A stretch of DNA of 64,000 bases from Agarophyton chilense (lineage: Eukaryota > Rhodophyta > Florideophyceae > Gracilariales > Gracilariaceae): NCBI GenBank assembly GCA_030374765.1, contig JARGXX010000095.1, forward strand, positions 2,936,462 through 3,000,461. Direction: 5' to 3'. The position numbers and the translations under genes were made by a program. The notes under the pieces were generated by a model. That model saw nothing but the letters and a program-made list of their open reading frames with translations. It was not told where the DNA came from and did not search any database. This document shows, piece after piece, positions 1-64,000 of this stretch. Every line of letters begins with the position of its first letter. Position 1 is the stretch's first letter.

Positions 1-278
1 CGAAGATGTCGCTCACTCTCAAATCCGAATCTACACCGTTCCAGGTAGATGGAGAGCCTTGGGAACAATTCGGAGGAAATGTTACACTAGGGGCTGGCAA
101 CAAAGTTGGTGTGCTTCGAGGTCCCATTTGGACATCGTCATCAAAGAAACGCGCGAAGTTCAATGTGAAGAGCAGCCACCTGGCAGAACCTGATGATGAC
201 GGGGACGAGGAGGAGCTCGCTCCGCAACAGGAAACTGATACCGAACATGCCGCACCATACACGGTACCGTTGGTTTAG
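1..278 (+). CDS. C-terminal end of a diacylglycerol kinase-like protein (partial, 5' cut by window)
   Basis: The frame is open to the left edge and ends at TAG 276-278, so only the last ~92 codons are present. The segment 'FQVDGEPWEQ' followed by a beta-rich 'GNVTLGAGNKVGVLRGP' resembles the end of the diacylglycerol kinase accessory domain, where a Q-(I/V)-DGEPW motif is typical. That enzyme phosphorylates diacylglycerol to phosphatidic acid. An acidic tail (PDDDGDEEEL) follows the domain. The catalytic domain would lie outside the window. The call rests on one short motif; a sphingosine or ceramide kinase relative is possible. Confidence 0.55.
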   Translation, partial: KMSLTLKSESTPFQVDGEPWEQFGGNVTLGAGNKVGVLRGPIWTSSSKKRAKFNVKSSHLAEPDDDGDEEELAPQQETDTEHAAPYTVPLV

Positions 279-596
279 ATGTGACACATGCTTGAAACAT
301 TTGGAGCAAGTACTCAACGCACTATGCATTTTTGACACCCCTTACGTACATTAACTCTTTTCTCAGTGTCTGTTGCAATCTGTGTCTTATTTCTGCGGCA
401 TACGAGGCAGACGAGGTAGTAGTGATATGTCTCGCGTATCTTGACCCCTATTGTCTGAATCGATATATCAAGAGATAGCCGCACTTTCCCATGAGCTCAT
501 TCCAGACACAATTTCTTAGCCTCATGTCCATCTGCTCCATACGGATAGGTATGACACACTACGGTCCCCTCATAAAACCCTTAATCTTCCAAGCGC
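279..596. other. Intergenic spacer between convergent genes
   Basis: This is the 3' flank shared by the lipid-kinase gene (plus) and the XRN gene (minus). I see no ORF or repeat that stands out. It probably holds both transcript ends, but I cannot place poly(A) sites. Confidence 0.5.
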
Positions 597-2867
597 TCAG
601 TTGTTAGGTGCCTTTGGATTTTCGTGTGCTCGTTTCGAATGTGAAATCCGCGGTCGCATGTACCCACCGCTCCGATGCAATTTTCGCTGCGTCCTGTCAC
701 CCATGTTCTTAACATGTCTAATGTTTTCGGGCAGAGTCCCTTTTTTCGTCCTTAGAATAGACCCTCGAACGGTCTTGTACGATAGCTCCAGCATTTTTGG
801 GATTGTTCCCTTAGGCCATTCATAGCAGGGAGGAATGGTCGTCATTTTGAACGGTGCACGATAAATCACTGGTCGATTGCGAACATCTTCAAACCTTTGC
901 CCCGGCTTTTTCACTCTTGGATTCATGTACTGAACGTAGTCGTTCGGACGCGGTAGTCGCAATAGAATTGGTGAACCAAATACTGTTCTGTGCAGCTCTT
1001 CCGGGGTAAACTCAGACTTTGGAATGCGACTGATCTCCGTTACCATGTTCGCCACGTTCACATCATCGTTACCAATGAATATTTTCTTCAATACCACAGG
1101 ATCATCATACATCCGTTGCAACGGAATTGGGAGAAGATGCTTCGCATGTTTCGGAAGAACAGCCATGGCAGCTTCATGTGGCAAAAGCGGCCGTGTACGT
1201 GAAATTGGCGCTTGATGAAGGAAGGGGTCCCCATCGTGGTTGCGAATGTACTTCAAAATTTCATTGATCGGAGGTCCGTATGGCTTTCCATACTGAAAGC
1301 TGTAGTGCCCGCAGTACCCATCTACGTACATTTGTAAGTTCCATAGCAGCGCTCGCACCCACCGGTTTGTATCATAAAACTTGTTCGAGTCACCAGAAAG
1401 CGCTATCAATGTTTGAATATGCTCCTGCTCTTCGTCAAAGTAGTCTTGGTCTTCTTCTGCTCCAATGTCATCTGAGTCAGAAACGCTCCCTTCAGATGTT
1501 GAATCGAGGCCCCCGCGCTTAAAAACGTCGTCCACGCGATCCATAGGGATTCCATCTTCGTTTCCAGTATACACAATGTGCTCATCAACATCTGAATCCG
1601 AAATGGTCAAATAACCATGCTTCGATTTTGGTTGGTTGATGGTAGGTGAAGTTCCTGGTCCTGCATTTTTCTCTTGCTCTGCATCCGCTATGGATGGCAC
1701 GGGGACACCAATACTATCCATCAATGAGTAGAACATTGGCCAGTTCAGAGTTCTTCGCTCTGCATCCACGAGAGAATGCCCATGAAACGGGGGTAAGTCC
1801 CCACCTTTAGATACCAACTTCAAGCTTACATAACGACGCCACGTGCGTGAGAGAGAAATACCTCGAACTTTCGGGATATAGTCTGGACAGGACTCTAATG
1901 TTAGACCATGATGTTTGCGGGTTACGAAGAATATGAAAGGCGTTGTATCGAATGCTTTACATTAGGACTTACCGTTACCATTTAGAAGTGCTAGAAGCAC
2001 AAAGTCGAGACGCACGCTGGAGGATTCGTTCGGAAAGATACGTTCAAAAGTTCGAGCAAGTTCCCATACACTGACGACATAACTCTGCCTCTTCCCTTTC
2101 GTCCCCGCAAAGTTGCGTAAATACACGAAGAAGTTTCGGATTGGAATAGTAGTGAGCCCTTGAAGCACAATATCTGCATCGCCGCCTACGACGACGACAG
2201 AGTCTGTTGATGGAAATTTGCCGGTTCGACAATAGTCAACCAATTTTAACTCGCCCTCACCAGGGACATCGGAGCCAGAGATACGAATTTCTACGTTGCG
2301 ATACTTGCGATCATTTTGTAGACGGGAATAGGCCCAATACTCGACTGAGTCGCGTACAAAATACAGAGTTTCGACGCCGGGAGTCATTTCCAAGGAATCA
2401 ATTGACAGTTTCGCAAACTTTGGTTTTCGAAGCATGCCTTTCTCATCAATATAGTCAGATACATACTCTGTGCTTTTCTTACGACGGCGGCGGCGCTGGG
2501 TGTTTAGCTTCGCCAGGGGAGCTGGCCCGTCAAATGCGAAGAATACTGATTTTCTCGGGATGCAATTCTTTAGAATCTGGTCGAGCTCACGAAAGATAGC
2601 GGTGGCTAGTGTCTGTCTGGTAGTGGCACGTCGCAAGGCCTGATGCAGAATCTGATTTATGTCGAATGCGACTGACAAGCAATTATGAAGAAGAATAGAC
2701 AGAAACAGTTAGAAAACTATACTGAGAGGTTTGATGTTTGCGTAAAACGAGCTGCTGAGATTAAACTCACCATGATCGTATACTTCTCCGAATTTGGCGC
2801 CTTGCTGCACTCTAACGACCTCTGGAAAATTGCCTAGAAACCACTTTTGGAATCCAAAAATACCCAT
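597..2867 (-). CDS. 5'-3' exoribonuclease of the XRN family, three exons
   Basis: The protein degrades 5'-monophosphate RNA. The start is the ATG at 2867, giving 'MGIFGFQKWF', the XRN N-terminal signature. Exon 1 is 2867-2771, intron 2770-2672 (GTGAGT...CAG, 99 nt), exon 2 2671-1973, intron 1972-1883 (GTAAGT...CAG, 90 nt), exon 3 1882-597. Joined, these give 693 codons plus stop in one frame. Each splice restores a conserved motif: DHVAFDINQILH at the first and NGND at the second. Catalytic acidic residues are visible in FDIN, FAFDGPAP, SGSDVPGEGE, GGDADIVLQG and the DFVLL...NGND segment. Exon 3 carries the family's later 'MAVLPKHAKHLLP' block. The protein is short for XRN1/XRN2, with no long C-terminal extension, so it could be a divergent nuclear or cytoplasmic member. 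Confidence 0.9.
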
Positions 2868-3426
2868 TTTGAGAGGTGAGCCAGCGTCAGCGAATGTAGG
2901 ATCCAACAAAGACAAGAAGGGCGGGAGCGCCGCCAGTTATGTGTTTTAGAGGCACTGACTCAGCAACGGGCGCGTGTGCAATCAGGACGGCATGGAAGCT
3001 GTTCAAGAACGATGTTTGGAAAGAAGAGTTCGTCGCAACGCAAGAAAGCGTAGATTCGAATTGCCATTCGGAAGGACGACAAAAGTTGTGGGTGAAACGA
3101 AGTGCTGCGGAAGATGACAGCGACGATACAGCGGCCCGAAACTGGCAACCAAAGAAGGCTACAACGCTCTGGCACAATCGCCGCGAAAGCGTCGCTTGCT
3201 TGGTGGACAACACCAACTTATACAGGTTGCCACGTTTAAGCATTGTTTCAGCTTCCTGATCTACTTACCGCCGTCGACCATGGCGCTGTGGGTAGAGTGA
3301 TTGTGTGCCCGAGTCGTCTCGCATTCCCCATTCTGGACGGTAGATTTCGCTGCCACTAACGATTGTCCACCATCGCAGAATCTTGCAATTTACCTATTCT
3401 AAAGTAAACCCCAGTCCATTCCAAGC
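2868..3426. promoter_or_regulatory. Divergent intergenic region between the XRN gene and RPS2
   Basis: The two flanking genes are head to head, so both promoters should lie here. Two overlapping ATG ORFs on opposite strands cover much of it: 3243-2887 minus (118 aa, Arg/Ser-rich start like a mitochondrial presequence) and 2939-3259 plus (106 aa). I recognise neither, and at most one can be real. No TATA box stands out. Confidence 0.4.
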
Positions 3427-4221
3427 ATGGCTGAATCTGGTAGGGGTGGGCATCCTGGTGGGTTTGGGCGCGGCGGCGAACGGGGTCGCGGACGAGATCG
3501 CGGCCGCGGCCGTGGCCGCGGCCGCCGTCAGGAGGAAGAGAAAGAATGGATTCCAATGACAAAGCTCGGACGTTTGGTAAAAGAAGGTCACATCCGATCT
3601 CTTGAGGAGATCTTCTTGTTCTCTATACCAGTCAAGGAACATCAGATCATTGAAACACTGCTCTCTGGCCTCCAGGATGAAGTTCTCAAGATTATGGCTG
3701 TGCAGAAGCAGACTCGTGCGGGGCAACGTACTCGCTTCAAGGCTTTTGTCGTCGTGGGCGACTCCAAGGGTCACGTGGGTCTTGGCGTTAAATCGGCAAA
3801 GGAAGTTGCAACCGCCATTCGCGGGGCAATAGTTAACTCCAAACTGAACATTGTTCCAGTTCGTCGTGGTTATTGGGGAGCAGCAATCGATCAGCCTCAC
3901 ACCGTTCCGTGTAAGGTAACCGGAAAGTGTGGCTCTGTCAGTGTCAGACTTGTTCCAGCTCCGCGTGGCACTGGTCTTGTCGCTGCTCGGGTTCCAAAGA
4001 AGTTGTTGCAAATGGCTGGTCTAGAGGATTGTTTCTCCTCTTCTACAGGACATACTCGCACGCTTGGGAACTTTGCGAAGGCGACCTTTTACGCTATTGC
4101 GCAGACATACGCGTACCTATCCCCAGAGTTCTGGAGAGAGACTCGATTTGCTAAGAATCCGTTTCAAGTCTACTCGGAGATGCTATCAAAGGCGGCGCCA
4201 GTTCCTACAATTGGCGCCTAA
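3427..4221 (+). CDS. RPS2: 40S ribosomal protein S2 (uS5)
   Basis: This is a core protein of the small cytosolic ribosomal subunit, near the mRNA entry channel. It has 264 aa in a single exon. The N-terminus has an RGG/GR-rich tail (residues ~5-37) typical of eukaryotic S2. The double-stranded-RNA-binding S5 fold follows with '[20 protein letters not shown]', '[20 protein letters not shown]', '[14 protein letters not shown]' and '[16 protein letters not shown]'. The C-terminal part has '[12 protein letters not shown]' and '[12 protein letters not shown]'. Length matches the family. The ATG at 3427 is chosen because it begins the RGG tail. The sequence reads closer to plant-like than to fungal S2. 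Confidence 0.98.
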
Positions 4222-4432
4222 TTGTGTTAAGGCTTGTTAAACAGAGAGGTAAACGTGAAAAGACCCTTCTCGAACGAACTTCATAGCTCTTGTTCGGGGT
4301 GTTCTCGCACTCCATCTTGCTGGTAGCAAACTAGCTAGATACTCCACGTATAAAGTGTAGTCAATGATACTGTAGGTGATGTGATATGTATACCTGAGGA
4401 AATGAAACCTCGCTTGATTTGAATTGCTGACG

Positions 4433-4960
4433 CTAATCAAGTCTGCCCAGATATGGATCTTGTATTGTCGCGGTAGCGGAAATCTCCGTGGCTTCAATCT
4501 TGAGTCCAATGATGCGAAGTCTCACAGACGTATTCTTTCTTATATCATCTTCAGGTTCACTCCCTTTCCACATCGGTTCGTTAGATTCTTCATACTTGTA
4601 TGCCATGTCAGCTGGTATTGAGTAATGTGACACGAAAACAGTGAGCGGTCCGCATTCAGCAAAAAAGCCGTGTTCTGTTACTTTCGTAACAACACTATCC
4701 AGCACCTCCCCTTTAAAAGGGCGGAATACCACTGCTTGATACGCAAGTGGAAAAATTGCAAACCCCGTGCTTTCGTCTAACTCCGCCACGGGTATGTCTC
4801 CTTCAACTTTCAGGACGGCCACAATGAAACCGAACCTTCCAGCAAATGTGCCTTCCACTTCTATCATAAGCCGCTTTGTAAGTATTTCCTGTAAACTAGC
4901 CCCGAAGAACTTTGGATGGATCTGTACGCGGCGATTGAGAACGAGAACAAAGAATGGCAT
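4433..4960 (-). CDS. RPB7: RNA polymerase II subunit RPB7
   Basis: RPB7 forms the stalk of RNA polymerase II with RPB4 and contacts nascent RNA. The 175-aa single-exon ORF has the family start (MPFFVLVLNRRVQIHPKFFG), the N-terminal ribonucleoprotein-like half, and an S1/OB-like half with 'FRPFKGEVLDSVVTKVTEHG', 'FAECGPLTVFVSHYSIP' and the terminal 'ATIQDPYLGRLD', close to the usual YLG ending. Length is normal. It is convergent with RPS2 across a 211-bp spacer. Confidence 0.95.
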   Translation of the reverse strand: MPFFVLVLNRRVQIHPKFFGASLQEILTKRLMIEVEGTFAGRFGFIVAVLKVEGDIPVAELDESTGFAIFPLAYQAVVFRPFKGEVLDSVVTKVTEHGFFAECGPLTVFVSHYSIPADMAYKYEESNEPMWKGSEPEDDIRKNTSVRLRIIGLKIEATEISATATIQDPYLGRLD

Positions 4961-5449
4961 TTCCTAATAGTTCGATGAAGAGTTGAATCCCTCTACTTAA
5001 CTGCGAATACTTGTTAATCCGTGGCGGGAATCGAGACTGAAGTGAGCCTGATAAATAATACACCGAGCATTGCCGCGTTCTCTCAACGGACGTATGTCAA
5101 GATCAACGAAGGTCAGAACATCATAATTTTCGTCTTGTTTTGAGTCTAAAACTTCAAAAATATGTTAAATGTTTATAGTCAGTTAATTAATTAATTGATT
5201 TTACAATGTACAGCCATGAGGGGATGATTTGCCTTCATTCCCTTGCTTTTAATTGCAACAAGATAGATGATCGACGCTCTATCACACGAGGAACGTCATA
5301 CTTGCTTCTCGTACGAATGAAAGCCCGCTTGAACGACTGCAACAACCAAGGATCGCTTAGATATCACAATCGGTGCACTGCGATGAATTACGAAGAGCTA
5401 AAATAGAAAAAGCCTTTCAAAGTGATACTCTTCTGTGTGAACATGTATT
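4961..5449. other. Spacer between SF3B3 3' end and RPB7 5' end
   Basis: Both flanking genes are on the minus strand, so the RPB7 promoter should lie at the left part near 4961-5200. A (TTAA)-rich run occurs at ~5185-5200. A 66-aa ORF at 5206 (plus) has no recognisable features. I see nothing else. Confidence 0.4.
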
Positions 5450-8400
5450 TCAGCCAATCCAACTTTCCCGCAGCTCTTCAACTCTTCTCATTACTTCCGA
5501 CACGGATTGACCAATAACGTTGCAACACTTTAGAACGTCGTCGTGCGGTAGAACTCCCAGCATCTCACACAAGTCCCCATCAACAACGTTTTTCAGGGCA
5601 TAGAATGAAGACCGATAGGCCAGATGATCTCTTCCGCAAATGGTACGATACCGTCCGCGCATTTCATGTTCCACCAGACGCACGAATTCGGCTTCATTCC
5701 ACGCAGCTATCGGGATCAAAACTCCAACAGCACCATCCATGGTAGCATAAATGATTGCGTCTTGCTGTTCTTCGTCGTCACCTTGTGGTCCTATCTCTAG
5801 CGCTGTTCGTCCGTTGACGCGACCAAGAGTGAGACTAACTACTATTGCCCCAACGTGAATGCATGCCTCGACACTCAATTGATGAAGGCCTCTCATGGAA
5901 CCCCCAATACCGGCCCCTTTCTCTAATGCCACTACTCCCATAAGTTCTTCTGTCTCCGAGGCGAGTTCCGATGGCAGGCGAAGAACAAATATGTTGCCAA
6001 ACTTGTCGCTTCCGCAAACTGTGCTGTAGTCGAGTGCTACAAGGCTAACGATCCATCTGGAAATTGCATCTTTGGCGATGCAAACAAATCGCCCTCCTTG
6101 TCGTGCTATATCAATTATATTGTAGTCAACTCCTCTTCCCAATCCATTACCGACTACGTACTTGAACAACGCTACAGATTCCTGGATATCTCCCACAAAA
6201 ATCCGGTCTCCCCCGCTAACCGCTATAGCACTGACTTTGTTTCGAACCGCTTGTTTACATTCTCCCTTCCTTAACAGCTTTCGCTTACCCAAGTCGAAAA
6301 GACGAATGGCTCTACCGATACCGACCAGTACCATGTCTCGAAAAGCTGCAACTGCGTATGAGGGCTCTTCGATTAAAGTCTCGTGGAGAAAAACAGACCT
6401 TCTTGTCTTTTTGTCGATACTATACACCCGAAGTGCTCCGTGAGGCTTTGTCTCCTGTAGCGGTAATTTTTTTGAATCATCAGTAACCCTTGGACTCGTT
6501 CCTGATGGAACGAAGTTCTTCGCAACGCTTACGATTAGGAAACAAAGTGTTTCTTCACTTTTTTCACCTCCTCTCAGTCCCTTGCTTATACAAGAGCAGA
6601 GAATACTCTCGTCATTGTCTTTGAGGTTGATAACATCAACATCTTTGCAGGCAGCAGATCCTTCACTTTGAAATAGATTCGTTGCGTCAGGTTCATCTTC
6701 TTGTTGCTCGGCCTCATCGCTAAGCATGGGATTCTCGTCATCAGCAAACAATCTTGAAATCCGTAACCGTGAAAACCAAACACCCGGTTTTCCAGGTGTA
6801 GTGAGATTGATGCGATCTTTTTCGATCATGAGTTCTGAATCTATTTGGAAGTCATCATTGTTTGAGGTGCTCCTGATAAACTTCATCGAAAGCTTCCGAC
6901 GATGATCCGTCTCGATTATACCAACTAAGCTTGGCGAGGAAGGTTTACTAAAACTCCCGTTCGTCAGGCCCTGATTCCTGGGTCCTCCAGCAGCATTTTC
7001 AACTGTTATAAGCTTTCTGGGTGTCCCTAGAGTTCGCGTTCGTGAGATCTGAAACGAAGAGCCTATAATGGTTGAAACTGGCACACATGGCTGTGGGGTC
7101 TTAGCAGATAACTGTCCGGAAGACGTGACTGCATGTTGTAAATCAATACAAAGAAGATGTAACTGTGATCCGTTCGCCGCCACAAACCCATCCGGCGATT
7201 GTTCGGAAGAAAATGCAGTGGCATTCTCAAAAGCACCGATGCACATTTGTGACAGAACTAGGCGGCTTCCTTGCCGGAAAAGTAGCCATGGTCTACTTCC
7301 TATGATCAAACAAGTTGGTATGCCTGCGAGTCTAGCAGGTCGCACACACACTGGGTCAGGTCCGAGAAAGCTGCTTCTCTTCCCAGACATGGCACCTGTT
7401 AAAGAATCAACATTAAGTCTGATCATTGCACCATGTTTAGTTCCAATGAGAAGGGTAAGCATCGGTTCGTAAGTTGTCAGCGCCGTATCTGGTTTTCGAG
7501 TACCAGCAATGGTTGTAGATTCAATACACCCAAAGTCGACTAGAGCCAAGCTTTCGACAATAGCGGGAGCGATATGCAGTCCAAGCGATTGAACTTTTCC
7601 ATTCGTTTGCACTTGGTACAGTCGGACTCTGTTGGAACCACCACCCGCGACAGCAAAGATCGAAGCTTTGGCCCTTCCGATTGTTGCATCCGCGATTGTC
7701 AGTACTGGCACTCTATCATCTTCTCCAGCTCCATGCGTCACGAACTCGTTTCCACCTACCGGCTGCAGAGCCCCTGCAATCTTGTCCATCTCGAGCAAGA
7801 GATCATTGGCACTGTCGACTTCAAAATAGACAAGCGTTCCCGATGAGAGAATTACGACAAGCTGATTGCGATTGCAGCAACCGGCGGTTATTCGTGAGGG
7901 CACAGGTGGCTTCCATTCTGTAGCATCATTCGCCCTTCCCCCATGGACATATCTTAAACCGTGTTTGTGAACCTGAACGAGGGATGACAAACCCATTTGG
8001 GCTGCACACAGGGTGGTATCATTGAGTTCGAACCCTGATTCAGATGTTTCTTCAACCTTTGCCTCTCCTACCGCAAGAACTTTGGTACGTTTTTCGAAGG
8101 AAATAACGATGAACTCGTCGTATAACGCTTCTGAGCTCTTCTTGAATGCGTATAAGTCGGAAATCTGACCTCCCATGTTGAGTGGATCTGACATTGGAAG
8201 TATTCCGATACCTCGTCGCACTAAACGAACGAACCCGGCTGACCATGCCCCGGTCGCAAGAAGCAAGGCAGCTTCACCGGATGGCAATGTAATGGATGTA
8301 TGTGAAAGTAGAGGCGAAAAAGAGTCCATAGACGCTACTAACAACAAAAACTCAAGTCGGGCCTTCGGTGTGTACTGTAGATCTGATGTTCTGGAGAGAG

Positions 8401-9592
8401 AAACGTTTCCATTCTTCAAGTCACATAAATCCACATCCATGATACCCGTGGCCGAGAAACGCGCACTTGCCTGACCTGGATTCTGTTGCGGAACATCAAG
8501 CGTTTTGAATTGAAGTAAGAGGGAATCCGATCCCTCCATAGCGAGGAACATAAAGCCTGATCGAAAAATGCAAAGGCCAACAGCCGGCGTTGGCAAAGAA
8601 TCAAAGTAAGCCAGTTTCAGGACCGTCGCCCCTCCCACTGCTTTCCATTCAATGTCAGCCTTGATGAGATCTCCTTGTTCTGTACATAGGAGAAAGAAGA
8701 AGTCATTGCTCTTTCGGTCTTGATACATTGTGCCTGAAATTACCATTGTTCCAGAAGGATTGTATTGGCGATAAGGAAGCCGTACTTCCAGAGTGTACGG
8801 AGCGTTCTTACTTACTAAATTTCCCTCTTCATTTTCTTCCAATAGATTGCGATATGTAACGTAGTCTTCACTGCATACCAGAATTCCTCCAGGACCATCA
8901 TCACCGCCCGGCACCGTAAGCATCACATAGGAAGAATCTCGGACTTCTGACTGGTGCTTTCGAACGAGGGTGTTGAGACCGAGATCCAGTTCGTAGTAAA
9001 CCAACATTTTCTTGGCGTCCGATGAATACGAACGTTCGAGAGACGCAAACACAGGATTCTCATAGCCAACGTCGACGGCGACGGTGTTGTAAGTAACGAT
9101 ACCGGATTTTTGATGGGACAGTGGGGAGGAAACGGTTACACGGTCTTCTGCATCCCTATTAAACACATAGCAAAACTTTTGACGTTCCAAAGAGCTGATC
9201 ATGCAAGCGCGCCCCTGCGGTTCGACGGCGAGATGATGTGAAGGCACACATCTTCGAATTCCGGTTCTCCCAAACGGCTCGCAATGAAGTGGCGTAAACG
9301 TACGGGTGGCAATATCGGCTTTCAACACAGTAAGATTGCCAGAATCGGACAAAAGAATAATATGGTCTCGACGAGTTGCGGGCAGTCTGAAAGCGCTTAA
9401 TTGAGTTATTTGACAAAACGTTTCGAGACGAAAGAGAGGTTCTAGTTGCGATTGCTTTGGATGCAGACGGTAGAGATGTAGCGTGGATGAAGAAGCTGTG
9501 ACTAACTCTTGTTGTCGAGGCGCCGTGAAAGAGCCTTGTATGAGATGATGGACGACCGTGGATGGGATAGCAGTCAAATGATAAAGCTTCAT
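5450..9592 (-). CDS. SF3B3: Splicing factor 3B subunit 3 (SAP130/Rse1)
   Basis: This is a scaffold of the U2 snRNP SF3b complex with three beta-propellers. The single exon encodes 1,380 aa from the ATG at 9592 (MKLYHLTA), chosen because it aligns with the family start MFLYNLTL. The open frame runs 83 codons further upstream but that part is not SF3B3-like. Family blocks include 'HHLAVEPQGRACMISSLERQ', 'VFNRDAEDRVTVSSPL', 'VAVDVGYENPVFASLE', 'YYELDLGLNTLVRK', 'TVPGGDDGPGGILVCSED' and a CPSF_A-type C-terminal region with 'STVCGSDKFGNIFVLRLP'. Animal and yeast homologues that I know are nearer 1,200-1,360 aa. Extra length sits in low-complexity segments around the middle (acidic 'EAEQQEDEPDATN'). 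DDB1 and CPSF160 are related, but the N-terminus fits SF3B3 best. Confidence 0.93.
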   Translation of the reverse strand: MKLYHLTAIPSTVVHHLIQGSFTAPRQQELVTASSSTLHLYRLHPKQSQLEPLFRLETFCQITQLSAFRLPATRRDHIILLSDSGNLTVLKADIATRTFTPLHCEPFGRTGIRRCVPSHHLAVEPQGRACMISSLERQKFCYVFNRDAEDRVTVSSPLSHQKSGIVTYNTVAVDVGYENPVFASLERSYSSDAKKMLVYYELDLGLNTLVRKHQSEVRDSSYVMLTVPGGDDGPGGILVCSEDYVTYRNLLEENEEGNLVSKNAPYTLEVRLPYRQYNPSGTMVISGTMYQDRKSNDFFFLLCTEQGDLIKADIEWKAVGGATVLKLAYFDSLPTPAVGLCIFRSGFMFLAMEGSDSLLLQFKTLDVPQQNPGQASARFSATGIMDVDLCDLKNGNVSLSRTSDLQYTPKARLEFLLLVASMDSFSPLLSHTSITLPSGEAALLLATGAWSAGFVRLVRRGIGILPMSDPLNMGGQISDLYAFKKSSEALYDEFIVISFEKRTKVLAVGEAKVEETSESGFELNDTTLCAAQMGLSSLVQVHKHGLRYVHGGRANDATEWKPPVPSRITAGCCNRNQLVVILSSGTLVYFEVDSANDLLLEMDKIAGALQPVGGNEFVTHGAGEDDRVPVLTIADATIGRAKASIFAVAGGGSNRVRLYQVQTNGKVQSLGLHIAPAIVESLALVDFGCIESTTIAGTRKPDTALTTYEPMLTLLIGTKHGAMIRLNVDSLTGAMSGKRSSFLGPDPVCVRPARLAGIPTCLIIGSRPWLLFRQGSRLVLSQMCIGAFENATAFSSEQSPDGFVAANGSQLHLLCIDLQHAVTSSGQLSAKTPQPCVPVSTIIGSSFQISRTRTLGTPRKLITVENAAGGPRNQGLTNGSFSKPSSPSLVGIIETDHRRKLSMKFIRSTSNNDDFQIDSELMIEKDRINLTTPGKPGVWFSRLRISRLFADDENPMLSDEAEQQEDEPDATNLFQSEGSAACKDVDVINLKDNDESILCSCISKGLRGGEKSEETLCFLIVSVAKNFVPSGTSPRVTDDSKKLPLQETKPHGALRVYSIDKKTRRSVFLHETLIEEPSYAVAAFRDMVLVGIGRAIRLFDLGKRKLLRKGECKQAVRNKVSAIAVSGGDRIFVGDIQESVALFKYVVGNGLGRGVDYNIIDIARQGGRFVCIAKDAISRWIVSLVALDYSTVCGSDKFGNIFVLRLPSELASETEELMGVVALEKGAGIGGSMRGLHQLSVEACIHVGAIVVSLTLGRVNGRTALEIGPQGDDEEQQDAIIYATMDGAVGVLIPIAAWNEAEFVRLVEHEMRGRYRTICGRDHLAYRSSFYALKNVVDGDLCEMLGVLPHDDVLKCCNVIGQSVSEVMRRVEELRESWIG

Positions 9593-11675
9593 CGCTCCAA
9601 AAGCACATACGACGCTGGGGCGCTGCGTCTCTCGCTCCAAATGTCTTGGTCTATGGTACAATCTTGTCGGCGGAGCTGCTAGACATGTCAGCGTGCAACG
9701 ACCTGGCCTCGGACTTGATCCGGAGTGGTCGAAGGTCCAGATCCCACGACTCGCCAGACCACATGCCCAATTCATCCCTTGCAACGTGGACGTGCCATGT
9801 GAACTTCTGGAGGGCACAACCACCGCTCCAGCATCAGACAATTTGCACGAAAGGTCCGCAAATGCTCAATTGTTTGTCCGAACTTTTTTGTTCTGCAGCA
9901 AAATCGCAAGTTTCTTCTAGCTAGATGGGGGTGCATTTCCCATTGGTTGAACGTAGATACGTGGGCGAGGCGCTTGCTTTTCCATTAGAGTTGCTCTGAA
10001 CGTCGCTACTGGAAAACATCCACATCTTCTCTCGAGAGTCGATCCAATGTGTATTGTTTTGTTTCTGATTGCATTGACGTAGTCACAGGCGGTTCCAGCT
10101 CGCCCAAAGTTTCGGGAACACTTTCTGTCGATATCTTGCTACTGACATTGCGATTGGAAAACTATAATTTTTCAAACAAAAGGGTCAAACATATGTTTTC
10201 CTGCTCTCTGCCACTCTTACGCAAACCACTCGCAACGAAAAAACTCAGACTCCGTATTTCCTCACGGATACAAGACAAACGAAAGAGCGTACTATCGCTT
10301 TCTTCTTTGTTATATGTTGATGCATTTTTCGGCCTACATACGTTTACAACACTAGAGTAGGTCGAACTAACTTCATCGGACAGTGTTGATTTGTTCATAC
10401 TTTGAAGACATTCTGCGAAATATCATCATCAACTGTACAAGGAACGTTTTTAGAAGCTTTCAGTTCTGTACACCCGCTTATCGCTTCAAAATTGCATACT
10501 AATATCGTTGTTGTGTACGTATACAGAGAGAAAGATTAGTGGTTGGGGCCCTCGTAGCTTTATATGGAAAATAATATGCAGTTGTTTCTCACGGGATTCT
10601 GTATTTCAAAAACTGGAACCTTCAAGTCATAGGTACCCTTGTACAATATCTGGTTTTTAAAATGCTGGAAACTATATACGTTGTAGCGCATGCTGTTGCG
10701 GAAGGGCGTGCCATATCGAGAAAGAGCACCAAACGTTGTTGGCTCTCTTATATCGTGGTCACTCTTGGGTCCTTGCTCTTGGGAACATCCTGTGGCTTTC
10801 TTCCACTAATCCTGACAACGATCTTTCATACGCTGGTTCTAATGGAATGGTTTACTCGAAACCACTCGACACCAGGGGCAAGACAAACACGACATGTACC
10901 TTGGCTTCCACATCTTTTCCTTAACCGCGAAAGTCCTCTTCCAAGTGTTCCACATCTGAGGCATATTTTGCAGGTTCACGGTTTTACATGACTGAGCTTT
11001 CCGGGATTTTCACTTGTAAACTATTCATTGCTCTGGTTTGTATCCAAATGAGCTCGATTTCTGTTTTTGAAAATGTAAGAAGTCTAGAGCCAAAACATAG
11101 ACCAAATATGTTCTTTCTCGTTTGGGCTTGTCAGATCGAAAGACAAAATTCTAATTTCAAAGAAAATGTTCCAAAGATCGTACCGCTCTACCTCATTGTT
11201 CAGTCAGACTTAGCAGACTTTCCAGTCACGGGTTATCCCATAAAATACAAGCTAATAGATTTCTGAATTCCATGTTATTATATCGTGTGGACTACGTTCC
11301 GCCAGTTCCTTTGCGTATGCCTGTGTGGGAGTTCAGATCTTTCATTTTTCATCAAGCTCCAGCCACGTACCGTTCCAGGAAGTTCAAAACATGGCAGCAT
11401 TCAGAAATTTTCCGTACTGGGACAAAGATTGCACGTGTATCTGGAACCAAAAAGTAGACTACCACGAGGTGATCTGTCCTAATGATTCTCTATAAAAGCC
11501 TGCAACTGCAAAGAATTTTGAACTCGTTGGCAATCCTTTGCGAAAATCAACAGAGCGTTGAAAAAAGCTCCCGCAGTACTTTAGGGTAAATGATACAAGA
11601 CTATCCTGTGTTCTTTTTGAACTGCGCTCTATCATTTGAGTTTCTCTCTAGTCTGGGAATTTTTTCGTCAAAACC
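9593..11675. other. Gene-poor spacer upstream of SF3B3
   Basis: Only short ORFs of up to ~109 aa occur here, none with recognisable motifs. The right part beyond 10,400 is AT-rich. The SF3B3 promoter should lie just right of 9592. I see no repeats or RNA genes. Confidence 0.4.
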
Positions 11676-12683
11676 ATGGTCAGAAAGTGCCGATGTTGCC
11701 GATGGAGCTGCTCCGAGAAATGTTGTCACGACTGTATTGGGAAAGGTTCTGAGACATGCGAATACTCGGACAGTAGCAGTTCTGGTTTATGTGGGTGTTC
11801 AAGAAGTCATCTTATGTGCAGTCGATCTCGTTTTTCATGTTCTCCTTGGAAAAATCATCGACTTCTTGAAAAGAAGCGAAAGGAAGAAGACCACAAGAAC
11901 GAAACGAAGGTGAATAAAGATGAAGAAAAACTTATTTGCAAACAGTTCTGTATGCCAGCAAAGCAGTGGGCATTGAACAAAGTCCCCGAGATCTCACTTA
12001 AAGATGTTTGTCTCGAAGTTCCAAATCAGAACTTCGAAATGGATCAGTGCGGATTTAAACGTATTTGCGAACGCGGAACTGTCTTCAATGTAGGCAAAGC
12101 AAAAGCTGAAGGGAAGAGAAACAGCTTCGTTGCCTTGAAGTGGGTTCGGTCAGCCCATTCCCGGAAGGCGTGCAAGAGAGACCATTACTCCGGAACTATC
12201 CGAGAAGCAAAAGACTGTGCCAAAGTGGTCGAATCATTCATGAAAAACGTTGACACTAAGGGGTGGAGAGTGAAAGTCTTAATACCAAAGAAAATGGCAC
12301 GGACTTGCCAACGGTATGGTTCAGGCCATACTGTGATTGTGGAGCCTTTCCTCGATGACTTCTACAGTTTTTACAAGAATTCGAATGATCTGCGACACAT
12401 GGATTCCCATACATGCGATAAGATTTTGCAAGCCTTGCTGCATTTCAGCATCAACAGTAGTGGACAAAAGCGGATGATGACCAATCTTGAAGGATTTGTG
12501 GATGAAAAGAAAAAAACTATTTTTCTCTCGGGCCCCGTGATGAGAAATAGAGGTGATCGAAGTTCCCACGGAAAAGAGGAGGATATTTCAGCATTCTTGC
12601 GAAAGCATAAGTGTTCAAGTATGTGCCGAAAACCAAAACATGCTGAAGTTCCGAAAAGAAAATTCCGATTTGTGCCCGTGTAG
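11676..12683 (+). CDS. Cys-rich protein with a divergent alpha-kinase (MHCK/EF2K) domain, possibly a pseudokinase
   Basis: The ORF has 335 aa from ATG 11676. Residues 1-60 hold about twelve cysteines, and residues 62-85 are a charged Lys/Glu linker. Residues ~125-320 follow the alpha-kinase pattern: 'FVALKW' (Lys155, the nucleotide-contacting Lys position), 'VEPFLDDFYSFYKNSND' (Glu223), 'QALLHFS' (His256), a DLQG-like 'NLEG' (270-273), a TDP-like 'SGP' (285-287), GDR (293-295), and 'HKCSSMC' (311-317). His256, His311, Cys313 and Cys317 match the structural zinc site. However, the conserved Asp and Gln of DLQG are Asn270 and Glu272, and the Asp of TDP is Gly286. In active members these acidic residues support metal binding and catalysis. 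The fold looks kept while activity is doubtful. The gene is intronless and isolated. Confidence 0.75.
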   Translation: MVRKCRCCRWSCSEKCCHDCIGKGSETCEYSDSSSSGLCGCSRSHLMCSRSRFSCSPWKNHRLLEKKRKEEDHKNETKVNKDEEKLICKQFCMPAKQWALNKVPEISLKDVCLEVPNQNFEMDQCGFKRICERGTVFNVGKAKAEGKRNSFVALKWVRSAHSRKACKRDHYSGTIREAKDCAKVVESFMKNVDTKGWRVKVLIPKKMARTCQRYGSGHTVIVEPFLDDFYSFYKNSNDLRHMDSHTCDKILQALLHFSINSSGQKRMMTNLEGFVDEKKKTIFLSGPVMRNRGDRSSHGKEEDISAFLRKHKCSSMCRKPKHAEVPKRKFRFVPV

Positions 12684-15665
12684 ACTAGTAGACTACACTT
12701 GAAAAGACATACGTATCGTCAAGTTCGTAGCTGAGATTCTCAGACAAATGTTTTGCACATAAAGGTCCGTTCTTCGACAATTCTGATTTAGAATGCTTCC
12801 GAATTTCTTTTATACTCCCAGATTTGTGGATATATCTGTATGGTTGTTCTCTTTTCAACAACTATTGGGTTTAGGCCATAGACCGTGGACCTTTTAGGAA
12901 TGTCACTGTAACCTATGATTTGGAGTTTATTATATTATTTAGTTCAATTTTTGCTTACCTTGGAGACCATTCGCCGCTGGAAGGCGACAGTCTACGATAT
13001 GAAGATCTTGAGATTAAGCCAAATAATTGGAATCATGAATGAAGTTGACAACTTTTGTTTCCATTCTCTTCGGCATTGTTTAAACTAGACCTGTCGCCGT
13101 GATTAAATCATTAACAAAGAAACTGTGACTTAGACAACGATACCATTTTTTTTCTATAGTTGCAGAATGCGTAAACCAGAAGAGAATGAGCGTTAACGGA
13201 TCGGCTGTCTTCTTGACATATAGTTTGGAGCCGGTAGAGTATATCTGTATGTAGAAATGAATGCACACTAAAAACCCTCAAACCCATAAACGTGTAACAT
13301 TTAATTGCCCCTCAACTCGTCGTAATGATGAAATGGGCAAAAGTTGTGCCGAGAAACTATCTCCTCGGATACACAACTAGCTAGCTACAGAGTAACCTCT
13401 CAATAGAACGAACAAAACTGTGGCGCGCCATAGAAGCCATGATCTCAGTTTTGTGGAATTTTCGTTGTATGATTTTGAATCATTTCCACATATTTAACCA
13501 AGCAGGTTGACAGGACCGCTGTGAAACATGTACAAGATGAGACAATGACGTAACTGTTAACGCCATATCCGTAAAAGTTAGAAGGGAGGACAAAGCGTGT
13601 GGTTACAACCCAAGGAGACATAAGTGGTAGTTATGCTCTCGAAAGTACCAGTCCAAAACAAAGAAAAAAAAGATGTCAAAATTAGACGACAAAACAAGTA
13701 TAGTAGAGACAGTTTGAATAATAAAGTGATTAATATACGTGTGCTAAACAGAGACAAAAATCAAAAAAATGTGATTTAATTAAATAAATGTGTTAAAGCC
13801 TAAACCACGATGTAAATACTCGAGTGTTATAGCCTAAATGCTCTTATAAGCATAATTCTTCTTCTTTTTGACGCTGGCTCAAAAACGACGACTCTTATTA
13901 TGAACTCGAAGACGGTGAGCTTCAAAAAACTTGATATCACACAAATGGCGCCAGACGTCAGTATATTTGCGATACGGAAGTTTAAACGCGTGTTAATGCT
14001 TACTGTAATTTGATGCTACAGACAGCAGAGAGATTACAAATCCACCCTAACAGATGTAGTACAACTGTTACGATTTTCATGTGGAGCAACCACGCGGGTG
14101 AAGTGCCATGCGTAGAGGTTTCTAAATATTTTCGGAGAAAAATGAAAAATTGGTGTTGGATGTTGCTGTTTTAGCGATGCTGACTTTTAAACTTCCGAAG
14201 CGAAAACTGGGATAATTTAATTTTCGCTCGAAAACATTGCAGATGGTTGCTCCTTATGAAAGACAAACAAAATTAAATACTTACACACAGCACGGTAAGA
14301 GCAGCTAAAGCCGCCAATTCTTGTTCAAATGCCTAATACACGTAACCATTGAGCCTTACTCCGTGTCAAGCGGTTCTATTAACTTCAAGAGGTGATAAAC
14401 AGTCCAACGTGAGTAATAGTTTCGCAAAAAGAACTCTAGCAGTCACAGTAGAAAACAGACCAAACTTTGAAGCATGGAAAAATAGAAGCAAACATTGTTT
14501 GGCAACAGAGCGACAGAATTCGCTAAGTCAGAGTTTTATCTCCAAGTAGACGACTAAGACAATTAAGCGGGTTCAGTAAAGCTGACTCGACCATACTTGA
14601 TCGAATCAGACAGAAAGCGGCCTTATAAAAACGATTTGGACGCAGATCGGCGCGAGAATTTTTCCGGCTTCTGGTCTGGCACCAGCCAACTTGTTTATAA
14701 TGGCGCGCCTATCTCGACGCAGAACGCGTTTTCGTTGCGTGCTGAATATGTGATTCTTAATAAATCTTCTTCCTACAGCGCTACGTCCAGAATATTACCC
14801 TACTTACTATATTAGATGAGTATGTAACTAGGGCTTATATGCGTCGCTTTTATTAGGATTCAAGAAGCGGCACGCGCTTCAATCGTGAATCGTGCGTTAC
14901 ACACGCCTCACATACTCCTGCACTCAAAGATAGCTACACAGGGCGATCAACAATTTAGTGTACTAAAAACAGTCTTCTTTGTGTTCCCAGGCAACACTAA
15001 AACAGCCATACGGTCGTCTTCAGGAAGATAAATGATTATGGATGTTTCAGAGAAACAATTTAGAAACGCTACATTTGTTCCACATAAAGCTCGGAATCCG
15101 GGAGAGGTCTATACTGTCCAACTACCTAGTGGTAAAGGTAAGCCATAAATCGGACGTTTAAAACGTTTTTGACGCCAGGGTAGATATTCCTAGCCATCGT
15201 CAAAGGCAAGTTGCTACAAATGCAGCCGAGAAATGGTCTATATATTTCGAAAAAAGCCAGGAAGATATGATAAAGATCCCAAACTATTTTTTCACTTGAA
15301 GTCGTGTAAGGAGCAAAAGGAACATCCATTGAGATATATTAGATCTCACGACGATATAATCACTTAGAATAAAACTTTAAGTCTGTTATAGTTAACGCGA
15401 ATGCGGTGCAAAATGACGTCTCTGTGCTTTGATATCACATCGTGAGATTTTCCTGAGCCCTTTTCACCCATATTAACGGCTACGTTATGCAGGTGTTCGG
15501 GTCTTCTTGGAAAAGCCCAACTCGTTGGGCTTGTACGCTTTGTCGATTGTATCTTTAATGTGGCGAGACCAGCACATATCGAGGGTGCATTACTTTCGCT
15601 ACTCATTCTGGACCGTAAAACTTGAATTAAAACGGAGGCCGCTTAACATTCGGGTTCATAGCTTT
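12684..15665. other. AT-rich gene-poor stretch
   Basis: The longest ORFs here are about 60-80 aa and none is recognisable. The composition is clearly AT-richer than the gene block to the left, with poly-A runs near 13,660 and 13,780. I find no tRNA, repeat array or element end. It may be decayed transposon DNA. Confidence 0.4.
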
Positions 15666-15999
15666 TCAATGCACCACTATCACGTCATCTAGAACTTTGA
15701 ACGGATGGTTGTACTTCGTATTTTCTTGACGTTGGGGCTGATCTACAATCCTAGTTGCACAACCGAGTGTCTCTGCCATGATTTCGTGTTGGTCATTATC
15801 AAGTGTAGAGCCCTCAATGATAGGATCACGGTCGTTCGTATGCAATCCTGGTGGTACGCCATATAATCTCTCAAATGGTGAATATACTCCCACCATACGG
15901 CAACGTCGGTATCCATACAGAAAATGATCTAAAACTTCATCCGAATTCTTCTTCTTATCAAATACAGTCTTTCCGGTCCCTATTTCGATTGTTCGTACC
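15666..15999 (-). pseudogene. 3' piece of an old Ty3/gypsy integrase, split by the younger element
   Basis: On the minus strand this encodes the end of an integrase core: 'LDHFLYGYRRCR' and 'GVYSPFERLYGVPPG' match the 'LFGYRSRQ...GFSPFQLMYGCPP' block of the intact neighbour at 17.9 kb. Its other half lies at 24,865 and rightward. Between the two, the 8.9-kb younger element is inserted. The reading frame continues at the end to 'KYNHPFKVLDD', then I lose the element. Confidence 0.8.
15995..15999. repeat. Target-site duplication, left copy
   Basis: The plus-strand GTACC here and CTACC at 24865-24869 flank the 16,000-24,864 element. They match at 4 of 5 positions. Removing the insert with the right-hand version of the site restores an integrase 'ERMVGTI' reading that the intact neighbour also has, so the left copy probably mutated after insertion. 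Confidence 0.7.
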
Positions 16000-17431
16000 T
16001 GTAGACGCCATTTTCTGGGCCGGTAATGGCGCGGGTGGTGACAGACCCAGGAGAACGAAATGCCAGGGGGTACCAGTCTACAACCGTAGACAAAATGACA
16101 GAGGCCGGCGGAAGCGGCCAACCAGTAAAGGCCCAGGGAGCACTAACAAACGATACAACCACTTCGAAGAACACCTACGAGCGCCAGCAAGCCACTGCAG
16201 GGCTGCACTCGTAGTGGGGAAAGGTTGATGCTAAAGACGGCGGGAGACCAAGCCGCCAAGGAAAGTGAAAGGGGGAAGCAGGGCAGAGAGAGAAACGGTT
16301 AATGGCAAAAGAGGCCCGGACAGGGCTGAGAGAAGTGAGGGTGCCAAAGGAGCTTCAAGGGAAAAGTGGTCTGCCCGAGCAGAGTTGGCGCCGAAGCGCT
16401 CGGCTTGGGGGTTTATATGGACGATCAGAATATTGCATAAACTCCACTCATGCATAAGACAAAGCCCAAAAGCTACACCCGTAGCCTTGAATTTGGGACG
16501 TCTTCTAGTAGACCTCCCTAGGAAAGGCTCTGTCTATTCTGATGACGTCTATATAATACGTGGTTGGAATCTGGATTCACCAGTTCCACCGTTTCACCCA
16601 AACATGAATTCTACAACCTTGATTCGAGAGATGACCGACGACGATACCGACTCATCCAGCCGCGAGCCGGTATACGCGCCGGTGTTGGACCTTGAAGCCG
16701 AAGAATTGGACAGTGAAGTGGACCAGAGCGTCACCCATGCGTCCGTGGAAGCGGTCGAAGACCAGTTCCAACTGGTCGTGGACGACGCTATGGCTGGCCA
16801 CCCTCAATCTGACAACGCGGTCTATGCCGCCGCCGGGGAGGTGGCGACAGTGGTGGCGGGGCCATGACGTCGGTGCGTCCAGGTGTGGCAAGGTGCGGTA
16901 GGATGCGGAGGAGACCGAGGCGGAGGAGGCGAAGGCCGCGAAGGCGGAGGCCATAGGGGTGGAGGCCATGGAGGCGGACAATAAAGAGGCGGAAGAGGCT
17001 GTTGGGGCGCAGACAAGGGAGAGGGTTCATGCGCGCTGCGACGGCAGAGCGACGATGGGGCGCTTGACGAAGCGCGGCAGGTTGGTGATGCGGGCGCAAG
17101 GGCGGGCGAAATCTGCGACGACAGCGAGGAGCCAGACGGTGCTGGGGGACGTGGCGCGGAATGGCGCAACGACCGGCGCCAGGCCACAGTGGAGGGCGAG
17201 TTGTAGGAGGTGACGAAGGGTGGTGAGGCCTCTGGAGGAAGTTGGAGTGGGGGTGGTGGCTTTGAAGCGGATCTCAATCTCGAGATTCGCTTCCACTTCC
17301 ACCACCCCAACTGGCCGTTCCACACCAACCAATTGTTGGTGTGGAAGCCCCAGGTGCAGGGACAGGGGGATTGCTCCGGTCCACAGGACAGGTACCGGGA
17401 GACATCCCCCTATCCTTGCTGGGCGGTTACA
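16000..17431 (-). repeat. 3' LTR of the gypsy element
   Basis: It is the same length as the other LTR and nearly identical. On the minus strand an ATATAAA box lies near 16,410-16,416, about 400 bp before the LTR end, and may serve the promoter. The part from 16,860 to 17,220 is very GC-rich. A plus-strand 200-aa ORF (16265-16867), antisense to gag-pol, is open here and in the other LTR. Confidence 0.95.
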
Positions 17432-17433
17432 TA

Positions 17434-17440
17434 CCCCCTT
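17434..17440 (-). other. Polypurine tract
   Basis: The minus strand reads AAGGGGG two bases before the 3' LTR start, the expected position for priming plus-strand DNA synthesis. Confidence 0.75.
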
Positions 17441-17480
17441 GCTCAGCGGTCGCTTCGCCGGGGCGACCGAAAAATAACGA

Positions 17481-20400
17481 CTAGTGTGTCGTGGTGCAAG
17501 CCTTCTTTGGTTCCTGGCCATGAACTTCTAAATGTTGTGGTCGTTTGTTGTAGAGCTTCAGTCTTCGGGCATGAATTTTTTTGCGAGACACTCTCTTACC
17601 TGACGACACTAGTTGATAACGCGGATGATTCGCCTTAATGACACGGCATGGCCCATAGAACCCTGTGACATAAGCAGGCCATTTGAAAGAAGGATTGAGT
17701 GCTTCTCCTTTCATCACTAGGACGAGATCTCCAACTGAGAACCTATGGCCCTAGCGAGAGTCATCTTTCCTAATCGGCTGGCGAGCTACTCGCATCGCCC
17801 TACCGACTGTAGCGGCCTGAACTTCGATCCTTCGATGTTCTCCATGAGGAAACTTCACTAATGCACGAGGGTCACTGCGATGCATGCGTGGAGGACATCC
17901 ATACATCAGTTGGAAGGGTGAGAATCCTTCCCTCAGTTGTCGGCTTCTATATCCAAACAGAACCTCGGGGAGTGCGTCGTCCCATTCCATATTATTTCCA
18001 TGTACGATCATTTCAAGGGCCTTCTTGATAGTCCCAACCATTCGTTCTGCACGCCCATTCGACATCGGGGCGTAAGCAAGCACAGGCTTCAATTCAATGC
18101 CGTTCCTGGTCAAATATTCCTGAACGGACTTGGCTAGGAACGAAGTTGCATTGTCTGACACGATAGTTCGCGGGTATCCAAACGGACTCACGATCTCGCT
18201 TCTAATGAATTTGAGGACCTCCGTTGCCGTAGAGTATCTGGAGGCTACTGCTATAGGCCATCCAGTCAAGTGTTCTACTCCAATTAGCAGGAATCGGTTG
18301 CCACTCTTCGTCGGACGGTACGGTCCATCAAAGTCGATGGAGAAGGTGTGGAACACATCCGTAAGAGGAGCTCTTTGACCAGCGTGGTAAGATGGAATGG
18401 GTCCCATGAACTGGCATGCTTTGCAGCTTTTGACATATTCCACGATATGGGACACGACGTTTGGCCACCAGAATTTTTCACGGATAAATCTACGAGTGGT
18501 CGGCAAGTCCCAGTGTCCTATGTCATCGTGAAAGGTCTTCAGCAACCTAAGCCTTTCAAGCACGGGTGGAACCCATCGAAGACCCGCACCGGTTCTTCGA
18601 TACAACAACCCATTCCACACCATGAAACTCTTGCTACTTCTCTTCGTGGCTTCTACCATCTTAGGGTCACTTTCCTTCATCGGCATCATACTCAAATGTC
18701 GACCAATGTCCGCGTAGAAGTCTTCAATCTCCTCAAACGTGGTATCGGTCTCGACGGTCATGGTCGTGGCAACATCTTTTTCTTCTCTTTCAGTGTTTTG
18801 GGCAACGGAGTATCTAGACAAGTAGTCGGCTGCCCTGTTCTTGGCTCCTGGTCTTTAGACAATCTCGAACTCATACTCAGCGAGAAAGTCCAACCACCTA
18901 GCCAGTCGGCCATGAACATCCTTCTTCTTGAATGCATACCTGAGGGCTTGATGATCAGTGAGCAACTGAAAGGTCTGAGTTCCAAGGAGATACATCCTGA
19001 ACTTTTTCAATGCAAAGATAACTGCAAGCGCTTCTTGTTCACAGACTGCATACCTTCTTTCTGCCGCCGTCATCGTCTTACTGGCGTACTGTATCGGATG
19101 AAACATCCCATCCGATTTCTTCTGCGCGAGGACCGCTCCCAATGCAACAGAAGAGGCGTCGGTCTCAACACGAAAAGGTACACTGAAGTCCGGGAATGCT
19201 AACACAGGCGGGCTGGTAAGTTTCTGCTTAAGGGTATTGAGAGCTTCCAGCATCTCATCAAGGAAGTTCAATTTGCGGTTGCCAGTTGTTGAAGCATGAA
19301 GTACAGCAGCCGTGTCGGCAAAGTGGGTGATGAATCGTCTGTAGTACCCAACCAATCCTAAAAAGCTTCTGAGTTCAGTGGTATTGGAAGGGATCGGGGC
19401 CTGTTGAATAGCTTCAATCTTCTTTGTGTCAACGGCCACGCCGTTCTTATCCACTACGTGCCCCAGGAGTTCTATATTTGGCTGAGCGAAATGACACTTG
19501 GATATCTTTAGCTTCAATCCATGTGACGCTACAATTCTCAACACGTATTCAACATGTTCGACATGCTCTTCCAATGACTTGGAGAAGATCACTACGTCAT
19601 CGATGTAAACGCGGGCGAACGGTACCTTGCTGAGAATAGAGTCCATCATTCTTTGGAAGGTTGACGGAGCGTTCATCAGACCAAAAGGCATGACTTCAAA
19701 TTGAAACGTTCCCTGTCTGCAAATGAATGTCGTCATTTCCTTGCATTTGGGCGACATCCTTATCTGCCAATACCCAGAGAAAAGGTCCAAGGTGGTGAAA
19801 AATGAACAACCTCCCAACTCGTCGAATATCTGCTCCATGTGCGGCAGAGGCCAGCGGTCAGCTTTCATCCCATTATTCAACGGTCTATAGTCAATGCAAA
19901 ACCTTGGTCTTCCATCCTTCTTGGTAGCTATGACCACAGGAAAAGACCAGGGGGAAGTGCACAGCTTGACTATGCCGGTTTTTAGCATCTTGTCCACTTC
20001 CTCTCGAACAACTTGGTCATATCTGGGCGGGAGTCTCCTAACTCTTGAATGGAGCGGGGCATCACATGTCACTGTGAACTCGTGCATGACAGGAACATTG
20101 GTCGGTCTGAGATCATACAAAGACCATGCTACAACATCGAGGCTCACCAGAATGGAACGGATCCGGTCTTGTACCTCATTAGGCAAATGGACAAGTCTTT
20201 CAACAATCAATTCTTCCTGACTCGCATCTGGTGCAGAGTTCTCGATGACGGTCGAGTTCGCATCTCGTTTCATTTTCGTGGGCATTTGCCATGAATACTC
20301 ATCTTCGGATTGTGGGCACACAATGTCACTATGACTCATGCAACCAGTAACACATATTTTCGCGGACTTTTCCCGATTTATGTCGTGGTTCGTATCACTT

Positions 20401-23400
20401 CGGCCAATTCCTGCTTCCGAATCTTCCTTCTTCTGTTGATGCAATCTTTCGCCAGTTTTTGCGGGTGGTCTGTTCGGATCCTCGTCTTCTCCACCCACGG
20501 AGAGCGGGGGCCCACTCGTATACTCTTCAGGTGGTAGTTCTTCTTCAAATGAGATCACATAATGACCATCGTCATCTTCCTCAATCATTCCAGTACGATT
20601 CAAAGGAAGGTTGTGAGCTCCCAAGTGAGGCGGATGAGCAGGTAGGGGAACAGGGTATCGAATCCGGACACGAACCTCCAGAAAATCGTCTATTGGTTCT
20701 CCTCCCTCTTCTGGCAGCAATTGAACCTCATCCTTAATCGGGATAGTAAGGACGGGATCACGATAGAGGGGGGTCTCGGACATCTGCACTTCTTCAGGAG
20801 AGGAATGGGCACTAACGTTCTCTTGGTCGGCATCGTCCATCAAGACGAGGCCCACCGTGTCTCTCGGCTGAACGCTAGTGTCCGTAGAAGAACTCTGAAA
20901 CGATGACGGGTTCGGGCCTTCAAGGGCTAGCTCACCACCACCCTTGCGTTCTGCTGTTGCTACAGGTAGCGCGTAAGACAGGTCTTCATCTCCAATCTCC
21001 GGGATAGGCCATCCGGCTTCAAACCGAACAATCTGTTCTCCCTGGTCGTCAAGCTCTAGGACACACATATTTCCATATGGTAGATCTCCAGTTTCAGCAT
21101 GTATCGGGTCATCTGGCAACAATTCGGGGTAACGACGATAGACCCTGAAAATGAGGCTATCTGTGTTTCCATCAATGTCTTCGGGATGCAGAAGAACAAC
21201 GTCATTTCTTACTGGAAGAATGAAATGAGGATCAGGTGGAAGGGAACCATTAGAACTTTCATCGTCCGTCTCCTCGTCCAAGGCTTCTTGCGCTTGTACT
21301 TGCTCAGCGACGGCCTGTTCTATCTGCTCCAGCTCGACAGAAGGCAAGGCGGGCTCGTCTTCTAATGTCCAAGTTGGACACAAACTTTCAATCTCGGCCA
21401 TGTCTAAGGGACGCACGGTAGCCAAATCATGCCAGCAAGTAATTTCTTCTGCTGCGTCATAGTCTGGGAGTCTGCTCAGAAATTTCCTGCTCCAAGAAGA
21501 TGGGGAACCGCTGTCTTGAATGGTCGCCAACGCGTAAGCTGAAGCATTAAGATTCTTCTTCTTATCGTGAATGGGTTCCTCTTCTTCCTCGGTGCTGCTA
21601 TCAGAAATCAAAGCATCAGTGTCGGAAGTGAAGTCTGCACTATCTGTAGATGACAGTTCGTCGAACAAATCGGCTCCGGGCCGATGGTAGTCCAGCGGCA
21701 AAGTCGTGGCCTCGTCATCGAACTTCATCGATACTTGTTGCGTTCCAAGGTCAAGGCAAGCTTGTACTGCTTCTAACGTGGGGCATCCAACAATCAAATG
21801 AAAGGGTGGATTTTCTACTACCAAAAAGTCCAAAGGTACTCGCAGAGAACCAAACTCAATCGGCACGTTCTTCAATCCACCACGAACCAACGACTTTGTC
21901 CCGTCTGCTACCACTATTCTTCTATTGGAAGGCCTCATCTCTAGAGACAGTCTGTGACACAACGCAACGGACATCAGATTGGGTATGGCCCCTGAGTCTA
22001 ACAAGACCTGAGACTTGGTTCCATGCACGGAGACATTGACAACCTTCAAAGACGGGGGCAAGGCCTGCGCGTGGGCGTAATTGATTCTTCGCCCGGAAAA
22101 GCTTCCAGCTAGTATGCGACGAAGGTCTTTCTTTGCTTGCTCAGCGTCTCCACGAGCTAACTGACCGAAGGTTAATCCTGAAGGAGCCTTTGCTAGCTCC
22201 TCATAAGCATTGTACTTCGCGATATGTTCCTGAATTTTGACTTTCTTCGACTTGGCTTTCGTGGCCTTCGAAGAGGGTTTTCGAGCTTCGGAGGAAGCTC
22301 GAGGGGTACTTCTTCCAGTTGGTGTCACTTCTTTGGTAACCTGGCTTTCGGGAAACATCACCGGTGAAATACCAGAGAGGGGCGCAGTCTTTGGCTGTTT
22401 TGGGAGCGGAGCTCCCTGCGCATCTCTTTTCATCGTTTCCACCAGTTCCTCTTCGTCGGAGGAGTCATTGACGACAACCGAAACATGATTCGTCTCATTC
22501 TTTTCTGCAGGACGATTATTCTTCAGAGCCTCTTCACGAGCGGACTCTGATTTGGGCTGGGCGAATGAAACCCTCTTAAACGCTTCGTCAACCGGTTTCT
22601 TCCAACAGGTTGCCGAGGAGTGTCCCACCCTTCCACACGAACCGCAGCGCGTGTTTCGTTGGGAATTCGTCGGACACCTATTCGCGTAGTGCCCCGGTTG
22701 CTGACAGAATGTGCACGCTCTTTCTCCTGCTGACTCCGAGCGTGCGCAACCTGATTGGGTTTTCTTCATCATCAGATGGAGCTCCGCCATCTGTTCGGCA
22801 AGCTTCTCAACCTTATCTTCTAGTGGGGCCGATGTGGGAAGTTCACTCTTCCTCGGCCTTTGCAAGACCTTCTTAGCTGCCGGCAGGGCGCTCAAAGCAC
22901 CATAGGACCCTAGGGCTTTCTTTCCACCAACGAAATCTTTAACTAACGCCTTCAATGCTTGATAGTCATCTGCACCTGGGAAAATAACAAACTGGGCCAG
23001 GTCCGCATATTCCATTACGGCGTTTCGAAGCAACCCGAACTTCGCTTCGGGATTGAAGCTTGCCTGTTCGAAGAGCGAGTCCATCTTCTTCAAGGACCCA
23101 AGGAGGTCAGCATACTCTAAACGTGCTGAAACCGCCCGACGGATTCTTTCCGCCGGTTCTTCGACAGAGCCGAAACGCTCAATGAGAGCGGACTTCACTT
23201 GACCATAATCTTTCGCTTTTTCCGAAAGCGTACCATCAACAGCATAATTATCATAGTAGAAATCGAAGGCTTCACCCTCAAGGTAGCCTAACAGCTTGAC
23301 AGCCTTTTCACCTCCATCGGTGCCAGCTGCCGCAACATTCTCAAAGTAGAACAGAAACTTCCTGATATCAACGTTGGAGCCTTCAAAAGAAGAAACAGAC

Positions 23401-23444
23401 TCACGCGGGACGGCGCCCTGCTGGGGGTACCATGTAGACGCCAT
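17481..23444 (-). pseudogene. gag-pol polyprotein of the gypsy element, broken by two stop codons
   Basis: One frame spans 1,988 codons. The ATG at 23444 lies inside the 5' LTR, 12 nt from its end. Gag (to ~300) ends with two CCHC knuckles (CTFCQQPGHYANRC near 243, then CGSCGRVGHSSATC). A long acidic linker follows. Other motifs are protease LLDSGA near 481, reverse transcriptase with YIDD near 1280, RNase H with TDASS near 1428, then integrase with an HHCC finger, 'FSIDFDGPY', 'IVSDNATSF' and 'SNGRAERMVGTIKKALE', and an SH3-like C-terminal module (GDLVLV...GPCRVI). Stop one is TAA at 18855-18857, where 'YRPGAKN' would be expected after 'FEIV'. Stop two is TAG at 17751-17753. Both keep the frame, so they look like single-base substitutions. 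Confidence 0.95.
23415..23432 (-). other. Primer binding site of the gypsy element
   Basis: On the minus strand TGGTACCCCCAGCAGG begins directly after the LTR's final A. TGG is the complement of a tRNA CCA end. The same bases encode Trp-Tyr-Pro-Gln-Gln of Gag, so primer site and coding sequence overlap. I cannot name the tRNA. Confidence 0.65.
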
Positions 23445-24864
23445 TTTCTGGGCCGGTAATGGCGCGGGTGGTGACAGACCCAGGAGAACGAAATGCCAGG
23501 GGGTACCAGTCTACAACCGTAGACAAAACGACAGAGGCCGGCGGAAGCGGCCAACCAGTAAAGGCCCAGGGAGCACTAACAAACGATACAACCACTTCGA
23601 AGAACACCTTCGAGCGCCAGCAAGCCACTGCAGGGCTGCACTCGTAGTGGGGAAAGGTTGATGCTAAAGACGGCGGGAGACCAAGCCGCCAAGGAAAGTG
23701 AAAGGGGGAAGCAGGGCAGAGAGAGAAACGGTTAATGGCAAAAGAGGCCCGGACAGGGCTGAGAGAAGTGAGGGTGCCAAAGGAGCTTCAAGGGAAAAGT
23801 GGTCTGCCCGAGCAGAGTTGGCGCCGAAGCGCTCGGCTTGGGGGTTTATATGGACGATCAGAATATTGCATAAACTCTACTCATGCATAAGACAAAGCCC
23901 AAAAGCTACACCCGTAGCCTTGAATTTGGGACGTCTTCTAGTAGACCTCCCTAGGAAAGGCTCTGTCTATTCTGATGACGTCTATATAATACGTGGTTGG
24001 AATCTGGATTCACCAGTTCCACCGTTTCATCCAAACATGAATTCTACAACCTTGATTCGAGAGATGACCGACGACGATACCGACTCATCCAGCCGCGAGC
24101 CGGTATACGCGCCGGTGTTGGACCTTGAAGCCGAAGAATTGGACAGTGAAGTGGACCAGAGCGTCACCCATGCGTCTGTGGAAGCGGTCATAGACCAGTT
24201 CCAACTGGTCGTGGACGACGCTATGGCTGGCCACCCTCAACCTGACAACGCGGTCTATGCCGCCGCCGGGGAGGTGGCGACAGTGGTGGCGGGGCCATGA
24301 CGTCGGTGCGTCCAGGTGTGGCAAGGTGCGGTAAGATGCGGAGGAGACCGAGGCGGAGGAGGCGAAGGCCGCGAAGGCGGAGGCCATAGGGGTGGAGGCC
24401 ATGGAGGCGGACAACAAAGAGGCGGAAGAGGCTGTTGGGGCGCAGACAAGGGAGAGGGTTCATGCGCGCTGCGACGGCAGAGCGACGATGGGGCGCTTGA
24501 CGAAGAGCGGCAGGTTGGTGATGCGGGCGCAAGGGCGGGCGAAATCTGCGACGACAGCGAGGAGCCAGACGGTGCTGGGGGACGTGGCGCGGAATTGCGC
24601 AACGACCGGCGCCAGGCCACAGTGGAGGGCGAGTTGTAGGAGGTGACGAAGGGTGGTGAGGCCTCTGGAGGAAGTTGGAGTGGGGGTGGTGGCTTTGAAG
24701 CGGATCTTAATCTCGAGATTCGCTTCCACTTCCACCACCCCAACTTGCCGTTCCACACCAACCAATTGTTGGTGTGGAAGCCCCAGGTGCAGGGACAGGG
24801 GGATTGCTCCGGTCCACAAGACAGATACCGAGAGACATCCCCCTATCCTTGCTGGGCGGTTACA
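23433..24864 (-). repeat. 5' LTR of the gypsy element
   Basis: This copy is read first on the minus strand. Its last 12 nt contain the Gag start codon. An ATATAAA box lies near 23,843-23,849. A 200-aa plus-strand ORF (23698-24300) parallels that of the other LTR. Confidence 0.95.
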
Positions 24865-24869
24865 CTACC
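24865..24869. repeat. Target-site duplication, right copy
   Basis: CTACC directly abuts the right LTR. It pairs with GTACC at 15995-15999, with one mismatch over five bases. Confidence 0.7.
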
Positions 24870-25990
24870 ATTCGTTCCACCTGGCCATTGGACATTGGTG
24901 CATAGGCTAGTCCTGGCTTTAGAAAGATTCCTTTTTGGTCGGTGAAATTCTTGAGAGCCTCGGCTTTGAAAGAGGTAAAACTGTCACAGACTAGGGTGGG
25001 AGAAGGCCCGATTGGGAAAACTATTTGGAATAGGACAAAATTTATCACGATTGTAGCGGTCTGGGACTTAGTGGCTAGAGTGATATGCCATCCTGTCAGA
25101 TGCTCAACTCCGAACAGCGCGAAACCATTTTCTTGCTTTGTGTAAGGCGGCGGACCTCCAATATACATTGAAAAGGTGCTAAAGAGATTTGTTAGCAGAA
25201 CGAGCTGGACCGACCGAAAGCCTATCAAACGGTTCATGTGCTGACATCTTTCACAACTTCGAACGTATGCAACTATGTCAGTGAACATCTGCGGCCACCG
25301 AAACCTGTCACATATGAAATTCTTTGTAGATTCATACCCCAGTGTCCCACATCATCTTATAAAGATCTTAAAAATCTTCGGACGTTCCTCTATCGGTGCA
25401 ATCGGTCTCAGACCACTTTATGTGCGCAGAAATAGCTGTAATACCGAGCTTGGAAATTTTTTTGTTGTTTCTTTTCATTGCATCTCGGTTATCTGGGTTG
25501 TTAGCGCCCATAGGCATATTGCTCAAGTACCGCCCGATTTAAGAACAGAAAGAACCGAGATTATGCAACGGCGTTCTTTCGAAACCATCCTCACCGTACT
25601 GCATACTCAAGGGATGGGAGTCTTCTTATTTCGCTAATCTGGAAAGGTAGTCCGCCGCGTCGTTCCCATCCCCCGGCCTATTGACAATCTGGAATCCATA
25701 CTGGGCAAAAAGGTCTAGCAATAGAGCTAGCCATCCATGAATTTTTCTTTTCTCAAAAGCATAGCAGAAAGCTTGGTGGTCCGTTACGAGCAGAAATGGA
25801 TTTGCATTCAGCAAATATAAACGAAACTTTTTCAGTGCATACACGGCTTCTAATGCTTCTTTTTCACGCATCGAGTACTTTCGTTCCGATGCATTCCTAG
25901 TCGGGCTGGCCAATTGAACAGAATGAAACATACCATCTTTCTTTTTCTGCGCTAGCACGGCTGCCATGGCCAAGGAAAATGCATCTGTCA
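24865..25990 (-). pseudogene. RNase H and integrase N-terminal half of the old gypsy element
   Basis: Minus-strand ORF 25973-25626 is RNase H-like (VLAQKKKDGMFH, KEALEAVYALKKFRLYL, VTDHQAFCYAF, DAADYLSR). ORF 25288-24865 is integrase (SCERCQHMN, GVEHLTGWHI, VCDSFTSF, YAPMSNGQVERMV) and runs straight into the LTR. The stretch between 25,290 and 25,625 lost its frame. The second integrase Asp context reads CDSF where the neighbour has SDNA. Confidence 0.85.
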
Positions 25991-27672
25991 GGGGATACCA
26001 TCGTTTACGAATCGAATAACGTCACTCATTGAAATGTTGCAGGAGCCGTACAGAAAGACCATAAAACGGACAAAGTATGCTATCAAAGCAATTTCGTTGC
26101 ACATCCTGTCTTGGGGCCCTGTCCACAATAAAGCATTTCGTCGAGTGAAAGACACGATATGCGATGCATTCAAACTTGCATAGCCGTCATCTCAGAATAT
26201 TTTCTGCATACATAATGACGCTTCAGACTGATTTCCGGAGGCAGCAATGACTCAAATAGATGAAAATGTGAAGTGCGACCTTCTTGAAGATGGTTTCCTG
26301 CCACTTCAACAATTTTACCTCTTGCACGTTGTTATGAGTCTTTTCTTATTAGGGAGCATTACTGCCCGGCGGACTGGTCGTGCACGCAAGATTTACACGT
26401 ATGCGCCAAGAACTGCTGCTTTATTATAATTTTTATTATTTGCATCATGTTAATGGAGGAAGTTTACTGTAGTAGTCTAAACTATTTAGTGGCTGTGATA
26501 AAAACCTAAACGCTAACAAGGGGTGTAAGACCCGACGGTTCTAGGGAGTACGGGATGTGTTCGACCTAGGTGGAGGAAATTGAGGATGCCTGTAAGATGT
26601 GGCATCACCAGCCACTAAAGTATGCCACAGGAACGGCGGGCTCGATGAGACCACGTTAGTAGACGAAAATTCACAGCGTTTGCCGTTCCGGAAACCCGTA
26701 TGGACACTAGGCTTACCTTTATGGTCGATAGTAGAAACCAAAAGGAATAAAGGAAGTCTAGTAGGTGCTTCTCTTTACAATGATGACATTGGTGGCCATG
26801 TTTGGTTAAGATATATCTCACCAGCCACCCGATTAGCGGTGGCGCTTCTCGCCACGTGTCCACCGGGAGATGCACTTTAGGTGGGCCTCCCTATCCACTT
26901 ACTGTTATCTAAATAATACTAGATCAGCGAAAAGCTAAGCTGATTACTATATAAACAACTGTAGTACACGGTGCATGCAAGCAGACTTCTAGGTCCACCA
27001 CGTGGCATAATTTCCTCATCTGTGTAGCTCACTATTCTACAGATCCCCTTCCTAGCGACAGCCGCACCCGGTGGCTGTACCTTAACAAAGCGTTCGCCAG
27101 TGCGGGATGCACTATGCCGTCTGGGAATACCGAGCGGTAAGCCGAAAGGGTTTGACCACCGTTGTGGTGCTTGAGGTTCATCCCCCGTGGTCTTTCGTAA
27201 GGGCTTGGCGATTAAGCTTTCCTTTATTTTTGCAAATATTGGTCGGGAGGTCTTGTACCAATCGGTTCTGTCGCTTTCTCGATTGCATGTTTAGGGCGTG
27301 TTCAGTGCCATGCGAACGTCATACTTCGTTGATGTCTTCTCCTCTTCTTCTTCCTTCGTCGCGCGGTACCCTTTTCGTGTCATTGTTTCCGTTCGACCAC
27401 TTTCTTTTCTCTCCACTTACCGTATTGGTGTATTTTCCGTGTCCCTTGCCCGTTAAATTGCACTCGTCGCAACCCCCGCAGATTCACCGACATTTCGTGG
27501 TAGATATAGACTGTATTTGGGAGGGTCAACAGAGCACTGTGGTGGCTCTCGTCGTTTTTCGAACCAAATTACAGGTGTGGTTTCCGTGTCGGTGGTGCCC
27601 CTTTGGGTTTTTCCGGCTCATTCAACGTAGAATTCGAGCATCCCCAAAAACACATTACACGACCGTCATGGC
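25991..27672. other. Spacer without recognised genes
   Basis: ORFs are at most ~190 aa (27107-27676 plus) and low in recognisable content. The part from 26,500 to 27,240 is GC-richer, with several short repeats of 'CCACG' and 'CACCAG'. It could be an eroded LTR or untranslated leader of the decayed element that follows, but I cannot define ends. Confidence 0.35.
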
Positions 27673-29547
27673 TTGAAGCGGACGAGAGAGCCTACCGTCG
27701 ATGGGTATAAAAAACTTGGCTCCAAGGCTATACCTCGTCGTTTTGCCTCTTCATCAATGCTGGCAACCATGTCTTGTAAGGGTACTCGCGGTGCGAACCA
27801 CAGCCGTGGTATTTCGAAGCCTCTGACCCGCTCCCGCTCTCGGGGTAGTGGTCGTGGCAAGTCTGTTACCGCTCCGGTTTCATCCTTATCACTAATTCTT
27901 GGTTGGACGTTTGGTTTCTTTCGTGGGTCCGGTCATTACGATCCGTACCTATTCAACACCCGGTCTGCAACCCTCAACCAAAATGGTCTGCTCCCAAAGA
28001 AGCTCAATGCGCTGCACTTGAAGGTCACCTTTTGCCCTGTCCCTATTAACACCGCTGGGTTGGGTTTGCAGTGTAAGCATCCCACCCTTTCGGGTTATGC
28101 ACCATGGAGTCGTTGGGACAATCATCGTATTGGCGCCGTGCCATTAGCTCCATCGATACTGCCAAGGGAGAATCTTTTCCGTCCAGGAAGACAGGCTTGC
28201 TCTCAAAAGTGTCAGTCGCACTCACCGTTTCGGTTTTTCATTCCTATGACTCTTCCGAGCGACCTACTATATCTGTGATGTAACGATGAGTTCTATTACT
28301 TCCGTAACCATGTGGGATTATTGCGCCTTCTCGGTCCATCGACGAAGTGGCTGAAGGTCGACCCGGAAAAGGTGATGTTGAACTCCCCATTCAACACCAT
28401 TCCTTGGTTAGATGGTGACCGCTGAGGCGAGGACGCTGCCACCAAGGCCCAGATCCGCTGTCGGAATGGTCTCGTCCGTACAATGTATGGATTCATTTGC
28501 ACTGAGTTCTTCTATCAATCAACGGAGAATCGCCGCAAATGTTCTTATACCCGTCCTGCATGGTGGTCGGACTACGAGGTACCTCAATGGTTGTGCGTTG
28601 CGAATCTTCCCCTGCTGGAATACTTTGGCAGCCTTTGCGACCAAACCAAGGAGTACTATCGTATTATTTAGCCTGTAGCTCTCGCAGAGTGGGCCGTTTT
28701 GGTTGGTCTTCTAGCTGTAAAAGCTTCCCGCGAAGGTATTACCCGGAAAAGCCGTCGCTCCGACCTTCGGATCACCACTTATGGTTTCTCACCTGCAGGT
28801 CATATCTTCCGACTTCCTCGCACCACAGTGGATCTCATCCGCCAGATTGGTGTGGGTCAGATTCTCTTCGGTACGGAATACATCATTTCCCAGCTTAAGA
28901 CTTACCGAGAGGCGTCGCTGTCGCATCCGTGGAAGGATGACAAATGTTGAGGGGTTTGTAACTTCGAGAAGTTCGCCATTACCGGTGAGATGAATCGAGT
29001 ATTTCTAGGCGCAGAATTTACTCGTGGATTCCTTCAGCTCTTTACCCATGAGGTGGAGAATCTGTAAGGTATTAATCCCGTCACTACGACCACCGTACCT
29101 GCTGGCTCCGCTGATCTTTCTTCTATCTGCACTCCCCGTGTTTCCCGTTCGGTTCCTGCTCATTCTTCTGGGCATTCACAATCTCTCTTTGTGAGTCTTA
29201 CCACAGCTGGCTATGGTGAACCAGGTACTGCCCCTGAAGTTTGTGGTGCGCTTCTGAGGATACAGCGCGTGTTTGTCTTTCTCCTCAACCGATCTGGTCC
29301 GTGCTCCCTCCAGAAAGCTCTCTCGCTCCTGAAGCAGCTAATTACTCGTCACGCGGACTATATAGCCGGTATCAACCAGGCAGATCCCTTCCCTAATCGA
29401 TTTCAGGCCGGGATGTACCAAGCAGTTACGCATCACGTCTCGTATCTCAGTATCATTGTGATTCAAACCGACACTTCGAGCGATCCCCTCATGGGCATCA
29501 CTGTTGATTTTTTTTTTGGCTTCCACCAGCTGTTATCCTGTGGGTAA
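27673..29547 (+). pseudogene. Decayed long reading frame of unknown origin
   Basis: A single frame can be followed for ~1.9 kb across five stops (TGA 28276; one TGA near 28,424; TAG near 28,670; TGA near 28,948; TAA near 29,066). Protein-like stretches lie between them, for example 'EFYYFRNHVGLLRLLGPSTK', 'CRNGLVRTMYGFICTEFFY', 'WLCVANLPLLEYFGSLCDQT' and 'TYGFSPAGHIFRLPRTTVDL'. The N-terminal part is Arg/Ser/Gly-rich (residues ~55-70), like a nucleic-acid-binding arm of a capsid or Gag. No family is recognised. The mix of all three stops argues for decay and against a variant code. Confidence 0.5.
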
Positions 29548-31325
29548 CGTGCCGATGTCCATCCCCTGATCATCGTCCTTCTTTGCTCCTCATTTTCCTC
29601 GGGTACCTCTTCAGGTCTGCCGCCATTTCTTCCGACTATTCAGAGTTTTTCTCCGAACTGGCTTAGTGCTGGCTCACAGTCTCCCACTCCGAACCTACCT
29701 GGCATTGGTCCTGGGCCTTCCAGAAGAGCTTCTACCAATTATGATGCGGATCCCTTCCTTGAAGGGTCTTTGTAGGTTTCTGACCTATTGTGGATGGCGA
29801 TAAACTTGTGATCTCTTCTTGACTATAAGATCTAGCTATCTTTTGCAATGAGCAATCGCAAATAAAATGCCCCATATCCCCCGCCTGCTCGGACTGTACC
29901 AGTGTAGGTCTTTACCAATCGGGTGGCGGGAGCTCGTTGCGCCTGCACCAGTACCCTAGTCGGAGGTTGCGTGGTATATGGTGAGGAGGTACCAATGTTT
30001 CATCTCCAGTGTCATAGTTATACCACCGTACGGAGTAACGAAGACTTGCTCGTATTCCTCTGTGATCTACAATAGTGTCGATCGAGCATTCGGAGACTGG
30101 GACCTAAGGGTGCGTGCCTAATTGAAGAGCGGAGCCCTGCTCCTGGTCACCTCGGGTTGTGGTAGGGTCTAAAGTGTTCTCCAGGTCTTGCGACTGAACG
30201 CTACTCGTACAACTTGGTGAAATTGACACCGGTTCTGGAGATGTCGTGTCAAAGGTTGGGTTCGCTTTAACCTTACGTATACATGGCCGTAATTAGTGAT
30301 GTATTGGAAAGGGGAGTGGGGAGTTTGAGTTGCTCCAGTCGCTCATCTAGATGCTGGTTTAGGTTCAGCTTGGATGCCCTCAGTGTAGTATCCGCTCTAC
30401 AAAGAGAGCAGACACCTGCGACAGTATTCGGGAAAGCCGAATGGGTGCTTGCAGCTAAAGGGAAGATGTGGTAGAGAACATTACTAGCGAGCTAGAATGG
30501 GGGTAGTGAGGCCCCAATTGCAAATGAGGGTGGTTGGTACTATGAAACGGACAACTACTTGTTGTAGCTTGTCCAGATCTCCAGATAAGGAATACTGAAC
30601 AAGAAACAAGTCAGTTGTGACCGCGTTTGTTGTTTCCTTTACTTTGTACTCGGCCCTCCCCTCTGTGCCTTATGTACTGTGCACACGGGTGAGCGCCGCA
30701 CATAATAATATCTAGATGTACTCTTGGTTAGCCAATTTTCCCCTCTACAGTACGAGATAACTAGCTCTAAATGGGGGTCCGCCTACGAAGGGTAGGCCTG
30801 GTTGCCACGTTGTTGCCCACTATACGCGCCGTTTCCAATCCGGTAGTTCCCTATAAAGGGTCAAATAGGATGCGCCGTTGCAGACCTAGATCCCACGTGT
30901 AACATACCACCTCAAGCACTCTCTGCGGGGTTCGGCTTCATAACTTCATCCTAGCCGTTGCACTCACTTAGGAGTATCATCATACTTAGCCAAAAAAATC
31001 TTCCATCGGCATTCCGACAGTGCAGAATACTACACATCCCCCTGCTAAGCGCGAAGCCCCGGCGACGCAAGACGTCTTTATACCGGAGCATGCATCTCCA
31101 TTCCGAAATTTCCTCGTCTCCACGAAAGTACCATCTGTATTGACTTAATCAGCGATGAACCCATACGCGCCGCAAAACTCCGAAAACGGAGACATACCGT
31201 CAGAGAGTCCTTACGACAGCAGTGGCTTCAATTCGCAAGCTGCGGCGCCTTCGGTTTTCCAATCAATGCGGTCTCCTCGCGTGGGTTTCCACTCCTTGTC
31301 CTTATAGCTTTCGGCTTCAGGTGTG
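29548..31325. other. Spacer without recognised genes
   Basis: I see only short ORFs (up to ~63 aa) and no clear repeat. It lies between the decayed frame and the orphan ORF and may be part of the same decayed element. Confidence 0.35.
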
Positions 31326-32294
31326 ATGTCGACTGCACTTTATGTATCTTCCGCTGTGATCATTCGAGCGCCGTCTCGTCGGGCTCAACGCAGCTATCCA
31401 CATCCCGCAGACTTGGTGGGACGAGACACTCTCGACGATGCTGACCTCTTCGCGGAGGCTCCCTGTTTTGACCCATTCGCTCTTCGCGATGACGCGTTGA
31501 TCAGCCGGTACGTATTCAGCGGCTACATTCCCGATGGTCTTTCGTTTGCGGCTATCCGCAGCTGCGATTGGCTTACTCACTGTGTTTTGCCAGATAACGC
31601 GACTGTCCGGTATACCAATGAATGTATGGACGAAGCTCGAACTCAGTTCACCAAACTGATATACCAGCGCCTGCACCGTTTCATTAGCACGGTTGTTCTC
31701 ACTGCAGATTGGAATCTGGATCCCTGGATAGCTCACAAAAATAGAGAGGGATACTCGTACATCGAGAACTTATACGAAGTCGACGTCGACGAATGGCGCG
31801 GCTTATGCGATGTACGCAACGCGGCACTCTGCTTTCGCCGGCCCTTGCTCCGTGAGCACTTACGCTCCCTCCACAAGATAGACATTCTTTACTGGTATTA
31901 TGTTCGTTGCGAACGACGTACGAGATCCCGCTTGGGGTACCTGGTTCCATACCAAATGATCGAGATTGATCGAATTAGGCGGAATGCTAGCTTTGGATGC
32001 TATATTGCGCTGCCAGATTACTGGGCGGAGATCGAGAGCCCTCGTGAATGTCCGGTGAAGCTTCCCCTTGCCGTAACATATATCGGTTCTGCGTTGATTA
32101 ACGATCCGTTCTCGGGATACTGGACGATCTTGTTCTCCGAGTTCATTGCCAAGATGGCAAAGCATATACTCTGGGATGCATACAATACCTATCTGGTTTG
32201 GAACATGTCGCCAAAAGCGCGGAGATATGCGAGACAACTCGATCTTTCCCTTGTGTTGAGGTCCCGGGCCAATTTTGACGAACTCTTACTCTAG
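31326..32294 (+). CDS. Orphan 322-aa ORF, function unknown
   Basis: An uninterrupted frame runs from ATG 31326 to TAG. The protein is rich in Arg, Trp and Tyr, with segments such as 'YIPDGLSFAAIRSCDWLTHC', 'WYYVRCERRTRSRLGYLVPY' and 'FSGYWTILFSEFIAKMAKHI'. I recognise no motif, signal peptide or clear membrane segment. It sits between two decayed frames on the same strand, so it may be the one intact gene of an old mobile or viral element. Confidence 0.4.
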   Translation: MSTALYVSSAVIIRAPSRRAQRSYPHPADLVGRDTLDDADLFAEAPCFDPFALRDDALISRYVFSGYIPDGLSFAAIRSCDWLTHCVLPDNATVRYTNECMDEARTQFTKLIYQRLHRFISTVVLTADWNLDPWIAHKNREGYSYIENLYEVDVDEWRGLCDVRNAALCFRRPLLREHLRSLHKIDILYWYYVRCERRTRSRLGYLVPYQMIEIDRIRRNASFGCYIALPDYWAEIESPRECPVKLPLAVTYIGSALINDPFSGYWTILFSEFIAKMAKHILWDAYNTYLVWNMSPKARRYARQLDLSLVLRSRANFDELLL

Positions 32295-32322
32295 GTAGAG
32301 TTGATCTAGAGTATCGACTGGC

Positions 32323-32766
32323 ATGAAGTTCCATTGGATCAATAAGCTCGAGGCACAATGGTGCGTCATCGAGATCACTCGTCAGGACGCATAGGGACGC
32401 ACAGCTAATGCTGGAGATTTTGCATGGTACAATCCCTAGACCAGCCAGATAATCACGTCTGATCAGGCTCGTGACCTTCGTGGGAGTCCCATAGAGTTCC
32501 CTTCAAACCAGCGTACCAGATATTTGTACGAGTCCACACCTTCCGAGTTTGCAGATCAGAAGTATGAGGAAGCTCCAGGTGCTGAGGCAGATCTCGATTT
32601 CGAGGATGAACCTGAACTATCCGGTACTGCGCCTGTAACTGCTGCTTGGCCACCAACGGCTACGATATCTAGTGTCAACCCGTCGATGGAATACCATCAT
32701 AGGTTCGCCCAACAACCGAACGATGCAGAGGATCACTTTTTGGTACCTTTAAGAAAATCTTCTTAG
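32323..32766 (+). pseudogene. Decayed ORF downstream of the orphan gene
   Basis: One frame reads from ATG 32323 through two TAG stops near 32,390 and 32,440 to a stop at 32,766. Protein-like parts are 'KFHWINKLEAQWCVIEITRQ' and an acidic region with 'EEAPGAEADLDFEDEPEL'. There is no known family. The strand and decay style match the frame at 27.7-29.5 kb. Confidence 0.35.
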
Positions 32767-32886
32767 ACGCGGGCTTCCCCGAAGCACAGCTGCAAGGCCA
32801 TCGTGCTGCGCTTACCGCCATTCTGAATCATCATAACAGCGGGTAAGTTCTTCGACCGTTAGATATCCTCAACACCCTTGAGGCGA

Positions 32887-33092
32887 TAACATAAACCAAA
32901 TTCTTCTGTTTCCGTGACTTCACATTTCTCTCAGTACTTCTTCTTCTTTTCGAGTCTTTCCTTCTTCTTCTCTCATATCCTTCTAATATAATGTAAACCA
33001 AATTTTTCTGCTTCCGTGACTCCACGTTTCTCTAAGTACTTCTTCTTCTTCTTCAGTCTTCTCGTCTTCTTCTCTCACATCATTCTTCTGAA
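32887..33092. repeat. Two-copy tandem repeat of ~105 bp, pyrimidine-rich
   Basis: Two diverged copies share AAACCAAATT(C/T)TTCTG, then TTCCGTGACT, then AGTACTTCTTCTTCTT and a CTTCTTCTCTCA run. The top strand is rich in CTT triplets. Confidence 0.7.
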
Positions 33093-33103
33093 GGGAAAGG
33101 GGA

Positions 33104-33574
33104 TTAGCAGTCGCTCCGCGAAATCGTGTCTAGAAAGCCCATTATCGCGGTGTCGATCTCCACAGAGAGTGGTAGTCGAGTGAGACAATGACAACGCACA
33201 ACCTGCGAGCGCGGGATATGAGTCATTGGCTCCCAAGTATCTGCTTTCGGAGGAAACCCGTACCAAAGAATACAATACACCAGTCTGTGGATGTCTTCGT
33301 GTTCTCCGTGGTCGATGATGCGATATATGACGTATTCCTGGGAATTTCCCACCGTTTTGACGGATGGCGCGAGGTTCCCGTTCACCGGCTTATACCGTCT
33401 GACAAACGAACACAATGAATCATGACGGTATGTGACAACGTTTTCGTTTCCTTGAACCTCCCAAGAGAGCGCTTGGCAACTTCCTACATCTTCAGGTTGA
33501 ACCTTCGTAGTCTTTTCGGACAGCTTAGGGCTTTTTTGTGCCACCGGAGCGCCGTTCTCGGCTTCTGACTGCAT
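33104..33574 (-). pseudogene. Chromodomain-bearing remnant, probably the integrase tail of a chromovirus
   Basis: The ORF has 156 aa. Residues ~95-145 match a chromodomain: 'EYVIYRIIDHGEHEDIH' followed by 'CILWYGFPPKADTWEP', with the aromatic and WEP positions kept. A preceding 'FVRRYKPVNG' resembles the linker seen at the end of chromovirus integrases. No integrase core is recognisable next to it, so I read it as a fragment. A host chromodomain gene is the alternative. Confidence 0.6.
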
Positions 33575-34687
33575 AGTCGTTGGGTCTAGGGTTACACGTT
33601 CTTCTTAACGTTGCGTGTTCTGTCTTTTCTTCTGAGGGTTCTTAGCCAAACTGGGCTTCTTCACCGAGGGTTCAGCCGGGTGTGCATCCACCACCAATGG
33701 AGGTTAAGCTTCATATTCGTCTTCTTCTCTTTGGTCAGCTGCCAAGAATTATCGCTCAGCGAGTGGCGTTTCACTTGACGGTTCAATCTGAAAGGGTAAT
33801 GGCGTGTGTGCAGCCGTTCCAGGATCATATCTACCTGGACCAAATTTGAAAATATCTTTCCTTTCTTCGGGTACTACGGTCGTACCAGAGTTCTGGCTCC
33901 TGCCACGGGGCTTATTCAGATTTTTCGGAGAATTGCCGTGGAATGCCATTGTACTGCTGCGCAGCGGGAGATCACGGACCGTGTCAGCGCCATCGTCTGT
34001 GTTTTCGGAAAGCTATTATTGGGTTTTAGATTTCTAGTTTGGGTGTGCTAGAATGTCTATGGTTAGCATTCATGGATTCGCAGATTTTTGATGCCAGAAT
34101 ATCTAGCGCAAAAATACTAGCCCAAGTGAAGTTTGGGGAGAATGTAGAAAACTAGCAATCATCCGTACTAACACCGGCACACTAGGAAGAATGGAAGAGA
34201 ACTTTGGAGATATCTTTCGATACTCATCAATCCTAGACCATTAGTTCTACCGACAATGAAAGGAATACTGAACGCTATCTAGCGCATGATCATTCATTTC
34301 GCGCAGGTATCGTAGCTAGTATGAGCCGTTCAAATGCCCTGCACATTCAATTTAATGTCCTCTAATGACCCTAATGGCCAGTGCATAATACGGCGATCCT
34401 GCAACTGAGACCCGAAACGCGTCCCCGTTGCACGTGAAATGAGATCTTCCCAATTCGCATGCGGTGAACCGCTTTGCATCACGTCCTCCGATCGTTGCGC
34501 TTCACCTCGCGTCGCGCTTCGCGCGACGCGAAGAACCCTCCATTCTCCGAGAACCGTCCAAGCAGTACACCAGTTCACCCTTCATCAATCCCAAATTCCT
34601 ACCTAAGTAGATAGACATCACAAAATCACACAAGTTAGAGCCCAATTCCTCGCTTCATGCAAGCACATTCCATATAAACAAACTTAC
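33575..34687. other. Spacer with one strong small hairpin
   Basis: No gene is recognised. A perfect inverted repeat of 11 bp with a 3-nt loop lies at 34507-34531 (TCGCGTCGCGC / GCGCGACGCGA). Short minus-strand ORFs at 33,661-33,949 may belong to the chromodomain remnant. Confidence 0.4.
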
Positions 34688-35937
34688 CTCTGTCAATAAT
34701 GTGCTCCTTGTCTTGCCTCCACTTTCTGCATTCGCATCAATAAATAGAAAAAAGTCAGATCTCCGTCACAAAACAAACCCAAACCACATCAGCACGCCAC
34801 TCACCTCTATAGCTACCACTTATCCCATCTCTTGTCCAATCTTGCCCCCCTCTTCTCTTGCAGCAGCAAACAACGACAAGTCAGATCTCCTTCCCTAACG
34901 CATACAAGATACGATGGAAGCTCGCACTTACCTTTGATGCCACCATTTCCCGATCAACCATTGTCTTAAAAAGAAAGAAATATAAGTCAGACTTCCACCA
35001 AAAATCGAAACCAAATAACTTCAATGATGCACTCACCTCCTAAGAAACGTGCTCGGCTCAGTCCTTCTAGAATATCTCCCTCCTCACCCAATCGCTCCTT
35101 TCTGTCGCTTGGCAGCAGCAAAAAAAAACATGTCAAAACTCATTCCAAAAACAATACCAGACACAAGTAGCACTCGCACCTACCCGCACCTCCATCATTT
35201 CTTCTTCATACAACGTCGCCCGCACTTTTGTAACAATAAAAAAATACAAGTCAGATCTCCGTCAATAACAGAAAGAAATTACTCAGCGACGCACTCACCT
35301 CCTAAGCCGCTTGCTTGATTCACTTCCTTCAAGGAGGTTCCCCTCCCCACACAATCTTTCCTCTCCGTCGCTTCGCAGCAGCAAACAAGAACATGTCAGA
35401 TATCCTTCCTAAATCTCTACGAGACACCAGTACCACTCCCACTCACCTTTAACTCAACGAATCCTGGCCCCCCATTCCAACTTTCTGTCGCTTCGCAGCC
35501 ACAGTCAAAAATATGTCAGGTCTCCGTACAGATTGCAGGGCAGAACACGTAGCAAACTCACCTGTTCATCATCATGAGGGCCGCTGAAATAGGTTTCCCA
35601 TGTTAGCAACCGGAAGGAGAACAAACACACCAGGTCAATGTAGCGCGCCGCGTACCTCCAAATCGCAACCCACTCACCCGCCTACCCTCCACCCCACGCT
35701 GCATCACCCATCGCTCCCGTCGCTCGTCGCCCGCTTGCGCATGACCACAAACAGTTTCAAGGCCACAGATCAACATAGACGACGTACATCTCAATCGCAA
35801 GCTGGTCAACCCGTCACCCCCCACACCGCACCCCATCACTAAACGCCCCGGTCGTGATCAGCCCGCTCGCGCACAAATAGAAACAGAGTCAGCAATTGTG
35901 AAACGCACGCGCAATATCGCTTCTGACCCACCTAGAA
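34688..35937 (-). other. Dense array of short exons and ~75-110-nt introns (putative multi-exon transcript)
   Basis: On the minus strand about ten exon/intron units follow each other. Exons ending in AG|GT(G/A)AGT are at 35733-35678, 35583-35562, 35490-35447, 35370-35299, 35224-35180 (donor GTGCGA), 35107-35037, 34964-34932, 34856-34805 and 34725-34688. Most introns carry a TCTGAC-type branch site, then a T-rich tract, then AAG or CAG. Exons 35370-35299 and 35107-35037 are homologous and open in the same phase (D-x-x-ERL...EG..LEG), so exon modules were duplicated. I could not join one full-length coding frame: exon 35490-35447 has a stop in that phase. It could be a noncoding transcript, a broken gene, or a splice-like minisatellite. 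Confidence 0.5.
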
Positions 35938-36099
35938 ACCGCGAAAGGTCCACAAGGTCCAGAAGTCATCATATCACAGGATCTCAAGATCCCACAACCG
36001 CTCATCCGGCCAATACTCACAATCAATATAAGTACACGCCGCCGTTCAAAAATATACAACTTTGAATATTTTCATTCCAACCCACTTTCCAAGCCACAT

Positions 36100-39000
36100 A
36101 TGCGCCGTTTCTGTCTTGCCGCACGACTTGTGGGTGTCTCTGGCGCATCACTTGACCTTGGTGAGTACTTCTGATAAGTTTAAACTCTCCCCACCGCCCT
36201 CGTCGTGCATCTTCCTCACCTCCAGCCTGTATATAGTATCCCCCTCTCTCCTCGTCCTACGTCTTTTTCACCTCCCCGATTTACTTTCCGAGATCGCGCG
36301 CAGGCACCCTCCACACCATGTAGCCTTGTCGCTTCCCAAGAGCCACCTTCGAGACTAAAGGTCATACCTCCCTTGTCCAACACCAGCGCCGGTGTCGCTA
36401 CCGCTCCACCCGCAACGCCTTCGTCGCCACCACCCCAAAAGATGGAACTCAATTCTCACCACGCACGAAGCGTTCACGCGTCCAGACCGCAGACACCCGC
36501 TCCGTTGGCATCTCCAACCGCCTTTCCAACATCGTTTCGCTGGTAGAAGAGGACGACTACCCTTCGAGCCAGCTCGCTCTGGCCATACGCTCCGCAGACG
36601 CCGCCCACATTCTCAACGCTTCTCTTCGCTCCCCTTCTCCCAGCCCTCGCCCACTCGTGAAGCTTCATCCCATCGTCTCCTACATCTCATTCATCGCCAC
36701 CAAGCTCGGCAAATGCAAAGCCGAAGAACTCATTAACCTCCTCAAGGATCCCAACTACTCCCAAACACTCATTCAACAGGTTACCTCCGTCTCCCACTGC
36801 CTTTAACTTCATTCCAAACTATTCGAAGACACTGTCGACTCCATCGGCTTCAAATCCACAACCGTTCGTCACAATCCCTCAAACATCACTGCAACTCTCT
36901 ATCTCAAAAACCCCGTCGATGTCCTTCTCCAGCAACTTCGCTACGCCACTCGCGCTAACACCTTCTTCCACCCCGTCAGACAGTGTTCTTCAAATGGTTC
37001 TCTTGCATTCGCTCATCCCATGGCTTCAAAACTCGGCAGTTGTGTTTATCCGGACCTCAAACACCACATCTTCTGCTCTCAAGACGCAGATGTTAGTTGG
37101 CACAACGTGGACATCGCTGGCATAGAATCTTTCATTGGCTTCATCCAGCTCTACTCGGACAAGTCCTCCACCTCCATGAAAAGCTCCTCTATCACCTCCT
37201 ACCCCCTTCACATCACACTCCTCAACTTTTCAGACTCCTTCCGCCGCCATTGCATCTCCCGCAACTACACCCTCCTTGGCTACTTCCCCACCTCGTTCGA
37301 CGCCCCTTCCTCCCCATCCGACGAGGAATCCATCGAAGGCCACCTTATTTCTTCAGCCTTCATCCGCACCACCCGAATGGAACTCATCCAAGAATCTCTA
37401 CAAACCATCCTCAAACCCCTCGCTGCAGTCGCCCTCAAGGGTTTCCCTTTCCGTGATGAAGACCAGGTCATTAGACAGTGCCACCCAGTCATCGCAAACT
37501 ATGTTGCAGACATCCCAGAAGCCAAAGACATCCTCGCCCTCCTACACGGCACAAACCCATCCAAGCCGTGCCACAGATGCCTAACACCTCGCTCCGACCT
37601 CAACCTCCACCTCACTTCCGTATCCCCTCGAACTATTTCCCACACCCGTCGCACCAGATCCGCACACGACGCTCTTCTCAAGGATGCCAACGACGCCGAA
37701 CAACTTCGCTGACCGCCCGTAGCAAGAACTCTCAGAGACCAAGCAGCATCTGTCCTCCGCACAAACTCCTTCTCCGCGTACCATTCCTTCTTCGAAACAT
37801 ACCCTCTTCTAAATATATCCCCACTCCCCACCCCTTACTCTATCTTCCCCTTCGAACCCCTTCACACTTTCCATCTGGGTATCTCCAAGCTCGTCAAACT
37901 GGCAACCATCGAACGCTTGAAGTCCGACAGCCTCTTCACCACTCTCGCGTCCTCCAACGGCTCCTCGAAATCCTTTACATCCATCCGAAGCTCCCTTCTC
38001 ACCAACGCAAATAACATCCTCGCAGATATCGAAGCCAACTTCTCCGCACCCGGACTGCACATCGACTTTTCCACACCCGAAAAGGGTACATACCTAAACG
38101 GGTTCTTCACCTTGGACGGCATCAAAGGCATGCTCGAGGCAAAAGACTACCGCGCTGTCGACATGGTCTTCCCCTTCATAGGTGCCTTCTTCGACCGATG
38201 GTGCGGTGAAGGTGACACAGCTCCCATCACCTCCATCTTCACAGCATACGCAGACCTCTTCACCGCTACACTACACCACAACACCACCTCAGAATGGAGA
38301 GACCAACGACTTTGCGATCTCCAAGAACTCATCAAGCACTTCAAGTCTCTTTGCGTTTCCGTCCTCGCCCCTTTCCAAGCTTCTCACTTCGGAACACTGA
38401 AGTTCCACCTTCTGGACCACATCATTGCTGATATGGATTTATACGGAAGTCTTCAATTCACTGACGCCGGCATCTACGAACATGCACACCTCCTCTTCAA
38501 AAACCACTATCGACGCACATCCCGAAGATCCTCAACCGCTCACAGAGAAACAGTCGACGCAATCCAGCTCACAGAAGGCTTCCGAAACTGAGCCGCCATT
38601 CCCCACCACATTTCCTCCTCCTCAAACTCCTCCTTCCGTCATGCTCGACGGTTTTCCATGGTCCGCGACGGTACCACCGTTCTCTTCTGCGACATCATCA
38701 CTGCAAAGAAGTACCTCCGTGCAAACCGAAACTGCTCCAATGCCTCTCTCTCAAACATGTTCACTTCTTCCACCCTTTCTTTCATCACCCAAATCTCACG
38801 CGACGCCATTTCACCCTTTCACGACCTGTGCCTCGAAGCTCTCGGACTCTCTTCCTCTTCCCTGTCTCTCTTCTCTCTTACCTTATCCCTGGTCAACTCC
38901 GCCTTCATCCCCAGCGGGTTCACCCCCGCCTTGCAAGACGTCGACCAAACATTCAACTGCATCCGCTTCAGAGAACCACCAGTCCCCGTCACACAGCGCA

Positions 39001-39149
39001 TATTTGCCACCTCCACCTTCGGTCCTTCCAAACTTCAAAAGTTCTCTCACATTCTCGTCTGTGGTACTCCACCACCTAACTGCAACTTCCCCACTGTTTG
39101 GGTCTGCAAGCTCCTCGCCCTTATTCGCTTTCCCAAAAAAGATGAAAAT
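36100..39149 (+). pseudogene. Plavaka-like (CACTA/KDZ-related) DNA transposase, decayed
   Basis: One frame can be followed from ATG 36100 through a likely intron (36161-36303, GTGAGT...CAG) to the edge of the satellite at 39,150. A zinc-finger-like start (PCRFPRATFETKG...H..RRC) is followed by 'KNPVDVLLQQLRYATRANTF', 'DADVSWHNVDIAG', 'YPLHITLLNFSD', 'TLLGYFPTSFDA', then 'HPVIANYVADIPEAKDIL' and 'HGTNPSKPCHRCL'. This resembles the order of Plavaka transposases known mainly from fungi. Stops break it: TAG next to the inner ATG (~36,319), TAA near 36,806, TGA at 37,710 and TGA at 38,589. The frame itself is not shifted. No terminal inverted repeats were found. Confidence 0.65.
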
Positions 39150-40350
39150 CCTATATATATTACAGGTTGTAAGTGTGGGCTGGCGCTTGGTAAAACGCGG
39201 TTGTCAGTAGCGCTTGGTAATTACATACACCAAGCGCCACGCGCTGCATTCGACGTATGTGCGATTTTGACACCCTGGATGGAAAACGTTGTGCTGGAGA
39301 GCGCGTATGACACATTGGCACGCTCAAAAAATCGTGGCTAATTGCGCTCAGGCGCTTCGTTCGGGTAACGTAGCGCGCGACTTGCCAGATGTTGGGGCGC
39401 AGCACCCATTTTTGCAATTTTTGCTTTTGAAAAAATCATAAATTTTAGGCGCGCTGGGCTTCCTGCCAAATCCTGCGTTTGCACATGTTTTATTGTAACA
39501 TTTTTGCTGCACAACGTGGAGGCGTGCGTCGAGTGTGGCACTCAAAGGCGCTTGGTTTCAGCCACATCTCCGCTGCACAGTCGAGCTGTGTTGTAAGCTG
39601 GATAATGTGCGAAAATTTTATCAAAAGAAAGGGTTAGGGTATGCGTTTGCGCTTGGTTCTGTGGCGATTTCGTGGAGGCAGTTGGCACATTGTCAGGCGT
39701 TTTGTATGTGCGTTTTTGGGGTCGTGTACGCGGCTGAAAAAGGTGCGTTTGCGCTTGGTTCTAGGATGGTTTCCATATCCGGCAACACTGGGGGTCGATA
39801 TTCGTTGGTATTGTCAAGTCCAATGTAGGTTGAGTGTGGTGAGTAGTAGGTCACGCGAGTGCTGGCGCCACACTCTCAGCTAAAGAGGATGCGTGCAGTG
39901 CGTTTAGTGAGGTAGGGATGACGTATGCTTAACGATGACAGGTAGATTCTTATGACGTTAAGGTTTGTCCAACAGTGGCATCGCCACTAAGTAGCTATCG
40001 GTCAGGGCCTACGGGAGTTTACGTTTTCGTAGAGGATACCAGTGTGTACGGGCTTTTACAGGTTTCAGGGGTTTAGGGGTTTAGGGGTTTAGGGGTTTTA
40101 GGGGAAGCTTTACCTTTATGGGATTTTGAATTTACGGAGAGGAAAACTTTGTTTAGAGGTTTTAGGGGTTTTAGAGGTTCAGGGGTTCAGAGGCTTAGGG
40201 GTTTTAGGGGAAACTTTACCTTTATGGGATTTTTATTTACGGAGAGGAAATCATTGTTTAGGGGTTGGAGGGCTTTAGGGGTTTTAGGGGAAGCTTTACG
40301 TTTATTGAATTTTAGGGGTTTTAGGGGTCTAGAGTCGAGACATCAAGTTC
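39150..40350. repeat. Subtelomere-like satellite unit, copy A
   Basis: It starts CCTATATATATTACAGG and contains a 9-bp inverted repeat GCGCTTGGT...ACCAAGCGC. It ends in runs of TTTAGGGG and TTTTAGGGG (40,067-40,345). Copies B and C at 61.8 and 62.9 kb are nearly identical over ~1.07 kb. It cuts the end of the transposase pseudogene. A 97-aa frame inside recurs in the other copies but begins with GTG and shifts in copy C. Confidence 0.9.
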
Positions 40351-40746
40351 CAGTATAGTACGAATGCGTGGTGTACAGATTGTTTGAGGGTGTACTCGAT
40401 ATCTGTGGTGGTTGGATAAAGTTCTGTTTTGAGTGACCTGCATTCGATAAGTGTACTGGGCTTTATGTGTGTAACTGATAGAGAGAGTAGGTTGTTTCGT
40501 TACACTGTATTTTTGAGGCGGAGTTGGCGTATTTAGGGGCTGAGGTTGAGCTGGAAATAGAGACGTTTGAAAAATGCTTGTTGCTGGATTGGGTGTAATG
40601 TAACGGTCGAATATGGGGTGTTTGGCGTTATACTTAAGTATAAAGAGGAGGACATGTGTGTTTCTGTGGCAAGGAAGAGAGTTGAATGCAAAATGGAGGA
40701 AGAAGAATGGGTGTTTATTGTACCGGGTTGGAATCTAAAATCGTGC
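40351..40746. other. Spacer between satellite and helicase gene
   Basis: It holds the 3' flank of the helicase gene. I see no other gene or repeat. Confidence 0.4.
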
Positions 40747-43700
40747 CTAAATGAGTGTTGTGGTTGACTTCCACCAAGCTGCAAGGCGTAGAATGTTGGG
40801 TACGGCAAAGTGGTTGTTGTGTGTTAACCAATCATGAAACATGGCGTCTATTTCAAGGTGGGGGGGTGAGGAATCTTGGGAGGATTGGGAAATGGAGTTG
40901 AACTTGGATTGCATGCGGCCGTCAAAGAGGTGGAGTGCAATTTTGGAGCGAGTTTTGGAGCATGTTCGCCACAAGACCCATGCCAGTTGATAGAGCGAAA
41001 TGAAGATGCAGTGTCTTGTTCCAAAAGTGTGCGGTTGAGAATGAGTTTTGAGTCCCTTGCAGAATCCGAGATGGCATCGGTAGCAGGTTCCTTGAGGTGA
41101 TTTATCGAACCTGCAGTTGCGCGATATATGGTGCGGCGAAAAGCATCTGAAGCATCGTTGACGGGAATGGGGGCATGCATGATCGTCCGTCAAGTGCACT
41201 TGCGTTTTTTCGTGCAGCAAGCATGGCACACAGAGAGGGGCAAGTCGGCGGGAGAGCTCCTCGAAGTGTGACACGATTTGTTGCGGTGTTTTTCGTTCCA
41301 AGGTGTAAAAGAAGGTGGCAGAGTGCGACTGAGATTGAGAAGGAGCGACAGTGGGGGATTGAGTTGCAGCGGATGGATGCGTGGTTGTCAGCAACGGCGA
41401 TGGGGTGGAGGTGGGGGGTCGTGGTGGACGACTGGCGTGGGGTTTGGGACTTTGTGTTGGGCCGCCGTTGTTGTTGATGTTTTGGTTGTTTAAGGATGTT
41501 CTGTTTGATTGATTGGGACCGTTTTTTGGCGGCATGGGCGTTTGTGGGGAAGCGCTGGGTGACGGTGGAATGGATTGGGCGTGCTGAGAGGCAAATGGGG
41601 TAGCGGAAACGGAGCTTCGTTCCGGGGTGGGAGAGGGGGAGACGGCTGCGATGCTATTGCAAATATCGCAATTAAGAACCGAAGGAGAGAAAAGACAGAT
41701 GCCTGGTTCTTTTCCGTCCATGTGGAAATAGAGGGCGTTTCTTCGACAAACAGATTTGCATTCGACCCAATGCTGCGCTTCCAACCAACGCTCCGTGGAA
41801 AGTGCTTGGTTGTATATGCGATTGGGCTCCTCAAACGCATTTGTGTTGGATGAGGACGAAGAAAGAGTTTCCGTGACGAGTTTGAAGTAGGGCTGGAAAT
41901 AAATGGTGACGCAAGTGGATGGGTTTCCATCGCGGCCGGCCCTGCCGGCCTGTTGCGCGAGGTCGCAAAGACTCGCTACTCCACCAAAGTTGAAAACCAG
42001 GCGAACATTGGGAACGTCGATGCCCGTACCAAAAGAAGAGGTGCAAACCATGAAGAGAATGTGGTTGGTTGTGGGTGCGCTGGAAGAAGGCGGAGAGTTC
42101 CAAAGGGTGTGAGCCCGGCGTTTACGAACATCGGAGAGACCAGAATGGTACAGGAGAACAGTGACAGTAGTGGATTGTTTAAGGGCACCAAAAGAAGAAC
42201 GCGAAGCGGCGAGAGCTTCATGGACAGCTTCGGCAGCCGGGCGTGTTAACGAGAATATAAGAACGCGAGCTAGGGTTGTGTCACCCGACGAGTGAAGCAA
42301 TCGAGCCACATGCTCTTGCATGATTGAGACGCCCAGCTGAAGCAGGTATCCAAACACATCCTGAAAGTGGCCATGAGCGGCGCGAAAGCGTGTGGCACGC
42401 GAAGTGCTGGGGGCTGAGCTTAGGTGATACACGACAAAAGAAATGTTGTTTCTTGCAGTCGAAGAAGCGTACACATGCGCGTTCGGGATGTGCAGCTGCG
42501 ACAGAAGAAGGGGGCGGTCGCGCGGCGGCACTGTCGCGCTTAAAAGCACGCGAGGGATCTTTGTGGGAATATGGCCGAAGCAGTTGTGGAGGTTGGCCAA
42601 GCACGGGCGAAAGTGTTGCCATAAAAGAAATAAGTGACATTCATCGATGGCAATGCGGGCGAGGTGGTCGGCGGCGATCAGTCGCGTGGTGAACTCTGTA
42701 AAAGAAGGAAGAGAAAGTCTTTCAGCGGAAAAGATGTAAATGTCGGCAAAGGAGTGCAATCCGGGAGGGGTGGGTGTACGAGAAGCACGAAGGCCGAAGA
42801 GCTGAGCGCGCAGTTCGTATTCACTGAGCAAGGCTGTGAGAGGGGTGATGAGAACGGTGGAGTATTTGCCCTTTTCCATGAAGACGGGGAGCAGAAGAGA
42901 TAGTATTTTTCCAGATCCAGTCGGCTGGAGTAGTAGCATGTTGGAAAGCCTGTTGTACACGGCCGCTGTGTTCACAAATTGTTGGTGGGACTTGAATAAA
43001 GCGGAGTCGTTGGAAAGTGCCTGTCTTAGTGCTCGGAGCATTTCTGATGTAATATTTTCGTAGGTCACAAGCGGTTGTTGTAAGAGAGAAGCTCCACCGC
43101 GCGGTATGGCGGCTGCCATAAAAGCAGGCGGATGTGGATTGAAAGGATGAGAGGCGGCCAGGTTTAGGTTGATTTGAGAATGGGGGATCGCAGAGCGGTC
43201 AGTGGGAGGGGACGGGGTTGGCTGCGATGTATGGATGGAGCGCTTTGGTTCAGGTGTAGGTAGAACTGTGTCACTAACCGGACGTTTTCTGTGGTGTTGT
43301 TGTTGTTGTTGTTGGGTGAGGGGAGCATTAAGAAGAAGACCGAGATACTGGTGCCATTTGCTGGACCACTCGCGATATTTGGAAAGTTGAGAGTGCTGCA
43401 AACCGGATATGTCATGTGGTGTACGAGCGTAAAGAAAAGCGGCGGTGTGCGCAGAGTGGCCCGCCTGGCCATGGGCAGTGGTCAATAGCTCTTCCAAGAT
43501 GTGATCGGCTACAGAAGATGCGGTGACATTGGAAACTGTGTTGGTCATTCCCACGGTGAAGTTTCTATAGTCGTTGAAGGATATCGGGAAACCGCGTTTG
43601 CTCAAGTGAGAGCTGATTATCGAGCGGATGGTGTTTGCGGCATACGGAATTCCGCAGTTGGCGAACAGCATTTTCCAATGCATCTGGAAACAGTTTTCTC

Positions 43701-46287
43701 CGTGTAGGCAGCGGACGATATATGCTTCAAACGGACGTATCAGAGTCAAGTACATGAGCAGAAGACGGGATGTTTGGGCATCGGGAAAGCGAGCAATCGG
43801 AGTGGCGGCCCCTTTGCTGTTTCGCGTTTTCATGTAACGGCAAATGAGGACAGGCGATTTGTCGATGAGCATGAGACAACGTTGAAAGTGTTGGTCGTTG
43901 TGGATACGGTATGTCTCAATCTCTGTGCCGCGCGCAGGAGAGCCCGACGAAAGGTGTAGCGCAACCAACAGGCGTTCTTGGATTTTCTGTGCACATGAGA
44001 GCCACCTCGACAACGCATGCGTGAACATATCGGTGCCCAAAATGTCGGTTGTGGGCAGTTGTGTGCGGGGAAAGGTACCGTTTTGCTTGCGTTGCGGAAG
44101 AAACGGAGTGTGGTCGGTGTTGGAGTTGTGGGGCATGGAAGACGTGAGACAAGTGAAAACGAAAGCCATGTTTTGTTCGATAAATGGGCGGTTGTTGAGG
44201 TTGGTAAGGAAAGAAAAGCCTGGGCTTTTGTTGAAGGAGTCGTCCTGAAGTGAGTGTAGCGCGTTTGTGAAACCGGTTGGCAGAGCGTGGCCAAGAAGCA
44301 GGTCGTTGTGAAGAGTATGTTGTATTTCTTTGTGTAGAGTTAAAACCAAAGAGCCGACTTCTGAGAGGGCGAGGTGAGTGTCACGCACTATGCCGCAGGA
44401 CGGGTGAACATCACAATTGTGGAAAGAAACGAACATTTCCTCGCGAGAGGATATGGACATTGCAAGCGTGAGTGTCTTTCTGACAAACGAAAGGGCGTTG
44501 TTGGAATCAGCGTCGATTGCCGCGTCGATGGTACGCATGCGTTCTTGAACGTGAACTGTGCGTTCGGAAGCAGGGGTGGCAGGTTGCAACAGGGGAGAAG
44601 ATTTGGAGAGCACGTGCAGTTCGTGTATGGCGCAGGCACAGATGCCATATTGAAGAGCGGCGAAGAGGTGCGTCACATCTGAGGCGGCTGCAAAACGAAA
44701 GGAGGTATTGTTGGGGTCGTGAGAAATGACCGTGTCGTAAGGCTCAGGCGTGCGGTCAGACGGCAAGGGGGCAGCGATAGGCGGGTTGGGGTCGGTGCTT
44801 ATCACGCTTGCGCAAGCAATGAAGTTGCGAACGGAGAGGAGATCTAAAGAGTGGTATGGCGCTAAAGATTGAAGCAAGAAGGGCTTGAGCGCGCTATGGA
44901 CCGCTGGGCCATGTTGGGTTGGAGGAAAGGGGGCGGGGAGCTCACCAGAGGAAGACATGCGAATGGCATCCAACACGGAAGTAGTGTAGCAGTACATGAG
45001 GTCTGAGTCGGGTACGAGATGAGGGAGGTTTGCCCTTGTCCTGTAAGTAAACACAAGCAAACGGGAAATGTGTGAAGCGTAACGCTTGAGGGTTTCAGTG
45101 GAGACAGTTTTAAAAGCTGTGTCGGTGCGCTTGTTGAGGCGGTCCAAGAAAGCCAGGGAGGTCTTACTAACCAAAATGTTCACCTGAGAGAGGTAGTCGA
45201 AGATGTGGTGGGTGATGGTGCTTTCAGCGGATGTGGGCGTTGTGCCAGTTCTGGATAGTTGAGCCGCCACATCCAGATGAACATGAAGCGAGTGAAGAAC
45301 GATGTCAAACTTGGAAAAGGTGATGAAAGAATTCTTCTCCGAGTGGTGACGAAGCAAAGGGTCTGATTGCGAACAAGGAGCGCCGGTGTTGAACTTTTGT
45401 AAAAAGTGGTTAATGTGTTGAAGCGGGGGCTCGATGCCTTTGGCAGTCGTTGCCACTGGACGATGGGGTGGTTGGAGACAAACAGGCTGCGCCGGGGGGG
45501 TCTCAGGCCGTGCCGCAGGCGCCTGCGGAACCTGGAAAGTTTTGGACAAGCAGCCTATGGGTTGAGCATTGGTAACGGGGAATAAACGGCGACGAACGCC
45601 GCCGTACACTGTCTGCAAGGCAATACGGCCCGACGAGACGGTACGGTCAAGGTGTGGCTGGGCAACCGCAGGCGACATGTTGTGGCATTCGATCAGATGC
45701 GCTTGCAAACGAACGGGGTCGAGGTAGCAGAATTTGCAGAGCGGGCACTGATAGCCATTGTGAATGGCGATGTGTGCCAGGGGCGTGAGGAACGTAGAGG
45801 GCCCGGACACAAATTGAGCGTTGTGTTGGGGGCGATACTTTTGCCACACGGGGGCAACGGTAGAGTTGTTGCGCAAGGTGTGCACCTCGTGCAGGATTGC
45901 CATTGACATGGGACGTGCAGTTTCCAACGGGATGGAGTGCTGTTTGCGCAGGTGATGTTGGATTGCGCGGGCAGACGGCAGCCCACACTGGCAGTTGACG
46001 CACAACGGAAAGAACCCAATAGAATGAATACCCATATTCACAATGGTACCGAGTGCCATGATAAAAGAGGAAGAATCGTCGGCTGCATTCGTGTCGGTAA
46101 CGCGTAAGTCGGGATTGGGTTGGGCATGGGCGTCACGCGCCACGGGCGGAGGCGGTGGGGGGAGCAGGGGATTAGGGGGAGTGGGCGGTGAGATGTTCAC
46201 CGCAGCCCTCGGTGGGCTGTGCCCCGAAGAGGGGATGAACGCGGGCAAGCCATGTTCGCCGGCGGAGGATAAGCTGTTTTGCGACAT
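40747..46287 (-). CDS. RecQ-family helicase fused to a tyrosine-recombinase-like domain and C2H2 fingers (telomere-linked helicase type)
   Basis: The single exon encodes 1,846 aa from ATG 46287 (MSQNSLSS). Two C2H2 units lie near residues 94-115 (CVNCQCGLPSA...H..KQH) and 180-200 (CPLCKFCYLD...H..ECH), the layout of OrsD-like domains. Residues ~700-960 have an 'SPARGTEIETY' arginine box, 'FNDYRNF' and 'GHSAHTAAFLYAR', a pattern like R...R...GHS..TA...Y of tyrosine recombinases. After a QQQQQQ and Pro-rich linker comes a RecQ core: PTGSGK near 1121, 'IAIDECHLFLLWQHFRP' near 1212, 'LLSATVPP', 'FGTGIDVPNVRLVFNFG' and 'QQAGRAGRDG' near 1446. Near 1712 there is a CCHC knuckle (CFRCFSPHHISRNC) followed by CYRCHLGFC. 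Fungal subtelomeric helicases combine similar parts. The reading frame is intact, so the gene is probably functional or recent. Confidence 0.85.
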   Translation of the reverse strand: MSQNSLSSAGEHGLPAFIPSSGHSPPRAAVNISPPTPPNPLLPPPPPPVARDAHAQPNPDLRVTDTNAADDSSSFIMALGTIVNMGIHSIGFFPLCVNCQCGLPSARAIQHHLRKQHSIPLETARPMSMAILHEVHTLRNNSTVAPVWQKYRPQHNAQFVSGPSTFLTPLAHIAIHNGYQCPLCKFCYLDPVRLQAHLIECHNMSPAVAQPHLDRTVSSGRIALQTVYGGVRRRLFPVTNAQPIGCLSKTFQVPQAPAARPETPPAQPVCLQPPHRPVATTAKGIEPPLQHINHFLQKFNTGAPCSQSDPLLRHHSEKNSFITFSKFDIVLHSLHVHLDVAAQLSRTGTTPTSAESTITHHIFDYLSQVNILVSKTSLAFLDRLNKRTDTAFKTVSTETLKRYASHISRLLVFTYRTRANLPHLVPDSDLMYCYTTSVLDAIRMSSSGELPAPFPPTQHGPAVHSALKPFLLQSLAPYHSLDLLSVRNFIACASVISTDPNPPIAAPLPSDRTPEPYDTVISHDPNNTSFRFAAASDVTHLFAALQYGICACAIHELHVLSKSSPLLQPATPASERTVHVQERMRTIDAAIDADSNNALSFVRKTLTLAMSISSREEMFVSFHNCDVHPSCGIVRDTHLALSEVGSLVLTLHKEIQHTLHNDLLLGHALPTGFTNALHSLQDDSFNKSPGFSFLTNLNNRPFIEQNMAFVFTCLTSSMPHNSNTDHTPFLPQRKQNGTFPRTQLPTTDILGTDMFTHALSRWLSCAQKIQERLLVALHLSSGSPARGTEIETYRIHNDQHFQRCLMLIDKSPVLICRYMKTRNSKGAATPIARFPDAQTSRLLLMYLTLIRPFEAYIVRCLHGENCFQMHWKMLFANCGIPYAANTIRSIISSHLSKRGFPISFNDYRNFTVGMTNTVSNVTASSVADHILEELLTTAHGQAGHSAHTAAFLYARTPHDISGLQHSQLSKYREWSSKWHQYLGLLLNAPLTQQQQQQHHRKRPVSDTVLPTPEPKRSIHTSQPTPSPPTDRSAIPHSQINLNLAASHPFNPHPPAFMAAAIPRGGASLLQQPLVTYENITSEMLRALRQALSNDSALFKSHQQFVNTAAVYNRLSNMLLLQPTGSGKILSLLLPVFMEKGKYSTVLITPLTALLSEYELRAQLFGLRASRTPTPPGLHSFADIYIFSAERLSLPSFTEFTTRLIAADHLARIAIDECHLFLLWQHFRPCLANLHNCFGHIPTKIPRVLLSATVPPRDRPLLLSQLHIPNAHVYASSTARNNISFVVYHLSSAPSTSRATRFRAAHGHFQDVFGYLLQLGVSIMQEHVARLLHSSGDTTLARVLIFSLTRPAAEAVHEALAASRSSFGALKQSTTVTVLLYHSGLSDVRKRRAHTLWNSPPSSSAPTTNHILFMVCTSSFGTGIDVPNVRLVFNFGGVASLCDLAQQAGRAGRDGNPSTCVTIYFQPYFKLVTETLSSSSSNTNAFEEPNRIYNQALSTERWLEAQHWVECKSVCRRNALYFHMDGKEPGICLFSPSVLNCDICNSIAAVSPSPTPERSSVSATPFASQHAQSIPPSPSASPQTPMPPKNGPNQSNRTSLNNQNINNNGGPTQSPKPHASRPPRPPTSTPSPLLTTTHPSAATQSPTVAPSQSQSHSATFFYTLERKTPQQIVSHFEELSRRLAPLCVPCLLHEKTQVHLTDDHACPHSRQRCFRCFSPHHISRNCRFDKSPQGTCYRCHLGFCKGLKTHSQPHTFGTRHCIFISLYQLAWVLWRTCSKTRSKIALHLFDGRMQSKFNSISQSSQDSSPPHLEIDAMFHDWLTHNNHFAVPNILRLAAWWKSTTTLI

Positions 46288-47232
46288 AACTGAAGGAGGA
46301 TTGTTTTTGAAGACGCAAAGAAAGACACACACAAACAAACATAAACGAGTTTGCAAGCAACAGCGAAATGGACGGGTTTACTGCCGATATAGCAGTATAA
46401 GTAGTAAATCGGTGGGGCGAGGGTAATTGGAGAAAGGCGGTTTGGTGTTTTGGGGGAGGGCACGTGTGGCTTAGGGGTTTAGCAAACGGCATACTGTAAA
46501 AGGGAACCAACACGATACTATGTGGTATTGCAGGTCATTCATTCGCGGTGTTTGACTGTGGGATTGTGGGGAGGAGTTTGTCACAATAAAGCTCACTGGC
46601 CTGCGCCCCATTGAAGAGAGTGATTTTGTGTAAGGGGCGTGGTTTGCGTGCAGGGGGGGAGCGGGACGGGGAAAAAGGGCAGCGCAGAGAAGAGATGGGG
46701 CTGCGCGGTGGTGGAGTCGGGTTGGGGGAGGGCAGAAGTTTTCAGGGTGGGTTCGTATTTGTGTGTAAATGGACGGAGGTTTCGAACGAGCTGGCGCGCG
46801 ATCGGGTGCGCCAGCGGATGTTGTGCGGCAATGGGGCAACTTGTTGTGAAGCATGACGTTTTCGGAACGGCTAACTAGTGGCAGTGGTGGCGTATCGTAC
46901 ACACGTATTAGTTTGAGCACAAGCGGTGCTGCACCGCGGTTGAGCTCATATATGCATATGCGACATGTTTGACCGTTGATTTTGGAAAAATGGTGCTACA
47001 TGTGACGTGGGTAGGAGGGGTGCTATGTGTTACAGTATGAGCACTGTGTAACGTTATGATGGTGTTTGGCAAAAGAAGTCAGATTTTGCCGGGCGTGGCA
47101 GTGGGGGCCGAAGAAGAAGGTTATAGGTTTTCTGTTTTTAAAACGAATGAAGGAAGAGAGTTTGCGCGTGGTTGTTCTTAGGAGAGAAAGTTTAGTTTTT
47201 AGTTGTGTTTTACTGAGAAAGAAAAGAAACAA
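46288..47232. other. Spacer between the helicase and methyltransferase genes
   Basis: Both neighbours are on the minus strand, so the helicase promoter should be at the left part. A single telomere-like GGCTTAGGGGTTTAG sits near 46,468. ORFs of up to 149 aa on either strand show no motifs. Confidence 0.4.
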
Positions 47233-50200
47233 CTAATCTACAAGATTCACATGAAAGGTGTGTGTTTGTGGTTTTGGAACCCTGGGCCAATGAGCGTAGT
47301 CGTTGCCATAATCTATTAGAACTTCTTCTTCTCGCTCAATAGTTCGGGTGGCCACTATTGTGATGAGGTGGTAGTCTTGGATTCCTGACTTTGAGTTTTT
47401 CAAAGTGGACGAAAGCCGCGCTACCACATTTGGTGTGCGAGGGTTTGGGAGTACCTTGTCCCGTAAGGCCTGAATGTCGAGGTCCTCTGGGCGGTATTGG
47501 GCATCATTGATGATTCCGCCAACACAGAACGGGGCAGGCGTGATCCACATGGAGTGGGTTCCACGGTCTCCCGGGGTGGGCAGTCTGACAAAGTCTGGAC
47601 CTGTCACTCGGATTTCCATGGAAGTGGAGTTGAAGCGCTCCACGGTGACGGCGAGCAAACCGTTGGCATACGAAGACTGTGTGGCGGAGCGTTTGGAGAG
47701 GTCATGGTAGACGAGGGTTCCATAAAAGTAGCACACGGTGTCGCCTTCATTAAACTGGCGTGCGGCAAAGACACCGTCTCCCGCCAAGGGGTGTCGGATG
47801 TCGGACTTTTTGGTATACACTCCATGGGCATACCCTTCTATGGCAAGTAACGTAGCCGGATCGATCTGAGTGAGAAGGCCCTGTTTCTCTCGCGGCCATT
47901 CATGCACCGGTTTAGTGCGGCAAACGGCTGCAAACTCACGGTCTTTCAACAAGTTGCAGAGAAAGAAAGCGAGCGGCGCAGGAAAAATTTGGTACTGTGG
48001 CAGACCGGGAGGCGCGGTCCAAAGGTATTTCGATCGGAGGTCCTTGTTCGGTAGTGAGCGAACTAGGCGATTGAACTTGGCGATGAGATGGTGCGGCACT
48101 TCAATGTCGGTGCTGTTCTGTAAAACGGTTTTGATGAAGTGAACGACAGCATTGTGTTTTGCGTGAGCGTAACACACTGCGTCTTTCTCGCACCCCAAAA
48201 AGCGTCTGTGACCTGGGAGCTCCATGCACGCCAAAGCTGTGGAACCCGTTCCGGCAAATAAATCCACCACCATGTCGCCAGGCTGAGAATAGCGGCTTAT
48301 GAGTTCCTTGAGTAGAGCACGACTCTTCTGCTCCGGGCGTACTTTTTCAGTGACGGCGTTGTGATTGTTGGTGACAGAATGCAGGCGATTCCAACGCAGG
48401 GTCTCGCCAGCGGCTAGTCCCGGCACGTTATCAATCACGTTCTTGTAAGCCGGGTAGCGAGATGGAACGTAGTTGTAGTTGACAAGGTTTACGCGAGCCA
48501 GGTTTTCATCGTGAGTGAGCCCCGTTTTGATGCCGTGAATGGCGTACTCGGTGATGGGCAACGGCGACGTTCGCAGCCCGCGGTGGCTCCCAGTAGGATG
48601 GGAGGCGGCGCGGACGAAAACCAACGGCACAGGGTCCACCTTGAACAGCGCAGTTTGGGACTCGGAAATGCTCTTGAAGCACGACAACCACGGCCTGAAC
48701 TGGCGAATGGAGCAAAAGAGAATAAAATGGCCGCCAGGGCACAACAGCTCGCCAATAACCTGCGCCGTGCGCTTCATATCGTCTTGGGAAATGGCGTCGT
48801 GGTGGCTGTTGTGGCGGCCAGCTAAGGAACGAATGTTGTAAGGCGGGTCGGTGAGGACGAGTTGCACTGCTCCGACTGGAGATGAGGCGGTAGTTCGTTT
48901 GATAATATCCACCTGTACGAAATCTTTGAAATCGACACCGTAGAGGCGAATGTGCTTTTCCATTTCGTCCTCCGCCTCTTGTAGAGTGTTGAGAGTGGTA
49001 GTTTGGGTGAAGGAGTGCGGCGGGAGGACGCGAGTTTCGTTTACGTTGTAGGGAAGATTTGGGGGTTGGGGAGGAGATGAGGGACCAGCGGCGTTGGCGC
49101 GTTCCGACGACGACGGTAGTGGCGCTCCCGGATCAGGCGGAGGGTGCTGCTGTGACTCGTTCATAATGATGTCCACCAACTCGGCTTCCTTTTTGGCTAT
49201 TTCCACGACCGGGTTGAGGGGTTGGCCCGGAATAGGGCCGACCATGGCCATTCGAATCGGGGTCCAAAGTGGCAGACCGAACGTCGTGAAGCGGTGAGGA
49301 TACACGTCGACGGTCGAGTTATACTCAAACTGCGTCAAAGATTGCCAGCGAGCGGTTTCATCCATTTCGTATAGAAAGTCGTTGAACAGCAGGCGGTGAA
49401 GGTCGTTCAAAAACTCGGAAGCTAGCACGCGTAGATTGCGGTCAACCTCGTCGGTGTGGGACCAGGCGACGCTGTCTACTTCAGATTGGACTTTGGAAGG
49501 CTGTGCCTCCTTGGCAAATGTGGTAGTTTGCGATAACGGGGCGTAGCCTTCCTCGCGGCGTTCGAGAGCTTGGTAGGTTAGGGTGGTGCTGTCGAACAAG
49601 ATGTACGGAGCGAGCATGCGCTCCAGTGAGTCATACCCAAGATGGCGGCAGAACACATTCCAAGAGGTCACAAGCTTGTGCACGACAAAAGAAATTCGCT
49701 CGCACGTTTCGTGCTTAAAGTTTTGCAACGAAGGCAACAAAGAGGTCGCGGTTGCAACGCCGGTATTGAGGCGTTGTTTTTTGGTCTGGCGCGATTTGAG
49801 TTTCTCACGTTTGAGAGTGTAGATCATTGACAGGTACAAAACCATTTCAAAACGAGATGCCTCAACGGTAGTGCAGAATCGTGAGCGACTGTCCTTGGAA
49901 GTTTGCGACTGCGGAGGGAGAATGCGCGATTTGAGGAACGACGACAAGAGAGCCGTTTTCGGAATGAGCAAGTCGACCTGGCGGCTGGGGCGGCGGCGAT
50001 TTGTAGGGGCATTGGAAGAACGAGCACTTGCACGGGTGGTAACATTACCAGCAGCAGAAGACGATTGCTGCTCAGAAGTATTGCTTGAAGCTTGGATTTG
50101 GAGGTAGAGCTGGTACAAGTCCCTGAGACGCCGGTCGTCGCAACCATCGTCGAGGTCCACACATCTGGCCATGAGGTACACCTGAGAGAAGTAGTTGTTT

Positions 50201-50430
50201 TTGAGGAGGCTGTGTTGTATCTCCGTGTTGGTGTACTTGCCATGCTTTTCAGATGGCACGACCAAGGAGCAAACTTCCTCTGCAGCCGGCACAGAGCCTC
50301 GGTTCTGAACTGCGAAGTAAACCAAGTCCAGGTACTGGAGCGCGCGGGCGTTGGGATCGTCGGGGCGCATGCGGACGTACGCGTCGCGCAGCGGCAAGAA
50401 CAAACCAATGAGACCTTCGGAGGTGACCAT
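47233..50430 (-). CDS. Bacterial-type amino-DNA methyltransferase fused to a C-terminal SET domain
   Basis: The single exon encodes 1,065 aa from ATG 50430 (MVTSEGLIGLFL); the open frame further upstream has no ATG. Residues ~1-480 have no recognised fold and include a Ser/Arg-rich patch. The catalytic motif DPPYN is at 528-532. The AdoMet-binding motif 'DLFAGTGSTALACMEL' lies around 723-738. This order (DPPY before FxGxG) is that of beta-class N6-adenine/N4-cytosine DNA methyltransferases. From ~880 on, 'GDGVFAARQFNEGDTVCYFY', 'IINDAQYR' and 'EEEVLIDYGNDY' follow the SET pattern of lysine methyltransferases; the usual NHS is NDA here. A single protein would thus methylate DNA and possibly histones. 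The N6 versus N4 target cannot be told from the motif alone. Confidence 0.85.
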   Translation of the reverse strand: MVTSEGLIGLFLPLRDAYVRMRPDDPNARALQYLDLVYFAVQNRGSVPAAEEVCSLVVPSEKHGKYTNTEIQHSLLKNNYFSQVYLMARCVDLDDGCDDRRLRDLYQLYLQIQASSNTSEQQSSSAAGNVTTRASARSSNAPTNRRRPSRQVDLLIPKTALLSSFLKSRILPPQSQTSKDSRSRFCTTVEASRFEMVLYLSMIYTLKREKLKSRQTKKQRLNTGVATATSLLPSLQNFKHETCERISFVVHKLVTSWNVFCRHLGYDSLERMLAPYILFDSTTLTYQALERREEGYAPLSQTTTFAKEAQPSKVQSEVDSVAWSHTDEVDRNLRVLASEFLNDLHRLLFNDFLYEMDETARWQSLTQFEYNSTVDVYPHRFTTFGLPLWTPIRMAMVGPIPGQPLNPVVEIAKKEAELVDIIMNESQQHPPPDPGAPLPSSSERANAAGPSSPPQPPNLPYNVNETRVLPPHSFTQTTTLNTLQEAEDEMEKHIRLYGVDFKDFVQVDIIKRTTASSPVGAVQLVLTDPPYNIRSLAGRHNSHHDAISQDDMKRTAQVIGELLCPGGHFILFCSIRQFRPWLSCFKSISESQTALFKVDPVPLVFVRAASHPTGSHRGLRTSPLPITEYAIHGIKTGLTHDENLARVNLVNYNYVPSRYPAYKNVIDNVPGLAAGETLRWNRLHSVTNNHNAVTEKVRPEQKSRALLKELISRYSQPGDMVVDLFAGTGSTALACMELPGHRRFLGCEKDAVCYAHAKHNAVVHFIKTVLQNSTDIEVPHHLIAKFNRLVRSLPNKDLRSKYLWTAPPGLPQYQIFPAPLAFFLCNLLKDREFAAVCRTKPVHEWPREKQGLLTQIDPATLLAIEGYAHGVYTKKSDIRHPLAGDGVFAARQFNEGDTVCYFYGTLVYHDLSKRSATQSSYANGLLAVTVERFNSTSMEIRVTGPDFVRLPTPGDRGTHSMWITPAPFCVGGIINDAQYRPEDLDIQALRDKVLPNPRTPNVVARLSSTLKNSKSGIQDYHLITIVATRTIEREEEVLIDYGNDYAHWPRVPKPQTHTFHVNLVD

Positions 50431-50879
50431 CTTGTAAGACGGAACTTGGAGAGATATTCGAAGTGTCGGTGGAAAAGGCGGCGGGCGGAGATAGAGAGGT
50501 AGAAGGGGGGGTGATTGAACGAAGAGAGACTTGTTCTTTTGAAGGGGAATTCGGGGGCTGTAGTTGTGCACGGGCGTCTTGATTGAAGGGGTCGTGGGTT
50601 CGTTTTGTTCAAAGAGCGGGGCCGTTTAGGGGTTTGCGCAATGGTGAGGTTTTGGGGTTTAGCGGGTGCGTGTACGTCAAAGCCGTTCTTGATCGTAACT
50701 CTCCCCCGCAGCGGGCGCAAGAAACCAAAACAAGAAACACCGCCGAAACAACGACCAAGTTTCGAAAGGGGAACGTTGCAAGGCGGAGAGGACTGCAGAA
50801 GAGCGATAGCCGACAGCTCAAATACGGTCGGGGTCGGTTTACGTGAGATGCAGCTTGGGGGAGCAAAAGGGGGATTGGG

Positions 50880-51022
50880 ATTGCCTGCAGGCAATAAATT
50901 TCAACTGCGAATTACGGCTCATAATTTGCACCCCGATTGTTGATTTGCATTATTATTTCGCACTTTCGGGGTGCAAATTATGAGCCGTAATTCGCAGTTG
51001 ACCAAAAGTGCCCGCAGGCAAT
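50880..51022. repeat. 143-bp palindromic element, copy 1
   Basis: The ends are ATTGCCTGCAGGCA and, inverted, ATTGCCTGCGGGCA (one mismatch). Inside is a perfect 36-bp inverted repeat, 50901-50936 with 50966-51001, separated by a 29-nt loop. It looks like a MITE or a structured RNA/DNA element. Confidence 0.9.
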
Positions 51023-51650
51023 TTCACTCAATGTGAGCAAACTCGTTTCCCTTCTACCAGGCGCCGTACCAAGGCCATAGCTGCTCTATAGAGCCGATTT
51101 CCATGCCTATGTCTCCCTCTCACGGCTTTATACCGGCGGAAACGAAGGTTATTGAACCTGTTGGGGCTGAACGCCTTTTCTAGCGTCGCCCAACCTTAGA
51201 CTACCACAGGCGAATACTGTCGAATTTGAATGGTGAACGAGCTCGCGTAAAGGGTGCCGACAGATATGTTTGTGGAAAGACATGTTTTGGTGCACTTCCG
51301 AGAATTAGTAGCATCTGTATAGAAAGGAGAGTGGTGAGAAAGTTTGGGGTTTTAGAGTACTTGGTTGAAATTGAAAAGTTGAATGTACTTGAGTTGTGAC
51401 ACGGTGCAGTGAAGAAGAAGCGTTGTGGGCGAGTGAAGAGACGCAGTGAAACAACATTAGGTTTTCGGTTTTGCAATGACGCTTGAAATGGGTCTACAGA
51501 GGCGTATGCGAGAGACGGGGGGTGTGGTGAGAGTTTACGAGTGTGGCGCAAATGTAGGGAGAGGCGTGTGGGCGAAGGCGAAAAACGGGGTGTGGGATCC
51601 CAGGGGGTGTTTTTGGATGTGGGCAGACGTAGTCAAAAAGAGCGATTGGG

Positions 51651-51793
51651 ATTGCCTGCAGGCAATAAATTTCAACTGCGAATTACGGCTCATAATTTGC
51701 ACCCCGATTGTTGATTTGCATTATTATTTCGCACTTTCGGGGTGCAAATTATGAGCCGTAATTCGCAGTTGACCAAAAGTGCCCGCAGGCAAT
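51651..51793. repeat. 143-bp palindromic element, copy 2
   Basis: It looks the same as copy 1, including the 36-bp arms, and starts the second 772-bp unit. Confidence 0.9.
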
Positions 51794-52422
51794 TTCACTC
51801 AATGTGAGCAAACTCGTTTCCCTTCTACCAGGCGCCGTACCAAGGCCATAGACGCTGTATAGAGCCGATTCCCATGCCTGTGTCTCCCTCTCACGGATTT
51901 ATACCGGCGGAAACGAAGGTTATTGAACTTGTTGGGGCTGAACGCCTTTTCTAGCGTCGCCCAACCTTACACTACCACAGGCGAATACTGTCGAATTTGA
52001 ATGGTGAACGAGCTCGCGTAAAGGGTGCCGACAGACATGTTTGTGGAAAGACATGTTTTGGTGCACTTCCGAGAATTAGTAGCATCTGTATAGAGAGGAG
52101 AGTGGTGAGGAAGTTTGGTTTTTTAGAGTACTTGGTTGAAATTGAAAAGTTGAATGTACATGAGTTGTGACACGGTGCAGTGAAGAAGAAGCGTTGTGGG
52201 CGAGTGAAGAGACGCAGTGAAACAACATTAGGTTTTCGGTTTTGCAATGACGCTTGAAATGGGTCTACAGAGGCGTATGCGAGAGACGGGGGGTGTGGTG
52301 AGAGTTTACGAGTGTGGCGCAAATGTAGGGAGAGGCGTGTGGGCGAAGGCGAAAAACGGGGTGTGGGATCCCAGGGGGGTGTTTTTGGATGTGGGCAGAC
52401 GTAGTCAAAAAGAGCGATTGGG

Positions 52423-52565
52423 ATTGCCTGCAGGCAATAAATTTCAACTGCGAATTACGGCTCATAATTTGCACCCCGATTGTTGATTTGCATTATTATT
52501 TCGCACTTTCGGGGTGCAAATTATGAGCCGTAATTCGCAGTTGACCAAAAGTGCCCGCAGGCAAT
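52423..52565. repeat. 143-bp palindromic element, copy 3
   Basis: The sequence matches copies 1 and 2, but the right flank differs (TTGCCACAC in place of TTCACTCAA), so the tandem array ends here. Confidence 0.9.
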
Positions 52566-53000
52566 TTGCCACACACAACCCCCCTAAAAATTATAAAATT
52601 TGGTGTCTGTGCAGCGGTTTTTTTGGAACGGATCGCGATTGCTGTGACGCGTGTCACGCGTCGTTGGGGTTCAGGTTGCCACTACACAACCACTAGGAGC
52701 CCTTTTTAGTTTTTCGCGGAAAGGACGGAGTCGAAGTACACCCGTTTACACCCGTTTTCCCCGCCCTCACATTCCTTCCCTTTCCCGAACTGCAGCCTCT
52801 GTCTTGTTTTGTAAACGGATCAAGCGGGCGCCATCAAAGTTCGCATCAAGTCTGCACTTTTACTTGAATCATCTCCCGCGGGCCTGAGTTTCGGATCTGC
52901 CGTATTTGGCTTTGTGTTCCGCCTTCATTCGCCCGTGTCATAGTTTTTGTTGTCACGCTCTTCTGCGCGCATCTCCCCGGTTCATATTGTGTGTATTGCA
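52566..53000 (+). promoter_or_regulatory. Upstream region of the ParB-like gene
   Basis: 435 bp separate palindromic element copy 3 from the ATG at 53001. It contains pyrimidine-rich stretches near 52,755-52,800. No TATA box is convincing. The open frame reaches into this region but starts with non-ATG codons. Confidence 0.35.
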
Positions 53001-55334
53001 ATGCCATCGCGTGGAAAACATCAACACATGAAAGCAGCCGACGTCGTGTTTCTTTTGGCGAAAGGCGAAGGGGGAAACCGCCGGCGCGTCGGAACGGCTG
53101 TGTTGATGCCTGGTAGGAAGGAGGGGGAATTGTCCAGGGATATGCATGGATCTAGCCTAAAGAGCTTTGAGGCGGAAGGTGAGGATTTGGTGAAAGTTCG
53201 CAGTGTTAAGATCCTGCCGGGGTTTGACGACATTAGGTACCCGTACCGATTTGGTGGTGTGGAAGAACCGCCTGCAACACTGGGTGGGGTGTTACCGAAT
53301 TCTTTTTATTCGTGGGACCTCGGTATGATGGAGGCGATGGAAACAACAGGGGAGGTGGTTGAGGTGGATTCAGATGAATCCGCTGATGCGGTCGGAAAGA
53401 GGAGGAGAAAGTCCCCACCCCCGTCGAAGGGTACTCCCGACGTACAACGGCGTCCACCAACGACGCCCCGAACGGGAAGTCGTAAGACGAGGTCCCAGAG
53501 CCGCCAAGGGCGCGCATCGCAGCGCCCGAATGCATCTGGTTCGACTGCAACTGTTGCTGGGGCAACTGTTGCCACCGTTTCTCCTGGTACAATTCGACGC
53601 ACTGGGCGACCTCGTCTGAGGTCTCAACCAACGCCGCGCAGGGGCACATCCGTTTCACGCGCAGTAACGCCACGCCCTCGTACGCCACCGGGCGGAACGA
53701 TTGAAGTGGGTACTTCGGCCGCCAAGGCAGTGGAGGTGGATGAGGACGTCATTTTCACGGGTATGAGGTCGGGCCCGTCGAACACCCGGTCATTGTCACA
53801 AGCGGTGGAGCCTCCGAAACAGGCTGTTGCGATCCCCACCGATAGCAAGATTGAGCTGAACCACTATAGGCAGGTGAATGCTACGGTGGATATCGGCAGA
53901 ATTCGCTACGGGGAGCATCAAGTGCGGGCATTGAATGGGCAGCACAGGGAGAATTTGAAGGTTATGATGGAGCAGCAAGGTGTTTTAGGAGCGGTTGGGC
54001 GGGTGAGCGTTGCGATCGTGCTCGGCGGCAGATCAGTGGATGAGGTTCTTCAAGGCAATTCAATTACCTGTGAGTGTCTGTTGGTGGATGGGCTTCATCG
54101 TTTGGTGGTGTACCAAGACCTGAGGAACACGTCCGAGAGGTGGAAAAGCATGACCCAAGTGCTGGACGTCGTTCTGTGGTTGCGACCGGACGGGAAGGAC
54201 CTCACAAGGAAGGAGCGGTTGAGCATCGGTTGTAAGCTGAACATCATGGCAAGCAACGTGTTGGCGATGTCGTTTGCGGACCGCGTGCACACCACCGTGT
54301 CGTTCATAATGGCGTCAGTGTTGGATGACAAAGTGAAGGTCAAGTCACTGACGTCATATGCGGTGGCAGTAGCGATGCAAGAGTTTATGCTACTCGGCAC
54401 ATTGGAAACGACGCAACTTCGGCGCTACGCCGACATTGCCCTTGCTCTTGTAAGGAGCCCAGAGTTGCTGAGCAACTTTGAGAAGGTGTGCAAAGAGGCG
54501 CCGAAGCTGGGTCTGTCGCATTTGTCGGACGACCGGTTGTACACACTCGATGAAGGCGGTTTTTTGTTTTGCGTGGAGTGTGTGAAGGCTTTACTGGGTA
54601 CCCGCGGGGGTTTCGAAGGGGGGAGAAGGGGCCGGTTCGAGGATATGCGGTATTACTTTTTCAAGTTTGCGCTGCAGGTGTACTTCTTTTGCCGACAAGT
54701 GGCAGAGAAGAAGGACGTGACGGTTGCCGCCGTGCTCGACACCCAAATGAGCATTGGCGGAGTGGAAACGTCCACCGTGCGGAACTTCCTCGTGATGATT
54801 GTGTCGAAGATGGAGAACTCCGGGAGCGACCGGCAGTGGGAAAGGAAGCTGGAGCGCAAAATGAAGGAAGTGACGGACAGGATGGAGGGGTTGTTTGAAG
54901 TAGGGAGTGAGGAGAGGAGTAGGGACAGGGTCTCCAGCGAGCCTTCGGGGCAGCATCAAAGTCGGAGCGCTCCGGGACGGGCGAAGGTGAAGACTGTGGC
55001 ACCGTCGCCGGAGGTGGCTGTGTTGGACTTGGACGACGACATGAACTACAACGAGTCGCGTCCAAGGGTGAGCACGCGTAAGGGGAAAGGAAAAAGAACT
55101 GTTCCAAGGGTGGAAGAGGTGCCGGTTGGGCGTGCAAGGGGTGTGAAGCGAAAAGCTCCTGACACGAGACTGTCTCCACCCAGTCGCCGGTCGAAGAGAA
55201 CCCAACTGGCACAGGAAAGGGAGTTGTTGCAGCGGATGAAGCAGTTGCGGAGAGATACTCTGTTTGAACTGTTGGGGAACCTGGGAATCCGCGCCGAAAC
55301 TTCTCAGACGGCGAGGGTAATGAGGCATTCGTGA
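53001..55334 (+). CDS. Protein with a ParB/sulfiredoxin-like domain
   Basis: The single exon encodes 777 aa from ATG 53001 (MPSRGKHQH). Residues ~110-290 are a disordered basic region rich in Arg, Pro, Ser and Thr. Residues ~296-380 follow the ParB/Srx pattern: 'VDIGRIRYGEHQVRALNGQH', a helix 'ENLKVMMEQQGVLG', then 'CLLVDGLHRLVVYQDL', where DG-x-HR is the hallmark ligand loop. A helical region follows to ~640, then a basic tail with a bipartite nuclear-signal-like 'GVKRKAPDTRLSPPSRRSKR'. ParB-fold proteins bind nucleotides or DNA; what this one does is unknown. It lies 47 bp before the dioxygenase-like ORF on the same strand. Confidence 0.55.
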   Translation: MPSRGKHQHMKAADVVFLLAKGEGGNRRRVGTAVLMPGRKEGELSRDMHGSSLKSFEAEGEDLVKVRSVKILPGFDDIRYPYRFGGVEEPPATLGGVLPNSFYSWDLGMMEAMETTGEVVEVDSDESADAVGKRRRKSPPPSKGTPDVQRRPPTTPRTGSRKTRSQSRQGRASQRPNASGSTATVAGATVATVSPGTIRRTGRPRLRSQPTPRRGTSVSRAVTPRPRTPPGGTIEVGTSAAKAVEVDEDVIFTGMRSGPSNTRSLSQAVEPPKQAVAIPTDSKIELNHYRQVNATVDIGRIRYGEHQVRALNGQHRENLKVMMEQQGVLGAVGRVSVAIVLGGRSVDEVLQGNSITCECLLVDGLHRLVVYQDLRNTSERWKSMTQVLDVVLWLRPDGKDLTRKERLSIGCKLNIMASNVLAMSFADRVHTTVSFIMASVLDDKVKVKSLTSYAVAVAMQEFMLLGTLETTQLRRYADIALALVRSPELLSNFEKVCKEAPKLGLSHLSDDRLYTLDEGGFLFCVECVKALLGTRGGFEGGRRGRFEDMRYYFFKFALQVYFFCRQVAEKKDVTVAAVLDTQMSIGGVETSTVRNFLVMIVSKMENSGSDRQWERKLERKMKEVTDRMEGLFEVGSEERSRDRVSSEPSGQHQSRSAPGRAKVKTVAPSPEVAVLDLDDDMNYNESRPRVSTRKGKGKRTVPRVEEVPVGRARGVKRKAPDTRLSPPSRRSKRTQLAQERELLQRMKQLRRDTLFELLGNLGIRAETSQTARVMRHS

Positions 55335-55381
55335 CGGACGATGCAGTGGGTGAAGGTGTGCAGCAGGGTGGGGAGGGGTCG

Positions 55382-56893
55382 ATGAGAGATGCTGACATTG
55401 AGCGCCCATTTGACGACTCTAACCCTCCCGATGGACCGCCGCAATGGATGAGGCTGCCAGAAACTTACAAAGGGGCTTCATCGCCGGCATGGTGTAATTG
55501 GGCAAATGTGCCGCCGAGCATGTTGCCAAAGGATGTTAACGTGATTGAACACGTGCATCCTTGGCTGGACACCATCCATATGGCGTCCAAGCACCGAGCT
55601 GAATGCCTGACGGCGGAAGAGCTGAAGCTGGTCCACCATCTGGTGTTTTGGCACGCCGCGAAGGAGAAGCATGCGGCGCTGGAATCTACCAAGGTTCCGG
55701 TGTTTGGACAAGTGCTACCGACGAGCGGCAATCCGAAAAGTGAAGAGGAGCGCCTGTGGATGGCAGCGATGGAGCGGGATGAGTTGGCGTTGGAGTTCTT
55801 CGGTGAAAAGCGCAGGGAGCTGCAACACCAAGGGTTCTGCATTTTGGAATCGTTTGCAACCGATGAGGGTGCGCCGAAATGTTTGAATGGTGGGGATGTG
55901 TCTGGGAAAATGCTGCAATGGTTTGAAGACAACTTCAAGCAGCAGCCCGACTTGCGGATTGAATCGAACCGCATAAGATGGAACCCGATTATCAACGCCG
56001 GATCGGCGGTGGATGGGAAGGATCGGAATGTAGGAGTTGGAAGGTTTATGACGACCCGAGCCGGGATGGTGGATGCAGTAGAACGCGACCCGCAATTGGA
56101 GTGGCTTGTTCGGCGTCGGGCATTGTTGGATGCGCGGCTGGGCCAGATCTTGTGTGCGTTGCGATTGAACAACAACCTCAGCAACAGCATCAAGATGCAT
56201 GGGCCGGTGACGGGAGGCAGAGTTTTGTGCACGAGCTTGGAATGCCGGCGGCAAGCTCTTCACACCGACTTTCGAGGGCTGACGCACGAAGAAAGGGAAG
56301 CCGGAGGGAACCCGGGGTACTTTATGATGGTTTCTGGGCAGTTTTCGTTCCCCATATGGGTGTGCGAAGATTCGCACCGCACGGTATTCGGAAGCTTGCA
56401 GCGCCTGAAGCAGCTTTCGAAGAGCATGGAGGTGAAAAAGTTGCGAGTGCCGCCGTTCTCTGTTTTCATTGGCAGGGGAGACGTGTTCCACGCTGGAGCT
56501 TCTTACGAAGACGGGTACATGGAGCGTGAGCTGGTCCGCTACCACATGTACATGGTGCCTGACGGATATCAGCTCCCTGATGCAGTTCACCGGCAACAGG
56601 GATTCACTCCGCGGTTTGTGTCCAATGATGACGTGGACCTACAAGCCGAAGAGGAATATGAAGGACTGGGGGAACAAGGGACCAAGAATAACTCCGGGGA
56701 GGACGATGCGCAGTCGCCGATAGAAGCAGACGAGATAGAAGCGATGGAGGTGGCCAACGACGAATCGGATTTAGACGCGGAGATTTTACAATTGGTGGGT
56801 GGGGACAACAACGGCTATGCAGGGGCTGATAGCGATGGCATTCACGAGTCTGACTGGGTCATCAGTGATGAATCTGAAGCCAATAGCGCATGA
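55382..56893 (+). CDS. Probable 2-oxoglutarate/Fe(II) dioxygenase-fold protein
   Basis: The ORF has 503 aa from ATG 55382. Residues ~270-410 show a double-stranded beta-helix pattern: 'RRQALHTDF' with His294-x-Asp296, then 'VFIGRGDVFHAGASYED' with His370 as distal iron ligand, and Arg382 or Arg386 ('RYHMYM') at the position that would bind 2-oxoglutarate. The N-terminal ~250 residues are helical and not recognised. The C-terminus (from ~430) is strongly acidic. Substrate is unknown: DNA base, histone or small molecule are all possible, and TET/JBP kinship is not shown. The gap to the preceding stop is only 47 bp, unusual in a eukaryote. Confidence 0.6.
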   Translation: MRDADIERPFDDSNPPDGPPQWMRLPETYKGASSPAWCNWANVPPSMLPKDVNVIEHVHPWLDTIHMASKHRAECLTAEELKLVHHLVFWHAAKEKHAALESTKVPVFGQVLPTSGNPKSEEERLWMAAMERDELALEFFGEKRRELQHQGFCILESFATDEGAPKCLNGGDVSGKMLQWFEDNFKQQPDLRIESNRIRWNPIINAGSAVDGKDRNVGVGRFMTTRAGMVDAVERDPQLEWLVRRRALLDARLGQILCALRLNNNLSNSIKMHGPVTGGRVLCTSLECRRQALHTDFRGLTHEEREAGGNPGYFMMVSGQFSFPIWVCEDSHRTVFGSLQRLKQLSKSMEVKKLRVPPFSVFIGRGDVFHAGASYEDGYMERELVRYHMYMVPDGYQLPDAVHRQQGFTPRFVSNDDVDLQAEEEYEGLGEQGTKNNSGEDDAQSPIEADEIEAMEVANDESDLDAEILQLVGGDNNGYAGADSDGIHESDWVISDESEANSA

Positions 56894-57540
56894 TGCACCG
56901 ATGCGGTCTGTTGGAACAGTAGCATATCTAGATACCTTGGAATAAAGTACTCGTTTCTATCCTAAAACCTAACCTTTCATCGTGCTTCTTCCTCTACTTG
57001 TACTAGTAATTCTGGTAGTACAAGTATATGTGCTACTAATACTATTGGTAATCAGCATAAGTAAGAGGTAGTAACACACATAGTACTACATCAGTGGTTG
57101 TTTTAGTCATACGTAGAACATTTTCTGAATACGGTATTCCAAGTAGATGTGGCGCTTGCAACGGCGCCACTGTATGCAGTATAAAACCGTACGATGAGTA
57201 CACGCGATTGCAACGGGGGGGAACGAGTCAAGGAGGCGGTTTTGTGTTGTGAGGAATATAGAAGTGTTACGAAATGGGGCCATTTGACGATTGCAGGCGT
57301 AAATGTGGTTTTCAAAAAGGTATCTTATATCGAAAGTTACCCGTACTTGTCCGTGATGATTGTATTAAACGGTAAAGACATCACAGCGTACACGCGTATT
57401 GAGGTAAGTCGACGTACTGCAGCTCCGCGTAAAAGTAATGCAAGCACATGCGTGCATATGTAAAGCAATGGCCACTTGAATGCGCGGTGGCACCCTAGCG
57501 CGTGATGTTTACCATGTGCTGTGAAGGCTATGTGTTTTAG
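56894..57540. other. Spacer with one possible small exon
   Basis: An 89-aa ORF starts at ATG 57194, 12 bp after a TATAAAA-like sequence. After 'TAYTRIEV' it has an AG|GTAAGT donor at 57403/57404. The segment 'GVNVVFKKVSYIESYPYLSV' looks protein-like, but no family is recognised and no second exon was found. Confidence 0.3.
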
Positions 57541-57630
57541 AATACTTGGTTGAAGACGTAATATGGCGTGTGGGGGGCCCAGGGGGGTGTTTTAGGATGT
57601 GGGCAGACGTAGTCAAAAAGGGGGATTGGG
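57540..57630. repeat. Truncated copy of the 771-bp unit's end
   Basis: AATACTTGGTTGAA followed by a GGCGTGTGGG...CCCAGGGGGGTGTTTT stretch and GTGGGCAGACGTAGTC match the right part of the tandem unit with an internal deletion. It leads straight into palindromic element copy 4. Confidence 0.75.
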
Positions 57631-57773
57631 ATTGCCTGCAGGCAATAAATTTCAACTGCGAATTACGGCTCATAATTTGCACCCCGATTGTTGATTTGCA
57701 TTATTATTTCGCACTTTCGGGGTGCAAATTATGAGCCGTAATTCGCAGTTGACCAAAAGTGCCCGCAGGCAAT
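57631..57773. repeat. 143-bp palindromic element, copy 4
   Basis: It has the same sequence and orientation as copies 1-3. Here the flanks extend the terminal repeat: GGGATTGCCTGC on the left and GCAGGCAATCCC on the right. Together with copy 3 it brackets the ParB-like and dioxygenase genes. Confidence 0.9.
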
Positions 57774-58983
57774 CCCAAACATTAAAAATAAAAATATTAA
57801 ATTATCATAGAGGGAAACCGAAAGTGGCAAAACGCGACACGAGGCCACGAGGCCACGAGTCCACGACGCCACGACGCCACGACGACTCCGCGTCACGACT
57901 CGAGGCATTTGTACAGCAAGGCCCGGTGGGTGATGGCGCTTGTTGTGCAATGGGTGTGCGCTGTATACAGTGTCGCTGTTGTATAGTTGGGACACGAGGG
58001 GCATGTACGAGATGCGATGGGCATTGTACATTTTCGGACAAGCGCTTTTGGCAGCGCATGTGTATCGGTGGCAGCGTGACTCCCATTCAGAATTTTTCAG
58101 CGTTGTTTGTTTGAGCGTATGTGTGTGTGACTGCTTCCGCGTCGCGCCCGAATGGTATGGGGGCGTCGACGTGACAAAAAGCGCGCTTGCGACGCACGTT
58201 TTACATCATCTGAGAAGCACGCGTGTGCGCGTGGTGGAGCGAGCGACGGTGATGTGATTGCTATTTGCAATATACAAACTGAACATTCTATCAGAATGTC
58301 GCTGTCAAATTCTGCAGTGGATTAAAACTGTGCAGCCGGCTTTGTGCGCAGCGGTGCGTGGCACTAGGCCCACCCCCACCGGAGTGGAAGGGAGGGTTGG
58401 GCACAGAGGGGTTTAGCCTTGCAAATTGTATTGGGGGTATCGAGAGAGCCGGGGATTTTAGGCGGGAGGAGTAATGAGGAGGGCTTGCAAACATGCCATA
58501 GTTCGGAACAGCGACAAGCAGACATAATGTGCCAGTGCTTTAAGTTGCGACAAGGAAGCGAGACGTTTTGTCGCGCATTTTGGCCGAGCTGGCGCGCACG
58601 TCACACAAACAAACAAACAGCGTAGACATTATAGACACATGCGCGAGAGCGCCATGGACGCGCGGCGGTGACTGTAATAAAGGGCAACGGTTCCAGCGCC
58701 CGCTGTGAATGACGTTGTCGGCGAGCGCTCTCTTTGGCGTGCATACAACAGGCGTTGGCACACGCGGCTCACTCGGACGCGCACGCGACGCATCCATGTC
58801 ACGCTGTGTGCAAGACGGGCACGTCTTGTAGGGGCGTTGTGAGCTATAAGAAGTGAGGCGACGGCGATCCGTGACAAGAAAACAACGGGCACAGGTTGCA
58901 GTTTAGTATAGCAGCTTCACAGACAAGAACCCATCGACATCCTTGGATTGCATGCTGTGGGTGGTTTTCGAGGGGTTAAGTCT
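57774..58983. other. Spacer with a short CCACGACG-type tandem repeat
   Basis: At about 57,838-57,890 there are about six copies of a degenerate 9-bp CCACGAGGC/CCACGACGC repeat. One telomere-like AGGGGTTTAG occurs near 58,405. No gene is recognised. Confidence 0.5.
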
Positions 58984-59397
58984 ATGATCATGCAGCCCAC
59001 GCAGAGAATCACGCCACTTGGGACACACGCATCGTCCCAGCCAAGGCCGGCCGCGCAGGCAACGACGGGGTTGGCGCCGCCGGTGACGGCAGGCGCGAAA
59101 GAGCCGTGGCACGGAGACGCTGCACATCTCATTGAGGCACAGCGGTGGGGCTTGAACCCATGGACGAGGAAGTGGAGCGTAAAATACTTTGGATATGTAA
59201 TCGACGCGATCATCATAGGCCCCTGTCACTCAAAGCAGCGTGTCTCTCAAAGTCAAGCGTTCAAGGCCACCGTACTTTGTGAGTTGTGTGGCGCAACTTT
59301 CATCAGCAAGGGCAATCGGAACCGGCACCGCCGGGTGGTGCACCAGGGTAAACGCGTGAGGTGCGACCGCGCACAGTGCAACGAGGTACGTACGTGA
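58984..59397 (+). CDS. Small protein with one C2H2 zinc finger, possibly an incomplete exon
   Basis: From ATG 58984 the ORF gives 137 aa. Near the end is a classical finger, 'CELCGATFISKGNRNRH' then RRVVH, and a second 'CDRAQCNE' start that breaks off. GAG|GTACGT at ~59,385 could be a splice donor, so the gene may continue, but I found no next exon. It could be a transposon-derived or host regulator. Confidence 0.4.
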   Translation: MIMQPTQRITPLGTHASSQPRPAAQATTGLAPPVTAGAKEPWHGDAAHLIEAQRWGLNPWTRKWSVKYFGYVIDAIIIGPCHSKQRVSQSQAFKATVLCELCGATFISKGNRNRHRRVVHQGKRVRCDRAQCNEVRT

Positions 59398-59699
59398 AGG
59401 CACACAGCGGTAGATTTTGAGCGCGCGCACGATATATGTTCTAACCGAAAGAAACACCGCCTGTCCCTTCGTCGCTGCGATCAGACTTTTACACAAATAG
59501 CCGACATGCGGCGGCACTGCCGCCGATGGCATCACGGCACGCTGCCACGACCATGCGCGCCGCGTTATGAGTAAACTAAAACTCCCGTGCGAAGGTGAGA
59601 TCATACCTTCTTCTATTTGCACTACATCTATCTCCGTACCCCTGTCGGACACGTGCGCCACGACCGCCTGCGAGAAGTATAAAGCATTTGTGGAAGAAA

Positions 59700-60010
59700 A
59701 CTTGTAATTGGTGTTTAGGGCATTTAGAAAAGCGTTAGGGGGTCTTAGACATAGATGAGGTGTTTAGGGGAGGTTTTGAGTTTACGGGGTTTTATATATC
59801 ATAAAAGAAACCGGCTCTTCTATATATATGTAAATATTTCTTGTTGGAGCTGACGTCTCACGTCGTAGAAATGTTAAAAGATGTGTTCAATCTATGCATG
59901 AGAGCCTATACGTATTGCAGGGCGCAAGTGTGGGCTGGCGCTTGGTAAAACGCGGTTGCCACAAGCGCTTGGTAATTACATAGACTAAGCGCCAAAGGCT
60001 GGTTTTACAT
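59700..60010. repeat. Partial satellite copy with telomere-like motifs
   Basis: Loose TTTAGGG motifs at 59,716-59,770 are followed at 59,905 by a diverged start of the satellite unit (CCTATACGTATTGCAGG, then AAGTGTGGGCTGGCGCTTGG) ending near 60,003. Confidence 0.7.
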
Positions 60011-60190
60011 TTAGTTTGGTGTGCATGGAAGTTTAGAAAACCTACGTTGTTTAAAGTTTGAGTATGAAAAGCGGGTTGTTTGCAGTCTAATTAGGGAGGG
60101 TTTGCAGAAAAAAATAATTGTAGGTTGACACATGCAAATACTTTTTGATATAGACTGGTGCCTTTGGCGATATTTCGTAGTGATATCACG

Positions 60191-61058
60191 CTAGTTGTGT
60201 TGCAAGGCCATTGTGACAAAGTAGCTATGGGTGGGCGCGATATCCGCTTCTCCTTCAGCTGAAAGGCGTAAGCTCATGTCGTGAAAAACTCGGTTGCGCC
60301 AATTGAACTCGCTTAGAGAAGTGGCAAAGTCGCCTACGTGTAGCCCATAAGCCAATAAAGCGTTCACCGTTGCTTGCTGTGGTAAGTACACGCCTCTGCA
60401 TTTGGCTACCAGCGTGATCAGCTCGGTCATAACTGGTCGTAGCACTGCTTGGTATTGTGTGGCAAGTGCTTTAATGTCCACATTTCCAAAAGCAGCTCCT
60501 ACAATGTTAAACGAACATAGCCAAATTAACTTTTCGTAGTAGGCGCGCGTCCAGTCGTCGTCGTTCACCACAGAGGCTTCCACTCCTCCTGTTCGTAGGC
60601 GGTCGGCCAAAGCTTGGGCCCATTTGCCAGTCATTGTAGTGCGACCGCCGTTTCTCACAGTGGACGGGTCTCGCGATGGGATTTGCAACGTAGAGCACGA
60701 CTCGTGTGTTGTGCTGCAAGCCATGTTTCTGTAGAAACGGCATGATATCTCCATTTTGCATGAACACAAGATCCTGGCGTCGATGAGGTGGGCATTGTGT
60801 AATAACTTCTTGCAATGCATCGTTTCTCGTACAAACGAAAATGGGTCCTTCATTTCTGCATCGATTGAGGTTGTCTCCACGTCGCAGCACCACATCCGCT
60901 TCCTGCGATTGCATTGGACTACCAAGGGTTTTGAGCCAAGAGCCAATTCTTCCCGCTCCCACGATGGTGCATGGTATGGGTTTTTGCGTCCGAGTCGCGG
61001 TTATGGCTGTGTCCTGGAGCCGCACACGAGAATCAAGGCAACACATTATGCTACCCAT
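60191..61058 (-). pseudogene. Ketopantoate reductase-like (PanE/ApbA) gene with a frameshift
   Basis: The N-terminal half (ATG 61058) has a Rossmann start 'CTIVGAGRIGSWLKTLG', then 'GPIFVCTRNDAL' and 'DLVFMQNGDI'. The C-terminal half continues in the other frame with 'GGRTTMTGKWAQALADRLR' and 'YYEKLIWLCSFNIVGAAFGN', a block seen in ketopantoate reductase-like proteins. The frame changes near 60,690. Together they would give about 289 aa. The family reduces 2-dehydropantoate with NADPH, but many members have other substrates. A sequencing error could also explain the shift. Confidence 0.6.
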
Positions 61059-61506
61059 TGCGCTTTACGGATTATTTTGCAATGTTGAGGACAAGAAAGC
61101 GTTTTCTTTTGTTTTGCGAAAGTTGGAGTTGGTACCGTGAGCGTTTTTGTGTTTATGTGTATGGGCTTTAGCGGTAGTTTGAAGTGGTACGATTTGAAAA
61201 AAATGGAAAGAACGTGTTCGTATTTAAGGATTTAGGATCCCATGAGTTTAAAGAGTCTTTTGAACGTAGGTCTAAATTTTATTCTGTTATGAAGAAGATA
61301 GAAATACATTGTGTTTGGAACAGAGCAGGTTTATCATCGTTTGTGTGAGCGGTCGTAGTAAAAACTTAGTATGCGAAAACGAACCGCGTGAGAAGTAGCG
61401 AACACACTTTCTTGCTTGCATAAAAATGTATTAGAATCTAAGACCTCGTAAAATAAAGTTGAGTGAAGATTTGAAGCTTTTTCTAGGTATTGCTTCATAA
61501 CAGGAG
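61059..61506. other. AT-rich spacer
   Basis: No gene or repeat is recognised. The short ORFs here have no motifs. Confidence 0.4.
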
Positions 61507-61600
61507 TTTTATATGTATTGCATAGTGCATATGTGGCTGGCACTTGGTATAACACGGTTGTCAGTAGCGCTTGGGGCTTAGGGGTTTAGGTGTTTAGGTA
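61507..61600. repeat. Short diverged satellite fragment
   Basis: TATATGTATTGCATAGTG, then GGCTGGCACTTGGTATAAC and GTTGTCAGTAGCGCTTGG match the unit start, followed directly by GGCTTAGGGGTTTAGGTG. Confidence 0.7.
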
Positions 61601-61791
61601 CATGATTACAATTGGTTGAATCTATATCACGTTCCTCGCTGTGGAGAAATTGGACCTCAAAGAAGGAACAGGAAGAGAGTACTGCAATTTATTTAAATGG
61701 TGCACGAAAAAGTAGAGCTGCAAGTAGAATTTACTGTTCATGTGACGCTGCTGAACCAGCAAGACAAGATATATGCTTTAGCTTCTGGTCA

Positions 61792-62861
61792 CCTATATAT
61801 ATTACAGGTTGTAAGTGTGGGCTGGCGCTTGGTAAAACGCGGTTGTCAGTAGCGCTTGGTAATTACATACACAAAGCGCCACGCGCTGCATTCGACGTAT
61901 GTGCGATTTTGACCCCCTGGATGGAAAACGTTGTGCTGGAGAGCGCGTATGACACATTGGCACGCTCAAAAAATCGTGGCTAATTGCGCTCAGGCGCTTC
62001 GTTCGGGTAACGTAGCGCGCGACTTGCCAGATGTTGGGGCGCAGCACCCATTTTTCGCAATTTTTGCATTTGAAAAAATCATAAATTTTACGCGCGCTGG
62101 GCTTCCTGCCAAATCCTGCGTTTGCACATGTTTTATTGTAACATTTTTGCTGCACAACGTGGAGGCGTGCGTCGAGTGTGGCACTCAAAGGCGCTTGGTT
62201 TCAGCCACATCTCCGCTGCACAGTCGAGCTGTGTTGTAAGCTGGATAATGTGCGAAAATTTTATCAAAAGAAAGGGTTAGGGTATGCGTTTGCGCTTGGT
62301 TCTGTGGCGATTTCGTGGAGGCAGTTGGCACATTGTCAGGCGTTTTGTATGTGCGTTTTTGGGGTCGTGTACGCGGCTGAAAAAGGTGCGTTTGCGCTTG
62401 GTTCTAGGATGGTTTCCATATCCGGCAACACTGGGGGTCGATATTCGTTGGTATTGTCAAGTTCAATGTAGGTTGAGTGTGGTGAGTAGTAGGTCACGCG
62501 AGTGCTGGCGCCACACTCTCAGCTAAAAGAGGATGCGTGCAGTGCGTTTAGTGAGGTAGGGATGACGTATTCTTAACGATGACAGGTAGATTCTTATGAC
62601 GTTAAGGTTTGTCCAACAGTGGCATCGCCACTAAGTAGCTATCGGTCAGGGCCTACGGGAGTTTACGTTTTCGTAGAGGATACCAGTGTGTACGGGCTTT
62701 TACAGGTTTCAGGGGTTTAGGGGTTTAGGGGTTTAGTGGTTTTAGGGGAAGCTTTACCTTTATGGGATTTTGAATTTACGAAGAGGAAAACTTGTTTTAG
62801 AGGTTTTAGGGGTTTTAGAGGTTCAGGGGTTCAGAGGCTTAGGGGTTTTAGGGAAACTGTA
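61792..62861. repeat. Subtelomere-like satellite unit, copy B (1,070 bp)
   Basis: It starts CCTATATATATTACAGG and ends in TTTAGGGG/TTTTAGGGG runs (62,706-62,850), followed at once by copy C. It is nearly identical to copy A. Confidence 0.95.
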
Positions 62862-64000
62862 CCTATATATATTACAGGTTGTAAGTGTGGGCTGGCGCTT
62901 GGTAAAAAACGCGGTTGTCAGTAGCGCTTGGTAATTACATACACCAAGCGCCACGCGCTGCATTCGACGTATGTGCGATTTTGACCCCCTGGATGGAAAA
63001 ACGTTGTGCTGGAGAGCGCGTATGACACATTGGCACGCTCAAAAACTCGTGGCTAATTGCGCTCAGGCGCTTCGTTCGGGTAACGTAGCGCGCGACTTGC
63101 CAGATGGTTGGGCGCAGCACCATTTTCGCAATTTTTGCTTTTGAAAAAATCATAAATTTTAGGCGCGCTGGGCTTCCTGCCAAATCCTGCGTTTGCACAT
63201 GTTTTGTTGTAACATTTTTGCTGCACAACGTGGAGGGCGTGCGTCGAGTGTGGCACTCAAAGGCGCTTGGTTTCAGCCACATCTCCACTGCACAGTCGAG
63301 CTGTGTTGTAAGCTGGATAATGTGCGAAAATTTTATCAAAAGAAAGGGTTAGGGTATGCGTTTGCGCTTGGTTCTGTGGCGATTTCGTGGAGGCAGTTGG
63401 CACATTGTCAGGCGTTTTGTATGTGCGTTTTTGGGGTCGTGTTACGCGGCTGAAAAAGGTGCGTTTGCGCTTGGTTCTAGGATGGTTTCCATATCCGGCA
63501 ACACTGGGGGTCGATATTCGTGGTATTGTCAAGTCCAATGTAGGTTGGGTGTGGTAAGTAGTAGGTCACGCGAGTGCTGGCGCCACACTCTCAGCTAAAG
63601 AGGATGCGTGCAGTGCGTTTAGTGAGGTAGGGATGACGTATGCTTAACGATGACAGGTAGATTCTTATGACGTTAAGGTTTGTCCAACAGTGGCATCGCC
63701 ACTAAGTAGCTATCGGTCAGGGCCTACGGGAGTTTACGTTTTTCGTAGAGGATACAGTGTGTAACGGGCTTTTACAGGTTTCAGGGGTTTAGGGAGTTAG
63801 GGGTTAGGGGTTTTAGGGAAGCTTTACCTTTATGGGATTTTGAATTTACGGAAGAGGAAAACTTGTTGTTAGAGGTTTTAGGGTTTTAGAGGTTCAGGGG
63901 TTCAGAGGCTTAGGGTTTTAGGGGAAACTTTTACCTTTATGGGATTTTTATTTACGGAGAGGAAAATCATTGTTTAGGGGTTGGAGGGCTTTAGGGGTTT
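62862..64000. repeat. Subtelomere-like satellite unit, copy C (cut by window end)
   Basis: It is head to tail with copy B. It has several one-base indels relative to A and B, and ends in a long G-rich run (63,780-64,000) that continues past the window. Confidence 0.95.

What the first reader, a model, noticed from the sequence alone, without database searches (positions are those of the whole stretch)
40747..56893. Candidate subtelomeric chromatin-modification island with recombinase-helicase
Four large, intact, intronless ORFs lie together: RecQ plus tyrosine-recombinase-like helicase, beta-class DNA methyltransferase plus SET, ParB/Srx-like protein, and a probable 2OG-Fe(II) dioxygenase. 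They sit between G-rich satellites, and 143-bp palindromic elements occur inside and at the right edge. Nearby transposons are decayed while these frames are open, which suggests maintenance or recent arrival. The set could write, erase and propagate marks and move or amplify itself at chromosome ends. Co-function is inference.
Basis: partly seen in the sequence, partly recalled or inferred. Interest (0 to 1): 0.88.

Follow-up and report, generated by a model that had tools for sequence, protein, structure and literature searches.

The report
Chromosome-end mobile element with epigenetic cargo
The genes are the load of a roughly 20-kilobase mobile element that appears to be added, always the same way round, onto broken or worn chromosome ends of this genome, and it shares its DNA- and chromatin-modifying genes with an unrelated transposon family inside the chromosomes.

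Summary
The ORFs are real, but there are three genes, not four: ORF3 and ORF4 are halves of one gene, split here by a frameshift and whole in ten other copies. The locus is one copy of a repeat found at dozens of contig ends. The element starts at 39,150 with a base-precise end, (C)CTATATATATTACAGG. Of 100 listed copies of that end (143 counted), 80 could be judged; all 80 are end-proximal and point the same way. In 41 junctions read, this end is joined to 31 different sequences; 19 of the 41 are telomere-side-truncated copies of the element itself. In 18 of 21 junction sites with known continuation, 2-4 nt are shared. That is the architecture of terminal addition (HeT-A, Terminons), but no reverse transcriptase was found among its scanned ORFs; ORF1 is an OrsD-RecQ telomere-linked helicase with tyrosine-recombinase-like motifs. 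A telomerase gene and TTT(T)AGGGG telomeres exist too. The methylase-SET and ParB-like/2OG genes form a divergent cassette around palindromes; the 2OG gene is also carried by Plavaka transposons inside chromosomes (49 of 57 loci). Mark writing and erasing is plausible; the "island" is a mobile element. How ends are copied is inference.

The parts
39150..59904 (.). One near full-length copy of the chromosome-end element (about 20.8 kb). Inner end 39,150 is base-precise; outer end 59,902-59,904 is less certain (the same boundary is seen in one other copy, C32, joined to a different family end).
39150..39239 (+). Inner terminal sequence (C)CTATATATATTACAGGTTGTAAGTGTGGGC..., shared at 88% and 82% with two other element families starting at 59,905 and 61,510
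40061..40327 (+). Telomere-like G-rich tracts (GGTTTAGG-type) inside the element, G-strand pointing to the chromosome end
40747..46356 (-). ORF1, 1,869 aa: OrsD zinc finger + tyrosine-recombinase-like motifs (R809, K843, R931, H967, Y976) + RecQ-type helicase + Cys/His-rich C-terminus; telomere-linked-helicase kind
47233..50571 (-). ORF2, 1,112 aa: N6/N4 DNA methyltransferase + SET domain
50880..52565 (.). Three copies of a 143-bp palindrome at 771-772-bp spacing, between the divergent ORF2 and ORF3/4 genes
52947..55334 (+). ORF3, first part of the ParB-like/2OG gene (ParB-like domain tentative)
55331..56893 (+). ORF4, second part of the same gene; HxD...H...R motif set of 2-oxoglutarate/Fe(II) dioxygenases; separated from ORF3 by a frameshift in this copy
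57631..57773 (.). Fourth 143-bp palindrome, downstream of the ParB-like/2OG gene
59905..61509 (.). Truncated element of a second family (inner end 88% like family A over 90 bp, then unrelated)
61510..61791 (.). Truncated element of a third family (inner end 82% over about 65 bp)
61792..62861 (.). Family A copy truncated after about 1.07 kb, joined directly to the next inner end
62862..64000 (.). Start of a further family A copy, cut by the contig end

Best explanation
The locus is one copy of a roughly 20.8-kb mobile element that is added to chromosome ends. Shown: its inner end is precise to the base; every copy that could be judged faces the same way; the same end is joined to many unrelated sequences, often to telomere-side-truncated copies of itself; and most joints share 2-4 nt that start with C or T. 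Inferred: an eroded or broken chromosome 3' end finishing in ...YC(T) pairs with the 3'-terminal AGG of a template made from the element (C:G or wobble T:G) and is extended, so that a copy starting ATATATTACAGG is laid down on the end; its outer part is later lost by erosion or was never copied, and the next copy is attached there. Telomeric repeats, presumably made by telomerase, exist beside this. The element-coded OrsD-YR-RecQ protein is the likely helper (end unwinding, processing or strand joining); the polymerase is not identified. The methylase-SET protein and the ParB-like/2OG protein, transcribed away from palindromes that could serve as ParB-type binding sites, most likely set and remove DNA or histone marks on the element itself, to escape host silencing.
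For: Polarity: of 100 listed inner ends (143 counted; reversed control 0), judges 81 as end-proximal (farthest 89.5 kb) in the same polarity and 0 as contrary; I drop one of the 81 (C63, length unknown), leaving 80 of 80. Precision and diversity: 41 junctions, 31 classes of adjoining sequence; 19 of 41 flanks are family A itself cut on its telomere side, 19 of 19 head-to-tail; others are unrelated, such as a Plavaka relic (window) and, read by eye, a gypsy RNaseH-like frame (L114). Shared bases: the base before CTATATAT is C in 33 and T in 10 of 43; where the intact continuation is known, 18 of 20 sites share >=2 nt and 13 share >=3 nt, chance about 3e-11 with the first base granted; a 21st site (C13) shares 1 nt. 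Shared terminal 65-90 nt in otherwise unrelated families. Cassette: Plavaka transposase same strand upstream within 20 kb of 49 of 57 interior 2OG loci, another arrangement at 1; the one interior copy read in full has transposase, methylase-SET, palindromes, ParB-like/2OG. dN/dS 0.39, 0.17, 0.36, 0.09.
Against: No reverse transcriptase or polymerase matched among the 12 ORFs of 39,150-59,904 that were scanned, so the copying enzyme must act in trans or be the host's. The ParB-like/2OG gene is antisense to ORF1/ORF2, awkward for one RNA template. Two of 20 sites (L112, L116) show no shared bases and C13 one; at C10 two copies disagree (3 or 1 nt). Some junctions recur on several ends (31 classes of 41), so ordinary recombination between ends also spreads copies. 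A telomerase gene and telomere tracts are present, so the element is not needed as a telomere. One OrsD match lies inside a chromosome (C4, with a stop). The outer end rests on two boundaries. The tyrosine-recombinase and 2OG folds could not be modelled; the only integrase profile hit was 1 of 12 sequences at E 0.33.
Confidence: 0.68

Rival explanations
1. Terminal exchange by the element's tyrosine recombinase: a crossover between the inner end (core YCT) of one chromosome end and a YCT site near another end replaces everything distal. Wrong-way exchanges give dicentric or acentric chromosomes and are lost, which would also explain the single polarity.
For: ORF1 keeps the R, K, R, H, Y set expected of tyrosine recombinases; the shared YC/YCT(A) could be a crossover core.
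Against: It predicts reciprocal products (distal element parts without their inner end next to chromosome-specific DNA); these were not searched for systematically, and little of the ends could be read. The T/C choice at the first base and the mostly 2-3 nt overlap seem short for a crossover core. The fold is unproven.
Confidence: 0.2
2. Plain subtelomeric amplification by homologous recombination or break-induced copying, as with yeast Y' elements.
For: The 25 scored ORF1 copies (the window's own among them) are 96-100% identical to the window's; some junction classes are shared by different ends, and C10 holds two repeats with identical joints.
Against: Homologous recombination does not by itself create one base-precise end next to 31 classes of sequence, nor short shared YC/YCT at the joints.
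Confidence: 0.08
3. A host gene cluster kept at chromosome ends to mark subtelomeric chromatin.
For: Purifying selection on all parts; location at ends.
Against: Precise mobile-element end, truncated head-to-tail copies, and the 2OG gene with Plavaka transposases in chromosome interiors.
Confidence: 0.04

Closest known systems
Telomere-linked RecQ helicases (TLH; Ustilago UTAS, Agaricus and other fungi)
   Same: OrsD domain and RecQ-type helicase, subtelomeric, many copies per genome; ORF1 relatives include Ustilago, Schizophyllum and Puccinia proteins; U. maydis TLH/UTAS with OrsD in PMC10532341 (passages), Agaricus subtelomeric RecQ in PMC7473861 (passages)
   Different: In the passages read they are described as genes or repeats at chromosome ends, not as part of an element with a precise attaching end and epigenetic cargo
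HeT-A/TART/TAHRE of Drosophila
   Same: Uniform polarity, constant proximal end, distally truncated head-to-tail copies on any end sequence (recalled)
   Different: Those are retroelements that serve as telomeres without telomerase (recalled; PMC9498494 passages); here no RT was found in the scanned ORFs and a telomerase gene is present
Terminons and telomeric Penelope-like elements
   Same: Giant (Terminons), end-attached, truncated head-to-tail arrays, accessory genes (PMC6431247 passages); telomeric PLEs beside telomerase in Mycosphaerella (PMC4522978 passages)
   Different: They carry an RT, a hammerhead motif (Terminons) and telomere repeats at the 3' end; none was found here
Yeast Y' elements
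   Same: Helicase-bearing repeat on many chromosome ends in one polarity (recalled)
   Different: Y' spreads by recombination (recalled); no base-precise end on unrelated flanks
Plavaka/EnSpm giant transposons with TET/JBP or ParB-methylase cargo
   Same: Related methylase-SET and ParB-like/2OG cassette in this genome; [quoted passage not shown] TET/JBP in fungal Plavaka (PMC12730594 passages)
   Different: No Plavaka transposase matched in the end element; the 2OG protein did not match any 2OG profile
Cryptons and Starships (tyrosine-recombinase DNA elements)
   Same: A tyrosine-recombinase-like protein as presumed mover of a large element
   Different: Those insert at internal target sites (recalled); judged copies of this element lie at ends and the recombinase fold is unproven

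Membership tests
Telomere-linked RecQ helicase (ORF1) | RecQ-type helicase core | tested here: met
   Pfam DEAD and Helicase_C 5.4e-10; alignment profile hits RecQ5/RecQ1/BLM structures at about 1e-76 to 1e-74
Telomere-linked RecQ helicase (ORF1) | OrsD zinc-finger domain | tested here: met
   PF12013 E 1.8e-7; 8 of 12 aligned sequences
Telomere-linked RecQ helicase (ORF1) | location at chromosome ends | tested here: met
   38 OrsD matches genome-wide: 29 expected position and polarity, 8 not judged, 1 contrary (interior, one stop)
Tyrosine recombinase | catalytic R-K-xxxR-H-Y set (recalled) | tested here: met
   R809, R931, H967, Y976 invariant and K843 nearly so in 12 aligned sequences
Tyrosine recombinase | profile or fold similarity | tested here: inconclusive
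   Phage_integrase in 1 of 12 at E 0.33; hhalign to lambda Int or Cre negative, but lambda Int against Cre fails too; structure prediction off
HeT-A-like telomeric retrotransposon | constant proximal end, one polarity, truncated distal ends | tested here: met
HeT-A-like telomeric retrotransposon | gag or reverse transcriptase in the element | tested here: not met
   no match in 12 scanned ORFs of 39,150-59,904; an RT acting in trans was not sought
Terminon / telomeric PLE | PLE RT, hammerhead ribozyme, terminal reverse-complement telomere repeats | tested here: not met
   no RT match, no hammerhead at E<=1 in 39,000-64,000, end sequence is ATATATAGG
Plavaka transposon | Plavaka transposase | tested here: not met
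   no match in the scanned ORFs of the end element; present upstream of the interior 2OG gene at 49 of 57 loci
2OG-Fe(II) dioxygenase (TET/JBP type) | HxD...H...R motifs (recalled) | tested here: met
   H311xD313, H387, R403 kept in P0038 and in the interior copy
2OG-Fe(II) dioxygenase (TET/JBP type) | match to a 2OG or Tet_JBP profile | tested here: not met
   no 2OG match at E<=10 for the fused protein, interior copy and P0038 in Pfam, nor for ORF4, interior copy and P0038 in PHROGs and NCBIfam
ParB-like domain | profile similarity | tested here: inconclusive
   ORF3 none; P0019, a relative of ORF2, matches phrog_1033 (ParB-like) at E 0.014; ORF3 region against such N-termini P 0.008 by hhalign, probability 4.9%
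Starship / Crypton | insertion at internal target sites, with target on both sides | tested here: not met
   80 of 80 judged inner ends are end-proximal in one polarity; the far side of most copies could not be read

The most novel reading that the evidence does not exclude
A telomere-attached class of mobile elements that is not a retroelement: the telomere-linked helicase (OrsD + tyrosine recombinase + RecQ) is the mobility enzyme, and worn chromosome 3' ends ending in YC(T) are extended on an element template with a fixed AGG-3' end, which would be a way of building on chromosome ends distinct from telomerase and from known telomeric retrotransposons, and would explain why such helicase genes sit at chromosome ends in fungi and here alike. 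The element also carries its own mark-writing and mark-removing genes with palindromic binding arrays.
Probability: 0.33. Interest if true: 0.93.

Novelty: new variant of a known kind. Interest (0 to 1): 0.8.

Why it matters
End-attaching elements known to me are retroelements. An end-attaching element headed by a telomere-linked helicase, in a genome that still has a telomerase gene, would give the subtelomeric RecQ genes of fungi and other eukaryotes a concrete role and a testable junction rule (YC/YCT). The sharing of one epigenetic cassette between a chromosome-end element and interior Plavaka transposons suggests that mark-writing and mark-removing genes travel as a module between unrelated movers.

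Tried and rejected
Helitron: the T-type start (TCTATATAT) resembles recalled Helitron 5' ends, but no Rep was matched in the scanned ORFs and the preceding base is C or T within shared bases, not a constant A|T target; rejected. Viral origin: IMG/VR scans with the methylase alignment (best 80 of 168 relatives kept) and with ORF1's alignment (51 loci) gave matches confined to the methylase or to the helicase region, and P0038 gave none. Loss of telomerase: rejected, TERT domain found in a 1,158-aa open frame and a contig end in TTT(T)AGGGG repeats. Hammerhead or other ribozyme at the inner end: none convincing; the miRNA-family hits are below their gathering scores and lie on the palindromes. 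Profile comparison of the recombinase region with lambda Int and Cre: uninformative, as the control pair also failed. Solved structures for the 2OG part: no meaningful hit. Whole-genome search with the methylase-SET protein did not complete, so its copy number is unknown. Interior copies read in full: one only (C117); a second could not be fetched. Dropped rows: two C73 pieces were merged, and's rows only those of 44-66% identity that are not end copies were entered (C107, 44%, left out). In one search one of 81 rows (C63) is dropped in the report.
Full report
What is there. The window is the last 64 kb of a 3.0-Mb contig of a 79.8-Mb assembly in 135 contigs. ORF3 and ORF4 match nothing in Pfam at E<=1. 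In ten subtelomeric copies elsewhere they form one frame of 1,233-1,335 aa, while several other end copies carry stops or split frames; the window copy is split by a small frameshift.

A repeat at chromosome ends. ORF1 has 25 scored copies (of 853 first-look candidates), each at 96% identity or more, 22 of 25 without stops, near contig ends and transcribed inward, except that this cannot be judged on the short contigs C32, C76 and C19. Of 25 fetched loci, the window's own included, 22 still adjoin the 3' end of ORF2. OrsD domains were sought genome-wide with all 50 candidates scored: 38 matches, 29 at ends in the expected polarity, 8 not judged, 1 contrary (interior, with a stop).

A base-precise inner end. 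The repeat starts at window 39,150 with (C)CTATATATATTACAGGTTG. The same start lies at 61,792 and 62,862 in the window, and in C96, C13 and C10. A 30-base pattern of it, with up to two mismatches, is counted 143 times, its reversed control never. Of the 100 places listed, judges 81 as end-proximal (farthest 89.5 kb) in the expected polarity and none as contrary; 9 lie on short contigs and 10 on contigs of unknown length. One of the 81 (C63) also lies on a contig of unknown length, so I count 80 of 80. The 100 places fall on 41 contig-and-strand combinations.

Many partners. I read 41 inner junctions; they fall into 31 classes of adjoining sequence. In 19 of the 41 the flank is family A itself, cut at different points on its telomere side, and in 19 of 19 it has the same orientation. 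Others are unrelated DNA, such as a Plavaka relic in the window. Homologous recombination copies existing joints (some classes are shared by several ends) but does not explain so many different joints at one exact base.

Shared bases. The base before CTATATAT is C in 33 and T in 10 of 43 junctions. For 20 junction sites (same-site repeats counted once) the uninterrupted continuation of the flank is known from another copy: it begins with the same 2 or more bases in 18 and 3 or more in 13. Two share none (L112, L116). At the C10 site the two known copies give 3 and 1; I counted 3. The C13 junction, checked in the window, shares one, giving 18 of 21. With the first base granted, 18 of 20 has a chance of about 3e-11. 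I read this as pairing of a chromosome 3' end...YC(T), with a template end...AGG-3', including a T:G wobble. A recombinase crossover at a YCT core is the main rival.

Telomeres. (TTAGGG)4 is absent. (TTTAGGGG)3 is counted 1,461 times (797 + 664), control 0; only the first 100 places are listed, on C1 and C2, and these lie near contig ends in telomere orientation. Contig C1 ends in over 700 bases of TTT(T)AGGGG repeats, with a second block of about 1.3 kb starting 5.3 kb in. A telomerase RNA-binding domain lies in a 1,158-aa open frame. So telomerase-type telomeres seem to coexist with the element, which itself carries telomere-like tracts in the right orientation.

Other families. Inner ends at 59,905 and 61,510 share only the last 90 and 65 bases or so with family A (88% and 82%). 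A common terminal signal on unrelated bodies suggests one machinery acting in trans. No reverse transcriptase matched among 12 ORFs of 39,150-59,904 scanned with Pfam (the four named; eight smaller ones, where one at 58,912-59,394 shows a weak C2H2 finger). The outer limit rests on two boundaries only.

ORF1. Fifteen proteins match, Ustilago, Schizophyllum and Puccinia among them. In an alignment of ORF1 with eleven of them R809, R931, H967 and Y976 are invariant and K843 nearly so, the set recalled for tyrosine recombinases. No profile confirms the fold; the profile test was insensitive, since lambda Int against Cre failed too. The helicase is RecQ-like.

The cassette. ORF2 and the ParB-like/2OG gene point away from each other across three 143-bp palindromes at 771-772-bp spacing. 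Half-sites are counted 362 times in the genome; among the 100 listed is a run of twelve palindromes on C31. A second family of the 2OG gene lies inside chromosomes: 49 of 57 loci sit downstream of a Plavaka transposase on the same strand within 20 kb and eight do not; another arrangement within 20 kb is seen at one locus. In the one interior copy read in full, transposase, methylase-SET (35% identical), unrelated shorter palindromes and ParB-like/2OG gene (38% identical) lie together, the last two genes divergent as in the window. Relatives of ORF2 (P0001) and of the 2OG gene (P0038) in the protein database are each listed on four contigs with the same longest length, 20,528, which suggests but does not prove linkage. 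A ParB-like N-terminus is indicated weakly in some ORF2 relatives. dN/dS between the window and C96 is below 1 in all parts.

Prior work, as seen. [quoted passage not shown] the cited Bostrychia paper is not held). TET/JBP genes in fungal Plavaka and other transposons (PMC12730594, passages). Tyrosine recombinases in Plavaka-flanked giant repeats of Amoebidium, with hits in dinoflagellates or red algae (PMC11244446, passages). Terminons (PMC6431247, passages). Telomeric PLEs and RecQ genes in Mycosphaerella (PMC4522978, passages). Ten library searches (search listings) showed me no description of an end-attaching element with a telomere-linked helicase and this cargo; the library lacks most subscription papers.

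Verdict.

Noticed in passing
window 5450-9865 (-): CPSF1/RSE1/DDB1-family gene (three Pfam matches, E 6.6e-66 to 2.4e-49), an ordinary host gene at the inner side of the window.
   Followed up: no
window 11652-12683 (+): Alpha-kinase domain ORF (E 2e-14).
   Followed up: no
window 17751-23510 (-): Ty3/gypsy-type polyprotein in two abutting open frames (protease, RT, RNase H; integrase).
   Followed up: no
L111 (C135 right end): A roughly 3.06-kb tandem spacing (three 67-base matches to window 59,841-59,907) lies outward of an element truncated near 40,332.
   Followed up: no
L203 (C21:636401-643400): The ParB-like/2OG gene recurs six times at roughly 5-kb spacing near the right end of C21, with partial or damaged 2OG parts; the stretch read shows palindromes between copies.
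   Followed up: partly
C31:718490-727073: Twelve 143-bp palindromes in a row at 773-bp spacing ahead of a ParB-like/2OG gene.
   Followed up: no
L149 (C1:1-7000): About 4.2 kb of DNA without similarity to the window lies between two telomere-repeat blocks at the C1 left end, possibly another end element.
   Followed up: no
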